From Desulfobacteraceae bacterium (GTDB lineage: Bacteria > Desulfobacterota > Desulfobacteria > Desulfobacterales > Desulfosalsimonadaceae), in assembly GCA_014237465.1 (NCBI GenBank), contig JABZFM010000007.1, positions 186,001-250,000 of the forward strand: a DNA stretch of 64,000 nucleotides. The letters run 5' to 3'. This document shows positions 1-64,000 of the stretch, piece by piece. Position numbers and translations under genes: made by a program. Within the stretch, counting starts at the first letter, position 1. Every line of letters begins with the position of its first letter. The notes under the pieces are model-generated. The model saw only the letters and a list, made by a program, of their open reading frames with translations, was not told where the DNA came from and did not search any database.

Positions 1-783
1 GGAAAATCCGGTTTCGCCAATACCACCGCTCAATTCAATGGCATCTATTCCCAGTTCATCCAGTTTTTCACATACTGTCAATGACTGATCAATGGTGACA
101 CCATTTGGAAAGCAGTCTTCTCCATTTATTTTAATCAGAACTGGATAATCCGGGCCAACGGTTTCACGGATTAATTCATATACCCTTATCAGAAACCGCA
201 TTCGATTATCCAAAGAACCTCCCCATTCGTCTTTTCGGCGGTTTGTGTGACAAGAGAGGAATTGATTAATCATATATCCATGTGCACCATGGATCTGCAC
301 ACCATCAAATCCGGCTTCCTTTACCCGTCGTGCGGCGTCTCCATAAGCAGTTATGGTTTCTTCGATCTCATTTAGAGCCATCTGTCTGGGTTTGACAAGC
401 GACATCATATCGCGAACCGCTGATGGTGCAATCGGTTTTTGTGTAATGAAATTGGGATTACATTGGCGACCCGCGTGATTAATCTGGGCAACGATTTTAA
501 CGCCGTGTTCATGAACGGTTTTCACAACTTTTCTGAGATCATCCACAATTTCATCTCGATGCATAACGATACTTCTCGGCACCGCTTGACCGATAGGATT
601 CAAATAGAAATTTCCGGTAATGATAAGCCCAACACCACCTCTTGCCAGCTGTCTATAAGCCTTGAGATATTTATCTGTCACGCGACCGTCATCTGTTGCA
701 AGGAGTTCGGCTGTTGCTGACCTGACAAATCGATTTTTAATATCCATCTTTCCGATTGTGCCAGGTTCAAATAATGTTGTCAT
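1..783 (-). CDS. Old Yellow Enzyme family NADH:flavin oxidoreductase, N-terminal part (runs off the left edge)
   Basis: From an ATG at 783 the minus strand stays open for 261 codons to base 1, so the C-terminal part is missing. The start (MTTLFEPGTIGKMDIKNRF) and the motif QIHGAHGYMINQFLS near residue 165, followed by an RRKDEWGGSLDNR stretch, are classic for the FMN-binding TIM barrel of enoate reductases and 2,4-dienoyl-CoA reductases. In that family the enzyme reduces activated C=C bonds; the longer FadH-type members add a 4Fe-4S and an FAD/NAD domain after the barrel. Which type this is cannot be decided because the end is absent. Known 2-naphthoyl-CoA reductases also belong to this superfamily, but nothing visible here proves that activity. 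The upstream neighbour is transposase debris, so the gene appears to start its own transcript. Confidence 0.93.
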   Translation of the reverse strand, partial: MTTLFEPGTIGKMDIKNRFVRSATAELLATDDGRVTDKYLKAYRQLARGGVGLIITGNFYLNPIGQAVPRSIVMHRDEIVDDLRKVVKTVHEHGVKIVAQINHAGRQCNPNFITQKPIAPSAVRDMMSLVKPRQMALNEIEETITAYGDAARRVKEAGFDGVQIHGAHGYMINQFLSCHTNRRKDEWGGSLDNRMRFLIRVYELIRETVGPDYPVLIKINGEDCFPNGVTIDQSLTVCEKLDELGIDAIELSGGIGETGFS

Positions 784-809
784 TTTTTATTTCTATTCCC
801 ATTATCAAT

Positions 810-844
810 CATTTGTTTTAATTTCTCCATTTGTTTTAATTTCT
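810..844. repeat. 17-bp direct repeat upstream of the OYE-type gene
   Basis: The 17-mer CATTTGTTTTAATTTCT occurs at 810-826 and again at 828-844, separated by one base. It lies 27 bases upstream of the minus-strand start at 783, where a regulator could bind, but it could equally be simple slippage in an AT-rich stretch. Confidence 0.5.
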
Positions 845-931
845 ATAGGTCACTGAATAGTCATTTATTCAACAATAGCAAAACCGATTTCAAATCATGC
901 CATTAAGATAACAATGATTTCGGACCAGTTA

Positions 932-1009
932 TTATTTCGGATCTGTTTCAACTAAAAGATGAACATGATCCGGCATAATTTTTAGGAATAAAAGGAATAA
1001 GATAATACT
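932..1009 (-). pseudogene. Fragment of an IS200/REP-type HUH (Y1) transposase
   Basis: On the minus strand the reading ends in KIMPDHVHLLVETDPK followed by TAA at 934-932. The MPDHVHLL block is the HUH metal-binding motif of Y1 (IS200/IS605 and REP-associated) transposases. Only about 25 residues around this motif are readable, so this is a decayed remnant and not a gene. Confidence 0.6.
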
Positions 1010-1073
1010 TTTTACGACTTGATGTATCTCAAAAATCGTCTTGTATGTCAAGTTTTAACAGGTATTTTATGTT

Positions 1074-1406
1074 GTGGCGTGTTCGGGAGTGGCTTTAGGA
1101 GGAGCGGTCGGTTATGCCGGATCAATGGATGATGCCCGAAAAATTCTGAAATCCCATGCCATTTTCACCGATTTTGGCGGCACCAGTCCTGTGCCGGTTC
1201 ACAATTTATTGCGCCCAGACATCTTCAAATGAGGATTGCGCATATGAATCGTCATACGTCACATCGCGGACTTGCTCATTTATTTTGACCGGCGGATCAT
1301 GGTTCCGGACATACCAGAAATTCTGATCCACGGTGAAGAATCCAACGATGTTCCGACAGTATTGCAAAAGTTTCAAAAAGCGTGGACTATCGATAACTTT
1401 ACGTAA
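1074..1406 (+). pseudogene. Decayed reading frame of unknown origin
   Basis: One forward frame from a GTG at 1074 to TAA at 1404 is interrupted only by TGA at 1230 and TGA at 1245. The segments read like protein (for example ARKILKSHAIFTDFGGTSP and PDIPEILIHGEESNDVP). I do not recognise the family. It may be a broken gene left between the transposase fragment at 932 and the zinc-finger gene, or chance coding-like sequence. Confidence 0.25.
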
Positions 1407-1589
1407 CGGTGCTTGTTTTTAAAAAATCATCGGATTGCTATTGGAGTCTTCATAAGTGGCGCGGGATATTGAATAGGCCGCATTGTGGCGATTAGACTCA
1501 TATTATTTGCGCTAACTACGATTTAAGCTGACAGGTATCCTTTCTGAGGTTGGTGTCAGATTAAGCTGCAATTGACACCTGATCCGGCG

Positions 1590-1838
1590 TCAGCCACCGC
1601 CGTTTTCCGTTTTTGTGTCCTCTGTGCTCTTTGTGATGAAGCTTTCGTTTTCCCCACTTTTACGCAGATCCCTCCCCGTTCCCCCACACTCCGGGCAGAT
1701 GGCGTTGGCGAAATCCACGCAGCAGGCTCCGGGCAAAATCTCCGGCTTGTAGCCGCACACCATGCCCGTACCCTTGCAACGCGGGCAGGCATTCTCCTCC
1801 CACTCGTTCATTCTCCGCTTTCCATTCCGCTCTTTCAT
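1590..1838 (-). CDS. Small CxxCxG zinc-finger protein (DnaJ-type cysteine repeats)
   Basis: The 82-residue product has two CPxCxGTG motifs (CPRCKGTG and CPECGGTG) about 30 residues apart plus a CC pair between them, the pattern of the zinc-binding repeats of DnaJ and related small proteins. The ATG at 1838 is preceded by AGGAGG at proper spacing, so I prefer it over an upstream ATG at 1859. The last residues, rich in T, E and K, look poorly conserved. It sits just downstream of the S4-domain gene on the same strand. A role in RNA or protein handling is only a guess; the metal-binding cysteines are what the sequence shows. Confidence 0.6.
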   Translation of the reverse strand: MKERNGKRRMNEWEENACPRCKGTGMVCGYKPEILPGACCVDFANAICPECGGTGRDLRKSGENESFITKSTEDTKTENGGG

Positions 1839-1868
1839 GCCGCCTCCTGATTCAGGCACAATAGTTTT

Positions 1869-2084
1869 TCAACCCTCTTCCAATATGACCTGCAGCTTGT
1901 TTCCGTCAAACTCCACCACGTCGCCCGGAAAAATTTTTTTCCGTTTACGGGTTTCAATTTCACCATTTACCGTTACCAATCCATCGGCTATCATGAATTT
2001 TGCCTCTCCGCCGCTGGCCACCAGATTTTCCATTTTTAAAATTTTGTAAAGCTCAACAGGCGCTTCACGGATGCCTACCAACAT
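1869..2084 (-). CDS. S4-domain RNA-binding protein (YbcJ/YaaA-like)
   Basis: A 71-residue protein made of a single S4 fold. The central run LVASGGEAKFMIADGLVTVN followed by the E-RKRKKIFPGDVVEF block matches small S4 proteins such as YbcJ, which bind structured RNA through a basic face. Length and motif order are complete for this family. It is 92 bases downstream of the dehydratase-like gene ending at 2176 and could be read from the same transcript, although the functions look unrelated. The exact RNA target is not known for most family members. Confidence 0.85.
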   Translation of the reverse strand: MLVGIREAPVELYKILKMENLVASGGEAKFMIADGLVTVNGEIETRKRKKIFPGDVVEFDGNKLQVILEEG

Positions 2085-2175
2085 AATATTTTAACCTCAA
2101 TCCGATACATCAAAGCTGAAATTCCTTTTTCAAATCTTCCCAGGTTCTCCGCGTTGGGTCAGAACCGACGACTAT

Positions 2176-3435
2176 TCATGCCGCCCGCTTTGCCTCGATA
2201 TTCTCAAGCAATGCCTCGAGCCGTGTAAATGTCGATTCTTTGCTGTACTTTCGGGCATCCGCATGATCCACATCAATCATCACCGACGGCACCCCGAATT
2301 GATCCGTCATTAATTTCTGCTGATCAAGCTGAGTCACGGAATACGGTTTACAGCTCCGGTTACTGGCAAACACAATCCCGTCAATGTTCAATTTTTCTAC
2401 AACCGCCTGCATGGATTTCCCCCGAAGGTTCATCCCGTGAGGGCAGATATAACAATTCTGAGTCCGTGCGCAATATTCTAAAGGATCATCGCCGTCAAAG
2501 GCGTAAAAATCAAAACTGCCTTCCACGGTCCCGATACATGACGTATAGGTGGCACCCACAATGTTGGCACCGAGTTTCGCAAGGCTGCCTGACATGTCCC
2601 TTAACTGGTGCCACGGCGCAATATTGTCCCAGAACAGGCGGTACTTTTCACCCGGCACCGGGAATTGGCCATCCCTGACCCGCTGTTCAGTCTCCTGTGC
2701 CAGCAGCTTATAATGGTCCACAAATTGCGACGTCCCCCGGGCCACTAAAAACGGTGCCATCTGCACAAATGAATCAAATGCCGTAATGCCAGACGGCCGA
2801 TTTTCCGCAAAGCTTAAAAATCGTTTCCAGTGGACAATGCCTTCACTGGTATTGGAGACAGCCGCCAGAGCCTTATCCATGTCAAATTTCTGGCCGGACA
2901 TTTCCTCAATGGTGCGGATCAGGTCGTTAAACTGCTGAATAATATATTTCCGGTCTTTGTCTTTCTGGGGTTCATAGCAGAACGGCACATCAATGACAAA
3001 ATGCGGAACTCCCATCCGTCGATGATGCACGTCAAACCATTTAACCAGCAGGGAACAATTGTTGTTATCCGAAACCAGCAGGTCCGGTTTCGGCAGCCCA
3101 AAGGTCGGGGAGTCCTTTCCCCCGTCAGACACGCTCCCGATATCAATCCGTGCATAGGAGCAAAGGTCCATGGAATACCCCATGTGCTCGGCCTTTTCAC
3201 ATTGCAGCACGCCGACCCCTTTGGCGGCGGTCAATGCCGCATGGCTTTCCGGCACCCCGTACACCACGTTTTCAAACCCGAGAAACAATTCTGCCGGTAC
3301 ATTAATGGCAATCCACACCACAAATGCGCCCTGAGCCGATTTGGCATGCAAATCCATATAAGTGTCACCCACCATCTTGCTTAAGTGTCGACCGGCATTG
3401 GTTTTTAATTTTTCCGTTTTTAATTTTTCAGGCAT
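2176..3435 (-). CDS. 2-hydroxyacyl-CoA dehydratase / benzoyl-CoA reductase family subunit (larger)
   Basis: The 419-residue protein carries the features of the HgdAB/BcrBC superfamily: CSYARIDIGS in the N-terminal half, the metal-site-like NNNCSLLVKWFD region, TSCIGTVEG in the middle, and NRSCKPYSVTQLD near the C-terminus, which together supply cluster-ligating cysteines. These proteins form heterodimers with [4Fe-4S] clusters that accept one electron from an ATP-driven activator and dehydrate 2-hydroxyacyl-CoA or reduce aryl-CoA. Its partner is the gene just upstream (3456-4583), 20 bases away. No activator ATPase is next to this pair, so it would need one encoded elsewhere, perhaps near 31.5-33 kb. 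The N-terminal KLKTEKLKT is a small tandem duplication. Substrate unknown. Confidence 0.88.
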   Translation of the reverse strand: MPEKLKTEKLKTNAGRHLSKMVGDTYMDLHAKSAQGAFVVWIAINVPAELFLGFENVVYGVPESHAALTAAKGVGVLQCEKAEHMGYSMDLCSYARIDIGSVSDGGKDSPTFGLPKPDLLVSDNNNCSLLVKWFDVHHRRMGVPHFVIDVPFCYEPQKDKDRKYIIQQFNDLIRTIEEMSGQKFDMDKALAAVSNTSEGIVHWKRFLSFAENRPSGITAFDSFVQMAPFLVARGTSQFVDHYKLLAQETEQRVRDGQFPVPGEKYRLFWDNIAPWHQLRDMSGSLAKLGANIVGATYTSCIGTVEGSFDFYAFDGDDPLEYCARTQNCYICPHGMNLRGKSMQAVVEKLNIDGIVFASNRSCKPYSVTQLDQQKLMTDQFGVPSVMIDVDHADARKYSKESTFTRLEALLENIEAKRAA

Positions 3436-3455
3436 GAAAAACGCTCCTATTTCTT

Positions 3456-4583
3456 TTAAAAATTATTTTTAAGGATTTCGGAAAAAGCACTGACCCTTGA
3501 ATCGTGTGCGGATGTCTGCGCATCATCCTCAATGGCGATTTCAATCTCCAGTGTTTGAATGCCTTTGTCTTTCAGTTGCTGCACCAGATGCGGAAACTCA
3601 AAATATTCATACTCACAGAATTTTTCCCCAACAAATATGACGCCTTTTGCACCGGTTTTGTCCACCAGACCGAGCAGTGAAGTCGTCCGCCGGTCTCCGG
3701 TATACAACAGTGTGGGACATGGAAAATGCTGATAGTAAAAATCCAGGAAATAAGCAGCCGGATCCTCTCTGGTTTCCGGCATACTGGCATATGAGCGACC
3801 TAAAGACGCGATATCATTCCCTACAATCCGCAATCCGGAGGATTCGATCGCATGGATAACGGATGTCGGCGGCGGCAGGATACCGCTCAGGATCACTCCA
3901 TGCCGGCTATCTTTGTCCGCTGAAAATGCGGGTTCATCTGAGAGCTCATCAATTAATGACTCCAGGATACGAATCTGCTCTTCAACCGTTGAAAACCAAC
4001 ACTCGTGGATTGCATCTACAAAATTTAAAAAACTCAGATGCCCGTCTGTCACCCTGTTTTCCGCCCTTGCCATCAAATCTCTGACATATTTGATTTGCTT
4101 GACTGCTTGAACAAATTTATCCTTTGAAAACAAAACATCAAACCGCTCTTCCAGGTCTTTGATCAGGTGATTGATTTCATTTTTAAAATACGCGGTGGCA
4201 TCAGTCTGTGCAGGCAATACCATGGGAATATGCACTTTAATCAAAGGTAACGCCTGGCCGATTTTTTCCCATTCTTTTTCAATAATTTCCGGTAGATTTC
4301 TTAACGTATCACAGGCATTGTACATGAACAGACCATCCAGCAAGCCGCTGCCGTTTGATAAAGCAAATTCCGTTAAATGCCGGGCCACCGAGCATGTATA
4401 GTTTTGAAGGTGCCGGTCACTTTCCGTGGTATCGGTGGCCGTACCGCGCAATCCCCACAGCACCACCGGCACCAGGTCCATGGCATAAAACAATTCCAGA
4501 GGAGGGTACAGGGGGAAACACCCAAGAACTTTCCGGCCGTCATTCTTCAACTGCGCCAGTTTTTTAGTGATATCTATCTTCAT
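3456..4583 (-). CDS. 2-hydroxyacyl-CoA dehydratase family subunit (HgdB/FldC-like)
   Basis: The 375-residue product has the three cysteine contexts typical of this fold: NYTCSVARH, YNACDTLRN and GEKFCEYEYFEFP. The last resembles the KFC-(D/E)-(Y/F)-P block of dehydratase subunits and ligates a [4Fe-4S] cluster. I start at the ATG at 4583, preceded by a GAG-containing leader; a TTG at 4598 in frame is possible but less likely. It is translated first in a two-gene unit with 2176-3435. The pair looks more like a dehydratase than an aryl-CoA reductase because no dedicated activator pair accompanies it, but sequence alone does not settle the reaction. Confidence 0.88.
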   Translation of the reverse strand: MKIDITKKLAQLKNDGRKVLGCFPLYPPLELFYAMDLVPVVLWGLRGTATDTTESDRHLQNYTCSVARHLTEFALSNGSGLLDGLFMYNACDTLRNLPEIIEKEWEKIGQALPLIKVHIPMVLPAQTDATAYFKNEINHLIKDLEERFDVLFSKDKFVQAVKQIKYVRDLMARAENRVTDGHLSFLNFVDAIHECWFSTVEEQIRILESLIDELSDEPAFSADKDSRHGVILSGILPPPTSVIHAIESSGLRIVGNDIASLGRSYASMPETREDPAAYFLDFYYQHFPCPTLLYTGDRRTTSLLGLVDKTGAKGVIFVGEKFCEYEYFEFPHLVQQLKDKGIQTLEIEIAIEDDAQTSAHDSRVSAFSEILKNNF

Positions 4584-5209
4584 GATTGCTCGTCTCAAAT
4601 ATTTTAAATTAAAAACCGTTCTTTAGCCTACTCCGCAGTGACGAAGAATGCAGTGCAACCCAAAGCTAAAATAGACTTTAGACTTTTTAAGAAGCCATCA
4701 AAATTGATGGCGTCGTTAAAAGTCCCATCTACTGCGTTGTAGTGATTTTCCAGCCATTCAAGATACTACATGTATGATTTCTTGCCTGAAAAACCACTAC
4801 GCCTTGTATATGGAACTTTTAACTTAGCCATCCCAGTACTTTTTACGAGAGCATCAAAATTGATGTCTCCGTAAAAAATCGGATTTTGGAAAAATCCTTT
4901 TTTAACATATTGAATTTATGGATGGCAAAAGTCAATAAACAGTCGTTTTTTAACTTCCAAATAACTTCATAATGGTTGGCAAAATACGTTTAATATATCC
5001 CACCAACAACGGACACTTTTTTAACCCCCTATGATCTGAGCCAGCCGAATCTCCGGAAATGCGGCTGTTTTTTTCGGCTGAAACCGAAATAACCCGCTAT
5101 AAACACTAAAATTATCAGTGGTGCTTTGCCGAAAAAAATGATAGTGTCAGTTACTTTATCGATCATCAATAACAAAAACAGAATCGTAAAAAGCGACTAC
5201 CAAAATCAC
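4584..5209. other. Intergenic stretch between divergent genes
   Basis: About 625 bases separate the dehydratase-like pair (minus) from the RND exporter (plus). Besides the palindromic repeat at 4681-4879 it contains AT-rich sequence with likely promoters for both sides, but none that I can define. In-frame upstream starts of the exporter gene at 5126 (TTG) and 5138 (ATG) fall in this stretch. Confidence 0.4.
4681..4879. repeat. Composite palindromic repeat (MITE-like), copy 1
   Basis: Two hairpins bracket the element: 4681-4724, beginning GACTTTTTAAGAAG and ending TTAAAAGTC, and 4838-4879, beginning ACTTTTTACGAGAG and ending CGTAAAAAAT. Both have CATCAAAATTGATG-type centres. Between them a further inverted pair lies around 4732-4752 and 4778-4798. 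A second member of the same family is at 9247-9412. No transposase is encoded, so this is a non-autonomous or REP-like element. Confidence 0.65.
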
Positions 5210-7534
5210 ATGACACTCATCACCAGATTCATAGACACGGTTATCGCACATGCGAAACTCACCTTTGCCGTCATACTGCTCTTAACCGTTTTTTTCGCCT
5301 ACTGGTTTTCACAACAGACTCACAACAACCACATTGAAATCTTTTTTGAATCAGATGATCCGCTCTATGTGGCATACCAGAAATTTCAGGACACATACGG
5401 CAACGAAGAGTACGGGGTGATTGCGCTGGAAAGTGATGACCTTTTTTCCAATGAAAAGATCAAAAAAATTCGAGAACTGACAGCAGCTCTTGAACAGATT
5501 GACGGTGTTGAACGTGTATTGAGCCTGACCAATATTGAAGAATTTTACGGCGAAGAAGATTATGTTGAACTTCGCAATATCATCCCGCCGGGAGATCTTT
5601 CAAAAGAGCAATTAACCGCAGCCTGTGGTCGCGCCGCATCCAATAAGTTTGTAACAGATCATCTCATTTCAAAAGACAACCGCATGACAGCCCTTCATGT
5701 GGAACTGGCATCCATGGATGAAAAGGCCAAACGAAACACGGTGGCTGAAATAATTCGAATCTCAAACGAAACTGCCGACAATAAATTCACTGTTTACTGT
5801 TCCGGCTCTTCCCTGGTGGAGGTGGAGTTAAACAGGCTGTCTGAAAGAGATTTTCTTATTTTTATTCCGATTATTATTGCCCTGTTATTTATTTTTATCA
5901 TGATTCTTCTCCGCCAGGTAACCATTGCCGTGCTGTGCCAGATTAATATGCTGGTAATTCTTGTCTGGGGGCTCGGGTTGTATGTATTGTGCGGTGAAAA
6001 ATTCAACATCATCACCTATGTCATGGGGGCCGTACTGCTCGCCATTGCCATTGCGGATTCGGTGCATATTCTTTCCCATTTAAAAGAAACCTGTCAGAAC
6101 ACAGACCTTGAACCAATTCCGGCCATCCGGCATACCATTAGACAAGTTTGGTTTCCCTGCCTGTTTACCAGTCTGACCACCGGTGCCGGCTTTTTATCCT
6201 TTTACATCAGTGATATCCGGCCCGTGGCGATTCTGGGTCTTTTCACGGCCATTGGCGTGATGTTTGCCTTTATTCTATCGGTGTCCACCCTGCCTGCCAT
6301 GATGCTGGTCATACGGAAGAAAATCACCGCGTCATTTAAAAAATTTAAAAAACTAAAAAAACCATCCGAGTACACAGATACGTTTACCCGGGCGCTTGTT
6401 CGGATCGGCATTTTTGCCACGCAACAAAAAACAGCACTGTTTATTACCTTTATCATTCTTTTAGGTATCACCATTGCCGGCATCTTCCGGATCAAATTTG
6501 AAACCAACACCTTTCACTACCTTCCCGACGCCAACCAAATTAAAACAAATCTTACGATTATCGAAAATCACTTTGGCGGCACCATCCCCTTTATCGTTGT
6601 AATCAAGTCTTTGACCAATACTGACTTTTCAGACCCTGTCGCTGTGAAAATGATCGAAACATTTGAAAATAAATTTCTTGCTGAAAACGAAAACCTGACC
6701 AGCGCGTTTTCAATTGTGGAATATATCAAAGAATTTAATCAGGCGTTTAACAATAACGATGCCGCCTATTACTCGATCCCGGACTCACGCCTGGATATTG
6801 CCGATGCCTTTGAACTGGGTGATCCTGAAGTGCTTGACCGGATTATCTCACCGGATCACAGGGAAATCTGCATCACCTTTAATACCATATGGGATTCTAA
6901 TGAATCCGGGTATCAACTGCATGAAGATGCGTTGAGCTATCTGGAAAAAACAACCGGCAAAGCGTATGCCTTCCACATTACCGGCATGTCATCGCTTTAT
7001 CTGACCATGGACAAACATCTTCAGGAAACCCAGATCAAAAGTTTTTTTATCGCGTTTACAGTCATCTTTTTGATGATGATTTTTGTCTGTAAAAATCTGT
7101 GGCTGGCCGCTCTTTGCATGATTCCAAACCTGTTTCCCATAGCCATTACACTGGGCATCATGGGATGGTTCGGCATTCCGCTGGATGTCGCCACCACGAT
7201 GATTGCCAGTGTCACCATCGGTATTGCCGTTGACGACACCATTCATTTTATCAGCTGGCTCAGGAGGAACAGCGGTACGACCCATAATGTTGCAGCAGCA
7301 ATTGTTCAGACGTTTGCGGACGTGGGCAAACCCATTGTCATCACGACGTTGTTGCTCTCTTCAGGATTCTTTGTACTGGTGCTCGGCAGTATTGTGCCGA
7401 CCAAAATATTTGGCGTTCTCACTGCCATTTCAATGGTCTTTGCGCTGATTGGTGATTTTTTCGTACTGCCGGCCCTGATTCTGATCTTAAAACCTAAACT
7501 GCCGCCGCTGGATCGACGAAATAATGCCGATTAA
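5210..7534 (+). CDS. RND superfamily (MMPL type) membrane exporter
   Basis: About 775 residues in two similar halves, each with one helix, a large periplasmic loop and a bundle of five helices, the layout of the predicted RND exporters of COG1033 and the MmpL/HpnN group. The first helix lies about 15 residues after the ATG at 5210, which fits the family; in-frame starts at 5126 (TTG) and 5138 (ATG) would add an unusual polar tail. The helix-4 region IADSVHILSHL and its repeat GIAVDDTIHFISWL carry the acidic residues expected for proton coupling. Family members move lipids, hopanoids or other hydrophobic molecules outward. It is followed at 137 bases by glpA, with no evident functional link. 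Confidence 0.88.
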   Translation: MTLITRFIDTVIAHAKLTFAVILLLTVFFAYWFSQQTHNNHIEIFFESDDPLYVAYQKFQDTYGNEEYGVIALESDDLFSNEKIKKIRELTAALEQIDGVERVLSLTNIEEFYGEEDYVELRNIIPPGDLSKEQLTAACGRAASNKFVTDHLISKDNRMTALHVELASMDEKAKRNTVAEIIRISNETADNKFTVYCSGSSLVEVELNRLSERDFLIFIPIIIALLFIFIMILLRQVTIAVLCQINMLVILVWGLGLYVLCGEKFNIITYVMGAVLLAIAIADSVHILSHLKETCQNTDLEPIPAIRHTIRQVWFPCLFTSLTTGAGFLSFYISDIRPVAILGLFTAIGVMFAFILSVSTLPAMMLVIRKKITASFKKFKKLKKPSEYTDTFTRALVRIGIFATQQKTALFITFIILLGITIAGIFRIKFETNTFHYLPDANQIKTNLTIIENHFGGTIPFIVVIKSLTNTDFSDPVAVKMIETFENKFLAENENLTSAFSIVEYIKEFNQAFNNNDAAYYSIPDSRLDIADAFELGDPEVLDRIISPDHREICITFNTIWDSNESGYQLHEDALSYLEKTTGKAYAFHITGMSSLYLTMDKHLQETQIKSFFIAFTVIFLMMIFVCKNLWLAALCMIPNLFPIAITLGIMGWFGIPLDVATTMIASVTIGIAVDDTIHFISWLRRNSGTTHNVAAAIVQTFADVGKPIVITTLLLSSGFFVLVLGSIVPTKIFGVLTAISMVFALIGDFFVLPALILILKPKLPPLDRRNNAD

Positions 7535-7671
7535 AAAAGCTATCGAAACCGGACTGATAGATATAAATATTGGTTCAAAAAATCATCACTTTCTGATAAC
7601 TTAAAAAAATTCTCCATTTTCCACTACAGGGTGATAGAATATAAAAATAAACATCATGCAGGGGATAATCT

Positions 7672-9237
7672 TTGGAAAAAAATTTAAAAACGCAAGTATT
7701 GATTATCGGTGGTGGCGCTACCGGAGCCGGTGTTGCCAGGGACCTGTCGCTACGGGGCGTTAATTGCATCCTGGTTGAAAAAAAAGATATTAATGCCGGC
7801 GCATCCGGCGCCAACCACGGCCTGCTTCACAGCGGGGCCCGATATGTATCCAGCGATCCGGAGTCTGCAAAAGAATGCCGGGACGAAAACAGGCGCTTAA
7901 AACAACTGGCGCCGGATTGTGTTGAAGAAACCGGCGGACTTTTTGTGGCTGTTGAAGGCGATGATGAAAAATTTATCGCTGATTTCCCAGGTTATTGTGA
8001 TAACATCGATCTCCCCTGCCGACAGATAGACATCAGCGAAGCACGGGAAGCGGAACCGGCGCTTTCCGATAAAACCATTGCCGTATATGAGGTGGAAGAT
8101 GCCTCCATTGACCCGTTCAAACTGGTTCTTGAAAACATCACCGACGCACAGAAGCTCGGGTGCAAATTCTTCAGGCATTTAAAAGTCGTTAAATTCAATA
8201 AAACCGGAAATAATATCAAAACCGTCAACCTGGTCAATAAAAACACCGGTGAAACAATGTCCATTGAAGCGGACATCGTCGTTAATGCCACCGGCGCCTG
8301 GGCCGGACAGGTCGCGGCTCTGGCCGGCACCCACATTGATCTGATATATTCCAAAGGCACGCTGTTGATTACCCACAGCCGGATCACCCAGCGTGTGGTC
8401 AACCGCCTCCGCCCCCCGGCAGATGCCGATATCCTGGTTCCCGGCGGAACAGTTTCCATCATCGGAACCACTTCCCTCAGGATGGAATCTTTGGATGAAA
8501 TTAAACCGACAGTTGCCGAGGTGGACCGGATCGTTGGCGAAGGGGCATCTATGATGCCCGTTTTGGAAACCTCCCGTTATATCCGTGCCTATTCCGGCGT
8601 CCGCCCGTTGCTGGGCGGCGGTGGGAAAGGCGATGACCGATCGGTTACCCGCGGATTCGACCTGGTGGACCATGCCAAAGACGGCATAGAAAATTTTATT
8701 ACCATTACCGGCGGCAAACTGACCACCTTCCGCCTGATGGCCGAAAAAACTGCAGATCTGGTTTGCAGCAGAATCGGCGTGTCCGCCCCATGCCAGACGC
8801 GCAAGATCCCGCTGATATCCGCCCATGAAACCCGGTGGGCAGTCCCGGGATTTTCCCCGAAAAACTGGTTCAATAGTCATGATAAAGACGATTTGCTGCT
8901 GTGTGAATGTGAAATGGTCCCGCAAAGTGCGATTGAAGAAATCGTCGGTTATTTTGATATTTTCGATAAACATGCGGACTTAAATGGAATCGGGAAGCGA
9001 AGCCGTATCGGAAAGGGCTCCTGCCAGGGCAATTTCTGCAGTTTAAGGATCGCTGCGTATCTGTATGATCGCGATCACTTGTCATCTGATCAGGGCGTCT
9101 CTGAAATCAAATCATTTCTCAACGAACGCTGGAAAGGGCAGCGCTGCCTGCTCTGGGACACACCGGTTGTCCAGGTGGAACTTCAGGAAGCCATGCATTG
9201 CGGGTTTTTCGGCCTTGAGCTCAACCCGGATTCTTAA
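7672..9237 (+). CDS. glpA: Anaerobic glycerol-3-phosphate dehydrogenase, FAD subunit A
   Basis: The 521-residue product begins with an FAD-binding Rossmann motif (IIGGGATGAGVARDL) and ends with a BFD-like [2Fe-2S] region containing CECEMVPQSAIEEI and GKGSCQGNFC. This is the GlpA arrangement. GlpA oxidises sn-glycerol-3-phosphate to dihydroxyacetone phosphate and passes electrons through GlpB and usually an Fe-S GlpC to the quinone pool at the membrane. The start is a TTG at 7672 with an AGGGGAT ribosome site eight bases upstream; no ATG fits. glpB follows 194 bases later after a palindromic repeat. No glpC lies beside the pair, so another Fe-S protein must take that role or it is encoded elsewhere. 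Confidence 0.95.
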   Translation: MEKNLKTQVLIIGGGATGAGVARDLSLRGVNCILVEKKDINAGASGANHGLLHSGARYVSSDPESAKECRDENRRLKQLAPDCVEETGGLFVAVEGDDEKFIADFPGYCDNIDLPCRQIDISEAREAEPALSDKTIAVYEVEDASIDPFKLVLENITDAQKLGCKFFRHLKVVKFNKTGNNIKTVNLVNKNTGETMSIEADIVVNATGAWAGQVAALAGTHIDLIYSKGTLLITHSRITQRVVNRLRPPADADILVPGGTVSIIGTTSLRMESLDEIKPTVAEVDRIVGEGASMMPVLETSRYIRAYSGVRPLLGGGGKGDDRSVTRGFDLVDHAKDGIENFITITGGKLTTFRLMAEKTADLVCSRIGVSAPCQTRKIPLISAHETRWAVPGFSPKNWFNSHDKDDLLLCECEMVPQSAIEEIVGYFDIFDKHADLNGIGKRSRIGKGSCQGNFCSLRIAAYLYDRDHLSSDQGVSEIKSFLNERWKGQRCLLWDTPVVQVELQEAMHCGFFGLELNPDS

Positions 9238-9246
9238 ATAAAATCA

Positions 9247-9412
9247 TGACGGCTTCTTAAAAAGTCCAGCTCCTGCGTTGCGCTGCATCCTTCGCTGCTT
9301 CATGGTACACTAAGTACGAATCATTGCTCAGGATTTACGCGCCTTGCCAATTTTATTAGAATGGTGAACTTTTATACTTTGCCGTCAAAATCTGACTTTT
9401 TATAGAACCATT
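9247..9412. repeat. Composite palindromic repeat (MITE-like), copy 2
   Basis: This stretch between glpA and glpB shares ordered blocks with 4681-4879: a GGCTTCTTAAAAAGTC end (the reverse complement of the start of copy 1), TGCGTTG, a TAAGTAC centre, CGCCTTG, GAACTTTTA and a terminal CTTTTTATAG. It is less symmetrical than copy 1. Being inside an operon it would be transcribed and could fold between the two reading frames. Confidence 0.55.
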
Positions 9413-9431
9413 AAACTCAGAAAGAAATTCA

Positions 9432-10754
9432 ATGACTGACATTAATAAAATCTACAGTGAGCTGACAATCATTGGTACCGGCATGGCCGGCATGGCTGCT
9501 GCTTATTTTGCTTCAAAAAATAAAATTGAAACCACCCAGATCGGTATAAACAGTGGAATAATCTACTCCAGCGGTTTTTTTGACCTGATGGGCGTGCACC
9601 CCATCGAAGACCGTAAAACCTGGGAAAATCCCTGGCAGGCCATTGATAAACTGGTCAGCGACATTCCGGATCACCCCTATGCCCGCCTGGGCCGGTCAAA
9701 CATTGAAAGTGCAATGGATCAATTCATGGAATTCATGAACGAGGCGGAGCGTCCTTACATGGTCCGTAAGAATCAAAACACGAAAGTAATCACGCCGGTG
9801 GGCACCGTTAAATCGACGTATGGCGTTCCCCGATCCATGTGGGCCGGTGCGGTGGCACTTAAAGAAAAACACCCCTGCCTGATCGTTGATTTCTGGGGCC
9901 TGAAAGCATTCAGCGCCAAACAAATTACCGATATGCTAATGCCCCGATGGCCGGGAATCCGCCCTCTGCGCATATCATTTCCGGCTGTCGGTCCATCATC
10001 AGACCTGTACCCGGAACAAATGGCCCGCTCGCTGGAAATTGAAGCAAACCGGATACAGCTTGCCGAGGCCATACGTCCCGACCTCGGAGATGCAGCGGCA
10101 TTGGGACTTCCAGCAATCCTTGGCATCTACAAGCCCCGGCAGGTCCGGGAGCACCTGGAAGAACTGCTGGGTGTGGATATTTTTGAAATCCCCACCATCC
10201 CCCCGTCCTTACCCGGCCTTCGCTTAAAAGAGGCCATTGAGGCAAAAATAACCGGCAGGGGCGTCCGGCTTTTATCTCAAAAACGGGTCCTTTCGGCGGC
10301 GCAGAACACAGACGGAACCTTTGAGTTAAGTATCGGAGATCGGGCCACCAGTGAAATACAACAAATCATTGGATGCAATGCCGTCATCCTGGCGGGGGGA
10401 CGTTTTCTGGGAATGGGACTGCATGCCGGCCGGAAGAAAATTCGTGAGCCCCTTTTTGACCTACCGGTTTTTCAACCCGAAGACCGGGCCCTCTGGCACC
10501 AGACCAATTTTTTTGATCCCCGGGGTCACCAGATCAGCCAGGCCGGTCTTGAAATCGATGATTCATTCCGGCCGACAGACCTTGCCGGCAAACCGGTTTA
10601 TGACAACCTCTTTGCCGCAGGATCCATCCTGGCCCACCAGGACTGGATGCGCCAGAAATGCGGGGCCGGTCTGTCCATTGCCACGGCCTACGGGGCGGTG
10701 AAGGCGTTTAAAAAACTGAACATCGAACATCCAACGTCCAACATCGAATTTTGA
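9432..10754 (+). CDS. glpB: Anaerobic glycerol-3-phosphate dehydrogenase subunit B
   Basis: The 440-residue protein starts with a flavin-binding motif (IIGTGMAGMAAAYFASK) and carries the SSGFFDLMGVHP block and the terminal AAGSILAHQDWMRQKCGAG region typical of GlpB, the FMN subunit that links GlpA to the membrane electron carrier. The ATG at 9432 follows an AGAAAGAAATTCA leader. It forms a unit with glpA. The last dozen residues (NIEHPTSNIEF) do not belong to the family; they are encoded by a run of CATC-AAC type units, a simple repeat that has extended or replaced the natural C-terminus. Confidence 0.93.
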   Translation: MTDINKIYSELTIIGTGMAGMAAAYFASKNKIETTQIGINSGIIYSSGFFDLMGVHPIEDRKTWENPWQAIDKLVSDIPDHPYARLGRSNIESAMDQFMEFMNEAERPYMVRKNQNTKVITPVGTVKSTYGVPRSMWAGAVALKEKHPCLIVDFWGLKAFSAKQITDMLMPRWPGIRPLRISFPAVGPSSDLYPEQMARSLEIEANRIQLAEAIRPDLGDAAALGLPAILGIYKPRQVREHLEELLGVDIFEIPTIPPSLPGLRLKEAIEAKITGRGVRLLSQKRVLSAAQNTDGTFELSIGDRATSEIQQIIGCNAVILAGGRFLGMGLHAGRKKIREPLFDLPVFQPEDRALWHQTNFFDPRGHQISQAGLEIDDSFRPTDLAGKPVYDNLFAAGSILAHQDWMRQKCGAGLSIATAYGAVKAFKKLNIEHPTSNIEF

Positions 10755-10927
10755 ACACGGAAATCAAAATCGCCAAAACTTGTTTACACGATTCAATATT
10801 TGCTACTTTTCTATATAACTGTTTAAATATACATAATATAAATCAAATAATCAAAATGTGATATCACGCGAAATGGCAGTCTAATCATTTGTTAACATCA
10901 AAATAATATTCAATACATAGGCAGCTA

Positions 10928-10961
10928 TTGACATTGTCAAGGAATAGAACCATAATGGTTC
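10928..10961 (+). promoter_or_regulatory. Promoter with two overlapping palindromic operators ahead of the toxin-antitoxin unit
   Basis: TTGACA at 10928-10933 and CATAAT at 10951-10956 are separated by exactly 17 bases. The -35 box lies in the palindrome TTGACA-T-TGTCAA (10928-10940) and the -10 box in GAACCATAATGGTTC (10947-10961). Such overlap is the usual setting for autorepression by a toxin-antitoxin complex. Confidence 0.7.
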
Positions 10962-10996
10962 CATATAGGGTGCAAAATAAAAAATGGAGGACAATT

Positions 10997-11157
10997 ATGG
11001 CCACAATTACTTTAAAAAATATCCCAGATCCGACTTACATACAAAAATTGATCCCAATCAACATTTGTTAACAGCAAGAAAATTTAGAGAAAAAACTAAA
11101 CATCATATTGTTAACAACGTCATGCTTACTGAAATGAAAAACGAGGGGAGAATATGA
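10997..11157 (+). pseudogene. Broken VapB/FitA-type antitoxin
   Basis: After a GGAGG ribosome site the frame opens with MATITLKNIPDPTYIQKL, the ribbon-helix-helix start of FitA/VapB-type antitoxins, but stops at TAA 11069-11071. In the other register the sequence continues as TARKFREKTKHHIVNN and ends in MKNEGRI with a TGA at 11155 overlapping the toxin ATG. That tail resembles the toxin-binding end of these antitoxins (ARxxREKT through KNEGR). So the gene has lost the middle of its coding sequence and shifted frame. Two short peptides might still be made, but an intact antitoxin is not encoded. Confidence 0.7.
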
Positions 11158-11561
11158 TCGTTGTTGATACAAACGTCATTAGCTACTTTTATCTTTCCTC
11201 AGACTACTCAGAGTTAACAGAGCAATTATTTATAAAAACTTCTTCATGGTCTGCGCCCATGTTGTGGAGGAGTGAATTTCGAAATGTGCTTTCCTTTTAT
11301 ATCAGAAAAAAAATTATTACCCTACAGGCTGCTATTCAAATTTTCGAGACAGCTGAAAGTTTATTACAAAACAACGAATATGAAATTAATTCAGTAAAAG
11401 TCCTAAAACTATCGCAAGAGAGCGGTTGCTCAGCTTACGACTGTGAGTTTATCAATTTAGCCCAGGATTTAAACGTTCCTCTTGTAACTATGGATAAAAA
11501 ATTGCTAAACAATTTCAAAAATACAGCTGTATCTATCCAAAAATATATAGAAAATTACTAA
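11154..11561 (+). CDS. vapC: PIN-domain ribonuclease toxin (VapC family)
   Basis: The 135-residue protein has all four acidic residues of the PIN active site: D5 in VVDTN, E41 in WRSEFRN, D96 in AYDCEF and D114 in VTMDKK. VapC toxins are magnesium-dependent endoribonucleases, often cutting tRNA or rRNA, held inactive by a VapB partner. The ATG overlaps the terminal TGA of the antitoxin remnant by the usual ATGA, so the gene order is that of a standard vapBC operon. An intact toxin next to a disrupted antitoxin is unusual: it may be weakly expressed, have lost activity through a change I cannot see, or be controlled by another antitoxin. The 3' flank carries an attC-like hairpin. Confidence 0.9.
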   Translation: MIVVDTNVISYFYLSSDYSELTEQLFIKTSSWSAPMLWRSEFRNVLSFYIRKKIITLQAAIQIFETAESLLQNNEYEINSVKVLKLSQESGCSAYDCEFINLAQDLNVPLVTMDKKLLNNFKNTAVSIQKYIENY

Positions 11562-11798
11562 ATGGTTAACAATGCCGTGCAGTGGACGCGAAAAGGTCCG
11601 GGGCGCTGACGCGGTCAATTTCCGGGCATGCCACTGACGGCCGACGTTATGACACTGATATTTGAAAACGGACTGCATTTGAAATCCGATCAAAATCGCC
11701 GTGGATGTGGACCCATTCTTCATGATGTGGTTGATCGAAGCATGAACCCGGGGATTTTTTGAAGTTATAACTGAAATTATGATGCTGTCAAAACCTGA
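11562..11798. other. Non-coding stretch after the toxin
   Basis: Apart from the attC-like hairpin I see no convincing gene here. A minus-strand open frame of 72 codons (11505-11723) crosses it but lacks family features and overlaps the toxin. Confidence 0.4.
11564..11651 (+). other. attC-like imperfect inverted repeat behind vapC (possible integron recombination site)
   Basis: The left half runs GTTAAC (11565-11570), five bases, then CGTGCAGTGG (11576-11585). The right half runs CCACTGACGGC (11631-11641), then CGACGTTATG (11642-11651). TAAC pairs with GTTA at the ends, and GCCGT-CAGTGG pairs with CCACTGACGGC except for one extra G at 11579. Paired outer boxes, a short poorly paired spacer and an extrahelical G in the left arm are the layout of integron attC sites. 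The outer boxes match the RYYYAAC / GTTRRRY consensus only partly, and no integrase or second site was seen. Confidence 0.35.
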
Positions 11799-12452
11799 TT
11801 ATCTCTTTTGGGTGAACCTTTTGCGGTTGTAACCCACCAGGCCAAGAAGACCGGCGCCCATGAGCAGTATGGAGGCTGGTTCGGGGACGGGTGCAGTTTG
11901 ACAATAAGCAGACAGGTGTGAAACTTCGGGGGGACTGCCTGAATTGCCTGCATCAGGTAAATAGCCGACGTTCCATTCACCACTATAAGCTGCAGGATCA
12001 TATTGGTGAACTGAAAAATTGTTGCCACCTTTTACAATAATAAAATCAACGATGTCGAGATTAGCAGGAACATTAAAAGGTGGAAAAGTCTGCCATGTAC
12101 CAGAAACAATGCCATTATCGGTAATCGTCTGGGTGTCTGGCGTCCATAGCGAATTATCCTCATCTTTTCCGTAAAACGTTATTTCTTTTTCAGCCCAGCC
12201 ACAGTAATCTATTAAGAACTCCATGAGGATAGCTTCACTATCATTTGCGTCATAGACAGTGCCTAAGTATTCACCCTGAGAATCGGTTACAGGATCCGGG
12301 GTTGTGGCAGGATTTGGTCTACCGTAAGTATAGTCTGTGCCATTAACAGTTGAAAAATCTTCATACCCAAAAGTATAGGACAACGCACTATCCGATAGTC
12401 CAATAATTATTAGACATACTGATCCAATTAATAATAAGAGATACCTTTTCAT
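11799..12452 (-). CDS. PEP-CTERM sorting-signal exported protein
   Basis: The 217-residue product has an N-terminal signal peptide (KRYLLLLIGSVCLIIIGL) and ends with VPEPASILLMGAGLLGLVGY followed by a basic NRKRFTQKR tail. This is the PEP-CTERM tripartite signal: VPEP motif, transmembrane segment, basic end. Such proteins are exported and processed by an exosortase in exopolysaccharide-producing Gram-negative bacteria. The middle is rich in D, T, N and aromatic residues, probably a beta-rich surface domain; I do not recognise it further. No exosortase is in the window. A TATAAT hexamer lies about 90 bases upstream on the minus strand. Confidence 0.9.
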   Translation of the reverse strand: MKRYLLLLIGSVCLIIIGLSDSALSYTFGYEDFSTVNGTDYTYGRPNPATTPDPVTDSQGEYLGTVYDANDSEAILMEFLIDYCGWAEKEITFYGKDEDNSLWTPDTQTITDNGIVSGTWQTFPPFNVPANLDIVDFIIVKGGNNFSVHQYDPAAYSGEWNVGYLPDAGNSGSPPEVSHLSAYCQTAPVPEPASILLMGAGLLGLVGYNRKRFTQKR

Positions 12453-12874
12453 AATATTACTGCCCTTTATTTGTATATAATCCTATTTTGTTTTTTTGAT
12501 TAACTTCGTTTGCCTTAGTATTATTTAATAACGCAATAATTATACCATTTTTCAAGTATTTGAATTTTCATATATTTTTAATGTTCAGCCCGTCTGCGAA
12601 ACCATCGGTGTAAAAAAAATCGACAGCTTTAGACAGGCACGGCCTGTCGCTTTTTTGCGATGCAATCACTTGAAAACTTTGTAATTGCTATGGTTAATAA
12701 CAACTGTCCGGAAGAGATGAAAAATCAGGCGAGAAAAATCTTATATGGATGGGTGTCGGAATAATTTACAGATTGACGAATTACGCAGTTAAACTAATGT
12801 GTTATGGCACCCAGGGATCACCGGTATCATATTCCGCTCGATCCATTCTGCTTAACAGAAAATTCAGTTTTCGA
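12453..12874. other. Intergenic stretch between the PEP-CTERM gene and the transposase remnant
   Basis: It contains the orphan terminator at 12632-12656. It also contains a 34-codon forward frame from ATG 12659 (MQSLENFVIAMVNNN start, GWVSE end) that I do not recognise and that lacks a clear ribosome site. Nothing else was seen. Confidence 0.35.
12632..12656 (+). terminator. Rho-independent terminator-like hairpin with no evident gene
   Basis: GACAGGC (12632-12638) and GCCTGTC (12642-12648) form a perfect seven-base stem with an ACG loop, followed by GC and six T residues. There is no plus-strand gene directly upstream; the PEP-CTERM gene is divergent. It may end an unannotated short transcript. 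Confidence 0.6.
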
Positions 12875-12982
12875 TTAACAGAACAGAAAAAAATCCAAAA
12901 TAAATGTTTCTTGTCGTCTGTTACCCCGTTGTGTCACATGGTGCGGCATTCCGGGCGCAACAACTCTTGCTATTTGTGGCAT
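12875..12982 (-). pseudogene. N-terminal fragment of a REP-associated tyrosine (Y1) transposase
   Basis: The minus strand reads MPQIARVVAPGMPHHVTQRG followed by NRRQETF, the well-conserved N-terminus of REP-associated tyrosine transposases, then diverges into ILDFFLFC and stops at 12875. A full protein would be about 200 residues or more, so this is a truncated copy. A C-terminal fragment of the same family lies at 15001-15261. Confidence 0.85.
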
Positions 12983-13021
12983 ATGACTTTTAAACGCAAC
13001 GAAAAAATATTGAAATATTGC

Positions 13022-13056
13022 TTGACAACAGTATTTAGGTGCTATACACTTAGGCC
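13022..13056 (+). promoter_or_regulatory. marR promoter with embedded operator, probably giving a leaderless mRNA
   Basis: TTGACA at 13022-13027 and TACACT at 13045-13050 have 17-base spacing. A start six to seven bases beyond the -10 falls on or next to the ATG at 13057, and no ribosome site precedes that ATG. The operator-like GTATTTAGGTGCTATACAC (13031-13049) overlaps the -10 and is, in reverse complement, a close match of the palindrome at 13531-13549. Confidence 0.6.
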
Positions 13057-13515
13057 ATGAGTGATAAACAAATATCCCCATACGCCATTATTGGAAAATT
13101 TTCCAGAATTGTGAAAATGTGGCAGCAGATAGAAAAGCAGCCCCGCAAATTCGGCATAGACGAGGACCTTTATAGTTCCGAAATCCACTTGATCGAGGTT
13201 GTTGGCGAAAACGAGGATATGAGCGTGTCCGAGCTTGCCGGGCTCATGGGTGTCACCAAAGGCGCAATTTCCCAAACCCTTAAAAAGCTTGAAAATAAAG
13301 ATCTTATTTTAAAGGCTTCAGACCCGTCAAACAGCTCCAGGTTTCTGGTTAAACTGACCGCAAAGGGTAAAATCGCCTTTTATGCCCACGAGCACTGGCA
13401 TGAAACCATGGATGGGGGCTTTAAGACATATTTTACCGGCTTGGCCGAAGAAAAGCTTATTTTTATGGATGATTTTTTAACAATGCTGGAGAATTTTTTG
13501 GGAAAAAGGACCTAA
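13057..13515 (+). CDS. MarR family transcriptional regulator
   Basis: The 152-residue protein has the MarR winged-helix layout: a long N-terminal helix, then MSVSELAGLMGVTKGAISQT as the recognition helix-turn-helix and the wing around SNSSRFLVKLTAKGK, with dimerisation helices at the ends. MarR proteins usually repress their own operon and neighbours and release DNA on binding small aromatic or oxidant ligands. The start ATG at 13057 has no ribosome site and sits where transcription should begin, so translation is probably leaderless. Two related operator-like sites, at 13031-13049 and 13531-13549, suggest it controls itself and the following methyltransferase-EFR1 genes. Confidence 0.9.
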   Translation: MSDKQISPYAIIGKFSRIVKMWQQIEKQPRKFGIDEDLYSSEIHLIEVVGENEDMSVSELAGLMGVTKGAISQTLKKLENKDLILKASDPSNSSRFLVKLTAKGKIAFYAHEHWHETMDGGFKTYFTGLAEEKLIFMDDFLTMLENFLGKRT

Positions 13516-13530
13516 AAAATTTTGCCCGAA

Positions 13531-13549
13531 GTGTATAGTAACTAAACAC
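13531..13549 (+). promoter_or_regulatory. MarR-type operator palindrome
   Basis: GTGTATAGTAACTAAACAC is an imperfect palindrome with eight of nine arm positions matching. It lies between marR and the methyltransferase ribosome site. The reverse complement of 13031-13049 matches it at 16 of 19 positions, which supports binding of the same regulator at both places. Confidence 0.55.
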
Positions 13550-13567
13550 CAAAAAGGAGGAAATACC

Positions 13568-14125
13568 ATGTTTCGTAAAAGGTTTGGCGCTGGAATGGAT
13601 CGGATGCCGGATTTTGCTTTTAAGATGATGAGTCTCATGTTCAAGTTCAGGGACCGCTTTTTTCCACAGGACCGGGTACTGGATGAGTTTGGGATCCAGG
13701 ATGGACAGGTTGTCGTGGATTATGGCTGCGGCCCGGGATCATATATTGGCCGGGCATCCAAGCTGGTTGGCGCAAAGGGAAAGGTCTTTGCCGTGGATAT
13801 CCATGAGTTGGCCATTGACGCGATCAACAAAAAAATCGCCAAAGAAAATCTGAACAATGTCTCCGGGGTTGTGGCAAAAAACGGCAAATGTCCGCTGGAT
13901 AATGACACGGCAAATCTTGTTTTTGCTTTGGACATGTTTCACATGGTCAGCGATTCAACGTTATTTTTAAAAGGCCTGAACCGGATTATAAAACCCGATG
14001 GAGTGCTTTTTATTGATAACGGCCACCAGCCCAGGAAACAGGCCAAAACCAAAATACTGGCATCCGTGGCCTGGGACATTGTTGAGGAAAATGACCGCTA
14101 TATGAAGTGCAAGCCCACTAAATAA
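13568..14125 (+). CDS. Class I SAM-dependent methyltransferase
   Basis: The 185-residue product contains the SAM-binding motif I VVDYGCGPGSYIGRAS near residue 50, an acidic motif II (VFAVDIHE), and the post-II segment around LVFALDMFHMV, all typical of class I Rossmann methyltransferases such as UbiE-type enzymes. The family moves a methyl group from S-adenosylmethionine to diverse acceptors; the acceptor cannot be read from the sequence. AAAGGAGG lies just before the ATG. It is followed after 15 bases by the EFR1 ferredoxin gene and preceded by marR, so the three form a likely unit. The C-terminus (NDRYMKCKPTK) is short but complete for compact members. Confidence 0.88.
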   Translation: MFRKRFGAGMDRMPDFAFKMMSLMFKFRDRFFPQDRVLDEFGIQDGQVVVDYGCGPGSYIGRASKLVGAKGKVFAVDIHELAIDAINKKIAKENLNNVSGVVAKNGKCPLDNDTANLVFALDMFHMVSDSTLFLKGLNRIIKPDGVLFIDNGHQPRKQAKTKILASVAWDIVEENDRYMKCKPTK

Positions 14126-14140
14126 GGAAAGGAGTATCCA

Positions 14141-14962
14141 ATGAAAATCGCATTAACATATTTTTCGGCGACCGGAAACACCGGCAAGATGGCGGATGTG
14201 ATAAATGAAAGTCTTTTAGCTCTGGGCGCACAGGTGGATATATATGATATCACCTCTTATGCTGACAGGCAAAAGCCAATTGATCTGGCGTCTTATGATG
14301 CTGTTGTTTTTGGTTCGCCCATTCATTCGTGGCGGGCTCCAAGGGTGGTGCGAAAATGGATGCGGACACTAGACGGCCAGGGCAAAAAATGCTCCATGTT
14401 TTTCACCTATGGCGGGTTTGGTGTTCATCCCACCCATTATTCCACCAGGCAGATATTGACAGAACAAAATTTTGCCGTTGTTTCATCTGCGGAATTTCCG
14501 GGCGCGCATACATTTAACCTTGGCGGATGGAAAGCTCTGGAAAACAGGCCGGATAAAAGCGATTTCGCGGTGGCAAAGGAGTATGCGGCCAAGACATATA
14601 AGCGGTTTATTGGTGAAGATTCTTCGATTTTGGGAGAGCTGGAAAAAACAAAATACCGTGAGGAAGAACTGGATCAGATTGAAACCTTCAGGTTCAGGAT
14701 TCTTACCCAACTCCCCACCAGAAATGGTCAGGGTTGCGGCATGTGCATGATATGTGAGGAAAGTTGTCCCACAGGCGCCATAAGTGCTGAAACCGGCGAG
14801 GTTAACAAGGATAAATGCATTGCCTGCTTAAGATGCGTGGACACCTGTCCTGAAGACGCTCTTAAAATAAACGATATGTCCGAGACCTATGCCTTTAAGC
14901 TGGAGATGGAAAAGGCCACTAACGAGGACTTGGAAAAAAAGCAGAGCAAAATATATCTGTGA
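14141..14962 (+). CDS. EFR1-type flavodoxin-ferredoxin fusion protein
   Basis: The 273-residue protein starts with a flavodoxin-like fold carrying the phosphate-binding loop YFSATGNTGK and the FGSPIHSWRAP loop. It then carries two 4Fe-4S motifs, CGMCMICEESCP and CIACLRCVDTCP, near residues 200-245. This is the EFR1 family layout, which shuttles low-potential electrons. GGAAAGGAG precedes the ATG. It is the last gene of the marR-methyltransferase unit; a role in redox-linked methylation or detoxification can only be guessed. Seventeen of the last 25 residues are charged, without further motifs. The full family length is present. Confidence 0.92.
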   Translation: MKIALTYFSATGNTGKMADVINESLLALGAQVDIYDITSYADRQKPIDLASYDAVVFGSPIHSWRAPRVVRKWMRTLDGQGKKCSMFFTYGGFGVHPTHYSTRQILTEQNFAVVSSAEFPGAHTFNLGGWKALENRPDKSDFAVAKEYAAKTYKRFIGEDSSILGELEKTKYREEELDQIETFRFRILTQLPTRNGQGCGMCMICEESCPTGAISAETGEVNKDKCIACLRCVDTCPEDALKINDMSETYAFKLEMEKATNEDLEKKQSKIYL

Positions 14963-15000
14963 GCCGGGCAATGGGTTGATGCTTTGGCGGGTGTGCTTGA

Positions 15001-15261
15001 CTATGCTTCGCACTTGAAAAATCGGGGGACAGAAAAATCGCAGAAAAATCGAAAATCGCGAAATCGGGGGAGGCGAAATCGGGGGACATATTTCTTCTTT
15101 TTCCGCCCCGCTTTTTGTAATTTAAAAGAACGATTCAAAAGGGCTTCAAGTTTTTCAATAAAATGATCCTGACCCAATGGACGACCAGTTCGTTCGTGTC
15201 TCCGAAATATTTCAATATCAGCTTCCAGCGGATACTTTGATAGAAATTCATTCTTTCCTTT
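15001..15261 (-). pseudogene. C-terminal fragment of a REP-associated tyrosine transposase
   Basis: Eighty-six minus-strand codons between TGA at 15264-15262 and TAG at 15003-15001 read EFLSKYPLEADIEIFRRHE, then RTGRPLGQDHFIEKLEALL, then RKKKKY. The RTGRPLG-x-FIEKLE block is the usual C-terminus of REP-associated transposases. The tail after it is encoded by repeated CCCCGATTT-type units (about 15019-15090), the kind of degenerate repeat often found beside such remnants. The catalytic N-terminal part is missing. Confidence 0.8.
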
Positions 15262-15329
15262 TCAGTATCATGGTGAACCTGAATTCCTGTCTAATAATAA
15301 TTTTATTTATACCCACCAATTAATTTTAC

Positions 15330-15375
15330 TTGACAAATTATGTTAATGAATAAACAATTGAATAAATAATTTATT
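15330..15375 (+). promoter_or_regulatory. Promoter and palindromic operator of the TetR-like gene
   Basis: TTGACA at 15330-15335 is a good -35 box; AT-rich hexamers near 15350-15358 can serve as -10. Downstream, AATAAATAATTTATT (15361-15375) is a perfect palindrome with seven-base arms and lies between promoter and gene, a typical autoregulatory position. Confidence 0.5.
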
Positions 15376-15388
15376 GATAAATAAAATT

Positions 15389-15976
15389 ATGATTAAAAAA
15401 AAAGATATTACCGAAATTTACGATGCTGCCCTGAAAGTATTTGCTGAATACGGTTACAAAAAAACCACCCTTGCCGATATTGCCCAAAAGCTCAATATGA
15501 CCGGCAGTAACTTTTACCGTTACTTTAAAAGCAAACAGGATCTCTATGAACAGACTGTCAGCCACGCCTTGCTTCAGTGGCAGGCTTATTCCAGAAACGC
15601 CATTCCCCCAGATGAAGACACACGAACACAATTCACGACCATGTGCCATAAGGCGGTGGAATATCTATCCATTAACGATACTTTTCGGCAACTCCTGATC
15701 CGTGATCCTGACATTTTTCCTATTTTCCCGGAAAACGATCCATATGAAAAAATTAACAATGACTCCGTGGAATTGGTAAAGTCCGTGCTGAAAAAAGGGA
15801 TTGGTTCAAAAGAATTCCGCGATACCGATCTTGAATTAACAACACAGCTCCTCTGGCTCATCTATAAAACGTTTATCATGCAAATTTATGTTAAAAACCA
15901 CGGAAAAGCCATGCAGGATAGCTGGAAAGTATTTATTGACCTGATAACGAACGGTCTATTCAGCAGGCTTGATTGA
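15389..15976 (+). CDS. TetR/AcrR family transcriptional regulator
   Basis: The protein (195 residues from the ATG at 15389; a TTG at 15374 would add five) opens with the TetR DNA-binding domain: ALKVFAEYGYKKTTLADIAQ, then NMTGSNFYRYFKSKQDLYE. The C-terminal ligand domain is all-helical and not diagnostic. TetR proteins repress genes nearby and release on binding a small ligand. The gene is followed at 48 bases by a six-helix membrane protein with its own strong ribosome site, which is the most likely co-transcribed target. A palindrome directly upstream suggests autoregulation. Confidence 0.9.
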   Translation: MIKKKDITEIYDAALKVFAEYGYKKTTLADIAQKLNMTGSNFYRYFKSKQDLYEQTVSHALLQWQAYSRNAIPPDEDTRTQFTTMCHKAVEYLSINDTFRQLLIRDPDIFPIFPENDPYEKINNDSVELVKSVLKKGIGSKEFRDTDLELTTQLLWLIYKTFIMQIYVKNHGKAMQDSWKVFIDLITNGLFSRLD

Positions 15977-16024
15977 CCACTCAATATAGGGCTTGCCACC
16001 TTTAACTTTTAATAAGGAGGGAAT

Positions 16025-16648
16025 ATGAACAATCCGGAAGCAACACAACAGGCGTTATCCATTTTAAGGAGCGGAGATACCTTCCAATGGTACCTCATCC
16101 CGCTTCTCATGTTTCTTTTTTACATTTACTTTAATGAGTATGACAAGAAAAACTATAAAGGAATTGCCGCCGGTCTGTCTCTGTACATGGTCCACTGGTT
16201 TTATGAAATCGCAAACGCGCTGATACAGCATTTCAGCGGCCATGCCTTGTGGACCGTTCCTGAAGGAACAGGATTTTTACTTCTTGTAGGTGTTTGTGCC
16301 GAGATCAGCATTATGTTTGCTTGCGCCGGTCTCGTATACAGCAAACTCCTTGACGAAAACCCGAAACACAAAATCTTCGGCATCAGCGACAGGCTTCTTG
16401 TAGGCGTCGGGACAGCGGCCTTTTTCTCCATATTCGAAATATTTCTGGCAAAAACACCCACGTTTATCTGGGTATATCCCTGGTGGGGATCATTCCCGGT
16501 TTTTATTACCGTTTATATCCCCTTCTTTGTCATTTCAATGTACAGTTATGACTGGAAACCCAAAACACAGGTGACGTTCATCGGATCACTCTTTGCGATT
16601 AACGCGATGATGCTGATTGTTTTTTGGGGAATACTAAAATGGATTTAA
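16025..16648 (+). CDS. Six-helix integral membrane protein of unknown function
   Basis: The 207-residue product has about six hydrophobic segments (roughly residues 22-38, 45-63, 82-104, 125-143, 148-170 and 185-206). Aromatic-rich, partly charged motifs such as MVHWFYEIANALIQH and WVYPWWG lie near the membrane surface. The H, E and N in the second helix could bind a cofactor or metal, but I do not recognise the family. AAGGAGGG lies before the ATG. It follows the TetR-type regulator, so it may be the regulated transporter-like or enzyme partner. A hairpin follows the stop. Confidence 0.75.
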   Translation: MNNPEATQQALSILRSGDTFQWYLIPLLMFLFYIYFNEYDKKNYKGIAAGLSLYMVHWFYEIANALIQHFSGHALWTVPEGTGFLLLVGVCAEISIMFACAGLVYSKLLDENPKHKIFGISDRLLVGVGTAAFFSIFEIFLAKTPTFIWVYPWWGSFPVFITVYIPFFVISMYSYDWKPKTQVTFIGSLFAINAMMLIVFWGILKWI

Positions 16649-16660
16649 CAGGACACTAAC

Positions 16661-16692
16661 AGACCGCCCGGTGCATACAGCCGGGTCGGTCT
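16661..16692 (+). terminator. Hairpin after the membrane protein gene
   Basis: AGACCGCCCGG and CCGGGTCGGTCT pair with one bulge around a nine-base loop, starting 13 bases after the stop codon. A T-run is lacking, so it is a weak or factor-assisted terminator. It also separates this gene from the convergent minus-strand gene. Confidence 0.5.
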
Positions 16693-16734
16693 ATTGAAGA
16701 TTGAAGTGCAACCTGGCTGTTTTACAAAACCATC

Positions 16735-17082
16735 TTACTTGAACCGGATAATAACCGATTTCTGCACAGGACTTTTAACAAGGGCCTGCCAGTGATTATC
16801 CGAAATTTGGCCGATATATTCGACCGCCCAGGCTGGTCGCTGACCGAAAAAAATACAGACATAGTTGCCCTGGTTCGTATAGGCAATACCTCCGGGCGGA
16901 ATATCTTCAACCGGATTTTCTTCTCCCAGATCTTTCCCAATGGATCCGTACAGTTCATTTCCCCAAAGCATCAGGTGAACCTGATACGGCAGGTGTGCTG
17001 CAAATCTTTTTGCAATGACCGTATCCAACAGTTCCGCATCTAAAACAAAGCTTCCGAAATCAAATTCTATCATTTTTTTCAC
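16735..17082 (-). CDS. Cyclophilin-like fold protein
   Basis: The 115-residue protein contains DTVIAKRFAAHLPYQVHLMLWGNELYG-type spacing (split: FAAHLPYQVHLMLWGNELYG), then PPGGIAYTNQGNYVCIFFG, which matches the small cyclophilin-like (TM1367/DUF369-type) family whose members have a cyclophilin barrel without demonstrated isomerase function. A GTG at 17082 with AAGGAA upstream or an ATG at 17073 may start translation. Directly upstream lies a 61-bp sequence duplicated at 36264-36324, carrying the last codons of another gene. No operon partner is evident. Confidence 0.75.
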   Translation of the reverse strand: MKKMIEFDFGSFVLDAELLDTVIAKRFAAHLPYQVHLMLWGNELYGSIGKDLGEENPVEDIPPGGIAYTNQGNYVCIFFGQRPAWAVEYIGQISDNHWQALVKSPVQKSVIIRFK

Positions 17083-17097
17083 TTTCTAACGTTCCTT

Positions 17098-17158
17098 TTT
17101 ATTTCACTACACTATGGCAAACCCAATCAAAAATTTTGTTGCTCCAACAAATCATTGT
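17098..17158. repeat. 61-bp exact repeat, copy 1 (stray 3' end of the 36.3-kb gene)
   Basis: Positions 17098-17158 are identical to 36264-36324. In the second place the sequence encodes the last nine residues (DLLEQQNF end) and 3' flank of the DUF2117-like gene. Here the same residues can be read on the minus strand behind AGGAGG and an ATG (MGQIANNDLLEQQNF), but no gene body is attached. It appears to be a recombination scar. Confidence 0.85.
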
Positions 17159-17352
17159 TTGCAATTTGCCCCATGACGCCTCCTCTTTTCCTGTTTTTGA
17201 AGCGTTATAAGGCATTTAAATGAAAAAGTCTAGATTTTTTATATTTATAGTTTTTCCAAATGTTTATAAAATCACTGGAAAATACTGACGGTAGTTGATA
17301 AATTATATTTTTGACCTGCGAAATGTAAGTTATTGCCACGTTTTATGGCCTA

Positions 17353-17386
17353 AACCATCAAATATCTTCTATAATATTTGATGGTT
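17353..17386. promoter_or_regulatory. Long perfect inverted repeat upstream of the sigma54 activator gene
   Basis: AACCATCAAATAT at 17353-17365 and ATATTTGATGGTT at 17374-17386 are exact reverse complements with an eight-base spacer; GGCC flanks both sides a few bases out. It lies 158 bases before the regulator gene, so it could be an operator, or a terminator-like relic, as no gene ends into it. Confidence 0.5.
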
Positions 17387-17543
17387 AGTGTGGCCTGATG
17401 CCGGTCACAGACCCCGATCACGGCCTATTATTTAGACCAGGACTTATGTTCGAATATCCAGTTTATATCACGGGCTCTTTCTTTTATTGGTTTACGATGT
17501 TATCATAATCTTAACAATATAAACATCGAAGAGGGCTGCAGTA

Positions 17544-19532
17544 ATGATGAAACTGAATATCAATGTTCCTGATAGGGAAATGCTTAAATCAGCCTGGGAG
17601 GAGTTTGTCACTACCGGTAGGGTAAGTAGCGGCGTAATCAGGGATGAAATACTGGAATCCTGGAAGAGATGTAGATCTTACGGTCTTGACCCGAATTCTG
17701 AATATATCACTTCTAATCTGAGTGACGAGAAGAAAGGGGAAATCCTGTCGGAGAACAGCTATCTGTTAGATATCGCAAGCCCCTTCTTAAGGAGTCTTTA
17801 CGAACTGGTCAAGAGCCTTGAGATGGTAGTCTTCCTGACAGATAGGGACGGTTTTATCCTGGAGTCTATCGGTGATGGGGTCATAATGGAATACTGCCTG
17901 TCCAAGAATGCGGTAGTAGGGAGTAGTTTTGACGAGAGATACGCTGGGACCACATCTGTCTCAATTGCACTCGCCCTGGACAGCCCATATCAGATGATGG
18001 CGGAGGAACACTATCTTAAATCAATCCATATAGCCTCATGTGCGGCTGCGCCTATACACGATCAATCGGGGACCATTATAGGGTGCCTTGATCTAACTAC
18101 CCGGTACGAGATAGCCATCAAACATCCTCATACACTGGGAATGATAGTTACAGCCTGCCAGCTTATAGAAAGCCAGATGAAACTGGTAAAGGAATCGGAG
18201 AAATCCTTTTTGACCAGCGAATTCCTGAAGGCAGCCCTGGTGACAATGTCTTCAGGTCTGATAATATTAAATAAGGACAACGTCATCACCCACATTAATC
18301 CTACTGCCGAGAGAATTCTGAATGTGAGCTTTTCAACCGCATTCAACAGCGGAGTAGAAACCCTCATAAAAAATGATGTTATTATTGAATCCATCAAAAA
18401 CAGGGAGGAACTCCATGACCGCGAGCTGATCCTCAAGGAGTCCAGGGGAAAAACCCGCTGCCTTGTGAGCCTGAAGCCGATCCGCAATCCCCACGGGAAG
18501 CAGATGGGGAATGTACTCTCCCTGAAGGAACTGAAGAGTGTGCAGAAACTGATGCAGAAGGTAATAGGTGCCAAGGCGCAATACACATTTCAGGATATAA
18601 AGGGGGAGAGCAGGGAAATTAAAGAGGTTGTCAAGATGGGGAAGCTTATAACAAGGAGCTCGTCAAATATCCTCATTACGGGAGAGTCAGGAACAGGTAA
18701 AGAGATTCTGGCCCAAGCCATTCACAACGGAAGCCCCTGTTCTCAGGGCCCATTTTTGGCGCTAAACTGTGCCGCTATTCCACATGATCTGGTAGAGAGC
18801 GAGCTCTTCGGTTACGAGGCGGGAACATTTACAGGAGGGATCAAGGAGGGTAAGTCCGGTAAATTCGAGATGGCTGCAGGGGGAACCCTCTTTCTGGATG
18901 AGATTAATGGGATGTCTCTCGACGTGCAGGCGAAGCTCCTCCGCGTGCTGGAGGAAAAAAAATTCCTTCGTCTGGGCGGCACAAGGTATTTAAACCTGGA
19001 TGCCAGGATTACCGCTGCCACGAACAAGGATGTTCTGCTTGAGATTGATAGGGGACATTTCCGAAGCGATCTTTATTACCGGCTCAATGTACTGGAGATT
19101 TACATACCTCCACTACGGGAGCGGAAGGGTGATGTCATGCTTCTCACTTATCTGTTCATCAGTGAGATCAGTAAAAAACTGGGTAAGAAAATAGAGGGCA
19201 TCACTCCTGAGACTATGACCTATCTGAATGGGAGGATCTGGCTGGGCAATGTAAGGGAGTTGAAGAACTGGATAGAGAGAGCGGTTAACCTCGCTGAAGG
19301 TTCCATCCTTACCTTGAGCGATTTTCCACGAGAGGAGTGGTATAGGGCTAAAGTTGATCCTTGTCTCTCAGAAAGAGGAATTGAAAGTGACACGTCTGAT
19401 CTAAACCAGGTAGAGAGGGCCACCATTACAAGCGTTCTGGAAGATTGTGGGGGCAACATAACAGAAGCCTCAAGAAAACTGGGCATAGGCAGGACTACTC
19501 TTTATCGTAAGATAAAAAAATATCATATCTAA
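17544..19532 (+). CDS. Sigma54-dependent transcriptional activator (AcoR-like: GAF-PAS-AAA-Fis)
   Basis: The 662-residue protein has an AcoR-type N-terminal sensory region with a GAF-like domain (about 70-190), a PAS-like segment (LIILNKDNVITHINPTAERI, about 235-255), an AAA+ domain with Walker A GESGTGKE near 379 and Walker B GGTLFLDEI near 447, and a C-terminal Fis helix-turn-helix (EASRKLGIGRTTLYRKIK). Such proteins bind enhancer sites and drive RNA polymerase-sigma54. The sigma54-contacting loop reads GTFTGG where GAFTGA is usual. An inverted repeat and a sigma54 promoter lie just downstream of the gene, so the target is almost certainly the cluster starting at 20067. Codon choice (AGA/AGG, ATA) matches that cluster. 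Confidence 0.93.
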   Translation: MMKLNINVPDREMLKSAWEEFVTTGRVSSGVIRDEILESWKRCRSYGLDPNSEYITSNLSDEKKGEILSENSYLLDIASPFLRSLYELVKSLEMVVFLTDRDGFILESIGDGVIMEYCLSKNAVVGSSFDERYAGTTSVSIALALDSPYQMMAEEHYLKSIHIASCAAAPIHDQSGTIIGCLDLTTRYEIAIKHPHTLGMIVTACQLIESQMKLVKESEKSFLTSEFLKAALVTMSSGLIILNKDNVITHINPTAERILNVSFSTAFNSGVETLIKNDVIIESIKNREELHDRELILKESRGKTRCLVSLKPIRNPHGKQMGNVLSLKELKSVQKLMQKVIGAKAQYTFQDIKGESREIKEVVKMGKLITRSSSNILITGESGTGKEILAQAIHNGSPCSQGPFLALNCAAIPHDLVESELFGYEAGTFTGGIKEGKSGKFEMAAGGTLFLDEINGMSLDVQAKLLRVLEEKKFLRLGGTRYLNLDARITAATNKDVLLEIDRGHFRSDLYYRLNVLEIYIPPLRERKGDVMLLTYLFISEISKKLGKKIEGITPETMTYLNGRIWLGNVRELKNWIERAVNLAEGSILTLSDFPREEWYRAKVDPCLSERGIESDTSDLNQVERATITSVLEDCGGNITEASRKLGIGRTTLYRKIKKYHI

Positions 19533-19550
19533 AAATCACAAATCAACAAA

Positions 19551-19585
19551 TGTTTCAAAGTGAAACATTGATTCATTATGAAACA
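19551..19585 (+). promoter_or_regulatory. Probable enhancer (UAS) of the sigma54 activator
   Basis: TGTTTCA-AAG-TGAAACA (19551-19567) is a perfect inverted repeat with three central bases. A further half-site TGAAACA follows at 19579-19585. It begins 19 bases after the activator gene and about 190 bases upstream of the sigma54 promoter, the normal distance for enhancer-bound activators of this type. Confidence 0.65.
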
Positions 19586-19749
19586 GTTATATAAATAGGT
19601 ATAATAGAAAGAAACCTCGATTATCTGATATTATTCAGACAATGGCAGGAATAATAACGAGCGGCAATCCTTTTAGAATCCATGGATAGCTCTCAACATC
19701 CTCTCTCAATATCCTCTATTAAATTATTATTTTATTCAATTCATGAAAT

Positions 19750-19765
19750 TGGCATAAATATTGCT
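19750..19765 (+). promoter_or_regulatory. Sigma54 (-24/-12) promoter
   Basis: TGGCATAAATATTGCT fits the sigma54 consensus TGGCAC-N5-TTGCW with GG and GC twelve bases apart. It points towards the acyl-CoA dehydrogenase gene and follows a matching enhancer and activator gene. Confidence 0.75.
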
Positions 19766-19922
19766 TTAATTTAAAATAGACTTATCCAGTTTTATGTAAG
19801 GATATTCACTAATCTTACATAACGGAAAGGTTTTATTCACATTCTCAGCCTTCGAGTATCTTCTATGTTTGTACTGGTCACAGAGGGGGTGGTGCTTGCC
19901 CTAAAATAATAAATTTGCATAT

Positions 19923-20055
19923 CCGGTTCGCTCAAGTGAATCATAGAAATTGCATCTTGCGACAACGTAGGGTGCATTCCATGCACCATTTCAGAGCCGG
20001 TCAGCTTTCAAGTGGTGCGTGAAACGCACCCTACTTAAGCGAAATGGATAACCGG
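19923..20055. repeat. MITE/REP-like element with nested inverted repeats
   Basis: Outer ends CCGGTT (19923-19928) and AACCGG (20050-20055) enclose a strong inner pair, GTAGGGTGC (19967-19975) and GCACCCTAC (20026-20034), with further pairing of TGCACCA to TGGTGCG. GTAGGGTGC palindromes of this style are widespread REP-type elements. It ends 11 bases before the start of the acyl-CoA dehydrogenase frame and lies in its transcribed leader. Confidence 0.65.
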
Positions 20056-20066
20056 ACTTTGGTAAG

Positions 20067-21257
20067 GTGCTAAGAAAGTGGGGAGAGGAGAGATACGCTC
20101 CTATCAGGAGGCAGGTCGATGATGATTGGAAGGAGCATAAACTGATCAAGCCTCTGTTTAAGGAGGTACTGGTTGATCTTGGAGTCGCCGGGGCGATGTT
20201 TCCACTTGAGGTTGGGGGCTTAAATGTTACACGCACCGGCACCTTTTCTGCCGTTCTGTGTGAAGAGCTTGGAAGGATTGACCTTGGATTTGCTGCCGCC
20301 TGCTTCTGCTCAGTCTGGCCCATGATGCCTATTATGATGGAGCCGCATCGAAATATGGAATTATGTGAGGAGTTTGGAGAGAGATACTGCGGAGATGAAT
20401 TATGTATGGGTTGTAATGCTATGACCGAACCACCGAGCGGTTCGGATGTCGAAAACCTGGGTCTACTGCATGGGAAGACAATACAAACAACAGCCAGATT
20501 GGATGGCGATAATTGGATAATCAATGGTCATAAGATATGGCCGACAAATTCGGGCGATACGGCAGATCTTTTTGGCGTGTTGTGTACAACTAGTAAAGGA
20601 TCAACGGATGAAAACGATATTGCCTATATCTATGTTCCTGCCGATACTCCGGGTGTTAGTACAGGGGGGCCCTATCGTAAAGCGGGCTGTTCGGCGGATA
20701 TGAATACAGATATTTGGTTTGAGGATGTGAAAGTCCCGAAGAGATACCGGGCACATGGCCCCGGCGAGGATGTCAAGTATCTGAGGGAGATGTTAACGTA
20801 TACAAATATAATGGTTCCTGCGGCATGTGTAGGGATGATGAAGGCAACTTATGAAATAATTAAGAAGTGGTCTTCCGAGAGGGTTGTAGCCGGAAAGATC
20901 CTGAAAGAGCACAGCATTAACGCCGCAGTCCTGGCAGAGATAGCCATTAATATTGAATCGACATCAGCGTGGGTATATATGATGGCAAGGGAACTCGACT
21001 ATCCCGAGGAATATGGAATGAGACCATGGGAAGATAGAATGTATTACAGAACCTGTGGTCTTAACCTGTTTGGAACCGATGCTGTAGTTCACGCTACGGG
21101 GAGAGCAATGGAGCTTATGGGTAGTTATGGCTATTGTTGTGAATTTGATCTCGAAAAGATATGGAGGGACGCGAAGATGACGAACCTCTGGGAAGGTGGC
21201 AGGCATCTGGATCTTATAGAATGTGCCAGGTACTGGTATGATCTTGAGACAATATGA
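20067..21257 (+). CDS. Acyl-CoA dehydrogenase
   Basis: The 396-residue protein shows the acyl-CoA dehydrogenase fold: a helical N-terminal region with PLEVGG, the FAD/substrate loop NAMTEPPSGSDVENLG, NGHKIWPTNSG in the beta domain, and the C-terminal helices ending in MGSYGYC and NLWEGGRHLDL, where the Glu of WEGG is at the place of the YEG-type catalytic base. It desaturates an acyl-CoA between C2 and C3 and passes electrons to ETF; etfBA lie in the same cluster. The only start is GTG at 20067, and about 15 residues expected before MLRKWGEERYAPI are absent; a MITE-like element ends 11 bases upstream, so the N-terminus may have been clipped. First gene after the sigma54 promoter. Confidence 0.9.
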   Translation: MLRKWGEERYAPIRRQVDDDWKEHKLIKPLFKEVLVDLGVAGAMFPLEVGGLNVTRTGTFSAVLCEELGRIDLGFAAACFCSVWPMMPIMMEPHRNMELCEEFGERYCGDELCMGCNAMTEPPSGSDVENLGLLHGKTIQTTARLDGDNWIINGHKIWPTNSGDTADLFGVLCTTSKGSTDENDIAYIYVPADTPGVSTGGPYRKAGCSADMNTDIWFEDVKVPKRYRAHGPGEDVKYLREMLTYTNIMVPAACVGMMKATYEIIKKWSSERVVAGKILKEHSINAAVLAEIAINIESTSAWVYMMARELDYPEEYGMRPWEDRMYYRTCGLNLFGTDAVVHATGRAMELMGSYGYCCEFDLEKIWRDAKMTNLWEGGRHLDLIECARYWYDLETI

Positions 21258-21309
21258 TTAAATGTAAGATGGTTATGTATTTTAAAATAAAACAAATGGA
21301 GGCATAGAA

Positions 21310-21735
21310 ATGGCAGTTTTGTATCCTTCCAATGAGTGGGCTGAGGCGTTCTGTAAAGCTATAAATAATGATAAGACATGTGCTGAGAAGGGGAAGAAAT
21401 GGGGGGTTGACTTTAAAGGTGATTTTCTCTTTGAGTTACATCCGGGTGCAGGGTTAGAAAAAACTACCTATGTGTATATTCCGCTAAAGGCAGGGAAATG
21501 TGAGGGGGCTCGTCTCATTAATGACCCTTCAGAGGTAGATCAAGGAATCCTTTGCATCGGGCCCTACGAGGAGTACAAAGCAATTGTTAAGGGGGAATTG
21601 GATTTTATCGACGAGCTCATTAAGGGAAAGTTGAAGCTGAAGGGTGATATGACAAAAGTGGTTAGGAATGCCATGTTTCTGCGGGCAGTGAGTAGTTTAT
21701 TAACGTCCATTGAAACGACATTTCTCGGTGAATAG
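21310..21735 (+). CDS. SCP2-like sterol/acyl carrier domain protein (first of three)
   Basis: The 141-residue protein resembles SCP2 domains: an alpha-beta fold with a strand run (YIPLKAGKCEGARLI), then ILCIGPYEEYKAIVKGELD, then FIDELIKGKLKLKGDMTKVV, where I-x-G-x-L-K-L-x-G is the SCP2 signature. SCP2 proteins bind hydrophobic ligands such as sterols or acyl-CoA in a tunnel. Related copies lie at 22136 and 28206 in the same cluster. GGAGG precedes the ATG by eight bases. In context it may carry or present the CoA-bound substrate, but that is inference. An IS630 fragment follows directly. Confidence 0.75.
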   Translation: MAVLYPSNEWAEAFCKAINNDKTCAEKGKKWGVDFKGDFLFELHPGAGLEKTTYVYIPLKAGKCEGARLINDPSEVDQGILCIGPYEEYKAIVKGELDFIDELIKGKLKLKGDMTKVVRNAMFLRAVSSLLTSIETTFLGE

Positions 21736-21760
21736 CAGTATTCCAATTTAAAGGGGTAAT

Positions 21761-22093
21761 TTGGATTCCTTTATCTTGTTTCTGACACAGCATCACCAGA
21801 GATTTGCGGGCAAAACCCTGGCCATTATATTGGATAACTCGAGTATTCACGCCAGCAGGAAGGTAAAGAGATATTTGCAAAGGTTTCCTCGGATTCATCT
21901 TTTTTTTCTTCCCACCTATTCGCCGGAATACAACCCGGTGGAGAGAATATGGGGATGGATGAAGACCAAGGTTTACGGTTTTACTGCCTTTGGCGGGATA
22001 AATGAATTGATCAGACGTTTTCGGAAACTGTGCTGGCATTTTAACATGGGCAGGCTCGTCAAGCCCATTCGTCCTCAACGTTACTCAAAATAG
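21761..22093 (+). pseudogene. C-terminal fragment of an IS630-family DDE transposase
   Basis: About 110 residues read LAIILDNSSIHASRKVKRYL and FFLPTYSPEYNPVERIWGWM, the second and third catalytic blocks (D and E) of IS630-type transposases. The N-terminal two thirds with the first Asp are missing and an in-frame TAA at 21749 closes the upstream side. It sits between two SCP2-like genes of the cluster, in the same direction, and does not break either frame. No terminal inverted repeats were recognised. Confidence 0.85.
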
Positions 22094-22135
22094 CAAATAT
22101 ACTTTTCAACTATACAATTAAGAGAGGTGGTCAAT

Positions 22136-22507
22136 ATGCCAGAGGTGAAGGTAAAAGAGGGGGAGGAGCTTAATGGACTGGGATTTATGCTCAAGGATTT
22201 GATGGATAGAAATCTTATAAACCCCCAAAAATATAAGGCTGTTAAGAATATGAAGGGTAGAGTGGTTATTAAGGAGAGTGGAACCGGTGTAGCCATTACA
22301 CTCAGTTTTAGAGAGGGTGAGATAGAGATACAAAATGGTGCTGTAGATAAGCGGAGCGCATATATGGAAGCCAGCTTTAAGAACCTGGCTGGAATTAGTT
22401 CCGGTCAGATCGGGCCGGTAAGGGCTCTACTCACCGGAAAAGCGAAGGTCAGAGGCAACCTCTTTAAACTATTGAAGATTTTAAAAACATTGATACCGGA
22501 AGAATAG
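22136..22507 (+). CDS. SCP2-like domain protein (second of three)
   Basis: From the ATG at 22136 (AGGTGG upstream; a GTG at 22127 is also in frame) the product has 123 residues. It keeps the SCP2-type pattern in the second half: GRVVIKESGTGVAITLSFRE, AYMEASFKNLAGISSGQIGP, then RALLTGKAKVRGNLFKLLKI, again with the G-x-A/L-K-V-x-G signature. It is shorter in front than the first copy. It lies 13 bases before the AOR gene and is very probably co-translated with it. A lipid or acyl-CoA carrier role is inferred. Confidence 0.72.
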   Translation: MPEVKVKEGEELNGLGFMLKDLMDRNLINPQKYKAVKNMKGRVVIKESGTGVAITLSFREGEIEIQNGAVDKRSAYMEASFKNLAGISSGQIGPVRALLTGKAKVRGNLFKLLKILKTLIPEE

Positions 22508-22520
22508 GAGGCGGCTAAAA

Positions 22521-24380
22521 ATGTTTGGCTATATGGGGAAGATTTTAAGGGTTGACCTATCGGAGTCCAGTATCTCAGAGGAGACTCTTTCAGAGGATAT
22601 GTGTAAGATGTTCCTAGGCGGCAGCGGGATGGCCACAAAATATCTTTTCGATGAGGTGCCGAAAGGTGCAGATCCCCTTGGTACGGATAATGAGCTCATA
22701 TTTATGACGGGTCCACTGACGGGAACCATTGCTCCGAGTTCCGGAAGGTTCAGTGTTGTGGCAAAATCACCGCTTACCGGCTTATGGGGACATGCAAACT
22801 CAGGTGGGTTCTGGGGACCAAAACTGAAAAGAAGCGGTTTTGACGGGATAATAATTCGCGGTATATCAGCAAAACCGAAATATCTTGTGGTTGATAATGG
22901 AAGCGCTGAGCTTCGAGACGCAGAGGGAATCTGGGGAGAGAGCGTCTTTGAGACTACAAAATTGCTTCGACAGAAGTTTGGTAAGAATTCTAATGTTGCC
23001 TGTATCGGGATCGGGGGTGAGAAACAGGTAAGATATGCTGCTATTATGAATGAAAATCATCGGGCACTTGGAAGATGCGGGATGGGGGCTGTAATGGGCT
23101 CAAAATTTTTGAAGGCTATAGTTGTTAAGGGTGGCCAGAAGATACAGACCGGCAATAAAGATGCCTTTGATAAAGCGGCGAAAGAGGCATACGCGCTTGT
23201 TGACGAAAGTCTTCTAAAGATAACGCTTGAGGTTTACGGAACCAATATGGGTCTTGATCTCACGAATATAAGGGGCGGATTGCCTACAAGGAACTGGCAG
23301 ACCGGTGTTTTTCCTAATACAGATGCAATAAACGGACCTGCAATCATCGAAAAGATACTTACAGGTAGAAAAGCCTGCTTTGCCTGTCCAATCAAATGCG
23401 GGAGGCTTTCAGATGTCAAGGAGGGACCGTACGCATGCGAGGGGGAGGGACCGGAATATGAGAGTGTTGGAACCTTGGGAACAATGTGTGGAATTGGTAA
23501 TTTAGAGGCAATTACAAAAGCGCATATATTGTGCAATGAGTACGGATTGGATACAATCTCAGCCGGCAGTACCATAGCGTTTGTTATGGAATGCTATGAG
23601 AAGGGAATTATAACAAAATCGGAGACTGATGGATTGGATCTGAAATTTGGAGACGCTGATGTTATGATTGAACTTGTACATAAAATAGCCAAAAGAGAGG
23701 GTATCGGAGATCTGTTGGCTGAGGGGACGAAAAGGATATCTGAAAAGATAGGTAAGGGGACTGAAAAATTTGCCATGCATGTTAAGGGTCTTGAGCTGCC
23801 CGCATATGACCCAAGGTCTGCCAAAATATGCGGACTGGCATACGTTACTGCAAATCGCGGGGGCGACCATATAACGGCTTATGTTGAGGGTCCAGCTATC
23901 CTCGATATTCCCTTTATGATCATCGAAAAAAGCACCATCGAGGATCCCCTTATTGAAAACCCGGAGGAGGCTGAGGTTGTAAAGGATATGGAGGATGCCT
24001 TCGCCATCTTCGATGCAGTGGGGTTGTGTAAATTTATGGGAGTGGCTCTGACTGCTGAGGAGGTCACACCGATGATCGCTAATGCAATCGGCAGGGATTT
24101 TGATGTGGATGAATTTAAGAAAACAGGAGAGAGGGTATATAATATTGCAAGAGCCTTTAACGTAAGAGAGGGATTGACAAAAGCCGATGACACTCTTCCG
24201 AAACGCTTATTGGAGGAACCTATGCCCGAGGGTGAAGCCAAAGGACATGTGGTGGAGAAGCTTGATCAGATGTTGGATGCATATTACGAATTTCGTGGAT
24301 GGGATAAAGGAACCGGCAAACCGACACCGGAAAGGCTTAAAGAGCTGGGGCTGGATGATATAATCGACAAGATATATTAA
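22521..24380 (+). CDS. Aldehyde:ferredoxin oxidoreductase (tungsten/molybdenum pterin enzyme)
   Basis: The 619-residue product is a full-length AOR: N-terminal GYMGKILRVDLSESSI, pterin-binding GRFSVVAKSPLTGLWGHANS, the Fe-S motif CFACPIKCGR with a further Cys in FDAVGLCKFMG, and the catalytic-site blocks EGPEYESVGTLG (Glu) and RGGDH (His). AORs convert aldehydes and water to acids and reduce ferredoxin, reversibly. AGGAGG precedes the ATG. In this cluster it could make the acid that the ligase at 26435 activates and supply reduced ferredoxin for the ATP-driven reductase. It resembles ordinary AOR rather than the BamB subunit of class II benzoyl-CoA reductase, as no BamC-I genes accompany it. 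Confidence 0.93.
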   Translation: MFGYMGKILRVDLSESSISEETLSEDMCKMFLGGSGMATKYLFDEVPKGADPLGTDNELIFMTGPLTGTIAPSSGRFSVVAKSPLTGLWGHANSGGFWGPKLKRSGFDGIIIRGISAKPKYLVVDNGSAELRDAEGIWGESVFETTKLLRQKFGKNSNVACIGIGGEKQVRYAAIMNENHRALGRCGMGAVMGSKFLKAIVVKGGQKIQTGNKDAFDKAAKEAYALVDESLLKITLEVYGTNMGLDLTNIRGGLPTRNWQTGVFPNTDAINGPAIIEKILTGRKACFACPIKCGRLSDVKEGPYACEGEGPEYESVGTLGTMCGIGNLEAITKAHILCNEYGLDTISAGSTIAFVMECYEKGIITKSETDGLDLKFGDADVMIELVHKIAKREGIGDLLAEGTKRISEKIGKGTEKFAMHVKGLELPAYDPRSAKICGLAYVTANRGGDHITAYVEGPAILDIPFMIIEKSTIEDPLIENPEEAEVVKDMEDAFAIFDAVGLCKFMGVALTAEEVTPMIANAIGRDFDVDEFKKTGERVYNIARAFNVREGLTKADDTLPKRLLEEPMPEGEAKGHVVEKLDQMLDAYYEFRGWDKGTGKPTPERLKELGLDDIIDKIY

Positions 24381-24393
24381 AGGGAGTTCTTAG

Positions 24394-25140
24394 ATGAAAA
24401 TTCTTGTTACAGCCAAGCGGGTCACTGATCCGGATATGAAAATCAAAGTCAAGGAAGATGGTTCCGGTATTGACCTGTCCAGCATGAGCTATAAAGTCAA
24501 TCCGTTTGATGAAATCGCCATTGAGGAGGCACTTCGCATAAAGGAGGACAAAGGTGGAGAAGTTATTGTTGTCGGCATCGGAAGCGACAAGGCCCAGACC
24601 GAAATCCGGTACGGGTTGTCCATGGGGGCGAATCGGGGAATTCATGTCCAGGTAGACGGGTATATGGATTCAGACGTTGTCGCACGGATTCTTAAATCCA
24701 TTGTCGAAAAGGAACAACCTGACCTGGTGTTGCTGGGAAAACAATCTGTCGATGATGACAACAATCAGGTTTCGCAGTTGCTGGCTGAATATCTGGGATG
24801 GGGACAGGCGTGCTTTGCGTCAAAAATTGATGTAAATGAAACCAAAGCGATTGTTGAGCGGGAAGTGGACGGGGGGATTGAAATAATGGAGATTGATCTT
24901 CCAGGTATTGTCAGCGCTGATCTCAGGCTCAATGAACCACGCTATCCGGCATTGCCGGCGATTATGAAAGCCAAGAAAAAGGAACTGAAAAAGATGAACC
25001 CCGAAGAACTTGGCGTGGAGATTTTGCCGAAAGTAATTATCAAAAAGATGGCCGAACCGCCCCAGCGAAAGGGTGGCCGGATATTGGAAGATGTCCCTGA
25101 ATTGATTCGTGCCTTAAAAGAAGAAGCAAAAGTGATATGA
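24394..25140 (+). CDS. etfB: Electron transfer flavoprotein beta subunit
   Basis: The 248-residue protein has the EtfB features: start KILVTAKRVTDPDMKIKVKE, nucleotide-fold DLVLLGKQSVDDDNNQVSQL, and the ETF beta signature ADLRLNEPRYPALPAIMKAK. ETF takes two electrons from acyl-CoA dehydrogenases and passes them on to a membrane quinone reductase or a bifurcating complex. etfA follows after 86 bases. Arginine codons are mostly CGN here, whereas the flanking AOR and ligase genes prefer AGA/AGG, so the etf pair probably has another origin or was inserted into the cluster. The acyl-CoA dehydrogenase at 20067 is the likely donor. Confidence 0.95.
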   Translation: MKILVTAKRVTDPDMKIKVKEDGSGIDLSSMSYKVNPFDEIAIEEALRIKEDKGGEVIVVGIGSDKAQTEIRYGLSMGANRGIHVQVDGYMDSDVVARILKSIVEKEQPDLVLLGKQSVDDDNNQVSQLLAEYLGWGQACFASKIDVNETKAIVEREVDGGIEIMEIDLPGIVSADLRLNEPRYPALPAIMKAKKKELKKMNPEELGVEILPKVIIKKMAEPPQRKGGRILEDVPELIRALKEEAKVI

Positions 25141-25226
25141 TGCAAAATCAGGTTAAAGGCTGAAGGTAGAAGGCTTTTTTGGAGAAAGCCTGAAACCATT
25201 AAAAGTGATTTATTAAGGAGAACGAT

Positions 25227-26186
25227 ATGTCCAGCGTTCTTTTAGTTGTCGAACATAATAAACAGAAATTGAAAATGGCCACGCTCAAGGCTCTGACGTT
25301 TGGCCGTCAGGCCGCTGAAAAGCTTAACACCCAGTTAGACCTCCTTGTTATAGGTCATGAGGTGGAGGCGGTTGCTAAGCAATTACAATCTTATGGTGTG
25401 AATACAATCTATCTTGTTGAGGATTCGGCATATAAAAATTATACCGCTGAAACCTGGGGCCATGTGACCGCTGAAGTCGCAAAACAAAGTGATGCAGTGC
25501 TCATCGGAATGAATACCGGAACAACCGGAAGAGATCTTATGCCGCGGGTCGCAGCCAAGCTCAACGCCGGAATGGTTACTGATTTGATTGATTTTGACGG
25601 GGACCTGTTTGTGCGTGAGATGTGGGCAGGTAACGTAAGGGCCTTTATCGAAGTCACCACACCGATTACCGTAGTATCTATTCAGGGGACGGCATTTGGT
25701 GCAGCAGAGCCTGGCGGCAACGAAAGTTCTATCACCCGGCTTGAGATACCTGTGCCAAAGACAAAAACACGATTTTTGAAAATTCGGGAGAGTAAAAGCG
25801 ATCGGCCGGACCCGACAGAGGCCAGGGTGGTGGTATCCGGTGGCAGAGGGATGAAATCCTCGGAAAATTTTAAACTCATTGAATCGTTAGCTGACCTTTT
25901 CGACGGTGCTGTGGGTGCCAGCCGGGCCGCTGTAGACTCGGGCTGGATATCCAATGACCTTCAGGTGGGCCAGACCGGTAAAACAGTGGCCCCTGATCTT
26001 TATATTGCCGCAGGTATTTCCGGTGCCATCCAGCATCTGGCCGGCATGAAAAACAGCAAAGTGATTGTAGCGATCAACAAGGACGAAGAGGCGCCGATTT
26101 TTGAAGTGGCAGATTTTGGTCTTGTTGCGGACCTTTTCAAGGTTGTGCCGGAACTCACGGAAGCGCTTAAAAAGGAACTGGTTTGA
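25227..26186 (+). CDS. etfA: Electron transfer flavoprotein alpha subunit
   Basis: The 319-residue product contains the N-terminal half-fold common to ETF subunits and the C-terminal FAD domain with [34 protein letters not shown] and [20 protein letters not shown], followed by [19 protein letters not shown]. These are the EtfA signatures for binding FAD. It pairs with EtfB. AAGGAG lies before the ATG. Downstream, only 29 bases away, a truncated ferredoxin frame begins. Codon use matches etfB. Confidence 0.95.
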
Positions 26187-26215
26187 TTTGATAGTATATT
26201 GCAGGAGAACATTAA

Positions 26216-26374
26216 ATGTCTTCCATTACAATCAACGAATCATTATGCATCAAAGACGGACTCTGTTCCATCATATGCCCCATGCAGATCATTACACCGC
26301 CAAAAGGTGAAATTCCGCCGGAACCCAAACCGGAATTTTTAAAAAGGAATTCTCCTGAAATCTTGTGTCGGTAG
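26216..26374 (+). pseudogene. Truncated ferredoxin (start of a ferredoxin or ferredoxin-nitroreductase protein)
   Basis: An ATG at 26216 with GCAGGAGAACATTAA upstream opens a 52-codon frame, [20 protein letters not shown] then CPMQII, the first 4Fe-4S cluster half of ferredoxins and ferredoxin-nitroreductases that begin this way. The protein ends at TAG 26372 after PEFLKRNSPEILCR, before the second cysteine motif. It lies between etfA and the ligase gene and shares the CGN codon style of etfBA, so a longer gene was probably cut when the segments were joined. A functional single-cluster protein is not excluded. Confidence 0.65.
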
Positions 26375-26434
26375 TTATCTGGAGCATGCAACGCAAAGGA
26401 ACGTTTCTTCACGAAAATATAAGGAGGTAGGATA

Positions 26435-28102
26435 ATGCTTTCTGCCACTGACAAGCCCTGGCTTAAAAGCTATAAGCTGGGGCCATTTAAGCTTGAGCAG
26501 ACAAAGGAACCCTATGAGAAGATTACTGTTCATAGCCTTCTGGATTCTACAGCAGATAATTATTCCAGAAAAACAGCCTGTTATTATTTAGGGAATGAAA
26601 TAAAATATAAAGACTTGAAAATCTTTGCGGATAAGCTGGCAGCTGCTCTTGCGGATCTGGGTGTTAAGAAAGGCGATAAGGTAGCAACAATCCTTCCGAC
26701 CTGCCCGCAGTTTATAATAAGCGATTTCGGGATACTAAAGGCTGGGGCAGCGCATGTTCCATGCAGTGTTTTGCACAAGGCGGATGATCTGATATATGAG
26801 ATCGGCGAATCAGGGGCTGAGATTGTGATTTGCTTGGATAGCTCTCTCGAGCTTGTTGAGTCGATAAAGGATAAGACAAAACTCAAGACAATAATTATTA
26901 CCTCTCTTATGGATTATTCATTGGAGAAGCCTGAATTAAAGCAGATAGCAGGCACATATCAGTTTCTTGACTTAATAGAAAAATACGAGCCCAAGCCTCC
27001 TGATATTGAGATCGACCCGATGGAGGATCTGGCAATTCTTGTTTTCACGGGGGGGGCAACAGGATTACCGAAGGGTGTAATGCTAACTCATTACAACCGG
27101 GTGGTAAATGTAACACAACTTTCATGGGGGTTTGAGCCCTTGGAGTCAGGAATCAGAGGGAAAGCCTCCATAGCCATGCCTATTTCCCTCTTCCATCAGT
27201 ATGGTCACTGCATGATGCACTTTGCAATCAATTGGGGACTCAAGATGTATCTGATTCCGGATCCGAGGGATACGGATATGCTCATACAACTGTTAACTAA
27301 ATATCGTCCTTTCCTATGTACCTGTGTGCCTACTCAATACACAAAGCTGATTTCGAAAGGAGTGAAAAGGACACAGACGGTGTTTATGTCTACTGCATCC
27401 GCTCTTGCTCCTGAGACTGCTCAGAAATTCAAGAAACAGAGCGGCGTGCCTATAACTGAGGCTTATGGTTTAACCGAAACAGGCGGGGGTACACATCTCA
27501 ATCTTTCAGCTTTTTCTAAGATGACCGGATTTGTATTGGCGGAAAAGCTCGGTTCGATAGGGGTACCGATGCCGGATACGGAAGTAAAGATTATTGGCCT
27601 TGGGACTGACGAGGAGGCTCTTCCGGGAGAAGAAGGGGAACTGTATGTTCGCGGCCCGCAGATTATGAAGGGTTACTGGCCCGAAACCAGCAGAGGATTG
27701 GTAGATGGATGGCTTCCAACCGGTGATGTCGTAAAAATGGATGATGAAGGATATTTTTACATAACAGACCGGGTCAAAGACATGGCAAATATCTCCGGGT
27801 ATAAGGTATATACAAGGCTGATCGATGATATTCTCTATGAGCATCCAGCGGTTGCAGATGCAGCGGCAATTGGACTTCCAGATCCAGAGCGTCCCGGAAG
27901 TGAGAGGATAAAGGCATTTATAATACTGAAAGAGGGAGAGAAGATAACCGCCGATGACATAATCAGCCATTGCAAGGAGAAGCTCCCTCCCTATGCCGTT
28001 CCGAAGTTCGTTGAATTCAGGAAAGAACTGCCTCTCACGGTCACGGAGAAGCTTTTTAAGAGGCAGTTAAGGGAGGAAGAGATAGCTAAAAATGAAGTCT
28101 AA
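26435..28102 (+). CDS. AMP-forming acyl-CoA ligase
   Basis: The 555-residue protein has the adenylate-forming order: P-loop LVFTGGATGLPKGVMLTH (with FTGGATG instead of the usual YTSGTTG), ITEAYGLTETGG, GWLPTGDVVKMDDEGYFYIT and DRVKDMANISGYKVY, ending PLTVTEKLFKRQLRE, which holds the late catalytic Lys. It activates a carboxylic acid with ATP to acyl-AMP and then acyl-CoA. AGGAGG precedes the ATG. It sits between etfBA and the third SCP2-like gene and would feed the BcrBC-like reductase downstream. Whether the substrate is aromatic, alicyclic or fatty is open; the overall look is nearer to fatty-acyl than to benzoate ligases. Confidence 0.92.
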   Translation: MLSATDKPWLKSYKLGPFKLEQTKEPYEKITVHSLLDSTADNYSRKTACYYLGNEIKYKDLKIFADKLAAALADLGVKKGDKVATILPTCPQFIISDFGILKAGAAHVPCSVLHKADDLIYEIGESGAEIVICLDSSLELVESIKDKTKLKTIIITSLMDYSLEKPELKQIAGTYQFLDLIEKYEPKPPDIEIDPMEDLAILVFTGGATGLPKGVMLTHYNRVVNVTQLSWGFEPLESGIRGKASIAMPISLFHQYGHCMMHFAINWGLKMYLIPDPRDTDMLIQLLTKYRPFLCTCVPTQYTKLISKGVKRTQTVFMSTASALAPETAQKFKKQSGVPITEAYGLTETGGGTHLNLSAFSKMTGFVLAEKLGSIGVPMPDTEVKIIGLGTDEEALPGEEGELYVRGPQIMKGYWPETSRGLVDGWLPTGDVVKMDDEGYFYITDRVKDMANISGYKVYTRLIDDILYEHPAVADAAAIGLPDPERPGSERIKAFIILKEGEKITADDIISHCKEKLPPYAVPKFVEFRKELPLTVTEKLFKRQLREEEIAKNEV

Positions 28103-28205
28103 TAATTTAATAGTGGTTTTTCCAATATCATACCTGGCATGACTTCAAATGTAAATAATAAATTTGGTTAATACAGTGCGAGGAAAATAACGAAAGGAGA
28201 AAAAA

Positions 28206-28694
28206 ATGAAATGCGAATTTCCGAGTCCAGAGTGGGTAGCAGCTTATGAAAAAGCGACCATGGAAGACGATGTGCTCAAGGGGTTATTAAAAAAATGGGA
28301 TGCTACTGTTTGTACTTACTTTCTAGCTTACCCGAAGATCGGGATGGATGAAGACGTAAGCGTACTTCTTGATTTAAGGGGCGGTGTCGCAAGATCGGCC
28401 AAGCTTGTTCCTATAGAGGAGGGCCGGGATGCGGATTTTGTCTTTTCTGGGATATATGACAAATGGAAACTGGTAATAAGGGAGGAGCTTGATCCTGTGA
28501 GGGCTGCAATCTCGGGCCAGCTAAAGCTGACGGGTTCTTTGCCGACCATTGTGAGAAACATTAAGTTAATCAAGAGACTGGTGAAATGCACCAGTCTTTT
28601 TGATAGTGTTTTTCCAGATGAGTATGATGACCCATCCAAACTTGATGAGTATAAAGCCTACATCAAAAAATTTAGGTCTGAATTAAAAGTATAG
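28206..28694 (+). CDS. SCP2-like domain protein (third of three)
   Basis: The 162-residue protein aligns by eye with the first copy at 21310: both begin with P-S-x-E-W-x-x-A, keep a YDKWKLVIREELDPVRAAIS segment and then GQLKLTGSLPTIVRNIKLIK, matching GKLKLKGDMTKVVRNAMFLR of the first copy. It has an acidic C-terminal addition (DEYDDPSKLDEYKAYIKKF). An AAAGGAG site lies before the ATG. It precedes the reductase genes by about 125 bases and a 16-bp palindrome. An acyl-CoA or lipid binding role fits SCP2 proteins; the partner is not known. Confidence 0.75.
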   Translation: MKCEFPSPEWVAAYEKATMEDDVLKGLLKKWDATVCTYFLAYPKIGMDEDVSVLLDLRGGVARSAKLVPIEEGRDADFVFSGIYDKWKLVIREELDPVRAAISGQLKLTGSLPTIVRNIKLIKRLVKCTSLFDSVFPDEYDDPSKLDEYKAYIKKFRSELKV

Positions 28695-28706
28695 TAAAAA
28701 GTGTAT

Positions 28707-28730
28707 ACCCACTCACACGTGTGAGTAGGT
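28707..28730. promoter_or_regulatory. Perfect palindrome ahead of the reductase genes
   Basis: ACTCACACGTGTGAGT (28711-28726) is a perfect 16-bp palindrome, extended outward by ACC and GGT with one mismatch between. It follows the third SCP2-like gene by 16 bases and lies about 90 bases before the next gene. No T-run follows, so a protein binding site is more likely than a terminator. Confidence 0.45.
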
Positions 28731-28819
28731 GATCCCTGCCAATTAGTAAGTTGATGGAATTTTTGCTCCAAGGGATATGGGCAAATTTAAAATAAAGACA
28801 TTCTTAGCAACGGAGGGGT

Positions 28820-29971
28820 ATGATGAGTGTACAAAAAGGAGCATTGAAGGAGTTATTGGAGATTCCTGATCGGAGGGATAATCCTTATGTTAAGAAATGG
28901 CATACCGATGGGAAATACGTGATCGGCTACATGTGTAACTACGTACCTGAGGAGATTATCTGGGCTACTGGAATGCTGCCATACCGATTAGAAGCAAGGG
29001 ACTGCGCTCAAACAGACGAAGCGGACGTGTGGATGCATCGCTTTAATTGTAGCTATACCCGTTCTATTCTTCAGTTAGGTCTTACTGGGGAATATGATTT
29101 TCTTGATGGTATTTGCTTTCTGAATGGGTGTGACCAGATGCGCCGCACGTATGAACTCTTGGCATCCAAGGCAGCTAAGAAGCCAATGTGGCAAGGCATG
29201 ATAGCCATCCCACACTACCTTGGTGATAATGCGTTTAAATGGTACAAGGAAGAGCTTTACAATATTAAGGAAGATCTGAGAAGTTATTTCGGAGCCAAGA
29301 AGGTAACCGATGAAGAACTGTGGGATGCAATAATACTTTATAACAAGAGCAGAAAGCTTATAGGGAAACTTTACGACCTGAGGAAGGAAGAAAATCCTCG
29401 CATTTCTGGCGCAGACGCATTCAAACTCACTTTAGCAGCCTTTTATATGGATAGGAACATATATAATAAATTACTGGAGGAAGCATTAGGTGAGATCGAG
29501 AAAAGGGAACCAGTTTCTGGATACAGGGCGAGAATCATGATAGGAGGTTCTGCCCTTGACGACCCTTCCTTTATTGAGCTTATCGAAGGTAGAGGAGGCC
29601 TGGTAGTAACAGACACAATGTGTTTTGGCACCAGATTCTTCTTCGATCTTGTCGAGGAAAAAGATGGTGACCCCATGGAGGCCCTGGCGAAACGGTACTT
29701 TTATCATAATCCGTGTCCACGTATGGTCAAGGAATATGGCAGAAGAATGGAGTTTACTGAAGATCTCGCAAGAGGAGCCAAGGTTGACGGTGTTATCTTG
29801 GAAAGGATGTCCTTTTGTGATCTTCATGGAGTAGATTCTCCCACAATAGCAAAAGATCTGGAGACCATGGGTATTCCAGCCATGGTACTGGAAAAGGAAT
29901 ACTATATGCTCCCTGATGTCGGGAGATTTCAGACAAGGGTTGAAGCATTTATTGAAAGAATAGAAGGCTAA
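28820..29971 (+). CDS. BcrC/HgdB-like subunit of an ATP-dependent aryl-CoA reductase or 2-hydroxyacyl-CoA dehydratase
   Basis: The 383-residue protein has the cysteine contexts expected for cluster binding: HRFNCSYTRSILQ, CFLNGCDQMRRTYE and RMSFCDLHGVD. The VIGYMCNYVPEEIIWATGML start is typical of benzoyl-CoA reductase C subunits and HgdB relatives, and the length is that of BcrC/BadD/BzdN. GGAGGGG precedes ATGATG; the second ATG (28823) is better spaced. Gene order here (this gene, a larger B-like subunit, then two ATPases) equals the bcrCBAD / bzdNOPQ order of class I benzoyl-CoA reductases. It would hold the site where electrons from the activator reach the substrate. Whether it reduces an aromatic ring or dehydrates a hydroxyacyl-CoA is undecided. 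Confidence 0.88.
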   Translation: MMSVQKGALKELLEIPDRRDNPYVKKWHTDGKYVIGYMCNYVPEEIIWATGMLPYRLEARDCAQTDEADVWMHRFNCSYTRSILQLGLTGEYDFLDGICFLNGCDQMRRTYELLASKAAKKPMWQGMIAIPHYLGDNAFKWYKEELYNIKEDLRSYFGAKKVTDEELWDAIILYNKSRKLIGKLYDLRKEENPRISGADAFKLTLAAFYMDRNIYNKLLEEALGEIEKREPVSGYRARIMIGGSALDDPSFIELIEGRGGLVVTDTMCFGTRFFFDLVEEKDGDPMEALAKRYFYHNPCPRMVKEYGRRMEFTEDLARGAKVDGVILERMSFCDLHGVDSPTIAKDLETMGIPAMVLEKEYYMLPDVGRFQTRVEAFIERIEG

Positions 29972-29993
29972 GGGCAGAAAGGGGGCAAAAGAA

Positions 29994-31463
29994 ATGAAAG
30001 AGGAAGAAAAATTAAAGGTACCGGGATATGAATATTTCAAAGAAGCAAGTACTGCGTCTCAAGCAGCCTGCTTCGTCTTAGGCTTTGACGAAGTTGATTG
30101 TTTAGATGATATTGGAGGACAACAGTTCCTTGTGGATGAAGTACTCCCTAAAGAGTATGCGAAACCGTTTAGTCATATAAACCTTTATACGGTTGATAGT
30201 CTTCTCCGTCCCGTGAACAAAGAACTGGGAATGGTGGTGGCTGAAGTTCTCAGGGATTGGAACATGCTTGCGGCTGAGTCTTTTGTGGAAAGAGCGGAGA
30301 GAGGAAAGAAGATATGCTATAACTATTTTACCCAGAGTCCGGAGGTAATACTTGCTCTGGATATGGTCCCTATGTGCGTGGAAGTTATCGGTGCCATAGA
30401 TGCGCTGCTTTATGATGCTGATACCTGTTCAGCTTCCGTCGATAGATTCGAAGCTGAGGGATACCCAGACTTCCTGTGTTCGGGCCAGAAAGTTGCGCTG
30501 GGCATGCATCTTCTTGGAAAAGTACCCTGCCCGGATGCATTTCTTAAGCAACCGTCTATATGTGACCCCAGTAACGCGCAGTATGATTGGTGGGCGGAAA
30601 AGTGCAAAGTTCCCCATATACTTTTTGAAGCCCCTTACTACGCAAATGAGCGGGCATTTAGATTTTTTTTAAGTGAATATAAAAGGCATATAAAGGAACT
30701 GGAGGAACTATCAGGAAACAAACTCGATGAAGGTAAGCTTAGAGAGTATGTGAAACTTGGGAATGAGGCACTTAGCTATCATTTGAAGACTCAGGTTCTA
30801 AAGGCAGCTGTTCCCTGTCCTGATACGGGATGGCATGCCATCATAGATTCGGCTGCGTTGACAATGTTGGGACAGCCCTATGCTTTAGATTTTTTTAAAG
30901 CGAACTATGAAATTGTAAAGGGTAGAGTAGACAGGGGGGAAGGTGTAATCCCTGAAGGAAAAGAGGAGCTAAGGTGTTACTGGGGGTGGGGATTCAATGG
31001 TTATGACCTGCACTTTATGGACTGGCTTGAGGATGAGTATGGTGCAACATGGACCGGATGTTCTCTCAGCTATATACCCAAATTCGTTGGGCTTGTAGAT
31101 ACGACGAATATGGATACCATGATCGAGAGCCTGGCATGGAGGATGTTCAACTGGCCCATGTCAAGACAGGGCATGAGTTTCTCTGAACTGTGGGTAAATG
31201 ACACGCTTAGCGCAGCCAGGGAATTGAAGGCGGACTGTTTAATGATGGGGACGCACAGGTCATGCAGACATTTTTGGGCACTTAATAAAATATTAAGCGA
31301 TCGGGTCACAGATGAATTAGATATCCCCAGCCTTAGATTCGAATTTGATCTATTTGAACACAGGTTTACTCCTGACTCCGAACTTAAGAAGATCACCGGC
31401 GATTTCTTATCTTCATTGAACTATAGCAAGTTACACAAGAAGAGGGAGGCGAGATACAAATGA
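29994..31463 (+). CDS. BcrB-like subunit of an ATP-dependent aryl-CoA reductase or dehydratase
   Basis: The 489-residue product has superfamily features: an N-terminal extension of about 100 residues, KKICYNYFTQSPEVILALDM, DFLCSGQKVALGMHLLGKVP, the HILFEAPYYANE block, and a late MGTHRSCRHFWALNKIL cysteine. It is somewhat longer than BcrB/BzdO (about 430-450). It forms the heterodimer partner of the 28820 product, 22 bases upstream, and overlaps the first activator gene by ATGA. Together with two activators this is a four-subunit set. The pair at 2176-4583 is a second, more distant version of the same superfamily. Confidence 0.87.
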   Translation: MKEEEKLKVPGYEYFKEASTASQAACFVLGFDEVDCLDDIGGQQFLVDEVLPKEYAKPFSHINLYTVDSLLRPVNKELGMVVAEVLRDWNMLAAESFVERAERGKKICYNYFTQSPEVILALDMVPMCVEVIGAIDALLYDADTCSASVDRFEAEGYPDFLCSGQKVALGMHLLGKVPCPDAFLKQPSICDPSNAQYDWWAEKCKVPHILFEAPYYANERAFRFFLSEYKRHIKELEELSGNKLDEGKLREYVKLGNEALSYHLKTQVLKAAVPCPDTGWHAIIDSAALTMLGQPYALDFFKANYEIVKGRVDRGEGVIPEGKEELRCYWGWGFNGYDLHFMDWLEDEYGATWTGCSLSYIPKFVGLVDTTNMDTMIESLAWRMFNWPMSRQGMSFSELWVNDTLSAARELKADCLMMGTHRSCRHFWALNKILSDRVTDELDIPSLRFEFDLFEHRFTPDSELKKITGDFLSSLNYSKLHKKREARYK

Positions 31464-32263
31464 CGGGCATAGGATGTGACAGCGGAGCATTAGAAACAAA
31501 GGTTGTTGTTCTCAAAGATGAGACAGTAGTAGCGTATGATATTACTCCCACTGAAAGCAGGCCTGCTGAGGCAGCTCAGAGGCTTACGGAAAAATTACTT
31601 TCTGATCTGAGAATCCCCCTTGATGAGATTGAGTACTATGCAAGCACGGGATGGGGGGGGAAGTTTGTGCCGTTTGATCATAGTGATGAGAATCCGGCGC
31701 TTAGCATCTCCAGAGGAGTGTACTGGGTAGTTCCAACGGCAAAGACCATTGTTGATGCAGGTGGTGTAAGCGTTATGGCAGTCAGGCTCAGTGAAGAAGG
31801 TACACCTTTAGAGTACAGGATAAATGACAAATGTGCTTCGGGATCAGGGAGGTTTGTAGAGATTGTCGCCGAGGCTCTTGAGCTGAAGATCGATGAAGTT
31901 GGTGATTTGTCGTTATCTGTACCTGTCAAGGAAAGAGTGAACATCACCAATCAATGTGCTGTATTCGGGGAAAGCGAGGTGATTGGTTACGTGAATAGAG
32001 GCATAGCAGCCAGTCGTATTATGGCAGGGGTATGCTACTCTGTAGGCACTGGTTTTTCGACTATAGCGAAAAGGCTTGGTATTAAGAAGGATTGTGTGTT
32101 GATAGGTGGTGTGGCAAAGAATAAAGCTGTGGTCAGTGCGTTCGAGGAAAACACCGGCATACAACTCACAGCACCTGGTGAATTCGATCCTCAGATTATA
32201 GGTGCTGTGGGAGCAGCGCTATGCGCCCGTGACAGGAAAGAGGAGAGCTATAATGATGGATAA
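31460..32263 (+). CDS. Activator ATPase 1 (ASKHA family, HgdC/BcrA-D-like)
   Basis: The 267-residue protein is a complete ASKHA-type activator: GIGCDSGALETKVVVL (phosphate 1), TGWGGKFVPF, VDAGGVSVMAVRL (phosphate 2), YRINDKCASGSGRFVE and ITNQCAVFGESEVI, whose two cysteines bind the [4Fe-4S] cluster bridging an activator dimer, then VLIGGVAKNKAVV (adenosine). Such proteins hydrolyse ATP to push a ferredoxin electron into the catalytic heterodimer. VDAGG has lost the Q/D of the usual DIGGQD, unlike the second activator. Its ATG overlaps the stop of the BcrB-like gene. The two different activators suggest a heterodimer as in class I benzoyl-CoA reductases. Confidence 0.9.
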   Translation: MTGIGCDSGALETKVVVLKDETVVAYDITPTESRPAEAAQRLTEKLLSDLRIPLDEIEYYASTGWGGKFVPFDHSDENPALSISRGVYWVVPTAKTIVDAGGVSVMAVRLSEEGTPLEYRINDKCASGSGRFVEIVAEALELKIDEVGDLSLSVPVKERVNITNQCAVFGESEVIGYVNRGIAASRIMAGVCYSVGTGFSTIAKRLGIKKDCVLIGGVAKNKAVVSAFEENTGIQLTAPGEFDPQIIGAVGAALCARDRKEESYNDG

Positions 32264-33068
32264 TTCGATGATTGTTGCCGGGGTTGACGTGGGATCACTA
32301 AGTGGTGAAGCTGTTATTATGAGTAATGGCAATATACTTTCACAGGAGATTATCAGGGTAAGACCCCTTCCTGAACAGACGGCAAATGATGTAACGATAA
32401 AAGCGCTTGAGAGTGCCAAGTTATCCCTTGATGACATTGATTATTGTGTGAGCACGGGATATGGAAGGGAGATGATTCCTTTTGCTAATGGAAGTATTTC
32501 GGAGATATCTTGTCATGGCAAGGGGGCTTTCTGGGCGACTCCAAGCGTGAGGACGGTAATTGATATAGGGGGTCAGGATTGCAAGGTGATCAGGGTAGAT
32601 GATAAGGGAAACCTCTTGAATTTCATGATGAATGATAAATGTGCTGCGGGAACGGGGAGATTTTTGGAGGTGATGGCAAAGACCTTAGGTGTAGAACTTC
32701 GGGAGTTAGGGCCTCTCGCGCTCGAGTCGAAGGCTCCGACTGGCATCACCAGCATATGCAGCATAATATGTCAGTTTGAAGTAATGATGCTGCTCAATGA
32801 GGGAAAAGATCGACCTGATATAGCAGCGGGTATCAGTAAGGCTATGGCACGTCGAGTGATGCGGTTGGTAAAGGGTGTAGGGAAAAAGAGCGATGTGGCG
32901 CTTACAGGAGGGGTAGCCAAGAATCCTGCAGTGGTGAAAAGCCTGCAAGAATTTTTAGAAATGGAGATAGTTAAGTTAGATATTGATCCACAGATCGTAG
33001 GAGCCCTTGGTGCAGCCCTTGTTGCCACGGAAAGGCTCAAGAAAAAACTCCAGAAGGAGACTATATGA
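32253..33068 (+). CDS. Activator ATPase 2 (ASKHA family, HgdC/BcrA-D-like)
   Basis: Starting at ATG 32253 behind AGAGGAGAG (271 residues), the protein has VAGVDVGSLSGEAVIM, STGYGREMIPFA, VIDIGGQDCKVIRVD, MMNDKCAAGTGRFLEVMA and DVALTGGVAKNPAVVKSL, the standard activator motifs. The second cluster Cys lies in SICSIICQFEVM, where the normal context is C-x-V-F-A-E-S-E-V; the acidic E is replaced and an extra Cys follows. It overlaps the end of activator 1 and ends with ATGA over the next gene. It is diverged from activator 1, consistent with non-identical ATPase subunits (as BcrA and BcrD). Confidence 0.9.
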   Translation: MMDNSMIVAGVDVGSLSGEAVIMSNGNILSQEIIRVRPLPEQTANDVTIKALESAKLSLDDIDYCVSTGYGREMIPFANGSISEISCHGKGAFWATPSVRTVIDIGGQDCKVIRVDDKGNLLNFMMNDKCAAGTGRFLEVMAKTLGVELRELGPLALESKAPTGITSICSIICQFEVMMLLNEGKDRPDIAAGISKAMARRVMRLVKGVGKKSDVALTGGVAKNPAVVKSLQEFLEMEIVKLDIDPQIVGALGAALVATERLKKKLQKETI

Positions 33069-33838
33069 CAACACAATCAAAAAACGAGGTGATAGCCGTA
33101 GGTGGAAGAGGAGGGAGTGGAAAGACCACCATTTCTGCAATAATGGCTAAGATTTTCGCCGCGGCTAATAAGAAGGTACTCGTGGTGGATGCTGATCCTC
33201 CGGCAGACCTGGCTTTTTCATTGGGGGTGGATCCAAAAGGAAAGACTATAGGAGCAGAACGAAAAAAATTAGGTAGGGACCCTGAAGAGAAAAGGCGGAT
33301 AGCAAATAGGCATATGAGGGATATCATCTCAGAAGAGTTTATTATTAATGTGAATGGGATAAGCTTACTCGTAATGGGCAGGGCAGAGGGGCCAGGATGT
33401 TATTGTGCCATTAATGAACTTTTGAAATATGGCATTGAGTCTCTTTCAAAGATGTTTGAGATCACAATTGTTGACTGTGAGGCTGGTATAGAGCAAGTAA
33501 ACAGAAGGGTGCTTGCGGGCGTGACTACGATGATAATGGTTTCTGATACTACGCAAAAAGGGATTCGCACAGCATCTTACATGAAAGAGATTGCTGAATC
33601 TTATGGTGTGGAAGAATCATATAAGATAGGATTGGTTCTCAACAAGATGAGGAAGGACAGGGAGGAGATAAAAGAAAAGGCTAGGGAGATGGGTTTAGAG
33701 ATATTTGGTGTTATTCCGGAGGAAGAAGACCTGTCCAGATATGGTTTGACCGGGAAACCGATAATCGAGCTTCCGGATAACTCTCCAAGTGTAGTAGCCG
33801 TTGGAAAAATTTTAAAAGTTCTTGGCTTAAATTTATAG
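33065..33838 (+). CDS. CooC/AcsF-like MinD-family ATPase with CxC metal motif
   Basis: The 257-residue protein has a deviant Walker A loop GGRGGSGKTT (residues 13-22), DADPPADL, and GRAEGPGCYCAINELLKY with cysteines at 112 and 114, followed by TIVDCEAGIEQVNRRV and VSDTTQKGIRTA. The CxC pair in GPGCYC is the metal-binding motif of CooC and AcsF, ATPases that help insert nickel into CO dehydrogenase and acetyl-CoA synthase. Its start overlaps the stop of activator 2, so it belongs to the reductase operon although no nickel CODH is nearby. It may help assemble a metal cluster of the reductase or the AOR; that is inference. Confidence 0.88.
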   Translation: MTTQSKNEVIAVGGRGGSGKTTISAIMAKIFAAANKKVLVVDADPPADLAFSLGVDPKGKTIGAERKKLGRDPEEKRRIANRHMRDIISEEFIINVNGISLLVMGRAEGPGCYCAINELLKYGIESLSKMFEITIVDCEAGIEQVNRRVLAGVTTMIMVSDTTQKGIRTASYMKEIAESYGVEESYKIGLVLNKMRKDREEIKEKAREMGLEIFGVIPEEEDLSRYGLTGKPIIELPDNSPSVVAVGKILKVLGLNL

Positions 33839-34847
33839 AATCGCATACTCATTTTCGTTTTATCTTTATAAATTCAGGACACATCCTTACGTCAAAAGCA
33901 AGTCCTTATTCATTATTCATTGGGATCATATAAAGTTTAAAGGGAGTTATTAAAACAAAAACTGGGTATTCCCTTTACTCAAGTTAGATAGGTCTAATAT
34001 GTTGAGTTTATATGGTTTTAGCTATATTTAACCAGTCAGCTAATTGAATAAAAAAATGTATTAGATATCAAACACATAGCCTTAATTCGCTGGAGATAAG
34101 TGAATAGGCAGTAAACAAAAATTCGATACCTGGAGGACAAACGTACGTGCGTACTCCGCGTGAAATTGAAGGCCGGAAGCACTTAACGTTGTTTGGATCA
34201 ATACGCAACGGTTCAACTACTTCAAGGACACAGAAAACAATTCGGCAGTGCCATATTTACTTGTATTCCAAGCAAAAAAATAAAAACAACCTGATAATTT
34301 GATGGAGAGGAGCAAACAGGGCAAACAGACGGGCAAACAGGGTCGGACCATGCTAAGTGGTTGAAAATTTAACAAAAGGCTTAAAAACAAGTCCCTTTAT
34401 TGACCTTAAACAGGTGTTTTTGATACCGAAAAGCATACTTTAAAAAAAGATGGCGTTTGGGCGTAAGACAGTGTCAGGTTTTGAGGCGTTGGTGTGGAGT
34501 CGATTTTCTCGGGCGTTTAGCGGAATGGATCAGTTTGAATGCCCGGTTTTTTTGACTTTTTGCCTCCCAAAAAAACACCCCCATCCCGCTGGCCAACCAC
34601 GCCAGGTATCCGTACAGATCACCAACGTTTTCCATAATCAATCGCCTGTCATTTTTTTTGCAGATTCAACCATATCGCCCGGAGAATATGAAACACCCGA
34701 ACCGACCCATCCTCATCGCAACTGCGACAAACGGCAAAAAAAGCGCCGGGCGGGAGCATCTACTTCGAGACCGGCGTCAATAAAAGAGCCAAAGGGCGGG
34801 CTGATTCAGTGCTCTACTCTACCCGGAATTACGAATTTAATAATCGT
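33839..34847. other. About 1 kb after the catabolic cluster without a clear gene
   Basis: AT-rich sequence follows the cluster. A 51-codon frame from GTG 34147 (RTPREIEGRKHLTLFG start), a 133-codon forward frame at 34450-34851 and a 53-codon minus frame at 34474-34635 (MENVGDLYGYLAWLASGMGV) are present, but none shows family features. Three GGGCAAACAG-like units occur at about 34314-34345. This may be a boundary of the acquired segment. Confidence 0.35.
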
Positions 34848-36011
34848 TTAGAGATTAATTTTGTCTAAATGATGCCATGGTATCACATGGCAATTTTTTC
34901 TGGCCTGTTCTTTATCACCACCATATACAATATAGGGATGGGGTGCCCGCTCACCTGCAAGCTTGCGGTAATAATCAACTCCCTTGAAATACTCTTTTGT
35001 GACGGTTTTTCCGGATTTAATTTCAATGGGAATCATTTTATCGGCTTTTTCGATCAGGCAGTCAATTTCATTTCCGTTTTTATCCCGCCAAAAATAGCAT
35101 TTGCTCTCCCTGCCTGCATTGAACGTTTTTTTGATGATTTCAGAAATAATAAAGGATTCAAAAAGCCCCCCCTTGCAGTAATGGGTTTGCAGCTGCTCCA
35201 CAGATTGGATGCCCAGAAGATAGGCGGCAAGACCGGTATCATAGAAATATAATTTGGGCATTTTTACCAGGCGTTTGTTGAAATTGATATGATGAGGTCT
35301 TAAAAGAAAAATAATATAACTTGCCTCCAGTATGGCAATCCACGATTTGACCGTTGTGTGTGAAATACCACATTCGTTGGCAAGTGATGAGAGATTGAGT
35401 AGCTGCCCCACCCTTCCGGCGCACATTCTTAACAATAGTTGAAACCGGCCAATATCTGAAATATTTTTGATAAGTCTCACATCCCGTTCAATATAGGTCT
35501 GAACATAAGAAGAATAAAAATGTTCCGGTGCAATGTTCATCTTGTAAAGCCTTGGATAAAAGCCTTTATAGAGATATGCTTCACAGGTTTTAACGCTGCT
35601 TACAGGGTAGATTTCCGTCAAGGAGAAGGGTAACAGTTTTAAAACAGCAGTACGGCCTGCAAGGGATTGTGAAATTTGTTCTAAAAGAAGAAAATCATGA
35701 GATCCGGTCAGAATGTACTGTCCCGGCTGGTCAGTAAAATCTACTTTTGTTTGAATATAGGAAAATATTTCAGGGACTTTCTGAGCTTCATCAATAATAG
35801 CGGAGCTATATGTGTCCAGAAAGCTTCTTGGATCCTGAACGGCAAAAAGTCTTGCATCGGGATCTTCACAGGAAACATATTGTTTTTCCGGAAAGGCATG
35901 GCGGACAAGTGTAGATTTACCGGATTGCCTGGGACCGGTCAGGGTTATGACAGGAAACTTTGTTGCAAGGAGTTTCAGATGATTCTCAAGGGTTCTGTCA
36001 ATGTAAACCAC
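34848..36011 (-). CDS. AAA+ ATPase with DUF4143 domain
   Basis: The 387-residue protein has a P-loop (TLTGPRQSGKSTLVRHAF), Walker B SAIIDEAQKVPEI, the sensor strand YILTGSHDF, a winged-helix region (LSSLANECGISHTTVKSWIA) and the DUF4143 nuclease-like end with CYFWRDKNGNEIDCLIEK and IPIEIKSGK. This family is widespread, often in mobile or accessory DNA, and its role is not established; the C-terminal part resembles PD-(D/E)xK restriction folds. GTG at 36011 follows AAGGATAATT, a good ribosome site. It is a lone gene with a promoter and inverted repeat upstream. Confidence 0.9.
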   Translation of the reverse strand: MVYIDRTLENHLKLLATKFPVITLTGPRQSGKSTLVRHAFPEKQYVSCEDPDARLFAVQDPRSFLDTYSSAIIDEAQKVPEIFSYIQTKVDFTDQPGQYILTGSHDFLLLEQISQSLAGRTAVLKLLPFSLTEIYPVSSVKTCEAYLYKGFYPRLYKMNIAPEHFYSSYVQTYIERDVRLIKNISDIGRFQLLLRMCAGRVGQLLNLSSLANECGISHTTVKSWIAILEASYIIFLLRPHHINFNKRLVKMPKLYFYDTGLAAYLLGIQSVEQLQTHYCKGGLFESFIISEIIKKTFNAGRESKCYFWRDKNGNEIDCLIEKADKMIPIEIKSGKTVTKEYFKGVDYYRKLAGERAPHPYIVYGGDKEQARKNCHVIPWHHLDKINL

Positions 36012-36046
36012 AATTATCCTTTCGGTTTGATGAAATTTTTAAATAA

Positions 36047-36093
36047 AGCATACACGTAAATGGACAAATTGCAAGTATGATTTTCAATTTGTC
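36047..36093 (-). promoter_or_regulatory. Promoter and inverted repeat of the DUF4143 ATPase gene
   Basis: On the minus strand TTGCAA (36074-36069) and TATGCT (36052-36047) have 16-base spacing. The -35 box lies in the inverted repeat GACAAATTG / CAATTTGTC (36063-36071 and 36085-36093), a likely operator. Confidence 0.45.
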
Positions 36094-36263
36094 TAAACAG
36101 GAGCCCGGATTGCAATATATCGATACAATTTTGCGATAGACATCGGGGGGCAAGAAGTCGGAAGGCAAGTCTGCTTTTGGCTCTTGCTAAAATTTTAAAA
36201 GGGTCAACTTTGCCGGGATCGGAAGTTATAAGATCAAGCAAAAATATCACGAAAATACCAACA

Positions 36264-36324
36264 TTTATTTCACTACACTATGGCAAACCCAATCAAAAAT
36301 TTTGTTGCTCCAACAAATCATTGT
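36264..36324. repeat. 61-bp exact repeat, copy 2 (3' end of the DUF2117-like gene)
   Basis: Identical to 17098-17158. Here it covers the last codons and stop of the gene at 36293-37354 plus 29 bases of 3' flank, so this is the original location and the copy at 17 kb is derived. Confidence 0.85.
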
Positions 36325-37354
36325 CCGCAAGTTCCACGATTCTGCTCAACACTTCCTTAAAACTCACATCAATTTGCTGCTTATTATCAAAAATGGCATC
36401 AAACACCTTTAGCCCGAATTCATCGTCCTCCCTCACGGTTAATCTCACCGATCCCGGCGCAAAATGGCCGTTTTTTAGTATCACGTCTTCGTCTCCGTCC
36501 ACAATTCCTATCACGGGAATCTGAAACCTGTACAGGATGTCCCCTGCTACAACGGTTGTATCGTCTCCAACGGTGACGACCCCTTCCATGTCGCGCGTCA
36601 GGTCATATACATGCATCCCGGCATGGTCCACAAACACGACCCCACGTCCCTTTGTTTCCGTAATACGGGGCGTATGTTTGGTGCGTCGAATCGTAGACGA
36701 TGAAGCCAGCTTGACCGTGCGCAGATCCACGCCTCCAAATCGGTCCAGCTTTTCGATCCCATGCTCCTTGACCGTGGCTCCCTGCATTTTGCAGATGTGG
36801 CCATTTTGGCATGCAAGCACGACCTGGGCACCTGTCGCCCGGCCGACCATAATACCGTCCACGAAAATGAAATCGCCGGCAGCAGCAGTCGTCATACGAC
36901 GGTACACCTTCCCATCCGCTTCCCAAACAGACGGTTTGATCTGTATTTGATCCCTTTGCGATACCCCCATTTGGCGCAATGTCTCGATGACGCGTCGATC
37001 GCATCCTTTAATCCATTCCACAAAAAAGGGACCGCTACATTCGACCTGCACGACCGGGGTGTTCACGCCTGACCGTTCAACAACCATAGCACCAAAGACC
37101 AGTCCCGAATCCACAGACTTGCCGAAGTTGACGATCAGGACCGTGCTTACCTCCGAAGCCAGATCATAAAGACACGCGCCGGGCATTTTATTCCAAAACG
37201 CGATGCCCTCCAATCCATTGTCGAATACTGCAGTTCGCCCCATGGTGCCTGCCAATACGCAGCACACCTCATCCGTTGTTTCAATTGCTTCTATGATTCG
37301 CCGCGCCCACCCGGAGTCAAACACCTCTGGTCCGTGAAACAGGAGTCCGATCAT
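36293..37354 (-). CDS. DUF2117-like protein, function unknown
   Basis: The 353-residue protein begins IGLLFHGPEVFDSGWARRII and has VCCVLAGTMGRTAVFDNGL, which recall the DUF2117 proteins best known from methanogenic archaea. The middle contains GDFIFVDGIMVGRATGAQVV and GRGVVFVDHAGMHVYDLTR, suggesting alpha-beta domains, and the end has PVIGIVDGDEDVILKNGHF. Function is unknown. It is the last gene of a seven-gene minus-strand operon for a TonB/ABC uptake system; its ATG overlaps the TGA of the TPR gene. Its extreme 3' end is duplicated at 17.1 kb. Confidence 0.65.
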   Translation of the reverse strand: MIGLLFHGPEVFDSGWARRIIEAIETTDEVCCVLAGTMGRTAVFDNGLEGIAFWNKMPGACLYDLASEVSTVLIVNFGKSVDSGLVFGAMVVERSGVNTPVVQVECSGPFFVEWIKGCDRRVIETLRQMGVSQRDQIQIKPSVWEADGKVYRRMTTAAAGDFIFVDGIMVGRATGAQVVLACQNGHICKMQGATVKEHGIEKLDRFGGVDLRTVKLASSSTIRRTKHTPRITETKGRGVVFVDHAGMHVYDLTRDMEGVVTVGDDTTVVAGDILYRFQIPVIGIVDGDEDVILKNGHFAPGSVRLTVREDDEFGLKVFDAIFDNKQQIDVSFKEVLSRIVELADNDLLEQQNF

Positions 37355-37917
37355 TTAGTCACCCCAAATAAATTTTTGTAGAGTTCAATATGCTCCCGGC
37401 TCCACACTGCATCGTGGTCATGACCATGTGCCTCCCAGTGGCGAATATTTTGTTCCCAGAGATCAATGGGCTTCCTGTAATGAGTCACATCTCTGCCCGC
37501 CTGAACCATCATCTCGGCTGCATGTTCATAAGCATCTGCTGCCAGAAAATACGCGCCTTTTCCTTCACAAAATTTTCCCAGTCGTTCGTAAACTGCAATG
37601 CCGGCGTCCCAGTTTTCCGTTCTTTCGTGGATTTGTGCCATCCGGTATGTCAGGATGACGGCAAGATCCTTGTTTCCGGCCCGTATCGCGGTCGTGAGTC
37701 CACCCTCGTATGCTGACACCGCCGCATCAGTTTCACCACGGGCTTCATACAGGTTTGCGGCATTCATATATCCGTGAATTCCCAATGTATAGCTGCCCTT
37801 AAGGGTTTTCAGGTCCGCGTACTCCTTCCATTTATCCGGATCAGAGGCGTTCTTTGCCTCACTTTCCAACTTCCGGCCCCGGTAGTAGGTATCGTCCTTG
37901 ACGACTTCCCAGTTCAT
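37351..37917 (-). CDS. TPR-repeat protein of the uptake operon
   Basis: The 188-residue product contains two to three tetratricopeptide-like helix pairs: IHGYMNAANLYEARGETDAA, then RMAQIHERTENWDAGIAVYE, then AAEMMVQAGRDVTHYRK. TPR folds mediate protein contacts. The sequence lacks a signal peptide, so it should be cytoplasmic. It is read after the Gate-type membrane protein and before the DUF2117-like gene, with AAGGAGAG before its ATG and a four-base overlap at its end. A role as an adaptor within this operon is only inference. Confidence 0.7.
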   Translation of the reverse strand: MNWEVVKDDTYYRGRKLESEAKNASDPDKWKEYADLKTLKGSYTLGIHGYMNAANLYEARGETDAAVSAYEGGLTTAIRAGNKDLAVILTYRMAQIHERTENWDAGIAVYERLGKFCEGKGAYFLAADAYEHAAEMMVQAGRDVTHYRKPIDLWEQNIRHWEAHGHDHDAVWSREHIELYKNLFGVTK

Positions 37918-37933
37918 TTATTCTCTCCTTTTT

Positions 37934-38890
37934 TTATCTCCAGATCTTAAACAACACGCCTATCAGTCCGATCATAACCACCACCCGCAGTCCGGTCGAG
38001 ACTGCGAGGACCCGTACGCCGACACCCGGGCCAAAAATCCCGAAGTAGTAAGGAACCAGATATCTAAGATTGATTCCGCTCGCCAGTAAATTCCCGATCA
38101 GCAGTGAAAGCACGACGTCTCTGCCCGTTATGCTCCCTGCATAAAGAAGATTCCCTGCCACCGTAAAAGCACCAACATTGCTTCCCAGTCGTATCGCCAC
38201 GATCGAAAGGGCCTCCGGCGTAAGAGGCACGAATGCAGTCAGAAATGCAAGCCCTTTATTCAGATGATCGAAGACTCCGGCATTAATAAGCAGGAACATC
38301 ACAAGCGTGATTGGAACCGTGGTGCATATAATTCGGAAAATAGTTTTCCGGCTCTTCTTCGCGCTGTCAACGAGGAGCTCCCAGGACATAGATGGCGTGC
38401 CTACCTTCTCAGTACAAACTTCGGAAAAGGATGGATTCCCGGCCTCAAGAAAAAACCGGCCCATCAGAAGCGCCACCACGGTTTTGATGAGACCGACCAG
38501 AACGAGAAGCCCGTAGTAAATAAGTCCGGACACACCGATCAACGGGAGAGCTACGGGCAGCATCGTCCGCCAGTGCATGACGATCCCCGGAAAGGTATTT
38601 ACGATGGCCGAAATCAGAAGCTCCCGTCTCCCGATGAGGCCCGCTTCGTGATATCGAACCAGCATCGCATTCCCGGCGGCGGGTGACAGGAACGCGGTTA
38701 GAAAGCTGGCGCCGCACTCCTTTTTCAGGTGCCCGAGAGAAGTCAAAGGGCGGGTTATCCAGGTGATCCGGTTAATCCAGCCCAATGCAACCAGAAATTC
38801 AGCCACAATCACCCCGACCGCAAAAAGGGGGAGCATCGTCGCAAGGAACTTGGCCGAAGAAATGAGCGTTGCGGTCAGGACGAGAAACAT
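37934..38890 (-). CDS. Nucleoside-recognition (Gate) domain membrane protein
   Basis: The 318-residue protein has about eight transmembrane helices and the repeated Gate-like pattern with conserved GASFLTAFLSPAAGNAMLVR and a C-terminal repeat VAIRLGSNVGAFTVAGNLLY. Gate-domain proteins include nucleoside transporter cores, FeoB pores and spore maturation proteins, where the domain lines a transport path. Here it overlaps the ABC ATPase gene by 16 bases and lies in a metal or cofactor uptake operon, so it may provide a second inner-membrane step. Related membrane proteins are common in methanogens, as is the DUF2117 family two genes downstream. Confidence 0.75.
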   Translation of the reverse strand: MFLVLTATLISSAKFLATMLPLFAVGVIVAEFLVALGWINRITWITRPLTSLGHLKKECGASFLTAFLSPAAGNAMLVRYHEAGLIGRRELLISAIVNTFPGIVMHWRTMLPVALPLIGVSGLIYYGLLVLVGLIKTVVALLMGRFFLEAGNPSFSEVCTEKVGTPSMSWELLVDSAKKSRKTIFRIICTTVPITLVMFLLINAGVFDHLNKGLAFLTAFVPLTPEALSIVAIRLGSNVGAFTVAGNLLYAGSITGRDVVLSLLIGNLLASGINLRYLVPYYFGIFGPGVGVRVLAVSTGLRVVVMIGLIGVLFKIWR

Positions 38891-39672
38891 TTCTTTATCC
38901 CGGAGTGACCCGCCGGCCCGGTTGGCAATATGTATGGGTGACCATTTGCCTGACTTATTGTTGCTTCCACCCCATATACTGATCTTATATTTTCAATTGT
39001 CATTACCTGCTGTGGTTCTCCGCTGCAAAAGATTTCACCTGCGTTCAGCATCACCATTCTGTCGGAAAAGCGAGATGCAAGGTTCAAATCGTGCATAGCC
39101 AGCATGGCAGCCACGCTGTTTGTCTTCACCATACTGGAAATCATTTCCAGCACCTCCATCTGATGTTTCAGGTCGAGGTTGCTGGTAGGTTCATCCAAAA
39201 GCAGGTAATCCGTATCTTGTGCAACTGCTCTGGCTAACAGCACTTTCTGCTTTTGCCCGCCGCTTAACTGGTCAAAATCCCTCAACGCAATATCCTCCAG
39301 ATCCATGGATTTCAGGATATCCGCAACTGTTTCCAGATCTTTTTCAGATGGTTTCCAGGTAATATAAGGCCTTCTGCCCATCAAAACAGCATCAAATACC
39401 GTAATGGGAAACTTGGAAGGAGAACTCTGGGGCACATAACCTACGCACTTTGCATGGGCCATCCGGCTCATTCGAGAGGTGTCCCTGCCATCGATCATGA
39501 CCGTTCCCTTGTTGGGTTTAATGATTCCGGTGATACATTTCAAGAGTGTCGTTTTCCCGGTTCCGTTAGGCCCCACGATACTCAGAATCTCTCCCTGGTG
39601 CAGTTCTATTTCTAAATTTTTTAAAATAGTTGTGTTCTTGTAACCAAAAAATAGACCGTCAACACTTAACAT
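38875..39672 (-). CDS. ABC transporter ATPase of the FecE/BtuD type
   Basis: From ATG 39672, which shares one base with the permease stop (TAATG), the protein has 265 residues with Walker A GPNGTGKTTLLKCI, Q-loop VGYVPQSSPSKFP, signature QLSGGQKQKVLLARA, Walker B YLLLDEPTSNLDLKHQ and the His switch AMHDLNLAS. It energises the FecCD-type permease encoded just before. The group imports siderophores, corrinoids, haem or oxyanions. An upstream extension of the frame inside the permease gene has no coding character and is ignored. Confidence 0.93.
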   Translation of the reverse strand: MLSVDGLFFGYKNTTILKNLEIELHQGEILSIVGPNGTGKTTLLKCITGIIKPNKGTVMIDGRDTSRMSRMAHAKCVGYVPQSSPSKFPITVFDAVLMGRRPYITWKPSEKDLETVADILKSMDLEDIALRDFDQLSGGQKQKVLLARAVAQDTDYLLLDEPTSNLDLKHQMEVLEMISSMVKTNSVAAMLAMHDLNLASRFSDRMVMLNAGEIFCSGEPQQVMTIENIRSVYGVEATISQANGHPYILPTGPAGHSGIKKCFSS

Positions 39673-40697
39673 TACCAGTATTCTCTCTTTTTTTTCATTA
39701 ATAAGTAAAAGAAAAAAGGCACCCCTATGAAGGAAGTGACAATGCCTAAGGGTATGATCTGGGGAGCCCAGCAAGTTCTTCCCAGGGTGTCTGCCGCTAA
39801 AACAAGAATGCCGCCTATCAACGCAGAGGCCGGAAGGAGAAACCAATGATCTCCTCCGATAACCATCCTGGCTATATGAGGAGCGACAAGCCCGATAAAA
39901 CCGATTACGCCGGTAAAACATATGGCGGCGGCCGTGATCAGGGAGGCAAAAACGACTCCGCACATTCTGATTCTTGTTACGTTTACCCCCAAGGCCTTTG
40001 CTGATTCATCCCCTGCGGCAAGGAGATTGAAATCCCATGACCACCTTAGCATGACAGGAACGGGAAGAAGTATCATCACTGAGGCCACGCCGATTTCTTT
40101 CCATCCGACTTTGGACAGGCTTCCGAAAAACCAGAACACGATTTCATGAACTTCCTCAACAGTCCCCATATATTGTAAGAGGGAACTGAGCGAAGAAAAA
40201 AGAAACATGATGGCGATACCTGCCAGTATCATCGTCTCCGGGGTGGCACTTTTGAACTTAGCTATTCCAAGAATGAGAAGAGAAGCAAGAAGGGCAAAAA
40301 AAAAGGCGCTTCCTGCAATAAGATATTGGCTATAATAACTGCCGCTGAAAATGATTGCCACCACAGCTCCGAAACCTGAGCTGGAAGCTATTCCAAGAGT
40401 ATAGGGTGAGGCCAAAGGATTTCTCAATATAGCCTGGAATACGCTCCCGGCAAGGGCAAGTCCGCACCCGACCAATATGGCCATGACAATCCGCGGGAGT
40501 CTCAGTTCCCATACAATGGCGTGTGCTAATCCGGTTTTTTGCCTGAAAAGCGCTTTAAATGACTCAAAAAATCCCACAGATGACGCGCCCTGGGAAAGGG
40601 CTATCAAAACCACGCCAAACAAAACCACCACCAGAAGGACTATAAAAAAGAGTTTCCGGGTGCTGAAATCTTTATATTGTTCACATATGTCCTGCAT
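39672..40697 (-). CDS. FecCD/BtuC-type ABC transporter permease
   Basis: From ATG 40697 (341 residues) the protein has about ten helices and the family blocks LRLPRIVMAILVGCGLALAG, QAILRNPLASPYTLGIASSSG and GVIGFIGLVAPHIARMVIGG, which contact the ATPase. A longer open frame to 40799 would run into the preceding binding-protein gene and is rejected. With the binding protein (40717) and ATPase (38875) it completes an importer. The substrate is not clear from the permease alone. Confidence 0.93.
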   Translation of the reverse strand: MQDICEQYKDFSTRKLFFIVLLVVVLFGVVLIALSQGASSVGFFESFKALFRQKTGLAHAIVWELRLPRIVMAILVGCGLALAGSVFQAILRNPLASPYTLGIASSSGFGAVVAIIFSGSYYSQYLIAGSAFFFALLASLLILGIAKFKSATPETMILAGIAIMFLFSSLSSLLQYMGTVEEVHEIVFWFFGSLSKVGWKEIGVASVMILLPVPVMLRWSWDFNLLAAGDESAKALGVNVTRIRMCGVVFASLITAAAICFTGVIGFIGLVAPHIARMVIGGDHWFLLPASALIGGILVLAADTLGRTCWAPQIIPLGIVTSFIGVPFFFYLLMKKKREYW

Positions 40698-40716
40698 GTA
40701 AAAACGCCTAAATTCC

Positions 40717-41763
40717 TCAATTTGGATACACATATACACCCTGATATTTGATCCCCTGGAAGTTTTCCAGATACTCCTTGTGAAGTGCTTCAGGATCAAA
40801 TGCCTTTAAAAAATCAGGGTAGAACCATTTAGCCAGATAACTTGTTCCTATGATGGCCCTCGGACCTGTCCAGATTTCATTGGCGATCACATAGATTTTG
40901 CCCTCCTTTACGGCGCCAATATGATCCCAGGCAGGTCGGGCCATGATTCTGTTTCTAATATTTTTAAGGGCCCCCACACCCGTCATGGCGTAGCATGTGT
41001 CACAAGTGCTGCGCGTCGTAACTTTGACAATAACATTCGGATCGCGCATCAAAATCCATTCAGGAGTAACCTCGGGATAAGGTATGGAAAGATTCGAGGC
41101 AATATTGTGACCACCAGCCAGGGCACACATACAATGACCGCCCGAGCCGGGACCGGTGGTATGGTAATTGGAATCACCCTCGATGTAGACGTCAGGACGG
41201 CTGGTAACATTTCTCAACATTTCTCGCATTTGGTTCAGGTTGTTCCGGTACCAGGCTATAAGTTCCCTGGCCTCTTTTTCTTTCTGTAAAATGCGGCCAA
41301 GGGCTTCCACCTCTTTTTCCAGGTTATCCAGCTTAAAGAAATCAAGACGGATCACCTGGATGCCAAAGGGTTTAAGCTTTTTCTCCATATCCCGGCCGGG
41401 ACGCTGCGCATAGCACAACACCGCATCAGGATTCAACTCAACAACCAGCTCATAATTGAGCCCCTTCCAGCTCCCGACTTTCGGTTTATCCTTTAATTTG
41501 GGCCAGAATAGAGGATCCTCTGCAATATCCGAATACACGCCTGCCACAAGATCCTCCGCCCCAAGTGCCCGGATGATTTCCAGGGCGTCGGAGGTTAAGA
41601 CCACCAGTCTTTTGACCGGCAGCCTAACCTCCACAAACCTCCCGCCAGCATCTCTTATGCGGATACTCTTCCTTTCGGTTGCCTGGCCGGTTATTCCTTC
41701 AGCTGAAACAAGCGAATAAAAAAAGAGTATTAAAATAGATATTGTGACAATATATTTTTTCAT
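40717..41763 (-). CDS. Periplasmic substrate-binding protein of the BtuF/FhuD class
   Basis: The 348-residue product has a signal peptide (ISILILFFYSLVSAEG) and the two-lobe helical-backbone binding-protein features: RLVVLTSDALEIIRALGAED, YELVVELNPDAVLCYAQRPG and PEWILMRDPNVIVKV. A middle segment GGHCMCALAGGHNIASNL has a CxC and His residues uncommon for vitamin B12 proteins, and CDTCYAM follows later. These could bind a metal complex directly. It is the second gene of the operon after the TonB receptor, with 19 bases to the permease start. Confidence 0.88.
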   Translation of the reverse strand: MKKYIVTISILILFFYSLVSAEGITGQATERKSIRIRDAGGRFVEVRLPVKRLVVLTSDALEIIRALGAEDLVAGVYSDIAEDPLFWPKLKDKPKVGSWKGLNYELVVELNPDAVLCYAQRPGRDMEKKLKPFGIQVIRLDFFKLDNLEKEVEALGRILQKEKEARELIAWYRNNLNQMREMLRNVTSRPDVYIEGDSNYHTTGPGSGGHCMCALAGGHNIASNLSIPYPEVTPEWILMRDPNVIVKVTTRSTCDTCYAMTGVGALKNIRNRIMARPAWDHIGAVKEGKIYVIANEIWTGPRAIIGTSYLAKWFYPDFLKAFDPEALHKEYLENFQGIKYQGVYVYPN

Positions 41764-41782
41764 TGAGAAGTAATTTATCCAC

Positions 41783-43924
41783 CTACAAATCGATGGTCAC
41801 CCCTACTTCCAGGTATCTGCCGTCAATTGGATAATACAGATGTGCCGGGCTGCCGTCTGCGTTCCTTTTGCCCGTTTCATTGAATTTATTTTCCACCTCT
41901 CTGTCAAAAATGTTATTGCCGAGAACCCAGATCTTATAATTCTTCCGCGTGTATGACAGCATGGCATCGGCCGTAACATAATCATTAATCTCATAACGAT
42001 TCAGCACATCTATATACTGCTTGCCGTAATAGTTCACATCCGTGCTGAACTTCAAATAATCCAGAAAATAAAAATCCAAACCGAATGTGGATGTAAAATC
42101 CGGGACATGGGGGACTTTCTCACCTGATATGTCAACGTTCTCCCGGGTGTCTTCAGCAGGCGTTTCACCCCATATATATGCCCTGAACGTCGCATCATCC
42201 CACTCGGCATCCTGATAAGCCGCCAAAAATCGGTATCCGAAGTATGGCCAAAGGCGCCCCGTCGCTTCCACTTCAATGCCCTGATGTTCGGATTCCCCAA
42301 CATTACTGTAGCCCTTCCAGTCTGACTCATCGTAAAGCGACAGAAACTTATCCTTTACCTTCATGTAATAAGCCGTGAGGGCCAAACTGAGATTTGAACC
42401 AAAATAGTGTTTATAGCCAAGTTCGTAAGTAAGATATTCTTCAGCCTCTAAATCCTCGGCCCGGTTCTGGTCATCACCATATTCCATAGCATATTTGTAA
42501 TATTGAAGCACCGGATACCAATAGGATCGTGAAACCGAAGCATAGAGGGTGGAATCAGGGACAGGGTGAAAGGCCGGGGTGATATTCCAGCTAAAATCAG
42601 TGTGGTCGTTTGTAACTTTTTTAGGCTCCTTGCTTCTGACGTCATAATCGACACTGTCAACCCGGCCGCTAAAATTAAGCTCCCAATGCTCGCTGAAGTC
42701 CAGTTCATTGCTCAGAAAAAGACCCCACCGTTCCCTTTCGGTATCCAAGGTTCCCTTGGCCATAGCAGTCTCTTGTGAAGAGGAAGGCGGGAGCGGAGAC
42801 CATGGGTATGTCTTCTTCTGATCAAACTCAATATTTTCATAATCCGCCCCAAAAGTGGGCGTATATTTTATTTCGTCAAAGCGAAAGTGGTAGCCTCCCG
42901 AAATCCTGGCTAAAGATCGATCCTGGTCCCGGTCTTCCTGGTAATCATAGTAGGAACTAGTTTTGCTGGCACTGGGATCGAGTCTCTTGGGCAGGTATTT
43001 ATACACATGATCCGTGTGATCATAAGAAACAAATCCGTTGATAAAAGAATCCGTTCCTTCGTTCCTAAATCCGAGATTCATTGCAACATTTTCATCCTCG
43101 TTTTCCCGGTTGTGTACCAGGGTAGGATCAGTTTCTGACTTGGGAAAAATCTTGTCACGCCGATAATTGTCAACCTGCCATTTGGTCTTACCATATATTG
43201 TGTCGTAGTCCACCTTTCGCCAGCTCAGGTTGAAGCCTATACGGGTATCCTCTGAAGAGTTGTAGCCGACACCAAAACGGGCAGCACCTCTTTGTTTGTG
43301 GTCTTCCTCGTAACCATCCGTATCCAAAACAGAACCGCTAAGAGCATAATCCCATTTTGCATTACGTCCCGTGATATCGGCCGACCCCTCCCAGGTGTTC
43401 CATGAGCCATAGGATACGCCCGATTTGACTTGGGGGGGGCCCTCTTTCCCCTTTTTTGTGATAATATTGATCACGCCTCTGGCTGCATCAGGGCCAAATG
43501 CGATGCTTCCTGAAGATCGAAGCACTTCGACTCGCTCGATATCGGAGACGGGTATGGCATCGTATTCTGAGTAGCTGGAGATACCGGTATTTGCGGGAAC
43601 ACCATCTACCAATACCAAAACACCCGGAGACTGGGGACCTCGATTTCCCCTGAATGTCACCCGGTCGCGGCTATCACTGTCTTTAACAATCCCGGGAATA
43701 CTCTCCACGACCTCCACTATGCTTTTTGCACCCATTTCCTCGATTTCCTCACCAGTGATAATGGTGATGCTGGCAGGAGTTTCCACCAGTTTCCTATCCG
43801 TTCTGGGGGCGGTGACGACAATTTCTTGAAGTTTAATAGTTTCCGCTTCCTCTGCCCAGCCCCATCGGGGCATAACAATGCCCATAATACCTGCTAAAAC
43901 AACAATCAGTTTTAAACCTTTCAT
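41783..43924 (-). CDS. TonB-dependent outer membrane receptor
   Basis: From ATG 43924 (GAGGGG upstream) the 713-residue protein has a signal peptide ending WGWAEE, a TonB box region IKLQEIVVTAPR, the plug domain with TPASITIITGEEIEEMG, GVLVLVDGVPANTG, DIERVEVLRSSGSIAFGPDA and ARGVINIITKK, and a 22-strand barrel ending in an aromatic-containing YLEVGVTIDL. It takes up a bulky ligand across the outer membrane with energy from TonB. It heads a seven-gene operon with a matching ABC importer. The plug with its VLVDG repeats resembles BtuB/CirA receptors. No TonB-ExbBD is in the window. Confidence 0.93.
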   Translation of the reverse strand: MKGLKLIVVLAGIMGIVMPRWGWAEEAETIKLQEIVVTAPRTDRKLVETPASITIITGEEIEEMGAKSIVEVVESIPGIVKDSDSRDRVTFRGNRGPQSPGVLVLVDGVPANTGISSYSEYDAIPVSDIERVEVLRSSGSIAFGPDAARGVINIITKKGKEGPPQVKSGVSYGSWNTWEGSADITGRNAKWDYALSGSVLDTDGYEEDHKQRGAARFGVGYNSSEDTRIGFNLSWRKVDYDTIYGKTKWQVDNYRRDKIFPKSETDPTLVHNRENEDENVAMNLGFRNEGTDSFINGFVSYDHTDHVYKYLPKRLDPSASKTSSYYDYQEDRDQDRSLARISGGYHFRFDEIKYTPTFGADYENIEFDQKKTYPWSPLPPSSSQETAMAKGTLDTERERWGLFLSNELDFSEHWELNFSGRVDSVDYDVRSKEPKKVTNDHTDFSWNITPAFHPVPDSTLYASVSRSYWYPVLQYYKYAMEYGDDQNRAEDLEAEEYLTYELGYKHYFGSNLSLALTAYYMKVKDKFLSLYDESDWKGYSNVGESEHQGIEVEATGRLWPYFGYRFLAAYQDAEWDDATFRAYIWGETPAEDTRENVDISGEKVPHVPDFTSTFGLDFYFLDYLKFSTDVNYYGKQYIDVLNRYEINDYVTADAMLSYTRKNYKIWVLGNNIFDREVENKFNETGKRNADGSPAHLYYPIDGRYLEVGVTIDL

Positions 43925-44059
43925 TACAACCCCTCTATACCCTTTTGGTAATTGAATAACCTCCAATCCTTATCAGTTGAAGGAGGAAGGCCCTGGCGCG
44001 ATAAAATCACCCGAAATCGCATCCAATCATTTTACTATCCACCTGATTTCCCAATAAAA

Positions 44060-44111
44060 AAAGCCAGGAATGCTGAACTGGACTACGATCCAGTATAGCC
44101 TTCCTGGCTTT
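44060..44111 (-). terminator. Hairpin in the leader of the TonB receptor operon (possible attenuator)
   Basis: AAAGCCAGGAA (44060-44070) pairs with TTCCTGGCTTT (44101-44111) and CTGGA pairs with TCCAG inside. On the minus strand the stem is followed by seven T residues, the form of an intrinsic terminator. It lies about 135 bases before the receptor start and downstream of the minus-strand promoter at 44180-44208, so it could attenuate the operon. Plus-strand T residues on the other side make bidirectional use possible. Confidence 0.6.
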
Positions 44112-44150
44112 ATATTTTTACAGTTAAATTTAAATAATCTTTTTGGAGAT

Positions 44151-44169
44151 GCGCAATTTCCTATTGCGC
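44151..44169 (-). promoter_or_regulatory. Hairpin at the predicted 5' end of the leader RNA
   Basis: GCGCAAT (44151-44157) and ATTGCGC (44163-44169) form a perfect seven-base stem. With a start near 44172 it would sit at the very 5' end of the receptor operon transcript, where it could stabilise the RNA or take part in regulation. Confidence 0.4.
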
Positions 44170-44179
44170 GTTGAAAATT

Positions 44180-44208
44180 AATTAGGCTTATTGCTCGTTT
44201 TTTGTCAA
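44180..44208 (-). promoter_or_regulatory. Promoter of the TonB/ABC uptake operon
   Basis: On the minus strand TTGACA (44208-44203) and CTAATT (44185-44180) are 17 bases apart. It gives a leader of about 250 bases before the receptor ATG at 43924. Confidence 0.55.
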
Positions 44209-44287
44209 CAGATATTTTTCACAATGTTCTTGGTTTTTGTTAATATTAATTTTATCCATGAATATTCTCAATTTCAACCAAACCGGA

Positions 44288-44316
44288 TTGACACCTTGCC
44301 CCTTTCCGGGTAATTA
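44288..44316 (+). promoter_or_regulatory. Promoter of the HdrB/GlpC-like gene
   Basis: TTGACA (44288-44293) and TAATTA (44311-44316) have 17-base spacing and lie about 70 bases before the ATG at 44385. Confidence 0.5.
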
Positions 44317-44384
44317 TATTAATTTAGAAATAATAATTTTTATGGTTGTTTTGTCAAGATACTTGAAAAAATGGAGAGTTTAAG

Positions 44385-45383
44385 ATGTTTAAAAAAGAGC
44401 AATGTGATCTGTGTGGCGACTGCCTGGTAAAATGTCAGTGGATAGATGCGGAAAAGGAGCAGGCCGTTGAATGGATGACGGAAATGATGGACGGCAACCA
44501 CACACCGGTGGTTGATCAGTGTATCACCTGTTATGCCTGCAATGAAATATGTCCAACACATGCCAACCCGTTTGACCTGATCGCCGGGCTACAGGAAAAA
44601 TATCAGCGGGTCGCTCAAGACGTCATTGACATGACGGAATCCAAACTTACGTTTACCGGTGAACTGCGGGACATTCCCCAGGCAGACCGCATCATGAATA
44701 TCTGTTTATTCGGCAAAACAGACGGTCATCTGATTCAAGGCGAACTCTACGATCTGCCCCAAATCGGGGGTAAGCCTTATTTCTGCTGGATTCTATTTAG
44801 CCATATGGGGGCTGAAAGTATTCAGCAAAAGCATGCCCAGGAATTTGTCGACCGACTGGCTGCCACCGGCGCCAAAGAGATTGTCTGCTTTCATGACGAC
44901 TGTTATGCCATGCTGGCCGGATTGACGCCGGAGTACGGCATTGACGTGCCGTTTAAAGTGATCCATCTTTCCGAATACCTGGTGGAATACCTGACTGCCA
45001 ACAAAGATCGTTTAACACCGCTGAACCTTAAAGCCGCTTACCAGCGGCCATGCGCTTCCCGGCATACGCCTGAAAAAGAACATTTTATCGATGAACTGTT
45101 TGACCTGTGCGGCGTAACCAGGGTTGAGAGAACCTTTGACCGGGAAAATGCGAAATGCTGTGCCGCGGTAAAACTTTTACTCAACGCAGGGGATCCGAAA
45201 CCGGATGTGGCCGAAAATGTCCTGGATGCAAAGGCTGCCGGGGCCGAAGCCATTGTCTGTTTATGCCCCATGTGCATTCATTCATTGGAAAATGCTGCCA
45301 CGGAAAAAAATCTTCCCCTGATCTTCTTAGGAGATCTTGCCCGTATGGCGCTGGGAGAAATTCAACCCCCCGCCTTACCATAA
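44385..45383 (+). CDS. Fe-S oxidoreductase with two 4Fe-4S motifs and CCG-type cysteines (HdrB/GlpC-like)
   Basis: The 332-residue protein starts with two ferredoxin motifs, CDLCGDCLVKC and CITCYACNEICP, and has a C-terminal CCG-like region with NAKCCAAVKLL and CLCPMCIHSLE plus CFHDDCYAM in between. This is the layout of the HdrD/GlpC/LldE group that moves electrons between soluble redox partners and quinone or thiol carriers. GGAGAG lies before the ATG. The next gene, an acyl-CoA ligase 11 bases on, is probably co-transcribed. It is shorter than typical GlpC and far from glpAB, so I do not call it glpC, though a functional link is conceivable. Confidence 0.88.
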   Translation: MFKKEQCDLCGDCLVKCQWIDAEKEQAVEWMTEMMDGNHTPVVDQCITCYACNEICPTHANPFDLIAGLQEKYQRVAQDVIDMTESKLTFTGELRDIPQADRIMNICLFGKTDGHLIQGELYDLPQIGGKPYFCWILFSHMGAESIQQKHAQEFVDRLAATGAKEIVCFHDDCYAMLAGLTPEYGIDVPFKVIHLSEYLVEYLTANKDRLTPLNLKAAYQRPCASRHTPEKEHFIDELFDLCGVTRVERTFDRENAKCCAAVKLLLNAGDPKPDVAENVLDAKAAGAEAIVCLCPMCIHSLENAATEKNLPLIFLGDLARMALGEIQPPALP

Positions 45384-45394
45384 GGAGAAATTCA

Positions 45395-47161
45395 ATGAAA
45401 AACCAGATGCCCCCCCGCTATCAGGCAGGCGCTGACTTTTTTGATAAAGCGCTGATCGATTGCTATCAAAACATCGGCTATCCCGAAGCGTGGCTTGAAG
45501 AGGGACGCACTTATGCCGCAGAAGACGCCTATGTGATCAGTCATCCGAGCTGGTTTATGGAACCCCTACCCCCCATTCCGATGATATCAGTTTATCAGCT
45601 GTTTAAGGAAACCGTTAAAAAATATCCGGATGATACAGCAGTTATCTTTCTGGATAAAAAAATCAGCTATCAAAATCTGGATGATCTTATCTGCCGATAC
45701 GCGGCCATGTTAAAAGGACTCGGTATTGGAAAGGGTGATGTGGTTGCCACGATGCTTCCCAACTCCCTGCAGCATATTGTGGCATTTTACGCGGTGACCA
45801 TGATCGGCGCGATTCATACCCCTATTGATGTCATGTACCAGACAGATGAAATCGCTTACCAGGTAAAAGATTCCGGTGCCGAAAATATTTTTATTCTCGA
45901 TATCCTGTATGACAAAGTCGAGGGGTTAAAAGAAAACGGTCAGATTGATAATATAATAGTGACCAATGTCAAAGACTGGGCGGAACCGAATGTGATTATC
46001 CCGAACTCCCTGAAATATTTCTGGGAAACCCCCAAGCAGCCGATTGACGGGACCATCGACTTTTTTGAATCCGTCGAAAAATGCACCCCGCTTGAAGACG
46101 CAGAGCCGGTGGATTCCAAAAAAGACCCGGCACTGCTCCTTTATGCCATGGGAACAACCGGCAAACCCTTAGGGGTTATTGAAACCCATTTTAACCTGGT
46201 GTTCAACTCCCTGACGCATGCGCACGCGTTTCGCTCCTGGGAAGGTCGGGAGGTCAATTTCTCGATCATGCCCATGTTTCATACGTCCGGCTACCTGCTG
46301 CATCAGCTGCCGGCTCTGTACCAGGGGGGGACCGTCATTCCGATCCCCCTGTTTAACTTGGAGGATTCTTTCCGGATCATTAAAACATACGGGGTCAACG
46401 TTATATTCGCGCCGCCGACCTTTTTTATCGCTTTAATGTCACGGCCGGATTTGATCGACCTTTACGATTTAAGCAGTATAAAGGCAAGCATCGGATGTGC
46501 GGCGCCGGTCCCGGTTGAGGTTCAGAAGCAATGGAAAGAACTGACCGGAATTCCGCTGATCAACGGCTGGGGAATGACCGAAACAAACAGCGGAGGGATC
46601 ATCTCCATACCCGGGATTAAAGAAAAAGAAGACGCCATCGGCATTCCGGTATATTCTGAAGTGAAAATCACGGACGCTCCTGGGAATATCGTAACACGAA
46701 ATGTGGAAGGCGAAATCTGCTACCGGGGACTGCAGGTGGCGGCCGGCTACCTCAATAAAGCAAAGGAAACGGAAGCCGCTTTTCTGCCGGACGGATGGCT
46801 CCGGACCGGTGACCGGGGATATATTGACGAACAGGATTTTATCCATTTTGTGGATCGCATCAAAGACCTGATTGTGGCCTCCGGGTACAACATCGCACCC
46901 AGGGAGATCGAAAACGTGCTTTACCTTCACCCGGCAGTGGAGGAAGTCGCTGTCGTCAGCCACCCGGATCCCTACCGGGGAGAAACGGTTAAAGCGGTCA
47001 TCTCCCTTAAAATCGATTATATGGGCAAAGTCTCCGAAGCAGATATCATTGACTTCTGCAAACAGCACCTGGCATCTTACAAAGTGCCGAGAATCATTGA
47101 TTTCCGGGACATCCTGCCCAAAAGCCCGATAGGCAAAATCATGCGGCATGAGTTAAAATAG
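45395..47161 (+). CDS. AMP-forming acyl-CoA ligase (second)
   Basis: From ATG 45395, behind TAAGGAG, the protein has 588 residues with an N-terminal cap (about 50 residues) and the adenylation motifs LLYAMGTTGKPLGVIETH (P-loop), INGWGMTETNSGG, GWLRTGDRGYIDEQDFIHFV, DRIKDLIVASGYNIAPREIE and the terminal PKSPIGKIMRHELK with the catalytic Lys. It activates a carboxylic acid to its CoA thioester. An in-frame extension upstream to 45155 runs inside the Fe-S gene and is not coding. It forms a two-gene unit with the Fe-S protein. Codon style is that of the general chromosome, unlike the ligase at 26435. Substrate unknown. Confidence 0.92.
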   Translation: MKNQMPPRYQAGADFFDKALIDCYQNIGYPEAWLEEGRTYAAEDAYVISHPSWFMEPLPPIPMISVYQLFKETVKKYPDDTAVIFLDKKISYQNLDDLICRYAAMLKGLGIGKGDVVATMLPNSLQHIVAFYAVTMIGAIHTPIDVMYQTDEIAYQVKDSGAENIFILDILYDKVEGLKENGQIDNIIVTNVKDWAEPNVIIPNSLKYFWETPKQPIDGTIDFFESVEKCTPLEDAEPVDSKKDPALLLYAMGTTGKPLGVIETHFNLVFNSLTHAHAFRSWEGREVNFSIMPMFHTSGYLLHQLPALYQGGTVIPIPLFNLEDSFRIIKTYGVNVIFAPPTFFIALMSRPDLIDLYDLSSIKASIGCAAPVPVEVQKQWKELTGIPLINGWGMTETNSGGIISIPGIKEKEDAIGIPVYSEVKITDAPGNIVTRNVEGEICYRGLQVAAGYLNKAKETEAAFLPDGWLRTGDRGYIDEQDFIHFVDRIKDLIVASGYNIAPREIENVLYLHPAVEEVAVVSHPDPYRGETVKAVISLKIDYMGKVSEADIIDFCKQHLASYKVPRIIDFRDILPKSPIGKIMRHELK

Positions 47162-47254
47162 CTTTAAAATAAAACAACGCGCCGTTATCGCCGGGCAGAG
47201 TTTAAAACGCAAATCATTACAAATGAAAAAATCATCACTATTGATGCGATGATA

Positions 47255-48241
47255 TTATGGTGAATTAAAAATTTTCAGGCGGGCCGGTGGGTCTCCATCT
47301 GATTTTGGTACAACAATATATTTTTTCTCTACTTTTTCCAGAACTTCTTTCATTGTTTCGATATATATCATTTTTCTTGTGGAATCCCCCTTTTTGACCC
47401 GATGCACAAGTAGTTTTTCAAATCTCTGGGCATCACCTTCCGCACGCAACACAATTTCCTTTTTATATCCTTCAGCCTCCTGGAGGAGCCGCGTAGCTTC
47501 AGCTTTAGCTGCCGGTATCTTTTCATTCTTGTAGGATTCAGCATTATTAATCATCTTTTCCCGGTCGATGTTGGCTTTGACGACATCTGAAAAATACTGT
47601 TCAACACGGTCAGGCGGTTTAATATCTTTCAACTCAACAAAAGACACACTCAAACCGCTATGAGAATCATCCAGCCTTTTTTGAAGTTCTGTTTTGATAT
47701 AATTTGCGATGGCCTGCTTGCCACGCGTCATTGTTTCATCTATGGGCATACCGGCCAGGCAGTGAATAATCGTATTGCTGGCCATGCTCCGCAGCATGAT
47801 TTCAGGATCTCTTGCTCTGAAAAGATAATTAAATGGATTTATAATAGTATACTGGATGACACATGTGACATTGACCAGGTTGTTGTCACCGGTTACGCAG
47901 TATGAATCGAGATTGGTCATATTGGCAAATATGATCGCATTGCCCCCCGATGCATTGGTGGAATAAAAATCATCAATCACGATTCGTTTAACAACACGAA
48001 TCGGAACCTTGGTGACGCAATCGATGGGCCAGGGAAAGGCATAGTGAATGCCGGGCTGGACTTTGTCGTCTATCACTTTTCCAAAACGCTGTAGAATTCC
48101 GATTTCATTGGAGGAAATTGAATAGGACCCGGATAGAAGATACAAAATAAACAAGGCGGCTATAATCCATCGTATGAACTTGATCAATGGCAGGCCTGTT
48201 TTACGTATCGTATATAATAAACCGTTTTCAAACTGAGTCAT
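47255..48241 (-). CDS. HflK-like SPFH membrane protein
   Basis: The 328-residue protein has one N-terminal helix (FIRWIIAALFILYLLSG) followed by the SPFH/band-7 domain: SISSNEIGILQRFGKVIDDK, PGIHYAFPWPIDCVTKVP and a coiled region around AAKAEATRLLQEAEGYKKE. HflK-type proteins form large membrane cages with HflC and modulate the FtsH protease. It starts directly after the stop of the hflC-like gene. The last SPFH gene of three, it is the partner expected for HflC, though the upstream fusion protein also carries an HflK-like domain. Confidence 0.85.
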   Translation of the reverse strand: MTQFENGLLYTIRKTGLPLIKFIRWIIAALFILYLLSGSYSISSNEIGILQRFGKVIDDKVQPGIHYAFPWPIDCVTKVPIRVVKRIVIDDFYSTNASGGNAIIFANMTNLDSYCVTGDNNLVNVTCVIQYTIINPFNYLFRARDPEIMLRSMASNTIIHCLAGMPIDETMTRGKQAIANYIKTELQKRLDDSHSGLSVSFVELKDIKPPDRVEQYFSDVVKANIDREKMINNAESYKNEKIPAAKAEATRLLQEAEGYKKEIVLRAEGDAQRFEKLLVHRVKKGDSTRKMIYIETMKEVLEKVEKKYIVVPKSDGDPPARLKIFNSP

Positions 48242-49126
48242 TTACCGGGTTTCCCCTTCAGGGTTGTTAAGGTATCTGAAAATATTCGCGTCTGTTGACA
48301 GTACAAGTGTGCTTTTCTGGCCGAGAATGTCTTTGTAAACTTCCATTGATTTCGTAAATTCAAAAAACGCCAGATCCTTCCCATAGGCCCCTGAATAAAT
48401 TTTGAGTGCCTTTTGATCCCCTTCTCCTTTAAGAATCTGGGCTTCCTTATATGCTTCAGCGAGAATCTCGGTTACCTCCCGATCAGCTTTTGCCTTAATT
48501 TTGGTAGATTCTTCCTTACCTTCAGCCCTAAATTTCATGGCTTCTTTTTCACGTTCTGATCGCATTCTGTTATAGACAGCGTCAGCAACGATTCTGGGAT
48601 AGGCAATTCTTCGAATACCCACCTGGGCTACCTCAATGCCGTATTTTTCCTGTGCCAGGCTGTTCGTATTTTTTAAAATACGTCCTTCAAGATTCGCTAC
48701 CTTGACTTCAGAGGTGCTTGTGTTGATGATGTTGCTCAAATTGTAATCTCCTAAAGCATTTCCCAACTGAGAGTTAACCATATCACCGAGCTTCTGTGTG
48801 GCAATATCTGCGGTTAATAATGACTGAAAAAATAAAAGGGGGTCTCGAACACACCAGCAAATATAGCATGTCATCACAATGGGATTTTTATCTCCGAGAA
48901 GTAATTGAATCGGCTGTGTGGTAAACGTATTAAGCCGACGGTCAAACCGGTTGACGCGGTCAATAAAACCTGGATACTTCCAATTAAACCCGGCAGCTGT
49001 TACCGTGTTTACAGGTTTTCCAAAACGGGTAACGACCGCATATTCGCGCTCTGACACCGTAAAAGAGCTTATTGAAACAACCAACAGAACCAATGCTGCT
49101 GATCCGATAAATGCGATAATCTTCAT
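48242..49126 (-). CDS. hflC: HflC-like SPFH membrane protein
   Basis: From ATG 49126 the product has 294 residues: a signal-anchor helix (IIAFIGSAALVLLVVSISSF), FTVSEREYAVVTRFGKPVNT, the SPFH core with DKNPIVMTCYICWCVRDPL, SEREKEAMKFRAEGKEESTK and AYKEAQILKGEGDQKALKIY, which are hallmarks of HflC. A TTG/ATG frame further upstream overlaps the fusion gene and is not used. It stands between the CDF-HflK fusion and a second HflK-like protein, all on one strand with minimal gaps, so three SPFH subunits are made together and may form a mixed complex. Confidence 0.88.
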   Translation of the reverse strand: MKIIAFIGSAALVLLVVSISSFTVSEREYAVVTRFGKPVNTVTAAGFNWKYPGFIDRVNRFDRRLNTFTTQPIQLLLGDKNPIVMTCYICWCVRDPLLFFQSLLTADIATQKLGDMVNSQLGNALGDYNLSNIINTSTSEVKVANLEGRILKNTNSLAQEKYGIEVAQVGIRRIAYPRIVADAVYNRMRSEREKEAMKFRAEGKEESTKIKAKADREVTEILAEAYKEAQILKGEGDQKALKIYSGAYGKDLAFFEFTKSMEVYKDILGQKSTLVLSTDANIFRYLNNPEGETR

Positions 49127-49142
49127 TGTTGTTTTATTCCCT

Positions 49143-50882
49143 TCACAATATTTCACCAATGGCATCAAAATCCATCCAAACTTCAGGTTCTCCTGAATCG
49201 GGATCGATTACGAATTTTTTCTTATCCTTAAGTACGTTCTGGATAGTCTGAAGATAAATCCGCGTCATAGTTACCTTTTTTTCCTGCTTTGTTTCAGGAA
49301 GCGAAAGTGTAAACCGTGTGGCCTCGCCTTCAGCTTTTTGGGTGCGCTCGATGATGTAACTGCGGGATTCTTCAAGAAGTTTTTCCGCATCTCCGCGAGA
49401 ATCAGGAATAACCTGATTCCTATATCCCAAACTATCATTGATGAACTTTTTCTTTTCCTGAAAGCCTGCAATGACCCGCTCAAATGAATCTGCCACGGAA
49501 ATAGGAGGATGAATGTCTTTGAAATTCACCGCAAGCACTTCAACTCCGCATTCTAGTTCATCCAAGTTGCTTTGAAGTGCTGTTATCATATCCCTTTCGA
49601 GTTGGCTTCGGTGTGTGGTCGCAATGTCGTAAAATGTTTCTTGCGAAAAAAGACTTGTAGCGACTTGGTGCCCCACCTCATTGATAAGCAGTTTAGGATC
49701 TTGATGTGTGTAAAGAAATTGAAATAGGTCTTTAATGCGGTAATGGAGCACAATATAAGGGTAAAAGAAGTTATCGTCACCACTTATAAATGCTTCTTCG
49801 GTACCATGGCTGCGGGTCCATATCAGGGCCTGATTATTTTTGTCTGTGACATTTCCGATATTTAGCTCTTCAATGGCCGTAGTCGTTATTTTGCATACGC
49901 AGTCAACAGGCCAGGGCAACTTTAAATGTATGCCGGGCATCACCGGTTCGGTTAAACTTAGTGGTTTGCCAAACCTTTCGACAACTGCTGATTCTCGAAC
50001 TCCGACAGTGTATACCCCTGTTGAGAGATATGCCAGGAGGATAATGCTGCAAAACAAAATCACTACAAACTTAAAAAATGCACCTGAAATTTTTTTACTG
50101 AAACCAGCAGATGCCAGGTAATTTTTAAAAATACCGGCACCCTTCTGCATGGTTTTTGGGTTGAATAAAAATACGATGATATCCGATGACCTGTAACGGG
50201 GCTGATATTCTGAATCATGTCGGATCATCATAAAAACGACATTAACAATTGTTTCAATCGCGTAAGACATGATGAACAATGCAATAAGACCTGCGACCCA
50301 CTGATCTATATCCAGACCGAAGGCATATAATATCAGGGAAAAGCCTGTAAGCAGAGAGGCAATCATGTCCGCACGCGCGTGCATTCCATCCGAGACAAGT
50401 CCGATCGAACCTTCCTCTTTACCAACACTGGTTTCAAAGCGATAAATAAAATAGGAACCGACTGAAAAAACAAGAAACAGCAGACCAGCAACGAGGGCGT
50501 TGTCAATAATGCGGGTGGTGGCCTGGAAAAATTTGTAAATTAATGAACTCGCGACCACGGCCAGAAGAATACCGATCGACAATGAAATCAGCATTTCAAA
50601 GCCGCTTGTGTAAGTCTCCGGTGAACCGGATTCGCCTACTGGCTCTGGCGCCGATTCTTTAATTTTCTGATCAGATCGCCTGACAGCAATCAAAACAAGC
50701 GTGCTGGTAGCGATATCCGTAAAGCTGTGCCATGCCTCAGCCAATATCGCCATACTGCCGGTAAAGAAAAACAATATGAACTTGATAACTGTCAGTAATA
50801 AATTCATGATTGTCGCAGCTGCGGCTGTTCTTTCTTTCCGACTAGGCGGCACTGATGATGTCTGAGAAAATTGCGTATCCAT
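49143..50882 (-). CDS. Fusion of a cation diffusion facilitator and an HflK-like SPFH domain
   Basis: The 579-residue protein has two parts. Residues about 20-230 form a CDF transporter with some six helices and both metal-site motifs, H52-SFT-D56 and HARAD near 165-169 (the HxxxD/HxxxD arrangement of zinc transporters). Residues about 265-579 form a membrane-anchored SPFH domain: STGVYTVGVRESAVVERFGK, PGIHLKLPWPVDCVCKI and a helical end with AEGEATRFTLSLPE. CDF proteins export Zn, Fe or Mn; HflK proteins organise membrane proteases. One open frame without breaks covers both. It is the first gene of a three-SPFH operon near iron genes, suggesting metal-linked membrane quality control, which is inference. 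Confidence 0.88.
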   Translation of the reverse strand: MDTQFSQTSSVPPSRKERTAAAATIMNLLLTVIKFILFFFTGSMAILAEAWHSFTDIATSTLVLIAVRRSDQKIKESAPEPVGESGSPETYTSGFEMLISLSIGILLAVVASSLIYKFFQATTRIIDNALVAGLLFLVFSVGSYFIYRFETSVGKEEGSIGLVSDGMHARADMIASLLTGFSLILYAFGLDIDQWVAGLIALFIMSYAIETIVNVVFMMIRHDSEYQPRYRSSDIIVFLFNPKTMQKGAGIFKNYLASAGFSKKISGAFFKFVVILFCSIILLAYLSTGVYTVGVRESAVVERFGKPLSLTEPVMPGIHLKLPWPVDCVCKITTTAIEELNIGNVTDKNNQALIWTRSHGTEEAFISGDDNFFYPYIVLHYRIKDLFQFLYTHQDPKLLINEVGHQVATSLFSQETFYDIATTHRSQLERDMITALQSNLDELECGVEVLAVNFKDIHPPISVADSFERVIAGFQEKKKFINDSLGYRNQVIPDSRGDAEKLLEESRSYIIERTQKAEGEATRFTLSLPETKQEKKVTMTRIYLQTIQNVLKDKKKFVIDPDSGEPEVWMDFDAIGEIL

Positions 50883-51027
50883 TGTTTATCATTAAATTTG
50901 ATAATTTATTGATATTAAATATTATAATGCGTATGTATGCTGAATTTTTCTGATTATACCATCATTTTGCCGGAAAGAGAAACAGGAAATGACATTCAAA
51001 ATTCTGAAAGATCTGGTAATCTATACG

Positions 51028-51927
51028 TTAAATAACAGTAGACAGAAACACAGTACCGATGACAGTCAATGCCAATCCGCCAACCACCTTCATCACATTT
51101 TCCACCAGAATTATCCGGTCCGGTTTTTTTGAAACAACCGCCAGTGAAACCGATTTTCCGGATACGGCCAGCATGACCACAATTGACACAGTCAGCGCCA
51201 TTCCCATGGAAATGGCAATCCCCAAAACAACGCCCAGTATGATTAAATCCATGGACAGCGCAAACAGCATGACCATCACCACGCCGGGACATGGAATACA
51301 ACCAACCACTAAAGCTGAAATGACCGGATGAGCATCCTGCCGATTTATATTCGATTGGGAAATGCATCGGTTTTTATTAAGTCCCTTTATCAAATGATAC
51401 ATACCATATGAAAATATCCCCACACCAAAACAGGTGATGATGCTGTAACTGATGAGTTGCGTTATATGTGTGACATTTTCAAGGTTTTTAATAATATTCG
51501 CTTGTAAAATAACACGAACAAAAAGCACAAAAAGAATACCGGAAAACCCGTGAAAAAGCGCCATGCAATTCCCAAATACCAGACCATTAACGTATGACGG
51601 GCGTTGCGATAAAACGTATGTCAATGCCAGGGCTTTACCATGCCCGGGACCGACCGCATGAATGACGCCATAGGCAAATGCCGCCATAATAAGAAATAAT
51701 AATGGCTTCATGCTTCGGGTCGATTTTGCCTCCCGAACCAGCATGGACATCTTTTCTTTTAATTGATGCTGCCAGATAATGATTTTTACAAACAGCTTGC
51801 TTTTAAATGCCGGTGCGGGGGCGGCATGCTGATTTTCCGTCTTGGCTGTAAACGGATTATTGGCGCCTGATGAAACGGCCATTAAAACAAATATGAATAA
51901 AATAAGAATGATTTTAGCTGAGTTCAT
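51028..51927 (-). CDS. NicO/RcnA-type nickel-cobalt (or related) transporter
   Basis: From ATG 51927, overlapping the previous stop as ATGA, the 299-residue protein has about six helices with HAVGPGHGKALALTY, NCMALFHGFSGILFVLF and VVGCIPCPGVVMVMLFALS, the NicO family motifs. The HAVGPGHGKA segment supplies metal-coordinating His residues. Family members move Ni or Co ions across the inner membrane. A soluble periplasmic loop follows the first helix (AKTENQHAAPAPAF). It is paired with a DUF1007 protein (51924-52550), the usual partner, and downstream of a DtxR-type regulator on the same strand. Confidence 0.87.
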   Translation of the reverse strand: MNSAKIILILFIFVLMAVSSGANNPFTAKTENQHAAPAPAFKSKLFVKIIIWQHQLKEKMSMLVREAKSTRSMKPLLFLIMAAFAYGVIHAVGPGHGKALALTYVLSQRPSYVNGLVFGNCMALFHGFSGILFVLFVRVILQANIIKNLENVTHITQLISYSIITCFGVGIFSYGMYHLIKGLNKNRCISQSNINRQDAHPVISALVVGCIPCPGVVMVMLFALSMDLIILGVVLGIAISMGMALTVSIVVMLAVSGKSVSLAVVSKKPDRIILVENVMKVVGGLALTVIGTVFLSTVI

Positions 51928-52550
51928 TGCTTTGTGCGAAAATCCAGAAATAACGCCCAAGGGTTCACCATGTCAAAGTATATGGATGTTGACTTGTCTT
52001 CCCGTATCGCTGCCTTCACTTCAAACAATTCATTATTTTCCAGCACGGCAGGATCTTTTTTCTTAAACAAAATAGCACTGTAATAAGACGGATCATAGGT
52101 GGCAACAATGATTTGTTTAAAATTGGAAATGGCCCTCACATGGCAGGGAACGAAAAATGTATAAATCAATTCACCGTTATCCAAGATGGCTGAAAAGTCT
52201 TTAATAAACTTCACTTCAAACGGTTTGCCGTCAATTTTTACAAATATAAAATAATTATATTCAGAAATATATGAAAAGGCCTCATCTTTCACGACTGCCA
52301 CTTCATCTTTTTCCAGAAAACCGTTTTGATTTCTATCATAATCAGCCGCAATCATAGACGAAAACATATCACCAAATTCCCAGCGGATTTTAAAACCCGC
52401 CAGTCCCTTGTCATCAAAAACAGAAATGATCTGCTGCGTCATAAATACATGCGGGTGGGAAAAAGACGTATTGCTAAAGACTGTCAAAAGGACAAGGCAA
52501 ATAAAAGATACAATCAAAATTTTTATTTTTTGTTGTCCGGTTCTATTCAT
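51924..52550 (-). CDS. DUF1007 periplasmic protein, partner of the NicO transporter
   Basis: From ATG 52550 the 208-residue protein has a signal peptide (KIKILIVSFICLVLLTVF, cleavage near SFS-H) and begins mature as HPHVFMTQQI, the start typical of DUF1007 proteins. A DYDRNQNGFLEKDE segment resembles an EF-hand calcium loop. DUF1007 proteins are encoded with NicO-type transporters and are thought to act as periplasmic metal-binding components. Upstream in-frame starts at 52586 or 52634 would lie inside the DtxR gene. The end overlaps the transporter start by four bases. Confidence 0.82.
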   Translation of the reverse strand: MNRTGQQKIKILIVSFICLVLLTVFSNTSFSHPHVFMTQQIISVFDDKGLAGFKIRWEFGDMFSSMIAADYDRNQNGFLEKDEVAVVKDEAFSYISEYNYFIFVKIDGKPFEVKFIKDFSAILDNGELIYTFFVPCHVRAISNFKQIIVATYDPSYYSAILFKKKDPAVLENNELFEVKAAIREDKSTSIYFDMVNPWALFLDFRTKQ

Positions 52551-52578
52551 ATGTATACCCGGTAGCAAAACATCGGCT

Positions 52579-53109
52579 TCATTCATGCGCATCCATGGTT
52601 CCGGCCTTTTTCCGGTGCCGCGCCAAACAGACACTCAGGCACTGATCGCATTGTTCCCAGTCGTGCCGCTTCGAGGAACAGTGCGCAGTAAAATTCTCCA
52701 GCCAATCCGGTCCGGTTCTCGGGCACGAATGAATATAATCAAAAAAGCACATCAGCCGATCCATGGTCTGTTCATCAATCACATGCTCCATGCGACAGGC
52801 GGTGGCGTCTGCGGTTTCTGCGTCCACCTGCAGCACCTGATACAGAAAATCCCTCAAACCGGCATGTCGTCGTGTGATTTCACGGGCGATCTTTTCCCCC
52901 TTTGGAGTTAAGGTAATATAACTGTAAGGAGAATAATTGACCAGCCCCTTTTCTTCTAAGCTTTTCAAGGCGCCCGTCACCGAACCGCGTTTGATATCCA
53001 GCCGTTCGGCAATATTTTTGGCCCGGGCCACTTTATTGGTTTTTTCCAGGTCCAGAATGACTTCCAGGTAATCTTCCAGACTTTCTGACAATCCACTGCC
53101 TTTTTTCAT
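52579..53109 (-). CDS. DtxR/MntR family metal-dependent transcriptional repressor
   Basis: The 176-residue protein has the DtxR N-terminal winged helix (LSESLEDYLEVILDLEKTNK, then AKNIAERLDIKRGSVTGALK) and the dimerisation/metal domain with ITRRHAGLRDFLYQVLQVD and CRMEHVIDEQTMDRLMCFFD, including the E, H and C ligands of the metal site. A cysteine-rich end (CSSKRHDWEQCDQCLSVC) is added and could bind metal. DtxR-type repressors bind DNA with Fe(II) or Mn(II). It is divergent from feoAB, with 161 bases between, so it most likely controls feo and itself. A palindrome lies inside its own promoter. Confidence 0.9.
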   Translation of the reverse strand: MKKGSGLSESLEDYLEVILDLEKTNKVARAKNIAERLDIKRGSVTGALKSLEEKGLVNYSPYSYITLTPKGEKIAREITRRHAGLRDFLYQVLQVDAETADATACRMEHVIDEQTMDRLMCFFDYIHSCPRTGPDWLENFTAHCSSKRHDWEQCDQCLSVCLARHRKKAGTMDAHE

Positions 53110-53135
53110 TATTCCCCCGTCATTATTTTCTTTAA

Positions 53136-53164
53136 AATCTACAACTGCTTACATAGTAAGTCAA
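53136..53164 (-). promoter_or_regulatory. dtxR-like gene promoter with internal palindrome
   Basis: On the minus strand TTGACT (53164-53159) and TAGATT (53141-53136) are 17 bases apart. CTTACATAGTAAG (53148-53160) is a perfect palindrome with five-base arms lying between the two boxes, a good place for self-repression. Confidence 0.5.
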
Positions 53165-53195
53165 TGCGAAATATATATATATTTTAAAAAAAGTC

Positions 53196-53228
53196 TTGAC
53201 TCGCATATTTTGTTTGGCATAACTAACT
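53196..53228 (+). promoter_or_regulatory. feoA promoter with imperfect palindrome
   Basis: TTGACT (53196-53201) is followed after 16 bases by CATAAC (53218-53223). GTTTGGCATAACTAAC (53213-53228) is a partly symmetrical sequence over the -10 that could be an iron-box type operator. Confidence 0.45.
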
Positions 53229-53270
53229 TTTTTATAAATTATAAACTTTTTTTATAACAAAGGAGGCACC

Positions 53271-53513
53271 ATGCAAAAACTGGGCATGAGACAAATGAAA
53301 AAAAAACAATCAGGGACCATTACATCCATTTTAGCTGATGGTGAACTTGGCAGGCGGATTCGCGACATGGGACTGGTTCCGGGAACAAAAATACAAATTA
53401 TGGGGCGGGCTCCTTTATATGATCCTGTTGCTTTGCGGGCCATGGGATTTACATTAACGCTTCGCAACAACGAAGCAAACTACATTATAGTGGAAGTGGA
53501 GGAAGCAAAATGA
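53271..53513 (+). CDS. feoA: Ferrous iron transport protein A
   Basis: The 80-residue protein is an SH3-like FeoA: GTITSILADGELGRRIRDMG, LVPGTKIQIMGRAPLYDPVA and LRNNEANYIIVEVEE. FeoA assists FeoB in Fe(II) uptake, probably by acting on its cytosolic domain. AAGGAGG precedes the ATG. It overlaps feoB by four bases (ATGA), the standard operon arrangement. It is divergent from the DtxR-type regulator. Confidence 0.95.
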   Translation: MQKLGMRQMKKKQSGTITSILADGELGRRIRDMGLVPGTKIQIMGRAPLYDPVALRAMGFTLTLRNNEANYIIVEVEEAK

Positions 53514-55732
53514 ATGCAACCATCGCATTGGCCGGAAATCCGAATTCCGGCAAAACCACACTGTTTAATGAGCTGACCGGCGCTCGCCAACATGTGGGAA
53601 ATTACCCTGGTGTTACGGTTGAAAAAAAGGAAGGGACATACAAGCAGGACGACATAAGCCTGAAAATTGTCGACCTTCCGGGAACCTATTCATTAACCGC
53701 CTATTCTTTAGAAGAGGTTGTGGCCAGGGATTTTCTGGTGCAGGAAAAGCCGGAAACGGTCATCGATATTGTTGATGCGTCAAATTTAGAACGCAATCTG
53801 TATCTTATGTTGCAATTTATGGAACTCGGTATTCCGGTATGCATGGCGTTGAATATGATCGATGTCTCTGAAAAAAGGGGGATCGAGATAGACACAAAAA
53901 AGCTTTCCGAGCTGCTCGGCATCCCGGTTGTTCCGACAATTGCCAGAACCGGCAAAGGCAAACAGGAACTGATGAAAGCTGCCGCTGATCTTGTGGGCAG
54001 CAACACAAAGCCTTTGCCCCTGGAAATTTCGTATGGGGATGATATTGACAATGCCCTTGCTGAAATGGAAGTGATGATCACGGATGCCATGTTTTTAACC
54101 CAGACCTATCCCGCCCGCTGGACTGCTTTAAAATATCTGGAAAATGACGAACAGATTCGATCGATCGGAGACGCCAAAAACCCCGGACTTTCCGCAAAAC
54201 TGAAAAAAATCACCGACAGGGTATCCAGTCATATTTCAAACACCTTAAATACCTATCCGGAAGCCGTGATCGCGGACCATCGGTATGGATATATCCGGTC
54301 TATCATACGCCAGGATGTCATCACGTATCAGCAGGACCAGGACCGACTGCGCATATCCGACAAAATCGACAGGATCGTAACAAACCGCTTTGCGGGCCCA
54401 CTGCTCATGATCGCAATAATTTTCGGACTTTATCAGTTCACGTTCACTTACAGTGAAACGCCTGTGGGATGGCTGGAAAGCTTTTTCGGTTGGGTCGGCG
54501 GAATAGCCGAGACGAACCTGCCGGATGGACTGGTAAAATCACTTATTATATCCGGCATTATTGACGGGGTTGGCGGTGTGCTCGGATTTGTGCCGCTGAT
54601 CATGTTCATGTTTCTCGGCATCTCCCTGCTGGAAGACTCCGGATATTTAGCAAGGGTGGCTTTCATGCTTGACCGGGTATTCCGGATTTTCGGACTCCAC
54701 GGCAGTTCCGTCATGGCATTTATTGTGTCCGGAGGAATTGCCGGCGGGTGCGCCGTACCCGGCGTAATGGCAACCCGGACGTTAAAATCACCCAAAGAGC
54801 GCCTGGCCACATTGTTGACTGTTCCGTTTATGAACTGCGGTGCCAAACTTCCTGTTTTTGTCCTGCTGATCGCTGCTTTTTTTGCAGAAAATAAAGCGAT
54901 GATGATGTTCATCATTACATTGATTGCCTGGGGGGGCGCACTCCTGGCGGCCAAGTTCCTGCGAATGACCGTAATTAAAGGCGCCTCGACCCCGTTTATC
55001 ATGGAGCTTCCCCCTTATCATTTGCCCACGTTTAAAGGCTTGGCCATCCACACCTGGGAAAGGACCTGGCAATATATTAAAAAAGCAGGGACCGTGATTC
55101 TGGGAATCTCAATTATTCTGTGGGCCATGATGACATTTCCGGGGTTGCCGGAAACGCAAACCCAAATTTTTGAGCAGCAGCGGCAAACATTACTGTCAGC
55201 GGCTCCTTCCGCGGTTGTTGCTGAAATAGAGGCCCCAGATGGCAAAAAAGACGATGAAACAGAAATATCAGAACCTGCACAACAACTTAACGATAAGCTG
55301 CTTGCTGTTGACAGGGTTGAAGCGGAAACGGCTCTGAAACATTCCATTGCCGGCCGATTCGGAACAGCACTGGAAGGTCTGACGCAATTTGCAGGATTTG
55401 ACTGGCGCACCAATATCGCTTTGGTGGGCGGTTTTGCCGCAAAGGAAGTTGTCGTGTCAACACTCGGCACCGCTTATTCTCTGGGCGAAGTCGATCCTGA
55501 AGAAATCGGGTCTCTGTCCGATGTGCTGGCAAATGATCCCGGCTGGAATCCCCTGGTTGCATTTTCCCTGATCATTTTCACCATTTTTTATGCCCCGTGT
55601 TTTGTGGCGGTGGTCTGTATTGCCCGTGAAGCCGGATCATGGAAGTGGGGCGCTTTTTCCATGGTGTTTAACACAGTCATTGCCTTTATCCTTTCGATAA
55701 CGGTTTATCAAATCGGATCAATCATACTGTAG
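53510..55732 (+). CDS. feoB: Ferrous iron transporter B
   Basis: The 740-residue protein carries a G domain at the N-terminus with G1 GNPNSGKTTLFNEL (residues 8-21), G3 DLPGTYSLTAYSLEE and G4 NMID, a helical GDI spacer, and a membrane part with two Gate domains (GGIAGGCAVPGVMATRTLKS and VGGFAAKEVVVSTLG). It imports Fe(II) across the inner membrane. A hydrophilic loop of about 70 residues near 560-630 (EAPDGKKDDETEISEPAQQL) is larger than usual for the family. The stop codon lies in the first of three 11-bp direct repeats. Confidence 0.96.
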   Translation: MNATIALAGNPNSGKTTLFNELTGARQHVGNYPGVTVEKKEGTYKQDDISLKIVDLPGTYSLTAYSLEEVVARDFLVQEKPETVIDIVDASNLERNLYLMLQFMELGIPVCMALNMIDVSEKRGIEIDTKKLSELLGIPVVPTIARTGKGKQELMKAAADLVGSNTKPLPLEISYGDDIDNALAEMEVMITDAMFLTQTYPARWTALKYLENDEQIRSIGDAKNPGLSAKLKKITDRVSSHISNTLNTYPEAVIADHRYGYIRSIIRQDVITYQQDQDRLRISDKIDRIVTNRFAGPLLMIAIIFGLYQFTFTYSETPVGWLESFFGWVGGIAETNLPDGLVKSLIISGIIDGVGGVLGFVPLIMFMFLGISLLEDSGYLARVAFMLDRVFRIFGLHGSSVMAFIVSGGIAGGCAVPGVMATRTLKSPKERLATLLTVPFMNCGAKLPVFVLLIAAFFAENKAMMMFIITLIAWGGALLAAKFLRMTVIKGASTPFIMELPPYHLPTFKGLAIHTWERTWQYIKKAGTVILGISIILWAMMTFPGLPETQTQIFEQQRQTLLSAAPSAVVAEIEAPDGKKDDETEISEPAQQLNDKLLAVDRVEAETALKHSIAGRFGTALEGLTQFAGFDWRTNIALVGGFAAKEVVVSTLGTAYSLGEVDPEEIGSLSDVLANDPGWNPLVAFSLIIFTIFYAPCFVAVVCIAREAGSWKWGAFSMVFNTVIAFILSITVYQIGSIIL

Positions 55733-55756
55733 GCATACTGTAGGCATACTGTAGGA
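55724..55756 (+). repeat. Three tandem 11-bp repeats over the feoB stop codon
   Basis: The unit CATACTGTAGG occurs three times in a row (55724-55756) and the first copy contains the feoB TAG. Each unit supplies another in-phase or shifted TAG, and the last runs into the GGAGG ribosome site of the next gene, so the repeat number sets the spacing between the two genes. Confidence 0.75.
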
Positions 55757-55763
55757 GGCGGGT

Positions 55764-55943
55764 ATGGATATCATTATTGTGTCGATTATCATTGCCGCGG
55801 CGGCCTTGTATATTGGGAATATATTTTTTCAAAAATTCAAGGCGGCCCGGTCGGGAAAAAGCGGTTGCGGCTGTTCAACATGCCCTGAAGGCAAGAACTG
55901 CAATGCCGCCTACCCCTCATCAAATAACAGCTTAAACCAATAA
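55764..55943 (+). CDS. FeoB-associated Cys-rich membrane protein
   Basis: A 59-residue protein starts at ATG 55764 behind GGAGGCGG. It has one N-terminal helix (IIIVSIIIAAAALYIGNIFF) and a short tail with GCGCSTCPEGKNC, four cysteines close together. This is the layout of the small FeoB-associated Cys-rich membrane proteins (FeoC-replacing) that follow feoB in many bacteria. It probably binds iron or a cluster at the membrane face. It ends 42 bases before the LbtU-like porin gene. Confidence 0.9.
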   Translation: MDIIIVSIIIAAAALYIGNIFFQKFKAARSGKSGCGCSTCPEGKNCNAAYPSSNNSLNQ

Positions 55944-55985
55944 TTAACTATTTAATCTTTAACAAATTACTAGGGAGATAAAGTA

Positions 55986-57101
55986 ATGAAAAAAACAATT
56001 ACCATACTAATGTTGTGTCTGATGTTCGGGTGCGTCACCAGTTTTTCAGCTTATGCCGAAGATACCGCTGACACTGAATTGTTACAACGGATACAAAAAC
56101 TGGAAGAAAGCCAAAAACTTTTTATTTTATCCGGCGGATGGCTTGACCGCATCACAATCAGCGGTGTCCTGGAGGCAGAGGCTGGTTTTGCAAGTACTGA
56201 CTTTGCAGATCCGAATGAAGAGGACACGAATGAAAGCAGTGTGGCATTAGCGACTATGGAGCTGGGTGTTGACGCTGAAATTTCGGATAATATCAGCGGC
56301 CATGTACTTTTTCTGTGGGAAGAAGAAGACCCTGTAAATCTTGACGAAGGCGTTATTACAATTTCAGGTGAAGATACACCCTTATTTTTATCTGCCGGGA
56401 AAATGTATGTACCATTTGGAAATTTTGAATCCACCATGATTTCCGATCCACTTACACTTGAACTGGGTGAAACCGGAGAATCGGCAATCCAGGTTGGATT
56501 TGAATCAGAGGGATTTTATGGATCGGCATACGTTTTTAACGGTGATATTGATGAAGCCGGAGATGACAGCCATATCGACAATTTCGGCGCAAATGCTGGT
56601 TTTTCAATAGAAAATGATGGTTTTTGCCTGGATGCGGGAGTCAGCTATATTAACAACATGCTCGATTCCGACGGCCTTGGCGAATGGGCTGAAGAAACAA
56701 TGGATACGGACGGGACGGGACTGAAAGATTATGTCGGCGGGTTTGGCGCACACGTTACCGTAAATACCGGTCCGGTAACGTTGATCGGAGAGTATATTAC
56801 AATGATAGATGATCCTGAGTTTGTTTCTGATGCAGGTGTTACTGCTAAAGGAGAAAAAATTGCAGCGTATAATGCGGAAGTGGCTTTCGCATTTGATCTG
56901 GCCGGAAAAGAGGCCGCAATTGGCTTAGCTTACCAGGGAACGAGCGATTCCGGTGATTTTCTGCCTGAAACGCGAATTGTGGGAGCAATCGGTGTGGGTA
57001 TTTTCGACAGCACTACACTTGCACTGGAATATGCGCATGATGAATTTGAAAATGATGACAAAGCAGATGTTATAACCGCCCAGCTTGCTATTGAATTCTA
57101 A
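55986..57101 (+). CDS. LbtU family outer membrane porin
   Basis: The 371-residue protein has a signal peptide (ITILMLCLMFGCVTSFSAYA), a short coiled start (ELLQRIQKLEESQKL) and a beta-barrel with many alternating hydrophobic strands ending in DVITAQLAIEF, an outer membrane C-terminus with terminal Phe. The ISGVLEAEAGF, then SAGKMYVPFGNFESTMISDP and LELGETGESAIQVGFESEGF blocks match the LbtU siderophore porin family, which takes up ligands without TonB. It is in the feo transcription unit, so ferric or ferrous iron complexes are the likely cargo. Strongly acidic, as expected for a cation-passing pore. Confidence 0.85.
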   Translation: MKKTITILMLCLMFGCVTSFSAYAEDTADTELLQRIQKLEESQKLFILSGGWLDRITISGVLEAEAGFASTDFADPNEEDTNESSVALATMELGVDAEISDNISGHVLFLWEEEDPVNLDEGVITISGEDTPLFLSAGKMYVPFGNFESTMISDPLTLELGETGESAIQVGFESEGFYGSAYVFNGDIDEAGDDSHIDNFGANAGFSIENDGFCLDAGVSYINNMLDSDGLGEWAEETMDTDGTGLKDYVGGFGAHVTVNTGPVTLIGEYITMIDDPEFVSDAGVTAKGEKIAAYNAEVAFAFDLAGKEAAIGLAYQGTSDSGDFLPETRIVGAIGVGIFDSTTLALEYAHDEFENDDKADVITAQLAIEF

Positions 57102-57142
57102 TATGATTTGGCTCCGGAGCGAAAGCCTAAAAGGAGGATTAT

Positions 57143-57391
57143 ATAGGAAAATTAGTTGATGACCTGGGACATATTAAATCGGATATCCAGCATATCCATG
57201 ATGATGTTGAACATTTGGGAAAAGACCTTAAGACGCTTGCTGAAAAAGCAGGGCTAAAAGAAGAGGAAATGCCCGGTTTGGCAGACCTGAAAGACCACCT
57301 GAAAGATCTTAATGCCCACACCCATGACGTGATGAGCCATGTGGCGCATGTTGAAACAGAAATGAAGCTTGAAGATAAACTAAACAAATAA
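57143..57391 (+). CDS. Small His-rich helical protein with ATA as apparent start codon
   Basis: A frame of 82 residues runs to TAA 57389. It reads GKLVDDLGHIKSDIQHIHDD, VEHLGKDLKTLAEKAGLKEE and DHLKDLNAHTHDVMSHVAHV, an amphipathic coiled coil with ten His. The triplet ATA at 57143 lies five bases after a perfect AGGAGG (57132-57137), exactly where a start codon should be; no ATG, GTG or TTG is available before residue 44. Either ATA is used or the start has mutated from ATG. It follows the LbtU-like porin by 41 bases and lies in an iron-related region, so metal binding by the His is possible. Confidence 0.6.
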   Translation: MGKLVDDLGHIKSDIQHIHDDVEHLGKDLKTLAEKAGLKEEEMPGLADLKDHLKDLNAHTHDVMSHVAHVETEMKLEDKLNK

Positions 57392-57449
57392 CATCAAGCT
57401 ATAGATTCCGCTCCGGAGCCACTTATAAAGGTATATATTTTTTTGCCAT

Positions 57450-57490
57450 AAAGTTAGGCCTTGCTAACAATTTCTAGCAAAGCTAACTTT
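57450..57490 (+). promoter_or_regulatory. Large inverted repeat, possible iron-regulator site, before the DUF2325 gene
   Basis: AAAGTTAG (57450-57457) pairs with CTAACTTT (57483-57490) and TTGCTA (57461-57466) with TAGCAA (57475-57480), leaving an eight-base loop. The half GTTAGGCCTTGCTAAC also reads as a palindrome with GTTAG/CTAAC arms. The sequence CTAACTTT is shared with the feoA promoter at 53223-53230. It ends just before the ribosome site of the 57508 gene, so it could be an operator or an RNA hairpin blocking translation. Confidence 0.5.
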
Positions 57491-57507
57491 ACAGAAAGGA
57501 AGTTCTC

Positions 57508-58764
57508 ATGACTGCATACACAAAGCATAATATACCAAAAAATATCTCCATAGAAGAAATCTGTACAAACCATCAGCGCAAACGAATCTGGGAGTTTTAT
57601 TCCCCTCTGAAGTGCCCGGTTGCCGGCTTGTGTCTTTCCATAGAGGAACACAAAAGAATATTAAAAAAATGCGGATTTTCAATTAAAGGCCTGAATCACT
57701 ACGAACTGCACCAGGCCGTCATGAATTATTTGGACGATGAAAACCGGGTATCGCTGAAAGTGGATCGATTTCTAAATCACAAATATCGTTCTGATTTATC
57801 CGATGTTGGAAAATTAAATGAAGAAGAATTTATGAAGTCCTGGAAGGATCGAATGGAATCAGGCCGTATTAACGGGATATTCTGGGTGGCAGCCGGCAGG
57901 CATGATCTTTGTGAAAAATCGCTTGCCGGAATATACGGTGATATGCACATGGCAGGCCATACCGGTGTGTCAAAACTGATGAATGCAAAACAGGACCTGG
58001 AACGACAGAGCAAATCACATCAAAAAACGGCCAGGCTTCTCAGGCAGGAGAAACAGCAGACGCACTCTTTAAAAGGGAGCATATCGTTAATAAAAACAGA
58101 ACTGCGTGACACGCGTATGCGCCTGGAACAATTCAAGTCTTTAAATAAACATAAAAAACCGGATGCATCCCAAAAAGAAAAAAGCCCGTTTGAGAATGAA
58201 AATAGAATTCTGCGGAAAAAACTCAATGAAACTGAACGGGAAAATATCCATTTGACTGATCAAAACCGTAATCTGGAACGGGAAAAGAGAAGCCTTGAGA
58301 TTGACTTTTTTACTATCCAATCCACCAATCAAAGGCTTGCCAGTGAAATAAAAGACCTTCTTTATCAAATAGGATCGATCTTTGAATGTAGTACCCAATG
58401 TGAGAATCATTGTACAAAATTTCAGTTATGCACCAGGCGAATTCTTATTGTCGGCGGGATGAGTAAAATAAAGCATCTTTATCGTAATTTGATAGAGTCC
58501 TGCGGTGGGGAATTTGAATATCATGATGGTTACATGAAAGCCGGCATCAATAAGCTTGAGGCTCAGGTCGGACGTTCAGACCTTGTGCTTTGCCCGGTAA
58601 ACTGCAACAGCCACGGTGCATGCAAAAAAGTTAAATCATTATGTAAAAAACTGAATAAGCCGGTCAAAATGCTGCCGCAATCCAGTTTAAGCGTTATTTC
58701 AGAAGCATTAATAGAGAGCAGTACCGAGTGGATGATAGCCGGTAATAATGCGATTGCACAATAA
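57508..58764 (+). CDS. DUF2325 domain protein with central coiled coil
   Basis: The 418-residue protein has an N-terminal helical part with SPLKCPVAGLCLSIEE, a long coiled coil (about 150-285, heptads with K, E, R, L and a break at KKPDASQKEK) and a C-terminal DUF2325 domain: RRILIVGGMSKIKHLYRNLI, then SDLVLCPVNCNSHGACKKVK. DUF2325 proteins have a Rossmann-like fold and Cys/His residues and occur near metal and redox genes; their function is unknown. CxxxC patterns (CSTQCENHC) just before the domain suggest metal binding. The inverted repeat in its leader suggests iron-linked control. Confidence 0.82.
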   Translation: MTAYTKHNIPKNISIEEICTNHQRKRIWEFYSPLKCPVAGLCLSIEEHKRILKKCGFSIKGLNHYELHQAVMNYLDDENRVSLKVDRFLNHKYRSDLSDVGKLNEEEFMKSWKDRMESGRINGIFWVAAGRHDLCEKSLAGIYGDMHMAGHTGVSKLMNAKQDLERQSKSHQKTARLLRQEKQQTHSLKGSISLIKTELRDTRMRLEQFKSLNKHKKPDASQKEKSPFENENRILRKKLNETERENIHLTDQNRNLEREKRSLEIDFFTIQSTNQRLASEIKDLLYQIGSIFECSTQCENHCTKFQLCTRRILIVGGMSKIKHLYRNLIESCGGEFEYHDGYMKAGINKLEAQVGRSDLVLCPVNCNSHGACKKVKSLCKKLNKPVKMLPQSSLSVISEALIESSTEWMIAGNNAIAQ

Positions 58765-58805
58765 TCCGGACAAAACTATCTTCATAATTTTCAAAAGGAG
58801 GAAGC

Positions 58806-59171
58806 ATGAGCGCGAATTTTAAAATCCAGACCCATAAAACTAAAAATGATTTAAATATTGACCTTACCGGTGATTTTGACGGGGGTTCCGCATATGAATT
58901 GATTCATACGATTACCCGGCATGATTCCGGGACCGGCGCAATCGTGATCAACACGGACAAATTAGGGCATATTATACCATTTGGTCACCAGATGCTTGAT
59001 AAGCTGATCGGCATCAACAATATTTCCAGGCAGCGAATTTTCATGAAAGGCAAAAAATGCCGGCTTATGAAAATAGATGGGTGCGGACAGCTGATTTGCG
59101 GAAAAACCGGCAGTCCGTGCCAATGCACAGGAAAATGCCCGAATTGCATCATCGTGGATGAATTGCAGTAG
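58806..59171 (+). CDS. STAS-like protein with C-terminal cysteine-rich region, function unknown
   Basis: The 121-residue protein begins with a fold resembling small STAS domains (DLNIDLTGDFDGGSAYELIH and a strand AIVINTDKLG), then a segment IIPFGHQMLDKLIGINN and a cysteine-rich end CRLMKIDGCGQLICGKTGSP followed by CQCTGKCPNC, eight Cys in about 40 residues. STAS domains sense ligands or bind partner proteins; the Cys cluster could hold zinc or an Fe-S centre. AAAGGAGG precedes the ATG. It follows the DUF2325 gene by 41 bases and ends the metal-related region. I do not recognise the combination. Confidence 0.65.
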   Translation: MSANFKIQTHKTKNDLNIDLTGDFDGGSAYELIHTITRHDSGTGAIVINTDKLGHIIPFGHQMLDKLIGINNISRQRIFMKGKKCRLMKIDGCGQLICGKTGSPCQCTGKCPNCIIVDELQ

Positions 59172-59284
59172 AATCGACTTTATCCATTTTCATGAAACTG
59201 ACCCAAATAGAAGCAAAGATATGACATGAAAATTTGCCGAATTCTGCAAACATGATTACAATATTTGATAAGTGAAATAAATAA

Positions 59285-59313
59285 TTGGTCACTTTTTAAA
59301 CCCAGTGTATACT
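59285..59313 (+). promoter_or_regulatory. Strong promoter ahead of a 30-residue reading frame
   Basis: TTGGTC (59285-59290) and TATACT (59308-59313) are separated by 17 bases, followed 36 bases later by GAG and an ATG at 59349. Confidence 0.5.
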
Positions 59314-59348
59314 TGGAACTGTTATTTATACATCAAAAAAGAGATATT

Positions 59349-59441
59349 ATGATTGAATTAATTATTAAAATTCTGTTTGAATGCTGGCAGGCACGATTGT
59401 TCTGCTGGTTCTATCTCTTCGATGTATTTGAAAAAAAATAA
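59349..59441 (+). CDS. Possible 30-residue membrane peptide
   Basis: The frame reads MIELIIKILFECWQARLFCW then FYLFDVFEKK and stops at TAA 59439. It is hydrophobic with two Cys and three Trp/Tyr, like a short membrane or leader peptide. A good promoter and a weak GAG ribosome site precede it. It could also be a chance frame; no family is recognised. Confidence 0.35.
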   Translation: MIELIIKILFECWQARLFCWFYLFDVFEKK

Positions 59442-59587
59442 AGATAGCAAATGACCTGCCAGGCGGGATATCAACCATATCTTCGGTTTTGCCGACCGAT
59501 AATTTATCTGCACAGCCAAAATGTGGCCCCTCATGACAGTGCGGTCAGGAACCGGTCGGTTCAAAAAAACACTTAGAGTAAGCGAAA

Positions 59588-60940
59588 TTACACCCCTATC
59601 ATCATTTTTCTAAGCATTTTCTGAAATGGGGCCTTAAAAGAAGCAAATGATCCCAGCTCATCGCCTGGGTCTCCTTTCATGCTGCAATGCCGCCCCACGG
59701 TAAACAAAAAACGCGCCAGCGGCCCGATGTGTGTTCCGATCAATGATTTACCGGTGGTCTGCAAGGAGACGGAAATATCCCGTGCCGGGTCAGCCCAGCA
59801 AAATATATTAATAAACCCAATATGGCCATAGGCGGATTCTGAATACGGACCCCACATCCCGACCGGTGACGCTCCCAGCATCAGTCCTTCGCTGTATCTC
59901 ATGGGAATGACCATGGTACCGTCAAACCACATTTTCGAAACCGGCGCCACCACCCGGCAAATAGTGGACGACTTGAAAATCCGCTTGCCGTTTAATTCAC
60001 CGCCGTTTAACAGCATCTGGTAGAATTGCGACATTTCATCTGCTGAGGCCACCAGGTTGGCCGCCGGTATAATCACCTGCATAAACCGCGGCTCATTTGA
60101 AATTCGCACCACATCCCCCCAAGACACGCTCAATGCCCGTTTAGCAATGGTTGACAAGGGAAAAACCAGGGGCAAACCTGTATCATAATTAACGGCTACT
60201 TTATGGATTTCATCATCCGGTACGCCATAATTAAAGTAGCGGAATCCTAAAGGTTCCTGAATGGTTTCACGCAGCAATTCCCGGATATTTTTGCCCGTCA
60301 CCCGGCGGACAATTTCCCCCATAATCACGCCGCCGGTGACGGCATGATATGCCATGCTGCCGCCATTTTTGGATGTCGGTTTCAAACCGCAAATCAACTT
60401 TACCAAGCCTTCATGATCATAAAGAATTTCCGGATCCACATCGGCAGGCGGCGTCGGTATCCCGCCATGATGGGATATCAAATGATGAATGGTAATCTCA
60501 TGTTTTTTGTTTGCGGCAAATTCAGGCACAAACTTTTTCACCGGGTCATCTAAGGAAAGGGCTTTCTGTTCCGCCAGAAAATGAATCATCATGGCCGTGA
60601 CCGCCTTGGAAGCGGAATACTGGCAGACGGGGGTATCCGGCGTCATCAGAACTTTTTGCGTATCCGGCTTATCTTGGGGGCCATTTCCATGGCTGTGGCC
60701 AATGGCGCGATTGATTACCACCCGTCCTTTTCTTCGCAGGCAGAACGATATCCCCGGAAAAATACCGGACCGATAAAGATCTTCCACGCTAGACCAGATA
60801 GCATCAACCCCTTCACTGGTCATGGCCGCATCCGCCGGTTCCGCTTCAGATAACGAATCACGAGTGGTGAGCAATGACAGATCATCCGGAACGCTTATGG
60901 TCCGGAATACTTTTGATTTCAAGGAGTCAATCAGAGTCAT
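59588..60940 (-). CDS. Serine hydrolase of the class C beta-lactamase fold
   Basis: The 450-residue protein has the class C beta-lactamase/esterase layout: SGIFPGISFCLRRKGRVVIN, the active-site SASK (Ser and Lys of SxxK, about residue 109) in VCQYSASKAVTAMMIHFL, and MAYHAVTGGVIMGEIVRRVT, where YHA stands for the YxN motif (Asn replaced by Ala). GHIGFINIFCWADP is the late HxG-type block. Such enzymes are esterases or peptidases rather than antibiotic-degrading enzymes in most environmental bacteria. Its ATG overlaps the stop of the preceding membrane-protein gene by 14 bases. Substrate unknown. Confidence 0.87.
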   Translation of the reverse strand: MTLIDSLKSKVFRTISVPDDLSLLTTRDSLSEAEPADAAMTSEGVDAIWSSVEDLYRSGIFPGISFCLRRKGRVVINRAIGHSHGNGPQDKPDTQKVLMTPDTPVCQYSASKAVTAMMIHFLAEQKALSLDDPVKKFVPEFAANKKHEITIHHLISHHGGIPTPPADVDPEILYDHEGLVKLICGLKPTSKNGGSMAYHAVTGGVIMGEIVRRVTGKNIRELLRETIQEPLGFRYFNYGVPDDEIHKVAVNYDTGLPLVFPLSTIAKRALSVSWGDVVRISNEPRFMQVIIPAANLVASADEMSQFYQMLLNGGELNGKRIFKSSTICRVVAPVSKMWFDGTMVIPMRYSEGLMLGASPVGMWGPYSESAYGHIGFINIFCWADPARDISVSLQTTGKSLIGTHIGPLARFLFTVGRHCSMKGDPGDELGSFASFKAPFQKMLRKMMIGV

Positions 60941-61616
60941 ATTTATATGTAAAGCAATACACGATCATCATGAGAAACATCATTGCAACCGTCAGGCCGA
61001 ATATCTCATTTAGCACAGACCGGTTCAGGTATGCAAGAACCCCTGTTAAAAAACTCAAAATACCTGTAAAACCAATAATCTTGGAGAAAATATCGCCCTT
61101 TATAAACCAGAAAAACAATACCAGAAATATGGTCGCAATCCCACCCCACTTGATCCAGGTAAACAGGTGCAACCAGGTCAGACAGCTTTCAAACTCCCCG
61201 CTTTCCAGGTTTGCCGTGATGCCCATTAATTGTATATTTTCAAGGGCATCCGCCGAAAGCACCATCAATGAAAGGGCAGCCCCGATATAATAAAACTTTT
61301 CAGATGAAATTTTTGCGCACTTTAACGAAAACATCAGCAAAAACATTGAATACAGGAGCATGTATATAAAGTCCAGTTGATTTCCCAGATCCATGGCATC
61401 TACCATCTCCTGCCGGATAGTGCCGTCGGTTGACATAAACATCTGAAACACCTCCATCCGGGTCTCGATAAACTCAAAAGCGATCACCGGCGTTATAAAT
61501 CCGTCCGGCATTTTAGACGCTTTGGACGGGAAAATGATGACCAGTAAAATACTCATCCCCATCACCAGCAAACCGACATAACCGACTTTCAAAAATGTTC
61601 TATCCATAAATTCCAT
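60927..61616 (-). CDS. Integral membrane protein of unknown function
   Basis: From ATG 61616 (or 61607) about 229 residues with six helices: VGYVGLLVMGMSILLVIIF, a soluble loop (MPDGFITPVIAFEFIETRME), then LDFIYMLLYSMFLLMFSLKC, IGAALSLMVLSADALENIQL and three more. The paired acidic residues E-F-I-E-T and S-A-D-A-L-E-N in or near membrane segments are notable, perhaps for ion or cofactor binding. I do not recognise the family. It overlaps the beta-lactamase-fold gene by 14 bases, so the two are translated together. Confidence 0.7.
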   Translation of the reverse strand: MEFMDRTFLKVGYVGLLVMGMSILLVIIFPSKASKMPDGFITPVIAFEFIETRMEVFQMFMSTDGTIRQEMVDAMDLGNQLDFIYMLLYSMFLLMFSLKCAKISSEKFYYIGAALSLMVLSADALENIQLMGITANLESGEFESCLTWLHLFTWIKWGGIATIFLVLFFWFIKGDIFSKIIGFTGILSFLTGVLAYLNRSVLNEIFGLTVAMMFLMMIVYCFTYKYDSD

Positions 61617-61727
61617 CCTTATTCGAATAACTTCATAATTGCCGGTGAAATAAAATAAATTGTAGTCGGGATTCTTTCCCGACAAATGGGACATGTCAAT
61701 CTGTAGATTTTGGTGGCAAATTTTTGC

Positions 61728-61746
61728 GCCGGGTAAGAAACCCGGC
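61728..61746. repeat. REP-like GC-rich hairpin
   Basis: GCCGGGT (61728-61734) and ACCCGGC (61740-61746) form a perfect stem with an AAGAA loop; a second small hairpin GCCG-CTCAA-CGGC follows at about 61782-61794. It lies between two minus-strand genes with no coding sequence. Confidence 0.5.
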
Positions 61747-61895
61747 CTACTCTATAGAAATTATTTTTGCTACAGCGCCGCTCAACGGCGTCACAAAACT
61801 TCCAAACAACTCATTCATAATGGCTTGAAATGATTGATAAGTTATTTTCTGATACAGTGGTAATGAATCACCATGAAAAACTTTTTACAAAGCCA

Positions 61896-63683
61896 TCAAT
61901 GTTTATCTTTCGCTTCCACAGCAGGCAGGTAAATGCAAACCGATGTCCCTTTTCCAATTTGAGACGAAACATCAATAAATCCGTCATGGTTCTTGATAAT
62001 TCCATATACAGCGGCCATGCCCAGCCCCCTGCCCTGGACTTTTGTGGAAAAAAACGGATCAAAAATCTGTTTTAAGGTTTGTTCATCCATGCCTTTACCG
62101 TCATCGGTCACGATTAGACTGACATAGTGACCGGGCCGGGCTCCGGCATGGGATTGCGCATAATCTCCAGAGATTTCAACATTACTGACCGAAATCTGAA
62201 TCCGTCCTTTTCCCTGCATGGCTTCCAACGCATTGCTTAATATGATATGCAGCACCATTTGCATCTGATCATAATCTGCGATGACTTTAGGCAAATTACT
62301 TCCCAGAGTCTTTTCAATATGGATATCATCACTGCCTGCATGCGGAATAGCTCCCAGAGACGCCGTCACCAGATGGTTGATATCCATTTCGACCGGCTGA
62401 TATTTTCCGCCCCGGGCATAGGCAACGAGTTGAGTAGTCAAATCACTGATCTGCGATATGGCTGTTTTCATCGGCTCCAGGTTTTTTTCAACCGCCTGGT
62501 TTCCAGACAGTTTCAATTGAAGCAAATCAGCGTTACAGGACAACACAGATAGTTTATTATTGTATTCATGGGCAATCCCGCCGGCCAGGGATCGAATCGA
62601 CTCCAGTTTATGCACCGCAAAAAGCCTTTTCTGCATTTTAATACGGTCACTGATATCTCTGGCCACACAGATAATTCCGGCAATATTCCCCCATTCGTCT
62701 TTCAGCAACGTAGCGGACAGAATCACCGGAATACTTTTCTTTTCCTTGGTGATGAACCGGAATTCTTCATTTTTCACACTTTTCTTTGCGATTAAATCCT
62801 GGGACAGCAGGGTGGCATCATTTTTTGACACAAACACTTCTTCAAACATCCGGCCTTCCAGTGCCACTTTTTTATAATCCAGCATATCGACGGTGGCCTT
62901 GTTCACGGTAATAATTCGCCCCATTGGATCCAGTAATATTAAAGCTTCTGTCATGGTTGAAAGGATATTTTCCGCTGCGGTCACCGGTGTAATGGTTAGA
63001 AATCTGTAGCGGATGATCGCATAGGCAATACCGCACACCCAGAAAAGAAAAGCAAAATGACCAACGGCCGGGATATTATAGATATTAAATACAGGCAGCA
63101 TGACATTGATCAATGATCCTATGGTCAATGCAAACATTCCGGTAACGAAAATTATCAATGACTGATGTTTTATATCCGGGTTATCAGTCTTTCTCCAATA
63201 ATCAAAGACCAGCAAAAGCCCGATTCCTGTTGTCAAAGTATAGTAAGCAAAATACAGATACGTCCATACAGATTGTTGCCAGACACCTGCCCACCCATAC
63301 GATTGCTGAATTAAATCTGATATGAGTGATTCATGTTGCCATTGCTGATATAAAAGCAGCGCCGGTACGGCTATTAAAATAACACTCAGCTTCTTTAATG
63401 GAATGACCGAATTTTTTTCAGTAAAAAACACAAAAAAAGGAAAGACGAAACTGCCGAAACAGATCCAGCCGAGCGAACCGATTTTAATACTTAACCTTGC
63501 CGTCTCTTCCGATGCACGGGGATCATCATAAAAAACCAATGCAAACGTCCACACGGCAAAACAGCAAGTGATCCCGAAAAAAAATCTGTTTAAAGCAGCA
63601 TCCGGATTTTTAACCAGAATGTAAATCCCGAGACCGGCATAGATCAGGAAACTGATGAAATCAAAAAACGACAATATGCTCAT
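61896..63683 (-). CDS. Membrane sensor histidine kinase (7TM-PAS-HisKA-HATPase)
   Basis: The 595-residue protein has seven helices in the first about 230 residues (a 7TM sensor domain with WQQSVWTYLYFAYYTLTTGI), a PAS domain around ALILLDPMGRIITVNKATVD, the H box LAGGIAHEYNNKLSVLSCNA with the phosphorylated His, and the ATPase domain with LSNALEAMQGKG (N box), VTDDGKGMDEQTLKQIFDPF and GRGLGMAAVYGIIKNHDG. No receiver domain is attached, so a separate response regulator is needed, and none is adjacent. A potassium channel gene lies just upstream on the same strand. The stimulus is unknown. Confidence 0.93.
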   Translation of the reverse strand: MSILSFFDFISFLIYAGLGIYILVKNPDAALNRFFFGITCCFAVWTFALVFYDDPRASEETARLSIKIGSLGWICFGSFVFPFFVFFTEKNSVIPLKKLSVILIAVPALLLYQQWQHESLISDLIQQSYGWAGVWQQSVWTYLYFAYYTLTTGIGLLLVFDYWRKTDNPDIKHQSLIIFVTGMFALTIGSLINVMLPVFNIYNIPAVGHFAFLFWVCGIAYAIIRYRFLTITPVTAAENILSTMTEALILLDPMGRIITVNKATVDMLDYKKVALEGRMFEEVFVSKNDATLLSQDLIAKKSVKNEEFRFITKEKKSIPVILSATLLKDEWGNIAGIICVARDISDRIKMQKRLFAVHKLESIRSLAGGIAHEYNNKLSVLSCNADLLQLKLSGNQAVEKNLEPMKTAISQISDLTTQLVAYARGGKYQPVEMDINHLVTASLGAIPHAGSDDIHIEKTLGSNLPKVIADYDQMQMVLHIILSNALEAMQGKGRIQISVSNVEISGDYAQSHAGARPGHYVSLIVTDDGKGMDEQTLKQIFDPFFSTKVQGRGLGMAAVYGIIKNHDGFIDVSSQIGKGTSVCIYLPAVEAKDKH

Positions 63684-63710
63684 TAAATTTTTCCCTTGCT
63701 GCGTGGAAAA

Positions 63711-64000
63711 TTAGTCTTCTTTTCCTCGATGCCGGGTTGATTGGGATATGTGCAGCCCAATCAGCCGGGCAATGAGAACGGTTAAATACAACTGCCCGAT
63801 AATGGCTTCCACAACAGACAGAGTCGCGGCCTTGTCAGTTAAAGGGGAAATGTCTCCATAACCAAGCGTCGTCAGTGTCACAAAACTATAATAAGAAAAG
63901 ATCATTTTTGTATTTTCCGCCAGGGCATCCGAAAAATGAAAAGATCCCGGATGAATCTTTTCCAGAAGACCATAAATCATTGCCCATGCAATCCCCAGCA
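63711..64000 (-). CDS. Potassium channel, C-terminal part (runs off the right edge)
   Basis: The minus frame reads LGIAWAMIYGLLEKIHPGSF, then MIFSYYSFVTLTTLGYGDIS and VEAIIGQLYLTVLIARLIGL, ending with QSTRHRGKED at 63711. TLTTLGYGD is the selectivity filter of two-helix potassium channels. Codons stay open up to the window edge before the ATG at 63980, so the true start lies outside. It is 27 bases upstream of the sensor kinase gene. Confidence 0.9.
   Translation of the reverse strand, partial: LGIAWAMIYGLLEKIHPGSFHFSDALAENTKMIFSYYSFVTLTTLGYGDISPLTDKAATLSVVEAIIGQLYLTVLIARLIGLHISQSTRHRGKED

Follow-up and report, generated by a model that had tools for sequence, protein, structure and literature searches.

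A branch of CooC-type ATPases linked to HGD-D reductases and its candidate role in reductase maturation

The operon of an ATP-driven HGD-D reductase in a Desulfobacteraceae bacterium ends with the gene of a CooC/AcsF-type ATPase, here called P0001, which belongs to a separate clade whose members lie beside HGD-D and activator genes in bacteria and in Asgard archaea. That P0001 is a dedicated maturation factor for the linked reductase is well supported. Since this CooC-type ATPase is clade-specific, is translationally coupled to the reductase here and occurs in hosts without CooS over the family cut-off, a maturation role is the simplest reading. The insertion of nickel or another heterometal, the client site and the substrate are what we infer beyond this. 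With moderate confidence we propose that the branch of P0001 serves the HGD-D reductase, and not CODH/ACS, by the metal-insertion mechanism outlined below. CooC/AcsF-type ATPases load nickel into CO-metabolising enzymes, and to our knowledge no clients other than CODH and ACS have been described for them. The equally tight link of one branch to HGD-D reductases would mean that a metal has been overlooked in a well-known group of Fe-S enzymes, or else that metal-insertion ATPases have a function still to be discovered.

The ATPase gene and its operon

The window, i.e. the whole stretch of 64,000 nucleotides that was analysed, is part of a 295-kb contig (C69) of a genome of 5.09 Mb that is 99.96% complete (G000). 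A same-strand run of genes leads from an acyl-CoA dehydrogenase-like gene to the ATPase gene:

20067..21257, + strand, acyl-CoA dehydrogenase-like protein, first gene of the conserved operon (family assigned by eye; 61-62% identical orthologue at the same place in the loci L228 and L229)
21310..21735, + strand, SCP2-like protein (PF02036, E 2.7e-3, below the cut-off; orthologue in L228 and L229)
22127..22507, + strand, SCP2-like protein (PF02036, E 3.5e-9)
22521..24380, + strand, tungsten-type aldehyde:ferredoxin oxidoreductase, AOR (Pfam; nearer to AOR than to BamB)
24394..25140, + strand, ETF beta (assigned from the sequence by eye; none in the orthologous operons of L228 and L229)
25227..26186, + strand, ETF alpha (assigned from the sequence by eye; none in the orthologous operons of L228 and L229)
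26435..28102, + strand, acyl-CoA ligase, AMP-forming (PF00501; orthologue at the same place in L226, L228 and L229)
28206..28694, + strand, SCP2-like protein (PF02036, E 1.3e-4)
28820..29971, + strand, HGD-D subunit 'b', BzdN/DCCP-like (PF06050, E 6.8e-92; BzdN, E 1e-53)
29994..31463, + strand, HGD-D subunit 'a', BzdO/HadB-like (PF06050, E 2.6e-44; profile alignment to BzdO)
31460..32263, + strand, ASKHA-type activator 1 (PF01869, E 9.9e-40)
32253..33068, + strand, ASKHA-type activator 2, BcrAD_BadFG (PF01869, E 1.8e-60)
33065..33838, + strand, P0001, CooC/AcsF-type ATPase with deviant Walker A and C112-x-C114, last gene of the operon

The reading frame of P0001 runs from ATG to TAG and encodes 257 amino acids. 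At the junction gagactatATGAcaac its ATG overlaps, as ATGA, the TGA stop of activator 2 at 33068, as had been described in the initial annotation, and AAGGAG directly 5′ of the ATG provides a good Shine-Dalgarno sequence. No terminator was found 3′ of P0001, and promoter matches were at chance level. The closest PDB entries to activator 2 are the activator of HadBC (4eht) and MbdQ. The AOR matches 9mqx (1e-160) and 1aor (3e-152) in the PDB, and BamB (4z3w) with 3e-66; by these scores a BamB-type ring reductase is a weaker fit than an ordinary AOR.

The recognition of P0001 as a CooC/AcsF-like ATPase with an intact CxC near the known position held up. In the phmmer alignment its two cysteines, found in the context GPG-C112-Y-C114, fall residue for residue on C112 and C114 of Carboxydothermus hydrogenoformans CooC1 (3kje), which is the best PDB sequence match (phmmer, E 1.9e-15) and also the top PDB match of the AlphaFold model (pLDDT 87; Foldseek, E 4e-13). 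In CooC1 these cysteines bind Zn/Ni at the dimer interface (PMC6006190). The CxC is invariant in all 221 aligned CooC-type sequences and is therefore not a chance motif in P0001. The deviant Walker A reads GGRGGSGKT; the P-loop is present, with Arg15 (33107-33109) at the position of the signature Lys. None of the other CooC-type sequences checked has this replacement, and Lys occurs in all other clade members sampled. Because of this replacement, the copy in the window might be altered in its use of ATP. No NCBIfam model reached its cut-off for P0001, so that automatic annotation would probably list it as a generic MinD/ParA-type protein.

Other features of the window were recorded. Between two of the SCP2-like genes lies a transposase-like remnant (21761-22093, IS630 type by eye); the L228 orthologues of these genes are separated by about 50 bases. 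A second HGD-D pair is located at 2176-4598 on the minus strand and has no CooC-type ATPase; the tree places its 'b' subunit among HadC-like sequences and not in the ATPase-linked clade. At 36293-43966, minus-strand genes identified by eye encode a TonB-dependent receptor and an iron/cobalamin-type ABC transporter with its binding protein, permease and ATPase.

Linkage of the ATPase clade to reductase genes

CooC-type loci were collected from 98 related genomes, from 395 genomes across the phylum and from named genomes, and the phylum-wide search used P0001 as sole query (E ≤ 1e-40). A scan of genome contigs with P0001 only gave no match; an alignment of linked homologues as query did match. 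Neighbouring genes were annotated with profiles built from the collected loci, and linkage was counted within 8 kb. One search pattern contained EAGxEQ, and the counts were therefore repeated on the loci from P0001-only searches.

In a first tree of 149 sequences (IQ-TREE), P0001 fell into a clade of 93 rows (SH-aLRT 100), 86 of them linked to HGD-D/activator genes, three with only a CdhC-like gene and four with neither, while none of the 56 sequences outside was linked. An enlarged tree of 221 CooC-type proteins (FastTree) placed P0001 in a clade of 124 (support 0.93). HGD-D (PF06050) and/or activator genes were present within 8 kb of 112 of these 124 members in comparison to 0 of 96 genomic sequences outside, and the loci from P0001-only searches, which are free of the clade bias, gave 54/61 against 0/75. 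Of the 112 linked ATPase genes, 107 share their strand with one or more HGD-D or activator genes. The co-occurrence proposed in the initial annotation as a check was thus found; the gene neither follows such clusters only here, nor do its relatives always belong to CODH loci, the two outcomes named there as counting against its reading. The non-linked clade members include cases on short contigs, e.g. L179.

The sequences outside the clade are AcsF/CooC types, many of them beside ACS/CODH, RACo or corrinoid-protein genes. Position 144 separates the groups: it is Gln in all 124 clade members (EAGxEQ) and His in all 97 sequences outside (EAGxEH). No ACS or COOS gene lies within 8 kb of any of the 124 clade members. 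Due to this lack of a nearby CODH/ACS client, we class P0001 as a separate branch that is possibly CooC/AcsF-like in action, and not as CooC/AcsF itself. CooS above the family cut-off was absent in 11 of 16 genomes with a linked ATPase, in a search limited to the CooS family and in genomes that may be incomplete, and a CooS-type CODH is therefore an unlikely client there. Of the two clients considered in the initial annotation, the co-transcribed reductase is well supported by the clade-wide linkage, while the AOR was rejected, being in the neighbourhood of only 14 of the 124 clade members. Hosts of the clade belong to the Desulfobacterota, Chloroflexota, Bacillota (including rumen and gut species), Spirochaetota and Asgard archaea. 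Some genomes (G186, G184 and relatives) encode 14 to 40 HGD-D proteins each, unusually many candidates for ATP-driven reductases.

The branch of P0001 itself comprises 14 sequences (support 0.92), 12 of them linked and none with a CdhC-like gene nearby. The genomes of the two exceptions (L224, L227) have 9 and 40 HGD-D genes, and in both an HGD-D pair is found on the contig of the ATPase at a distance of about 13 kb. G084, G077, G276, G220, G179, G462 and Candidatus Binatota loci share the order HGD-D 'b', HGD-D 'a', two activators, ATPase, and Desulfatitalea loci have the same order plus an extra activator. G179 and G462 keep the order of the window from the acyl-CoA dehydrogenase to the ATPase, at 39-65% identity, but have neither ETF nor the third SCP2-like gene in it. 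As the operon order is kept in other genomes, P0001 is an inherited member of the operon. Elsewhere in the clade the arrangement differs: Bacillota (Butyrivibrio, Ruminococcus, Desulfosporosinus) have the ATPase followed by HGD-D 'b', HGD-D 'a', activator and CdhC-like gene; in Desulfobacterota, Spirochaetota and Chloroflexota, the operon or its first half usually closes with the CdhC-like gene and the ATPase; in Lokiarchaeota the two occur together, in some cases with HGD-D nearby. The ATPase of a same-genus relative (L177) is identical to that of L114 in G001.

The source genome encodes five CooC-type proteins: P0001, one at C34:7281-8030 that also lies within an HGD-D/activator/AOR cluster, one on C29 that is of the H144 type and adjoins a RACo-like gene, one on C4 that is nearest to CooC1, and one on C61. 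The absence of CODH/ACS genes near P0001, pointed out in the initial annotation, extends to the whole contig of the window, on which no such gene was found; the five prismane/CODH matches of the genome are all on other contigs, among them C58 with the CODH/ACS cluster and C7 with CooS. The genome has twelve HGD-D genes, several without a linked CooC. The cluster on C34 (L015:4286-19531) is larger than the operon of the window, related to it and kept across the family; it contains a GMC oxidoreductase, a 495-aa protein of no known family, three HGD-D subunits, two activators, a ferredoxin-like protein, a CdhC-like protein, the ATPase, an AOR and a thioesterase-like protein. A third CooC-type subfamily (L016:5670-6419 and its relatives L057-L095) was observed near a RACo-like gene, unlinked to ACS, in most genomes of the order sampled.

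The linked reductase and the client of the ATPase

Judged by their sequences, the linked HGD-D proteins are a separate lineage of class-I-BCR-like reductases. The 'b' subunits form one clade (SH-aLRT 99) of 54 linked proteins and 8 from the same loci that are farther off or on the opposite strand; BzdN, DCCP, HadC, MbdN and the other HGD-D of the source genome fall outside it. The reductase of the window misses all NCBIfam equivalog cut-offs, e.g. bzdN with 186.6 bits against 453.8, and its 'b' subunit reaches 201 bits with the DCCP model (cut-off 350). The nine cluster-binding cysteines of BzdNO, which ligate an [8Fe-9S] and a [4Fe-4S]-OH2 cluster, are defined in PMC11971306. All are matched in the window: HGD-D 'b' keeps the six [8Fe-9S] cysteines of BzdN in the alignment (C36/73/100/263/293/327), and C162, C190 and C424 of HGD-D 'a' correspond in the profile alignment to BzdO C95/128/380, the three cysteines of the [4Fe-4S]-OH2 cluster. 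A loss of a cluster cysteine in HGD-D 'a', suspected by eye, concerned a column that is not a ligand column. Among the conserved columns inspected, no extra invariant Cys or His marks a new metal site in the HGD-D subunits.

For the proposed metal insertion we envisage that the ATPase dimerises and that the four-cysteine site formed by the two CxC motifs would bind a metal ion, most likely Ni(II). The metal-loaded ATPase would dock on the apo-reductase translated just before, and ATP binding or hydrolysis would make the metal pass to one of the cluster sites, for which the free coordination position of the [4Fe-4S] cluster in HGD-D 'a' is the most plausible candidate. Driven by low-potential electrons from the activators, the matured enzyme would then reduce the acyl-CoA supplied by the ligase of the operon. 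Several points count against this proposal: BzdNO, with the same nine ligands, acquires its clusters in E. coli (PMC11971306), the HGD-D subunits show no further invariant metal ligand, P0001 has Arg15, and in most relatives a CdhC-like protein could be the client. More tentatively, we consider it possible that the linked HGD-D proteins are a new and widespread family of Ni-Fe-S enzymes with an active site of the benzoyl-CoA reductase type, in which the family's own CooC-type ATPase completes the [4Fe-4S] cluster with nickel and a small ACS-beta-derived protein is the partner in most lineages.

The ATPase could instead be an Fe-S scaffold or carrier for the linked reductase that, for example, joins two cubanes into the [8Fe-9S] cluster or acts in repair, and no heterometal would be involved. 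MinD-type ATPases of the Nbp35/ApbC/NUBPL type carry a bridging [4Fe-4S] cluster on cysteine pairs; the window reductase retains the six double-cubane ligands, and Fe-S ligation explains all conserved HGD-D cysteines. However, BzdN obtains its double cubane in E. coli, where BzdNO was made with its clusters, and neither maturation nor nickel is mentioned for BzdNO in that work (PMC11971306); thus, such clusters need no CooC in general. Paralogues of HGD-D in the source genome without a linked CooC, a CxC of the CooC/AcsF type and CooC1 as nearest solved relative also argue against an Fe-S scaffold, which we consider rather unlikely.

Less probable still is that the ancestral client was the CdhC-like protein, in the way that AcsF serves ACS, and that the branch of P0001 acts on that protein in trans or retains the ATPase as a remnant. 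This small ACS-beta (CdhC)-like protein of about 245 aa was observed at L015:8044-8787 (minus strand) and, as homologues linked to ATPase and HGD-D genes, in about 90 loci from Bacillota to Lokiarchaeota; no description of it was found in the papers searched. Its gene lies within 8 kb of 91 of the 124 clade members. It matches ACS-beta in Pfam (E 5e-14) and ACS in the PDB by sequence (1e-9), and in a fold search every entry below E 0.001 was an ACS, with values as low as 3e-11. AcsF, moreover, reportedly acts on ACS (Gregg et al. 2016, as cited in PMC10134865). On the other hand, the C-terminal CX2CX5C, invariant in 72 of 72 sequences, provides three cysteines that presumably differ from the published A-cluster pattern, and the copy in the source genome has an adjacent ATPase of its own. 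The CdhC-like gene is never near the ATPase in the branch of P0001. No CdhC-like protein was found in G084, G077 and G062, the first two having full-length ACS only, and in G084 and G077 the ATPase nevertheless stays in the reductase operon. The client in the branch of P0001 is therefore not the CdhC-like protein, and a role of the latter as universal client was rejected for this branch.

An electron donor similar to NifH or BchL, with a [4Fe-4S] cluster on the four dimer cysteines feeding the reductase, is very improbable: NifH and BchL appear besides MinD among the fold matches of the model, and the dimer interface would bring the four cysteines together, but CooC1 and MinD are nearer matches, the CxC of CooC1 binds Zn/Ni, and the operon already encodes two activators of the ASKHA type, which is known to supply the electrons in this enzyme class. 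We give hardly any credence to P0001 being an ordinary AcsF/CooC that matures the CODH/ACS (C58) or CooS (C7) of the cell and is here by chance, given the separate clade with a reductase-linked neighbourhood in no sequence outside it, the other CooC-type genes of the genome, including those on C29 and C4, the genomes without CooS over the cut-off and the operon kept elsewhere.

Comparison with known systems

In the open-access text searched, no description of an association between this ATPase and HGD-D was found, and the module is not described in the parts seen of PMC10418091 (a preprint) and PMC7000372 (on a non-canonical acetogen). The EAGxEQ-type ATPase and the CdhC-like protein provide sequence markers for these mostly unannotated reductases.

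Among characterised enzymes, the class I benzoyl-CoA reductases BzdNOPQ and MbdNOPQ share with the window reductase two HGD-D subunits, two activators and the nine cluster-ligating cysteines; the window reductase differs from them by missing the equivalog cut-offs, by its separate clade and by the CxC ATPase that ends its operon. DCCP and HadBC likewise combine the HGD-D fold with an activator, whereas two or more of the six double-cubane cysteines present in HGD-D 'b' of the window are missing from HadC.

Nickel chaperones beside a reductase that is not known to contain nickel are found in the isoprene reductase operon, where IsrA is encoded with HypA/HypB (PMC10134865). In contrast to the operon of P0001, these chaperones are not of the CooC type, and IsrA is an FAD/Fe-S oxidoreductase and not an HGD-D protein.

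CooC1 (3kje) and the CooC proteins of CODH operons have the MinD/SIMIBI fold, the P-loop of the deviant Walker A and the CxC at C112/C114 in common with P0001. Identity to P0001 is about 25%, however, and P0001 belongs to an HGD-D reductase operon instead of a CODH operon, with Gln144 and Arg15 in place of the His144 and Lys15 of the CooC/AcsF types sampled. AcsF, with its CxC and a length of about 250 aa, resembles the clade of P0001 and is its nearest sister group in the tree. While AcsF types carry EAGxEH and lie beside ACS, CODH, CFeSP and RACo genes, the clade of P0001 carries EAGxEQ and lies beside HGD-D and activator genes.
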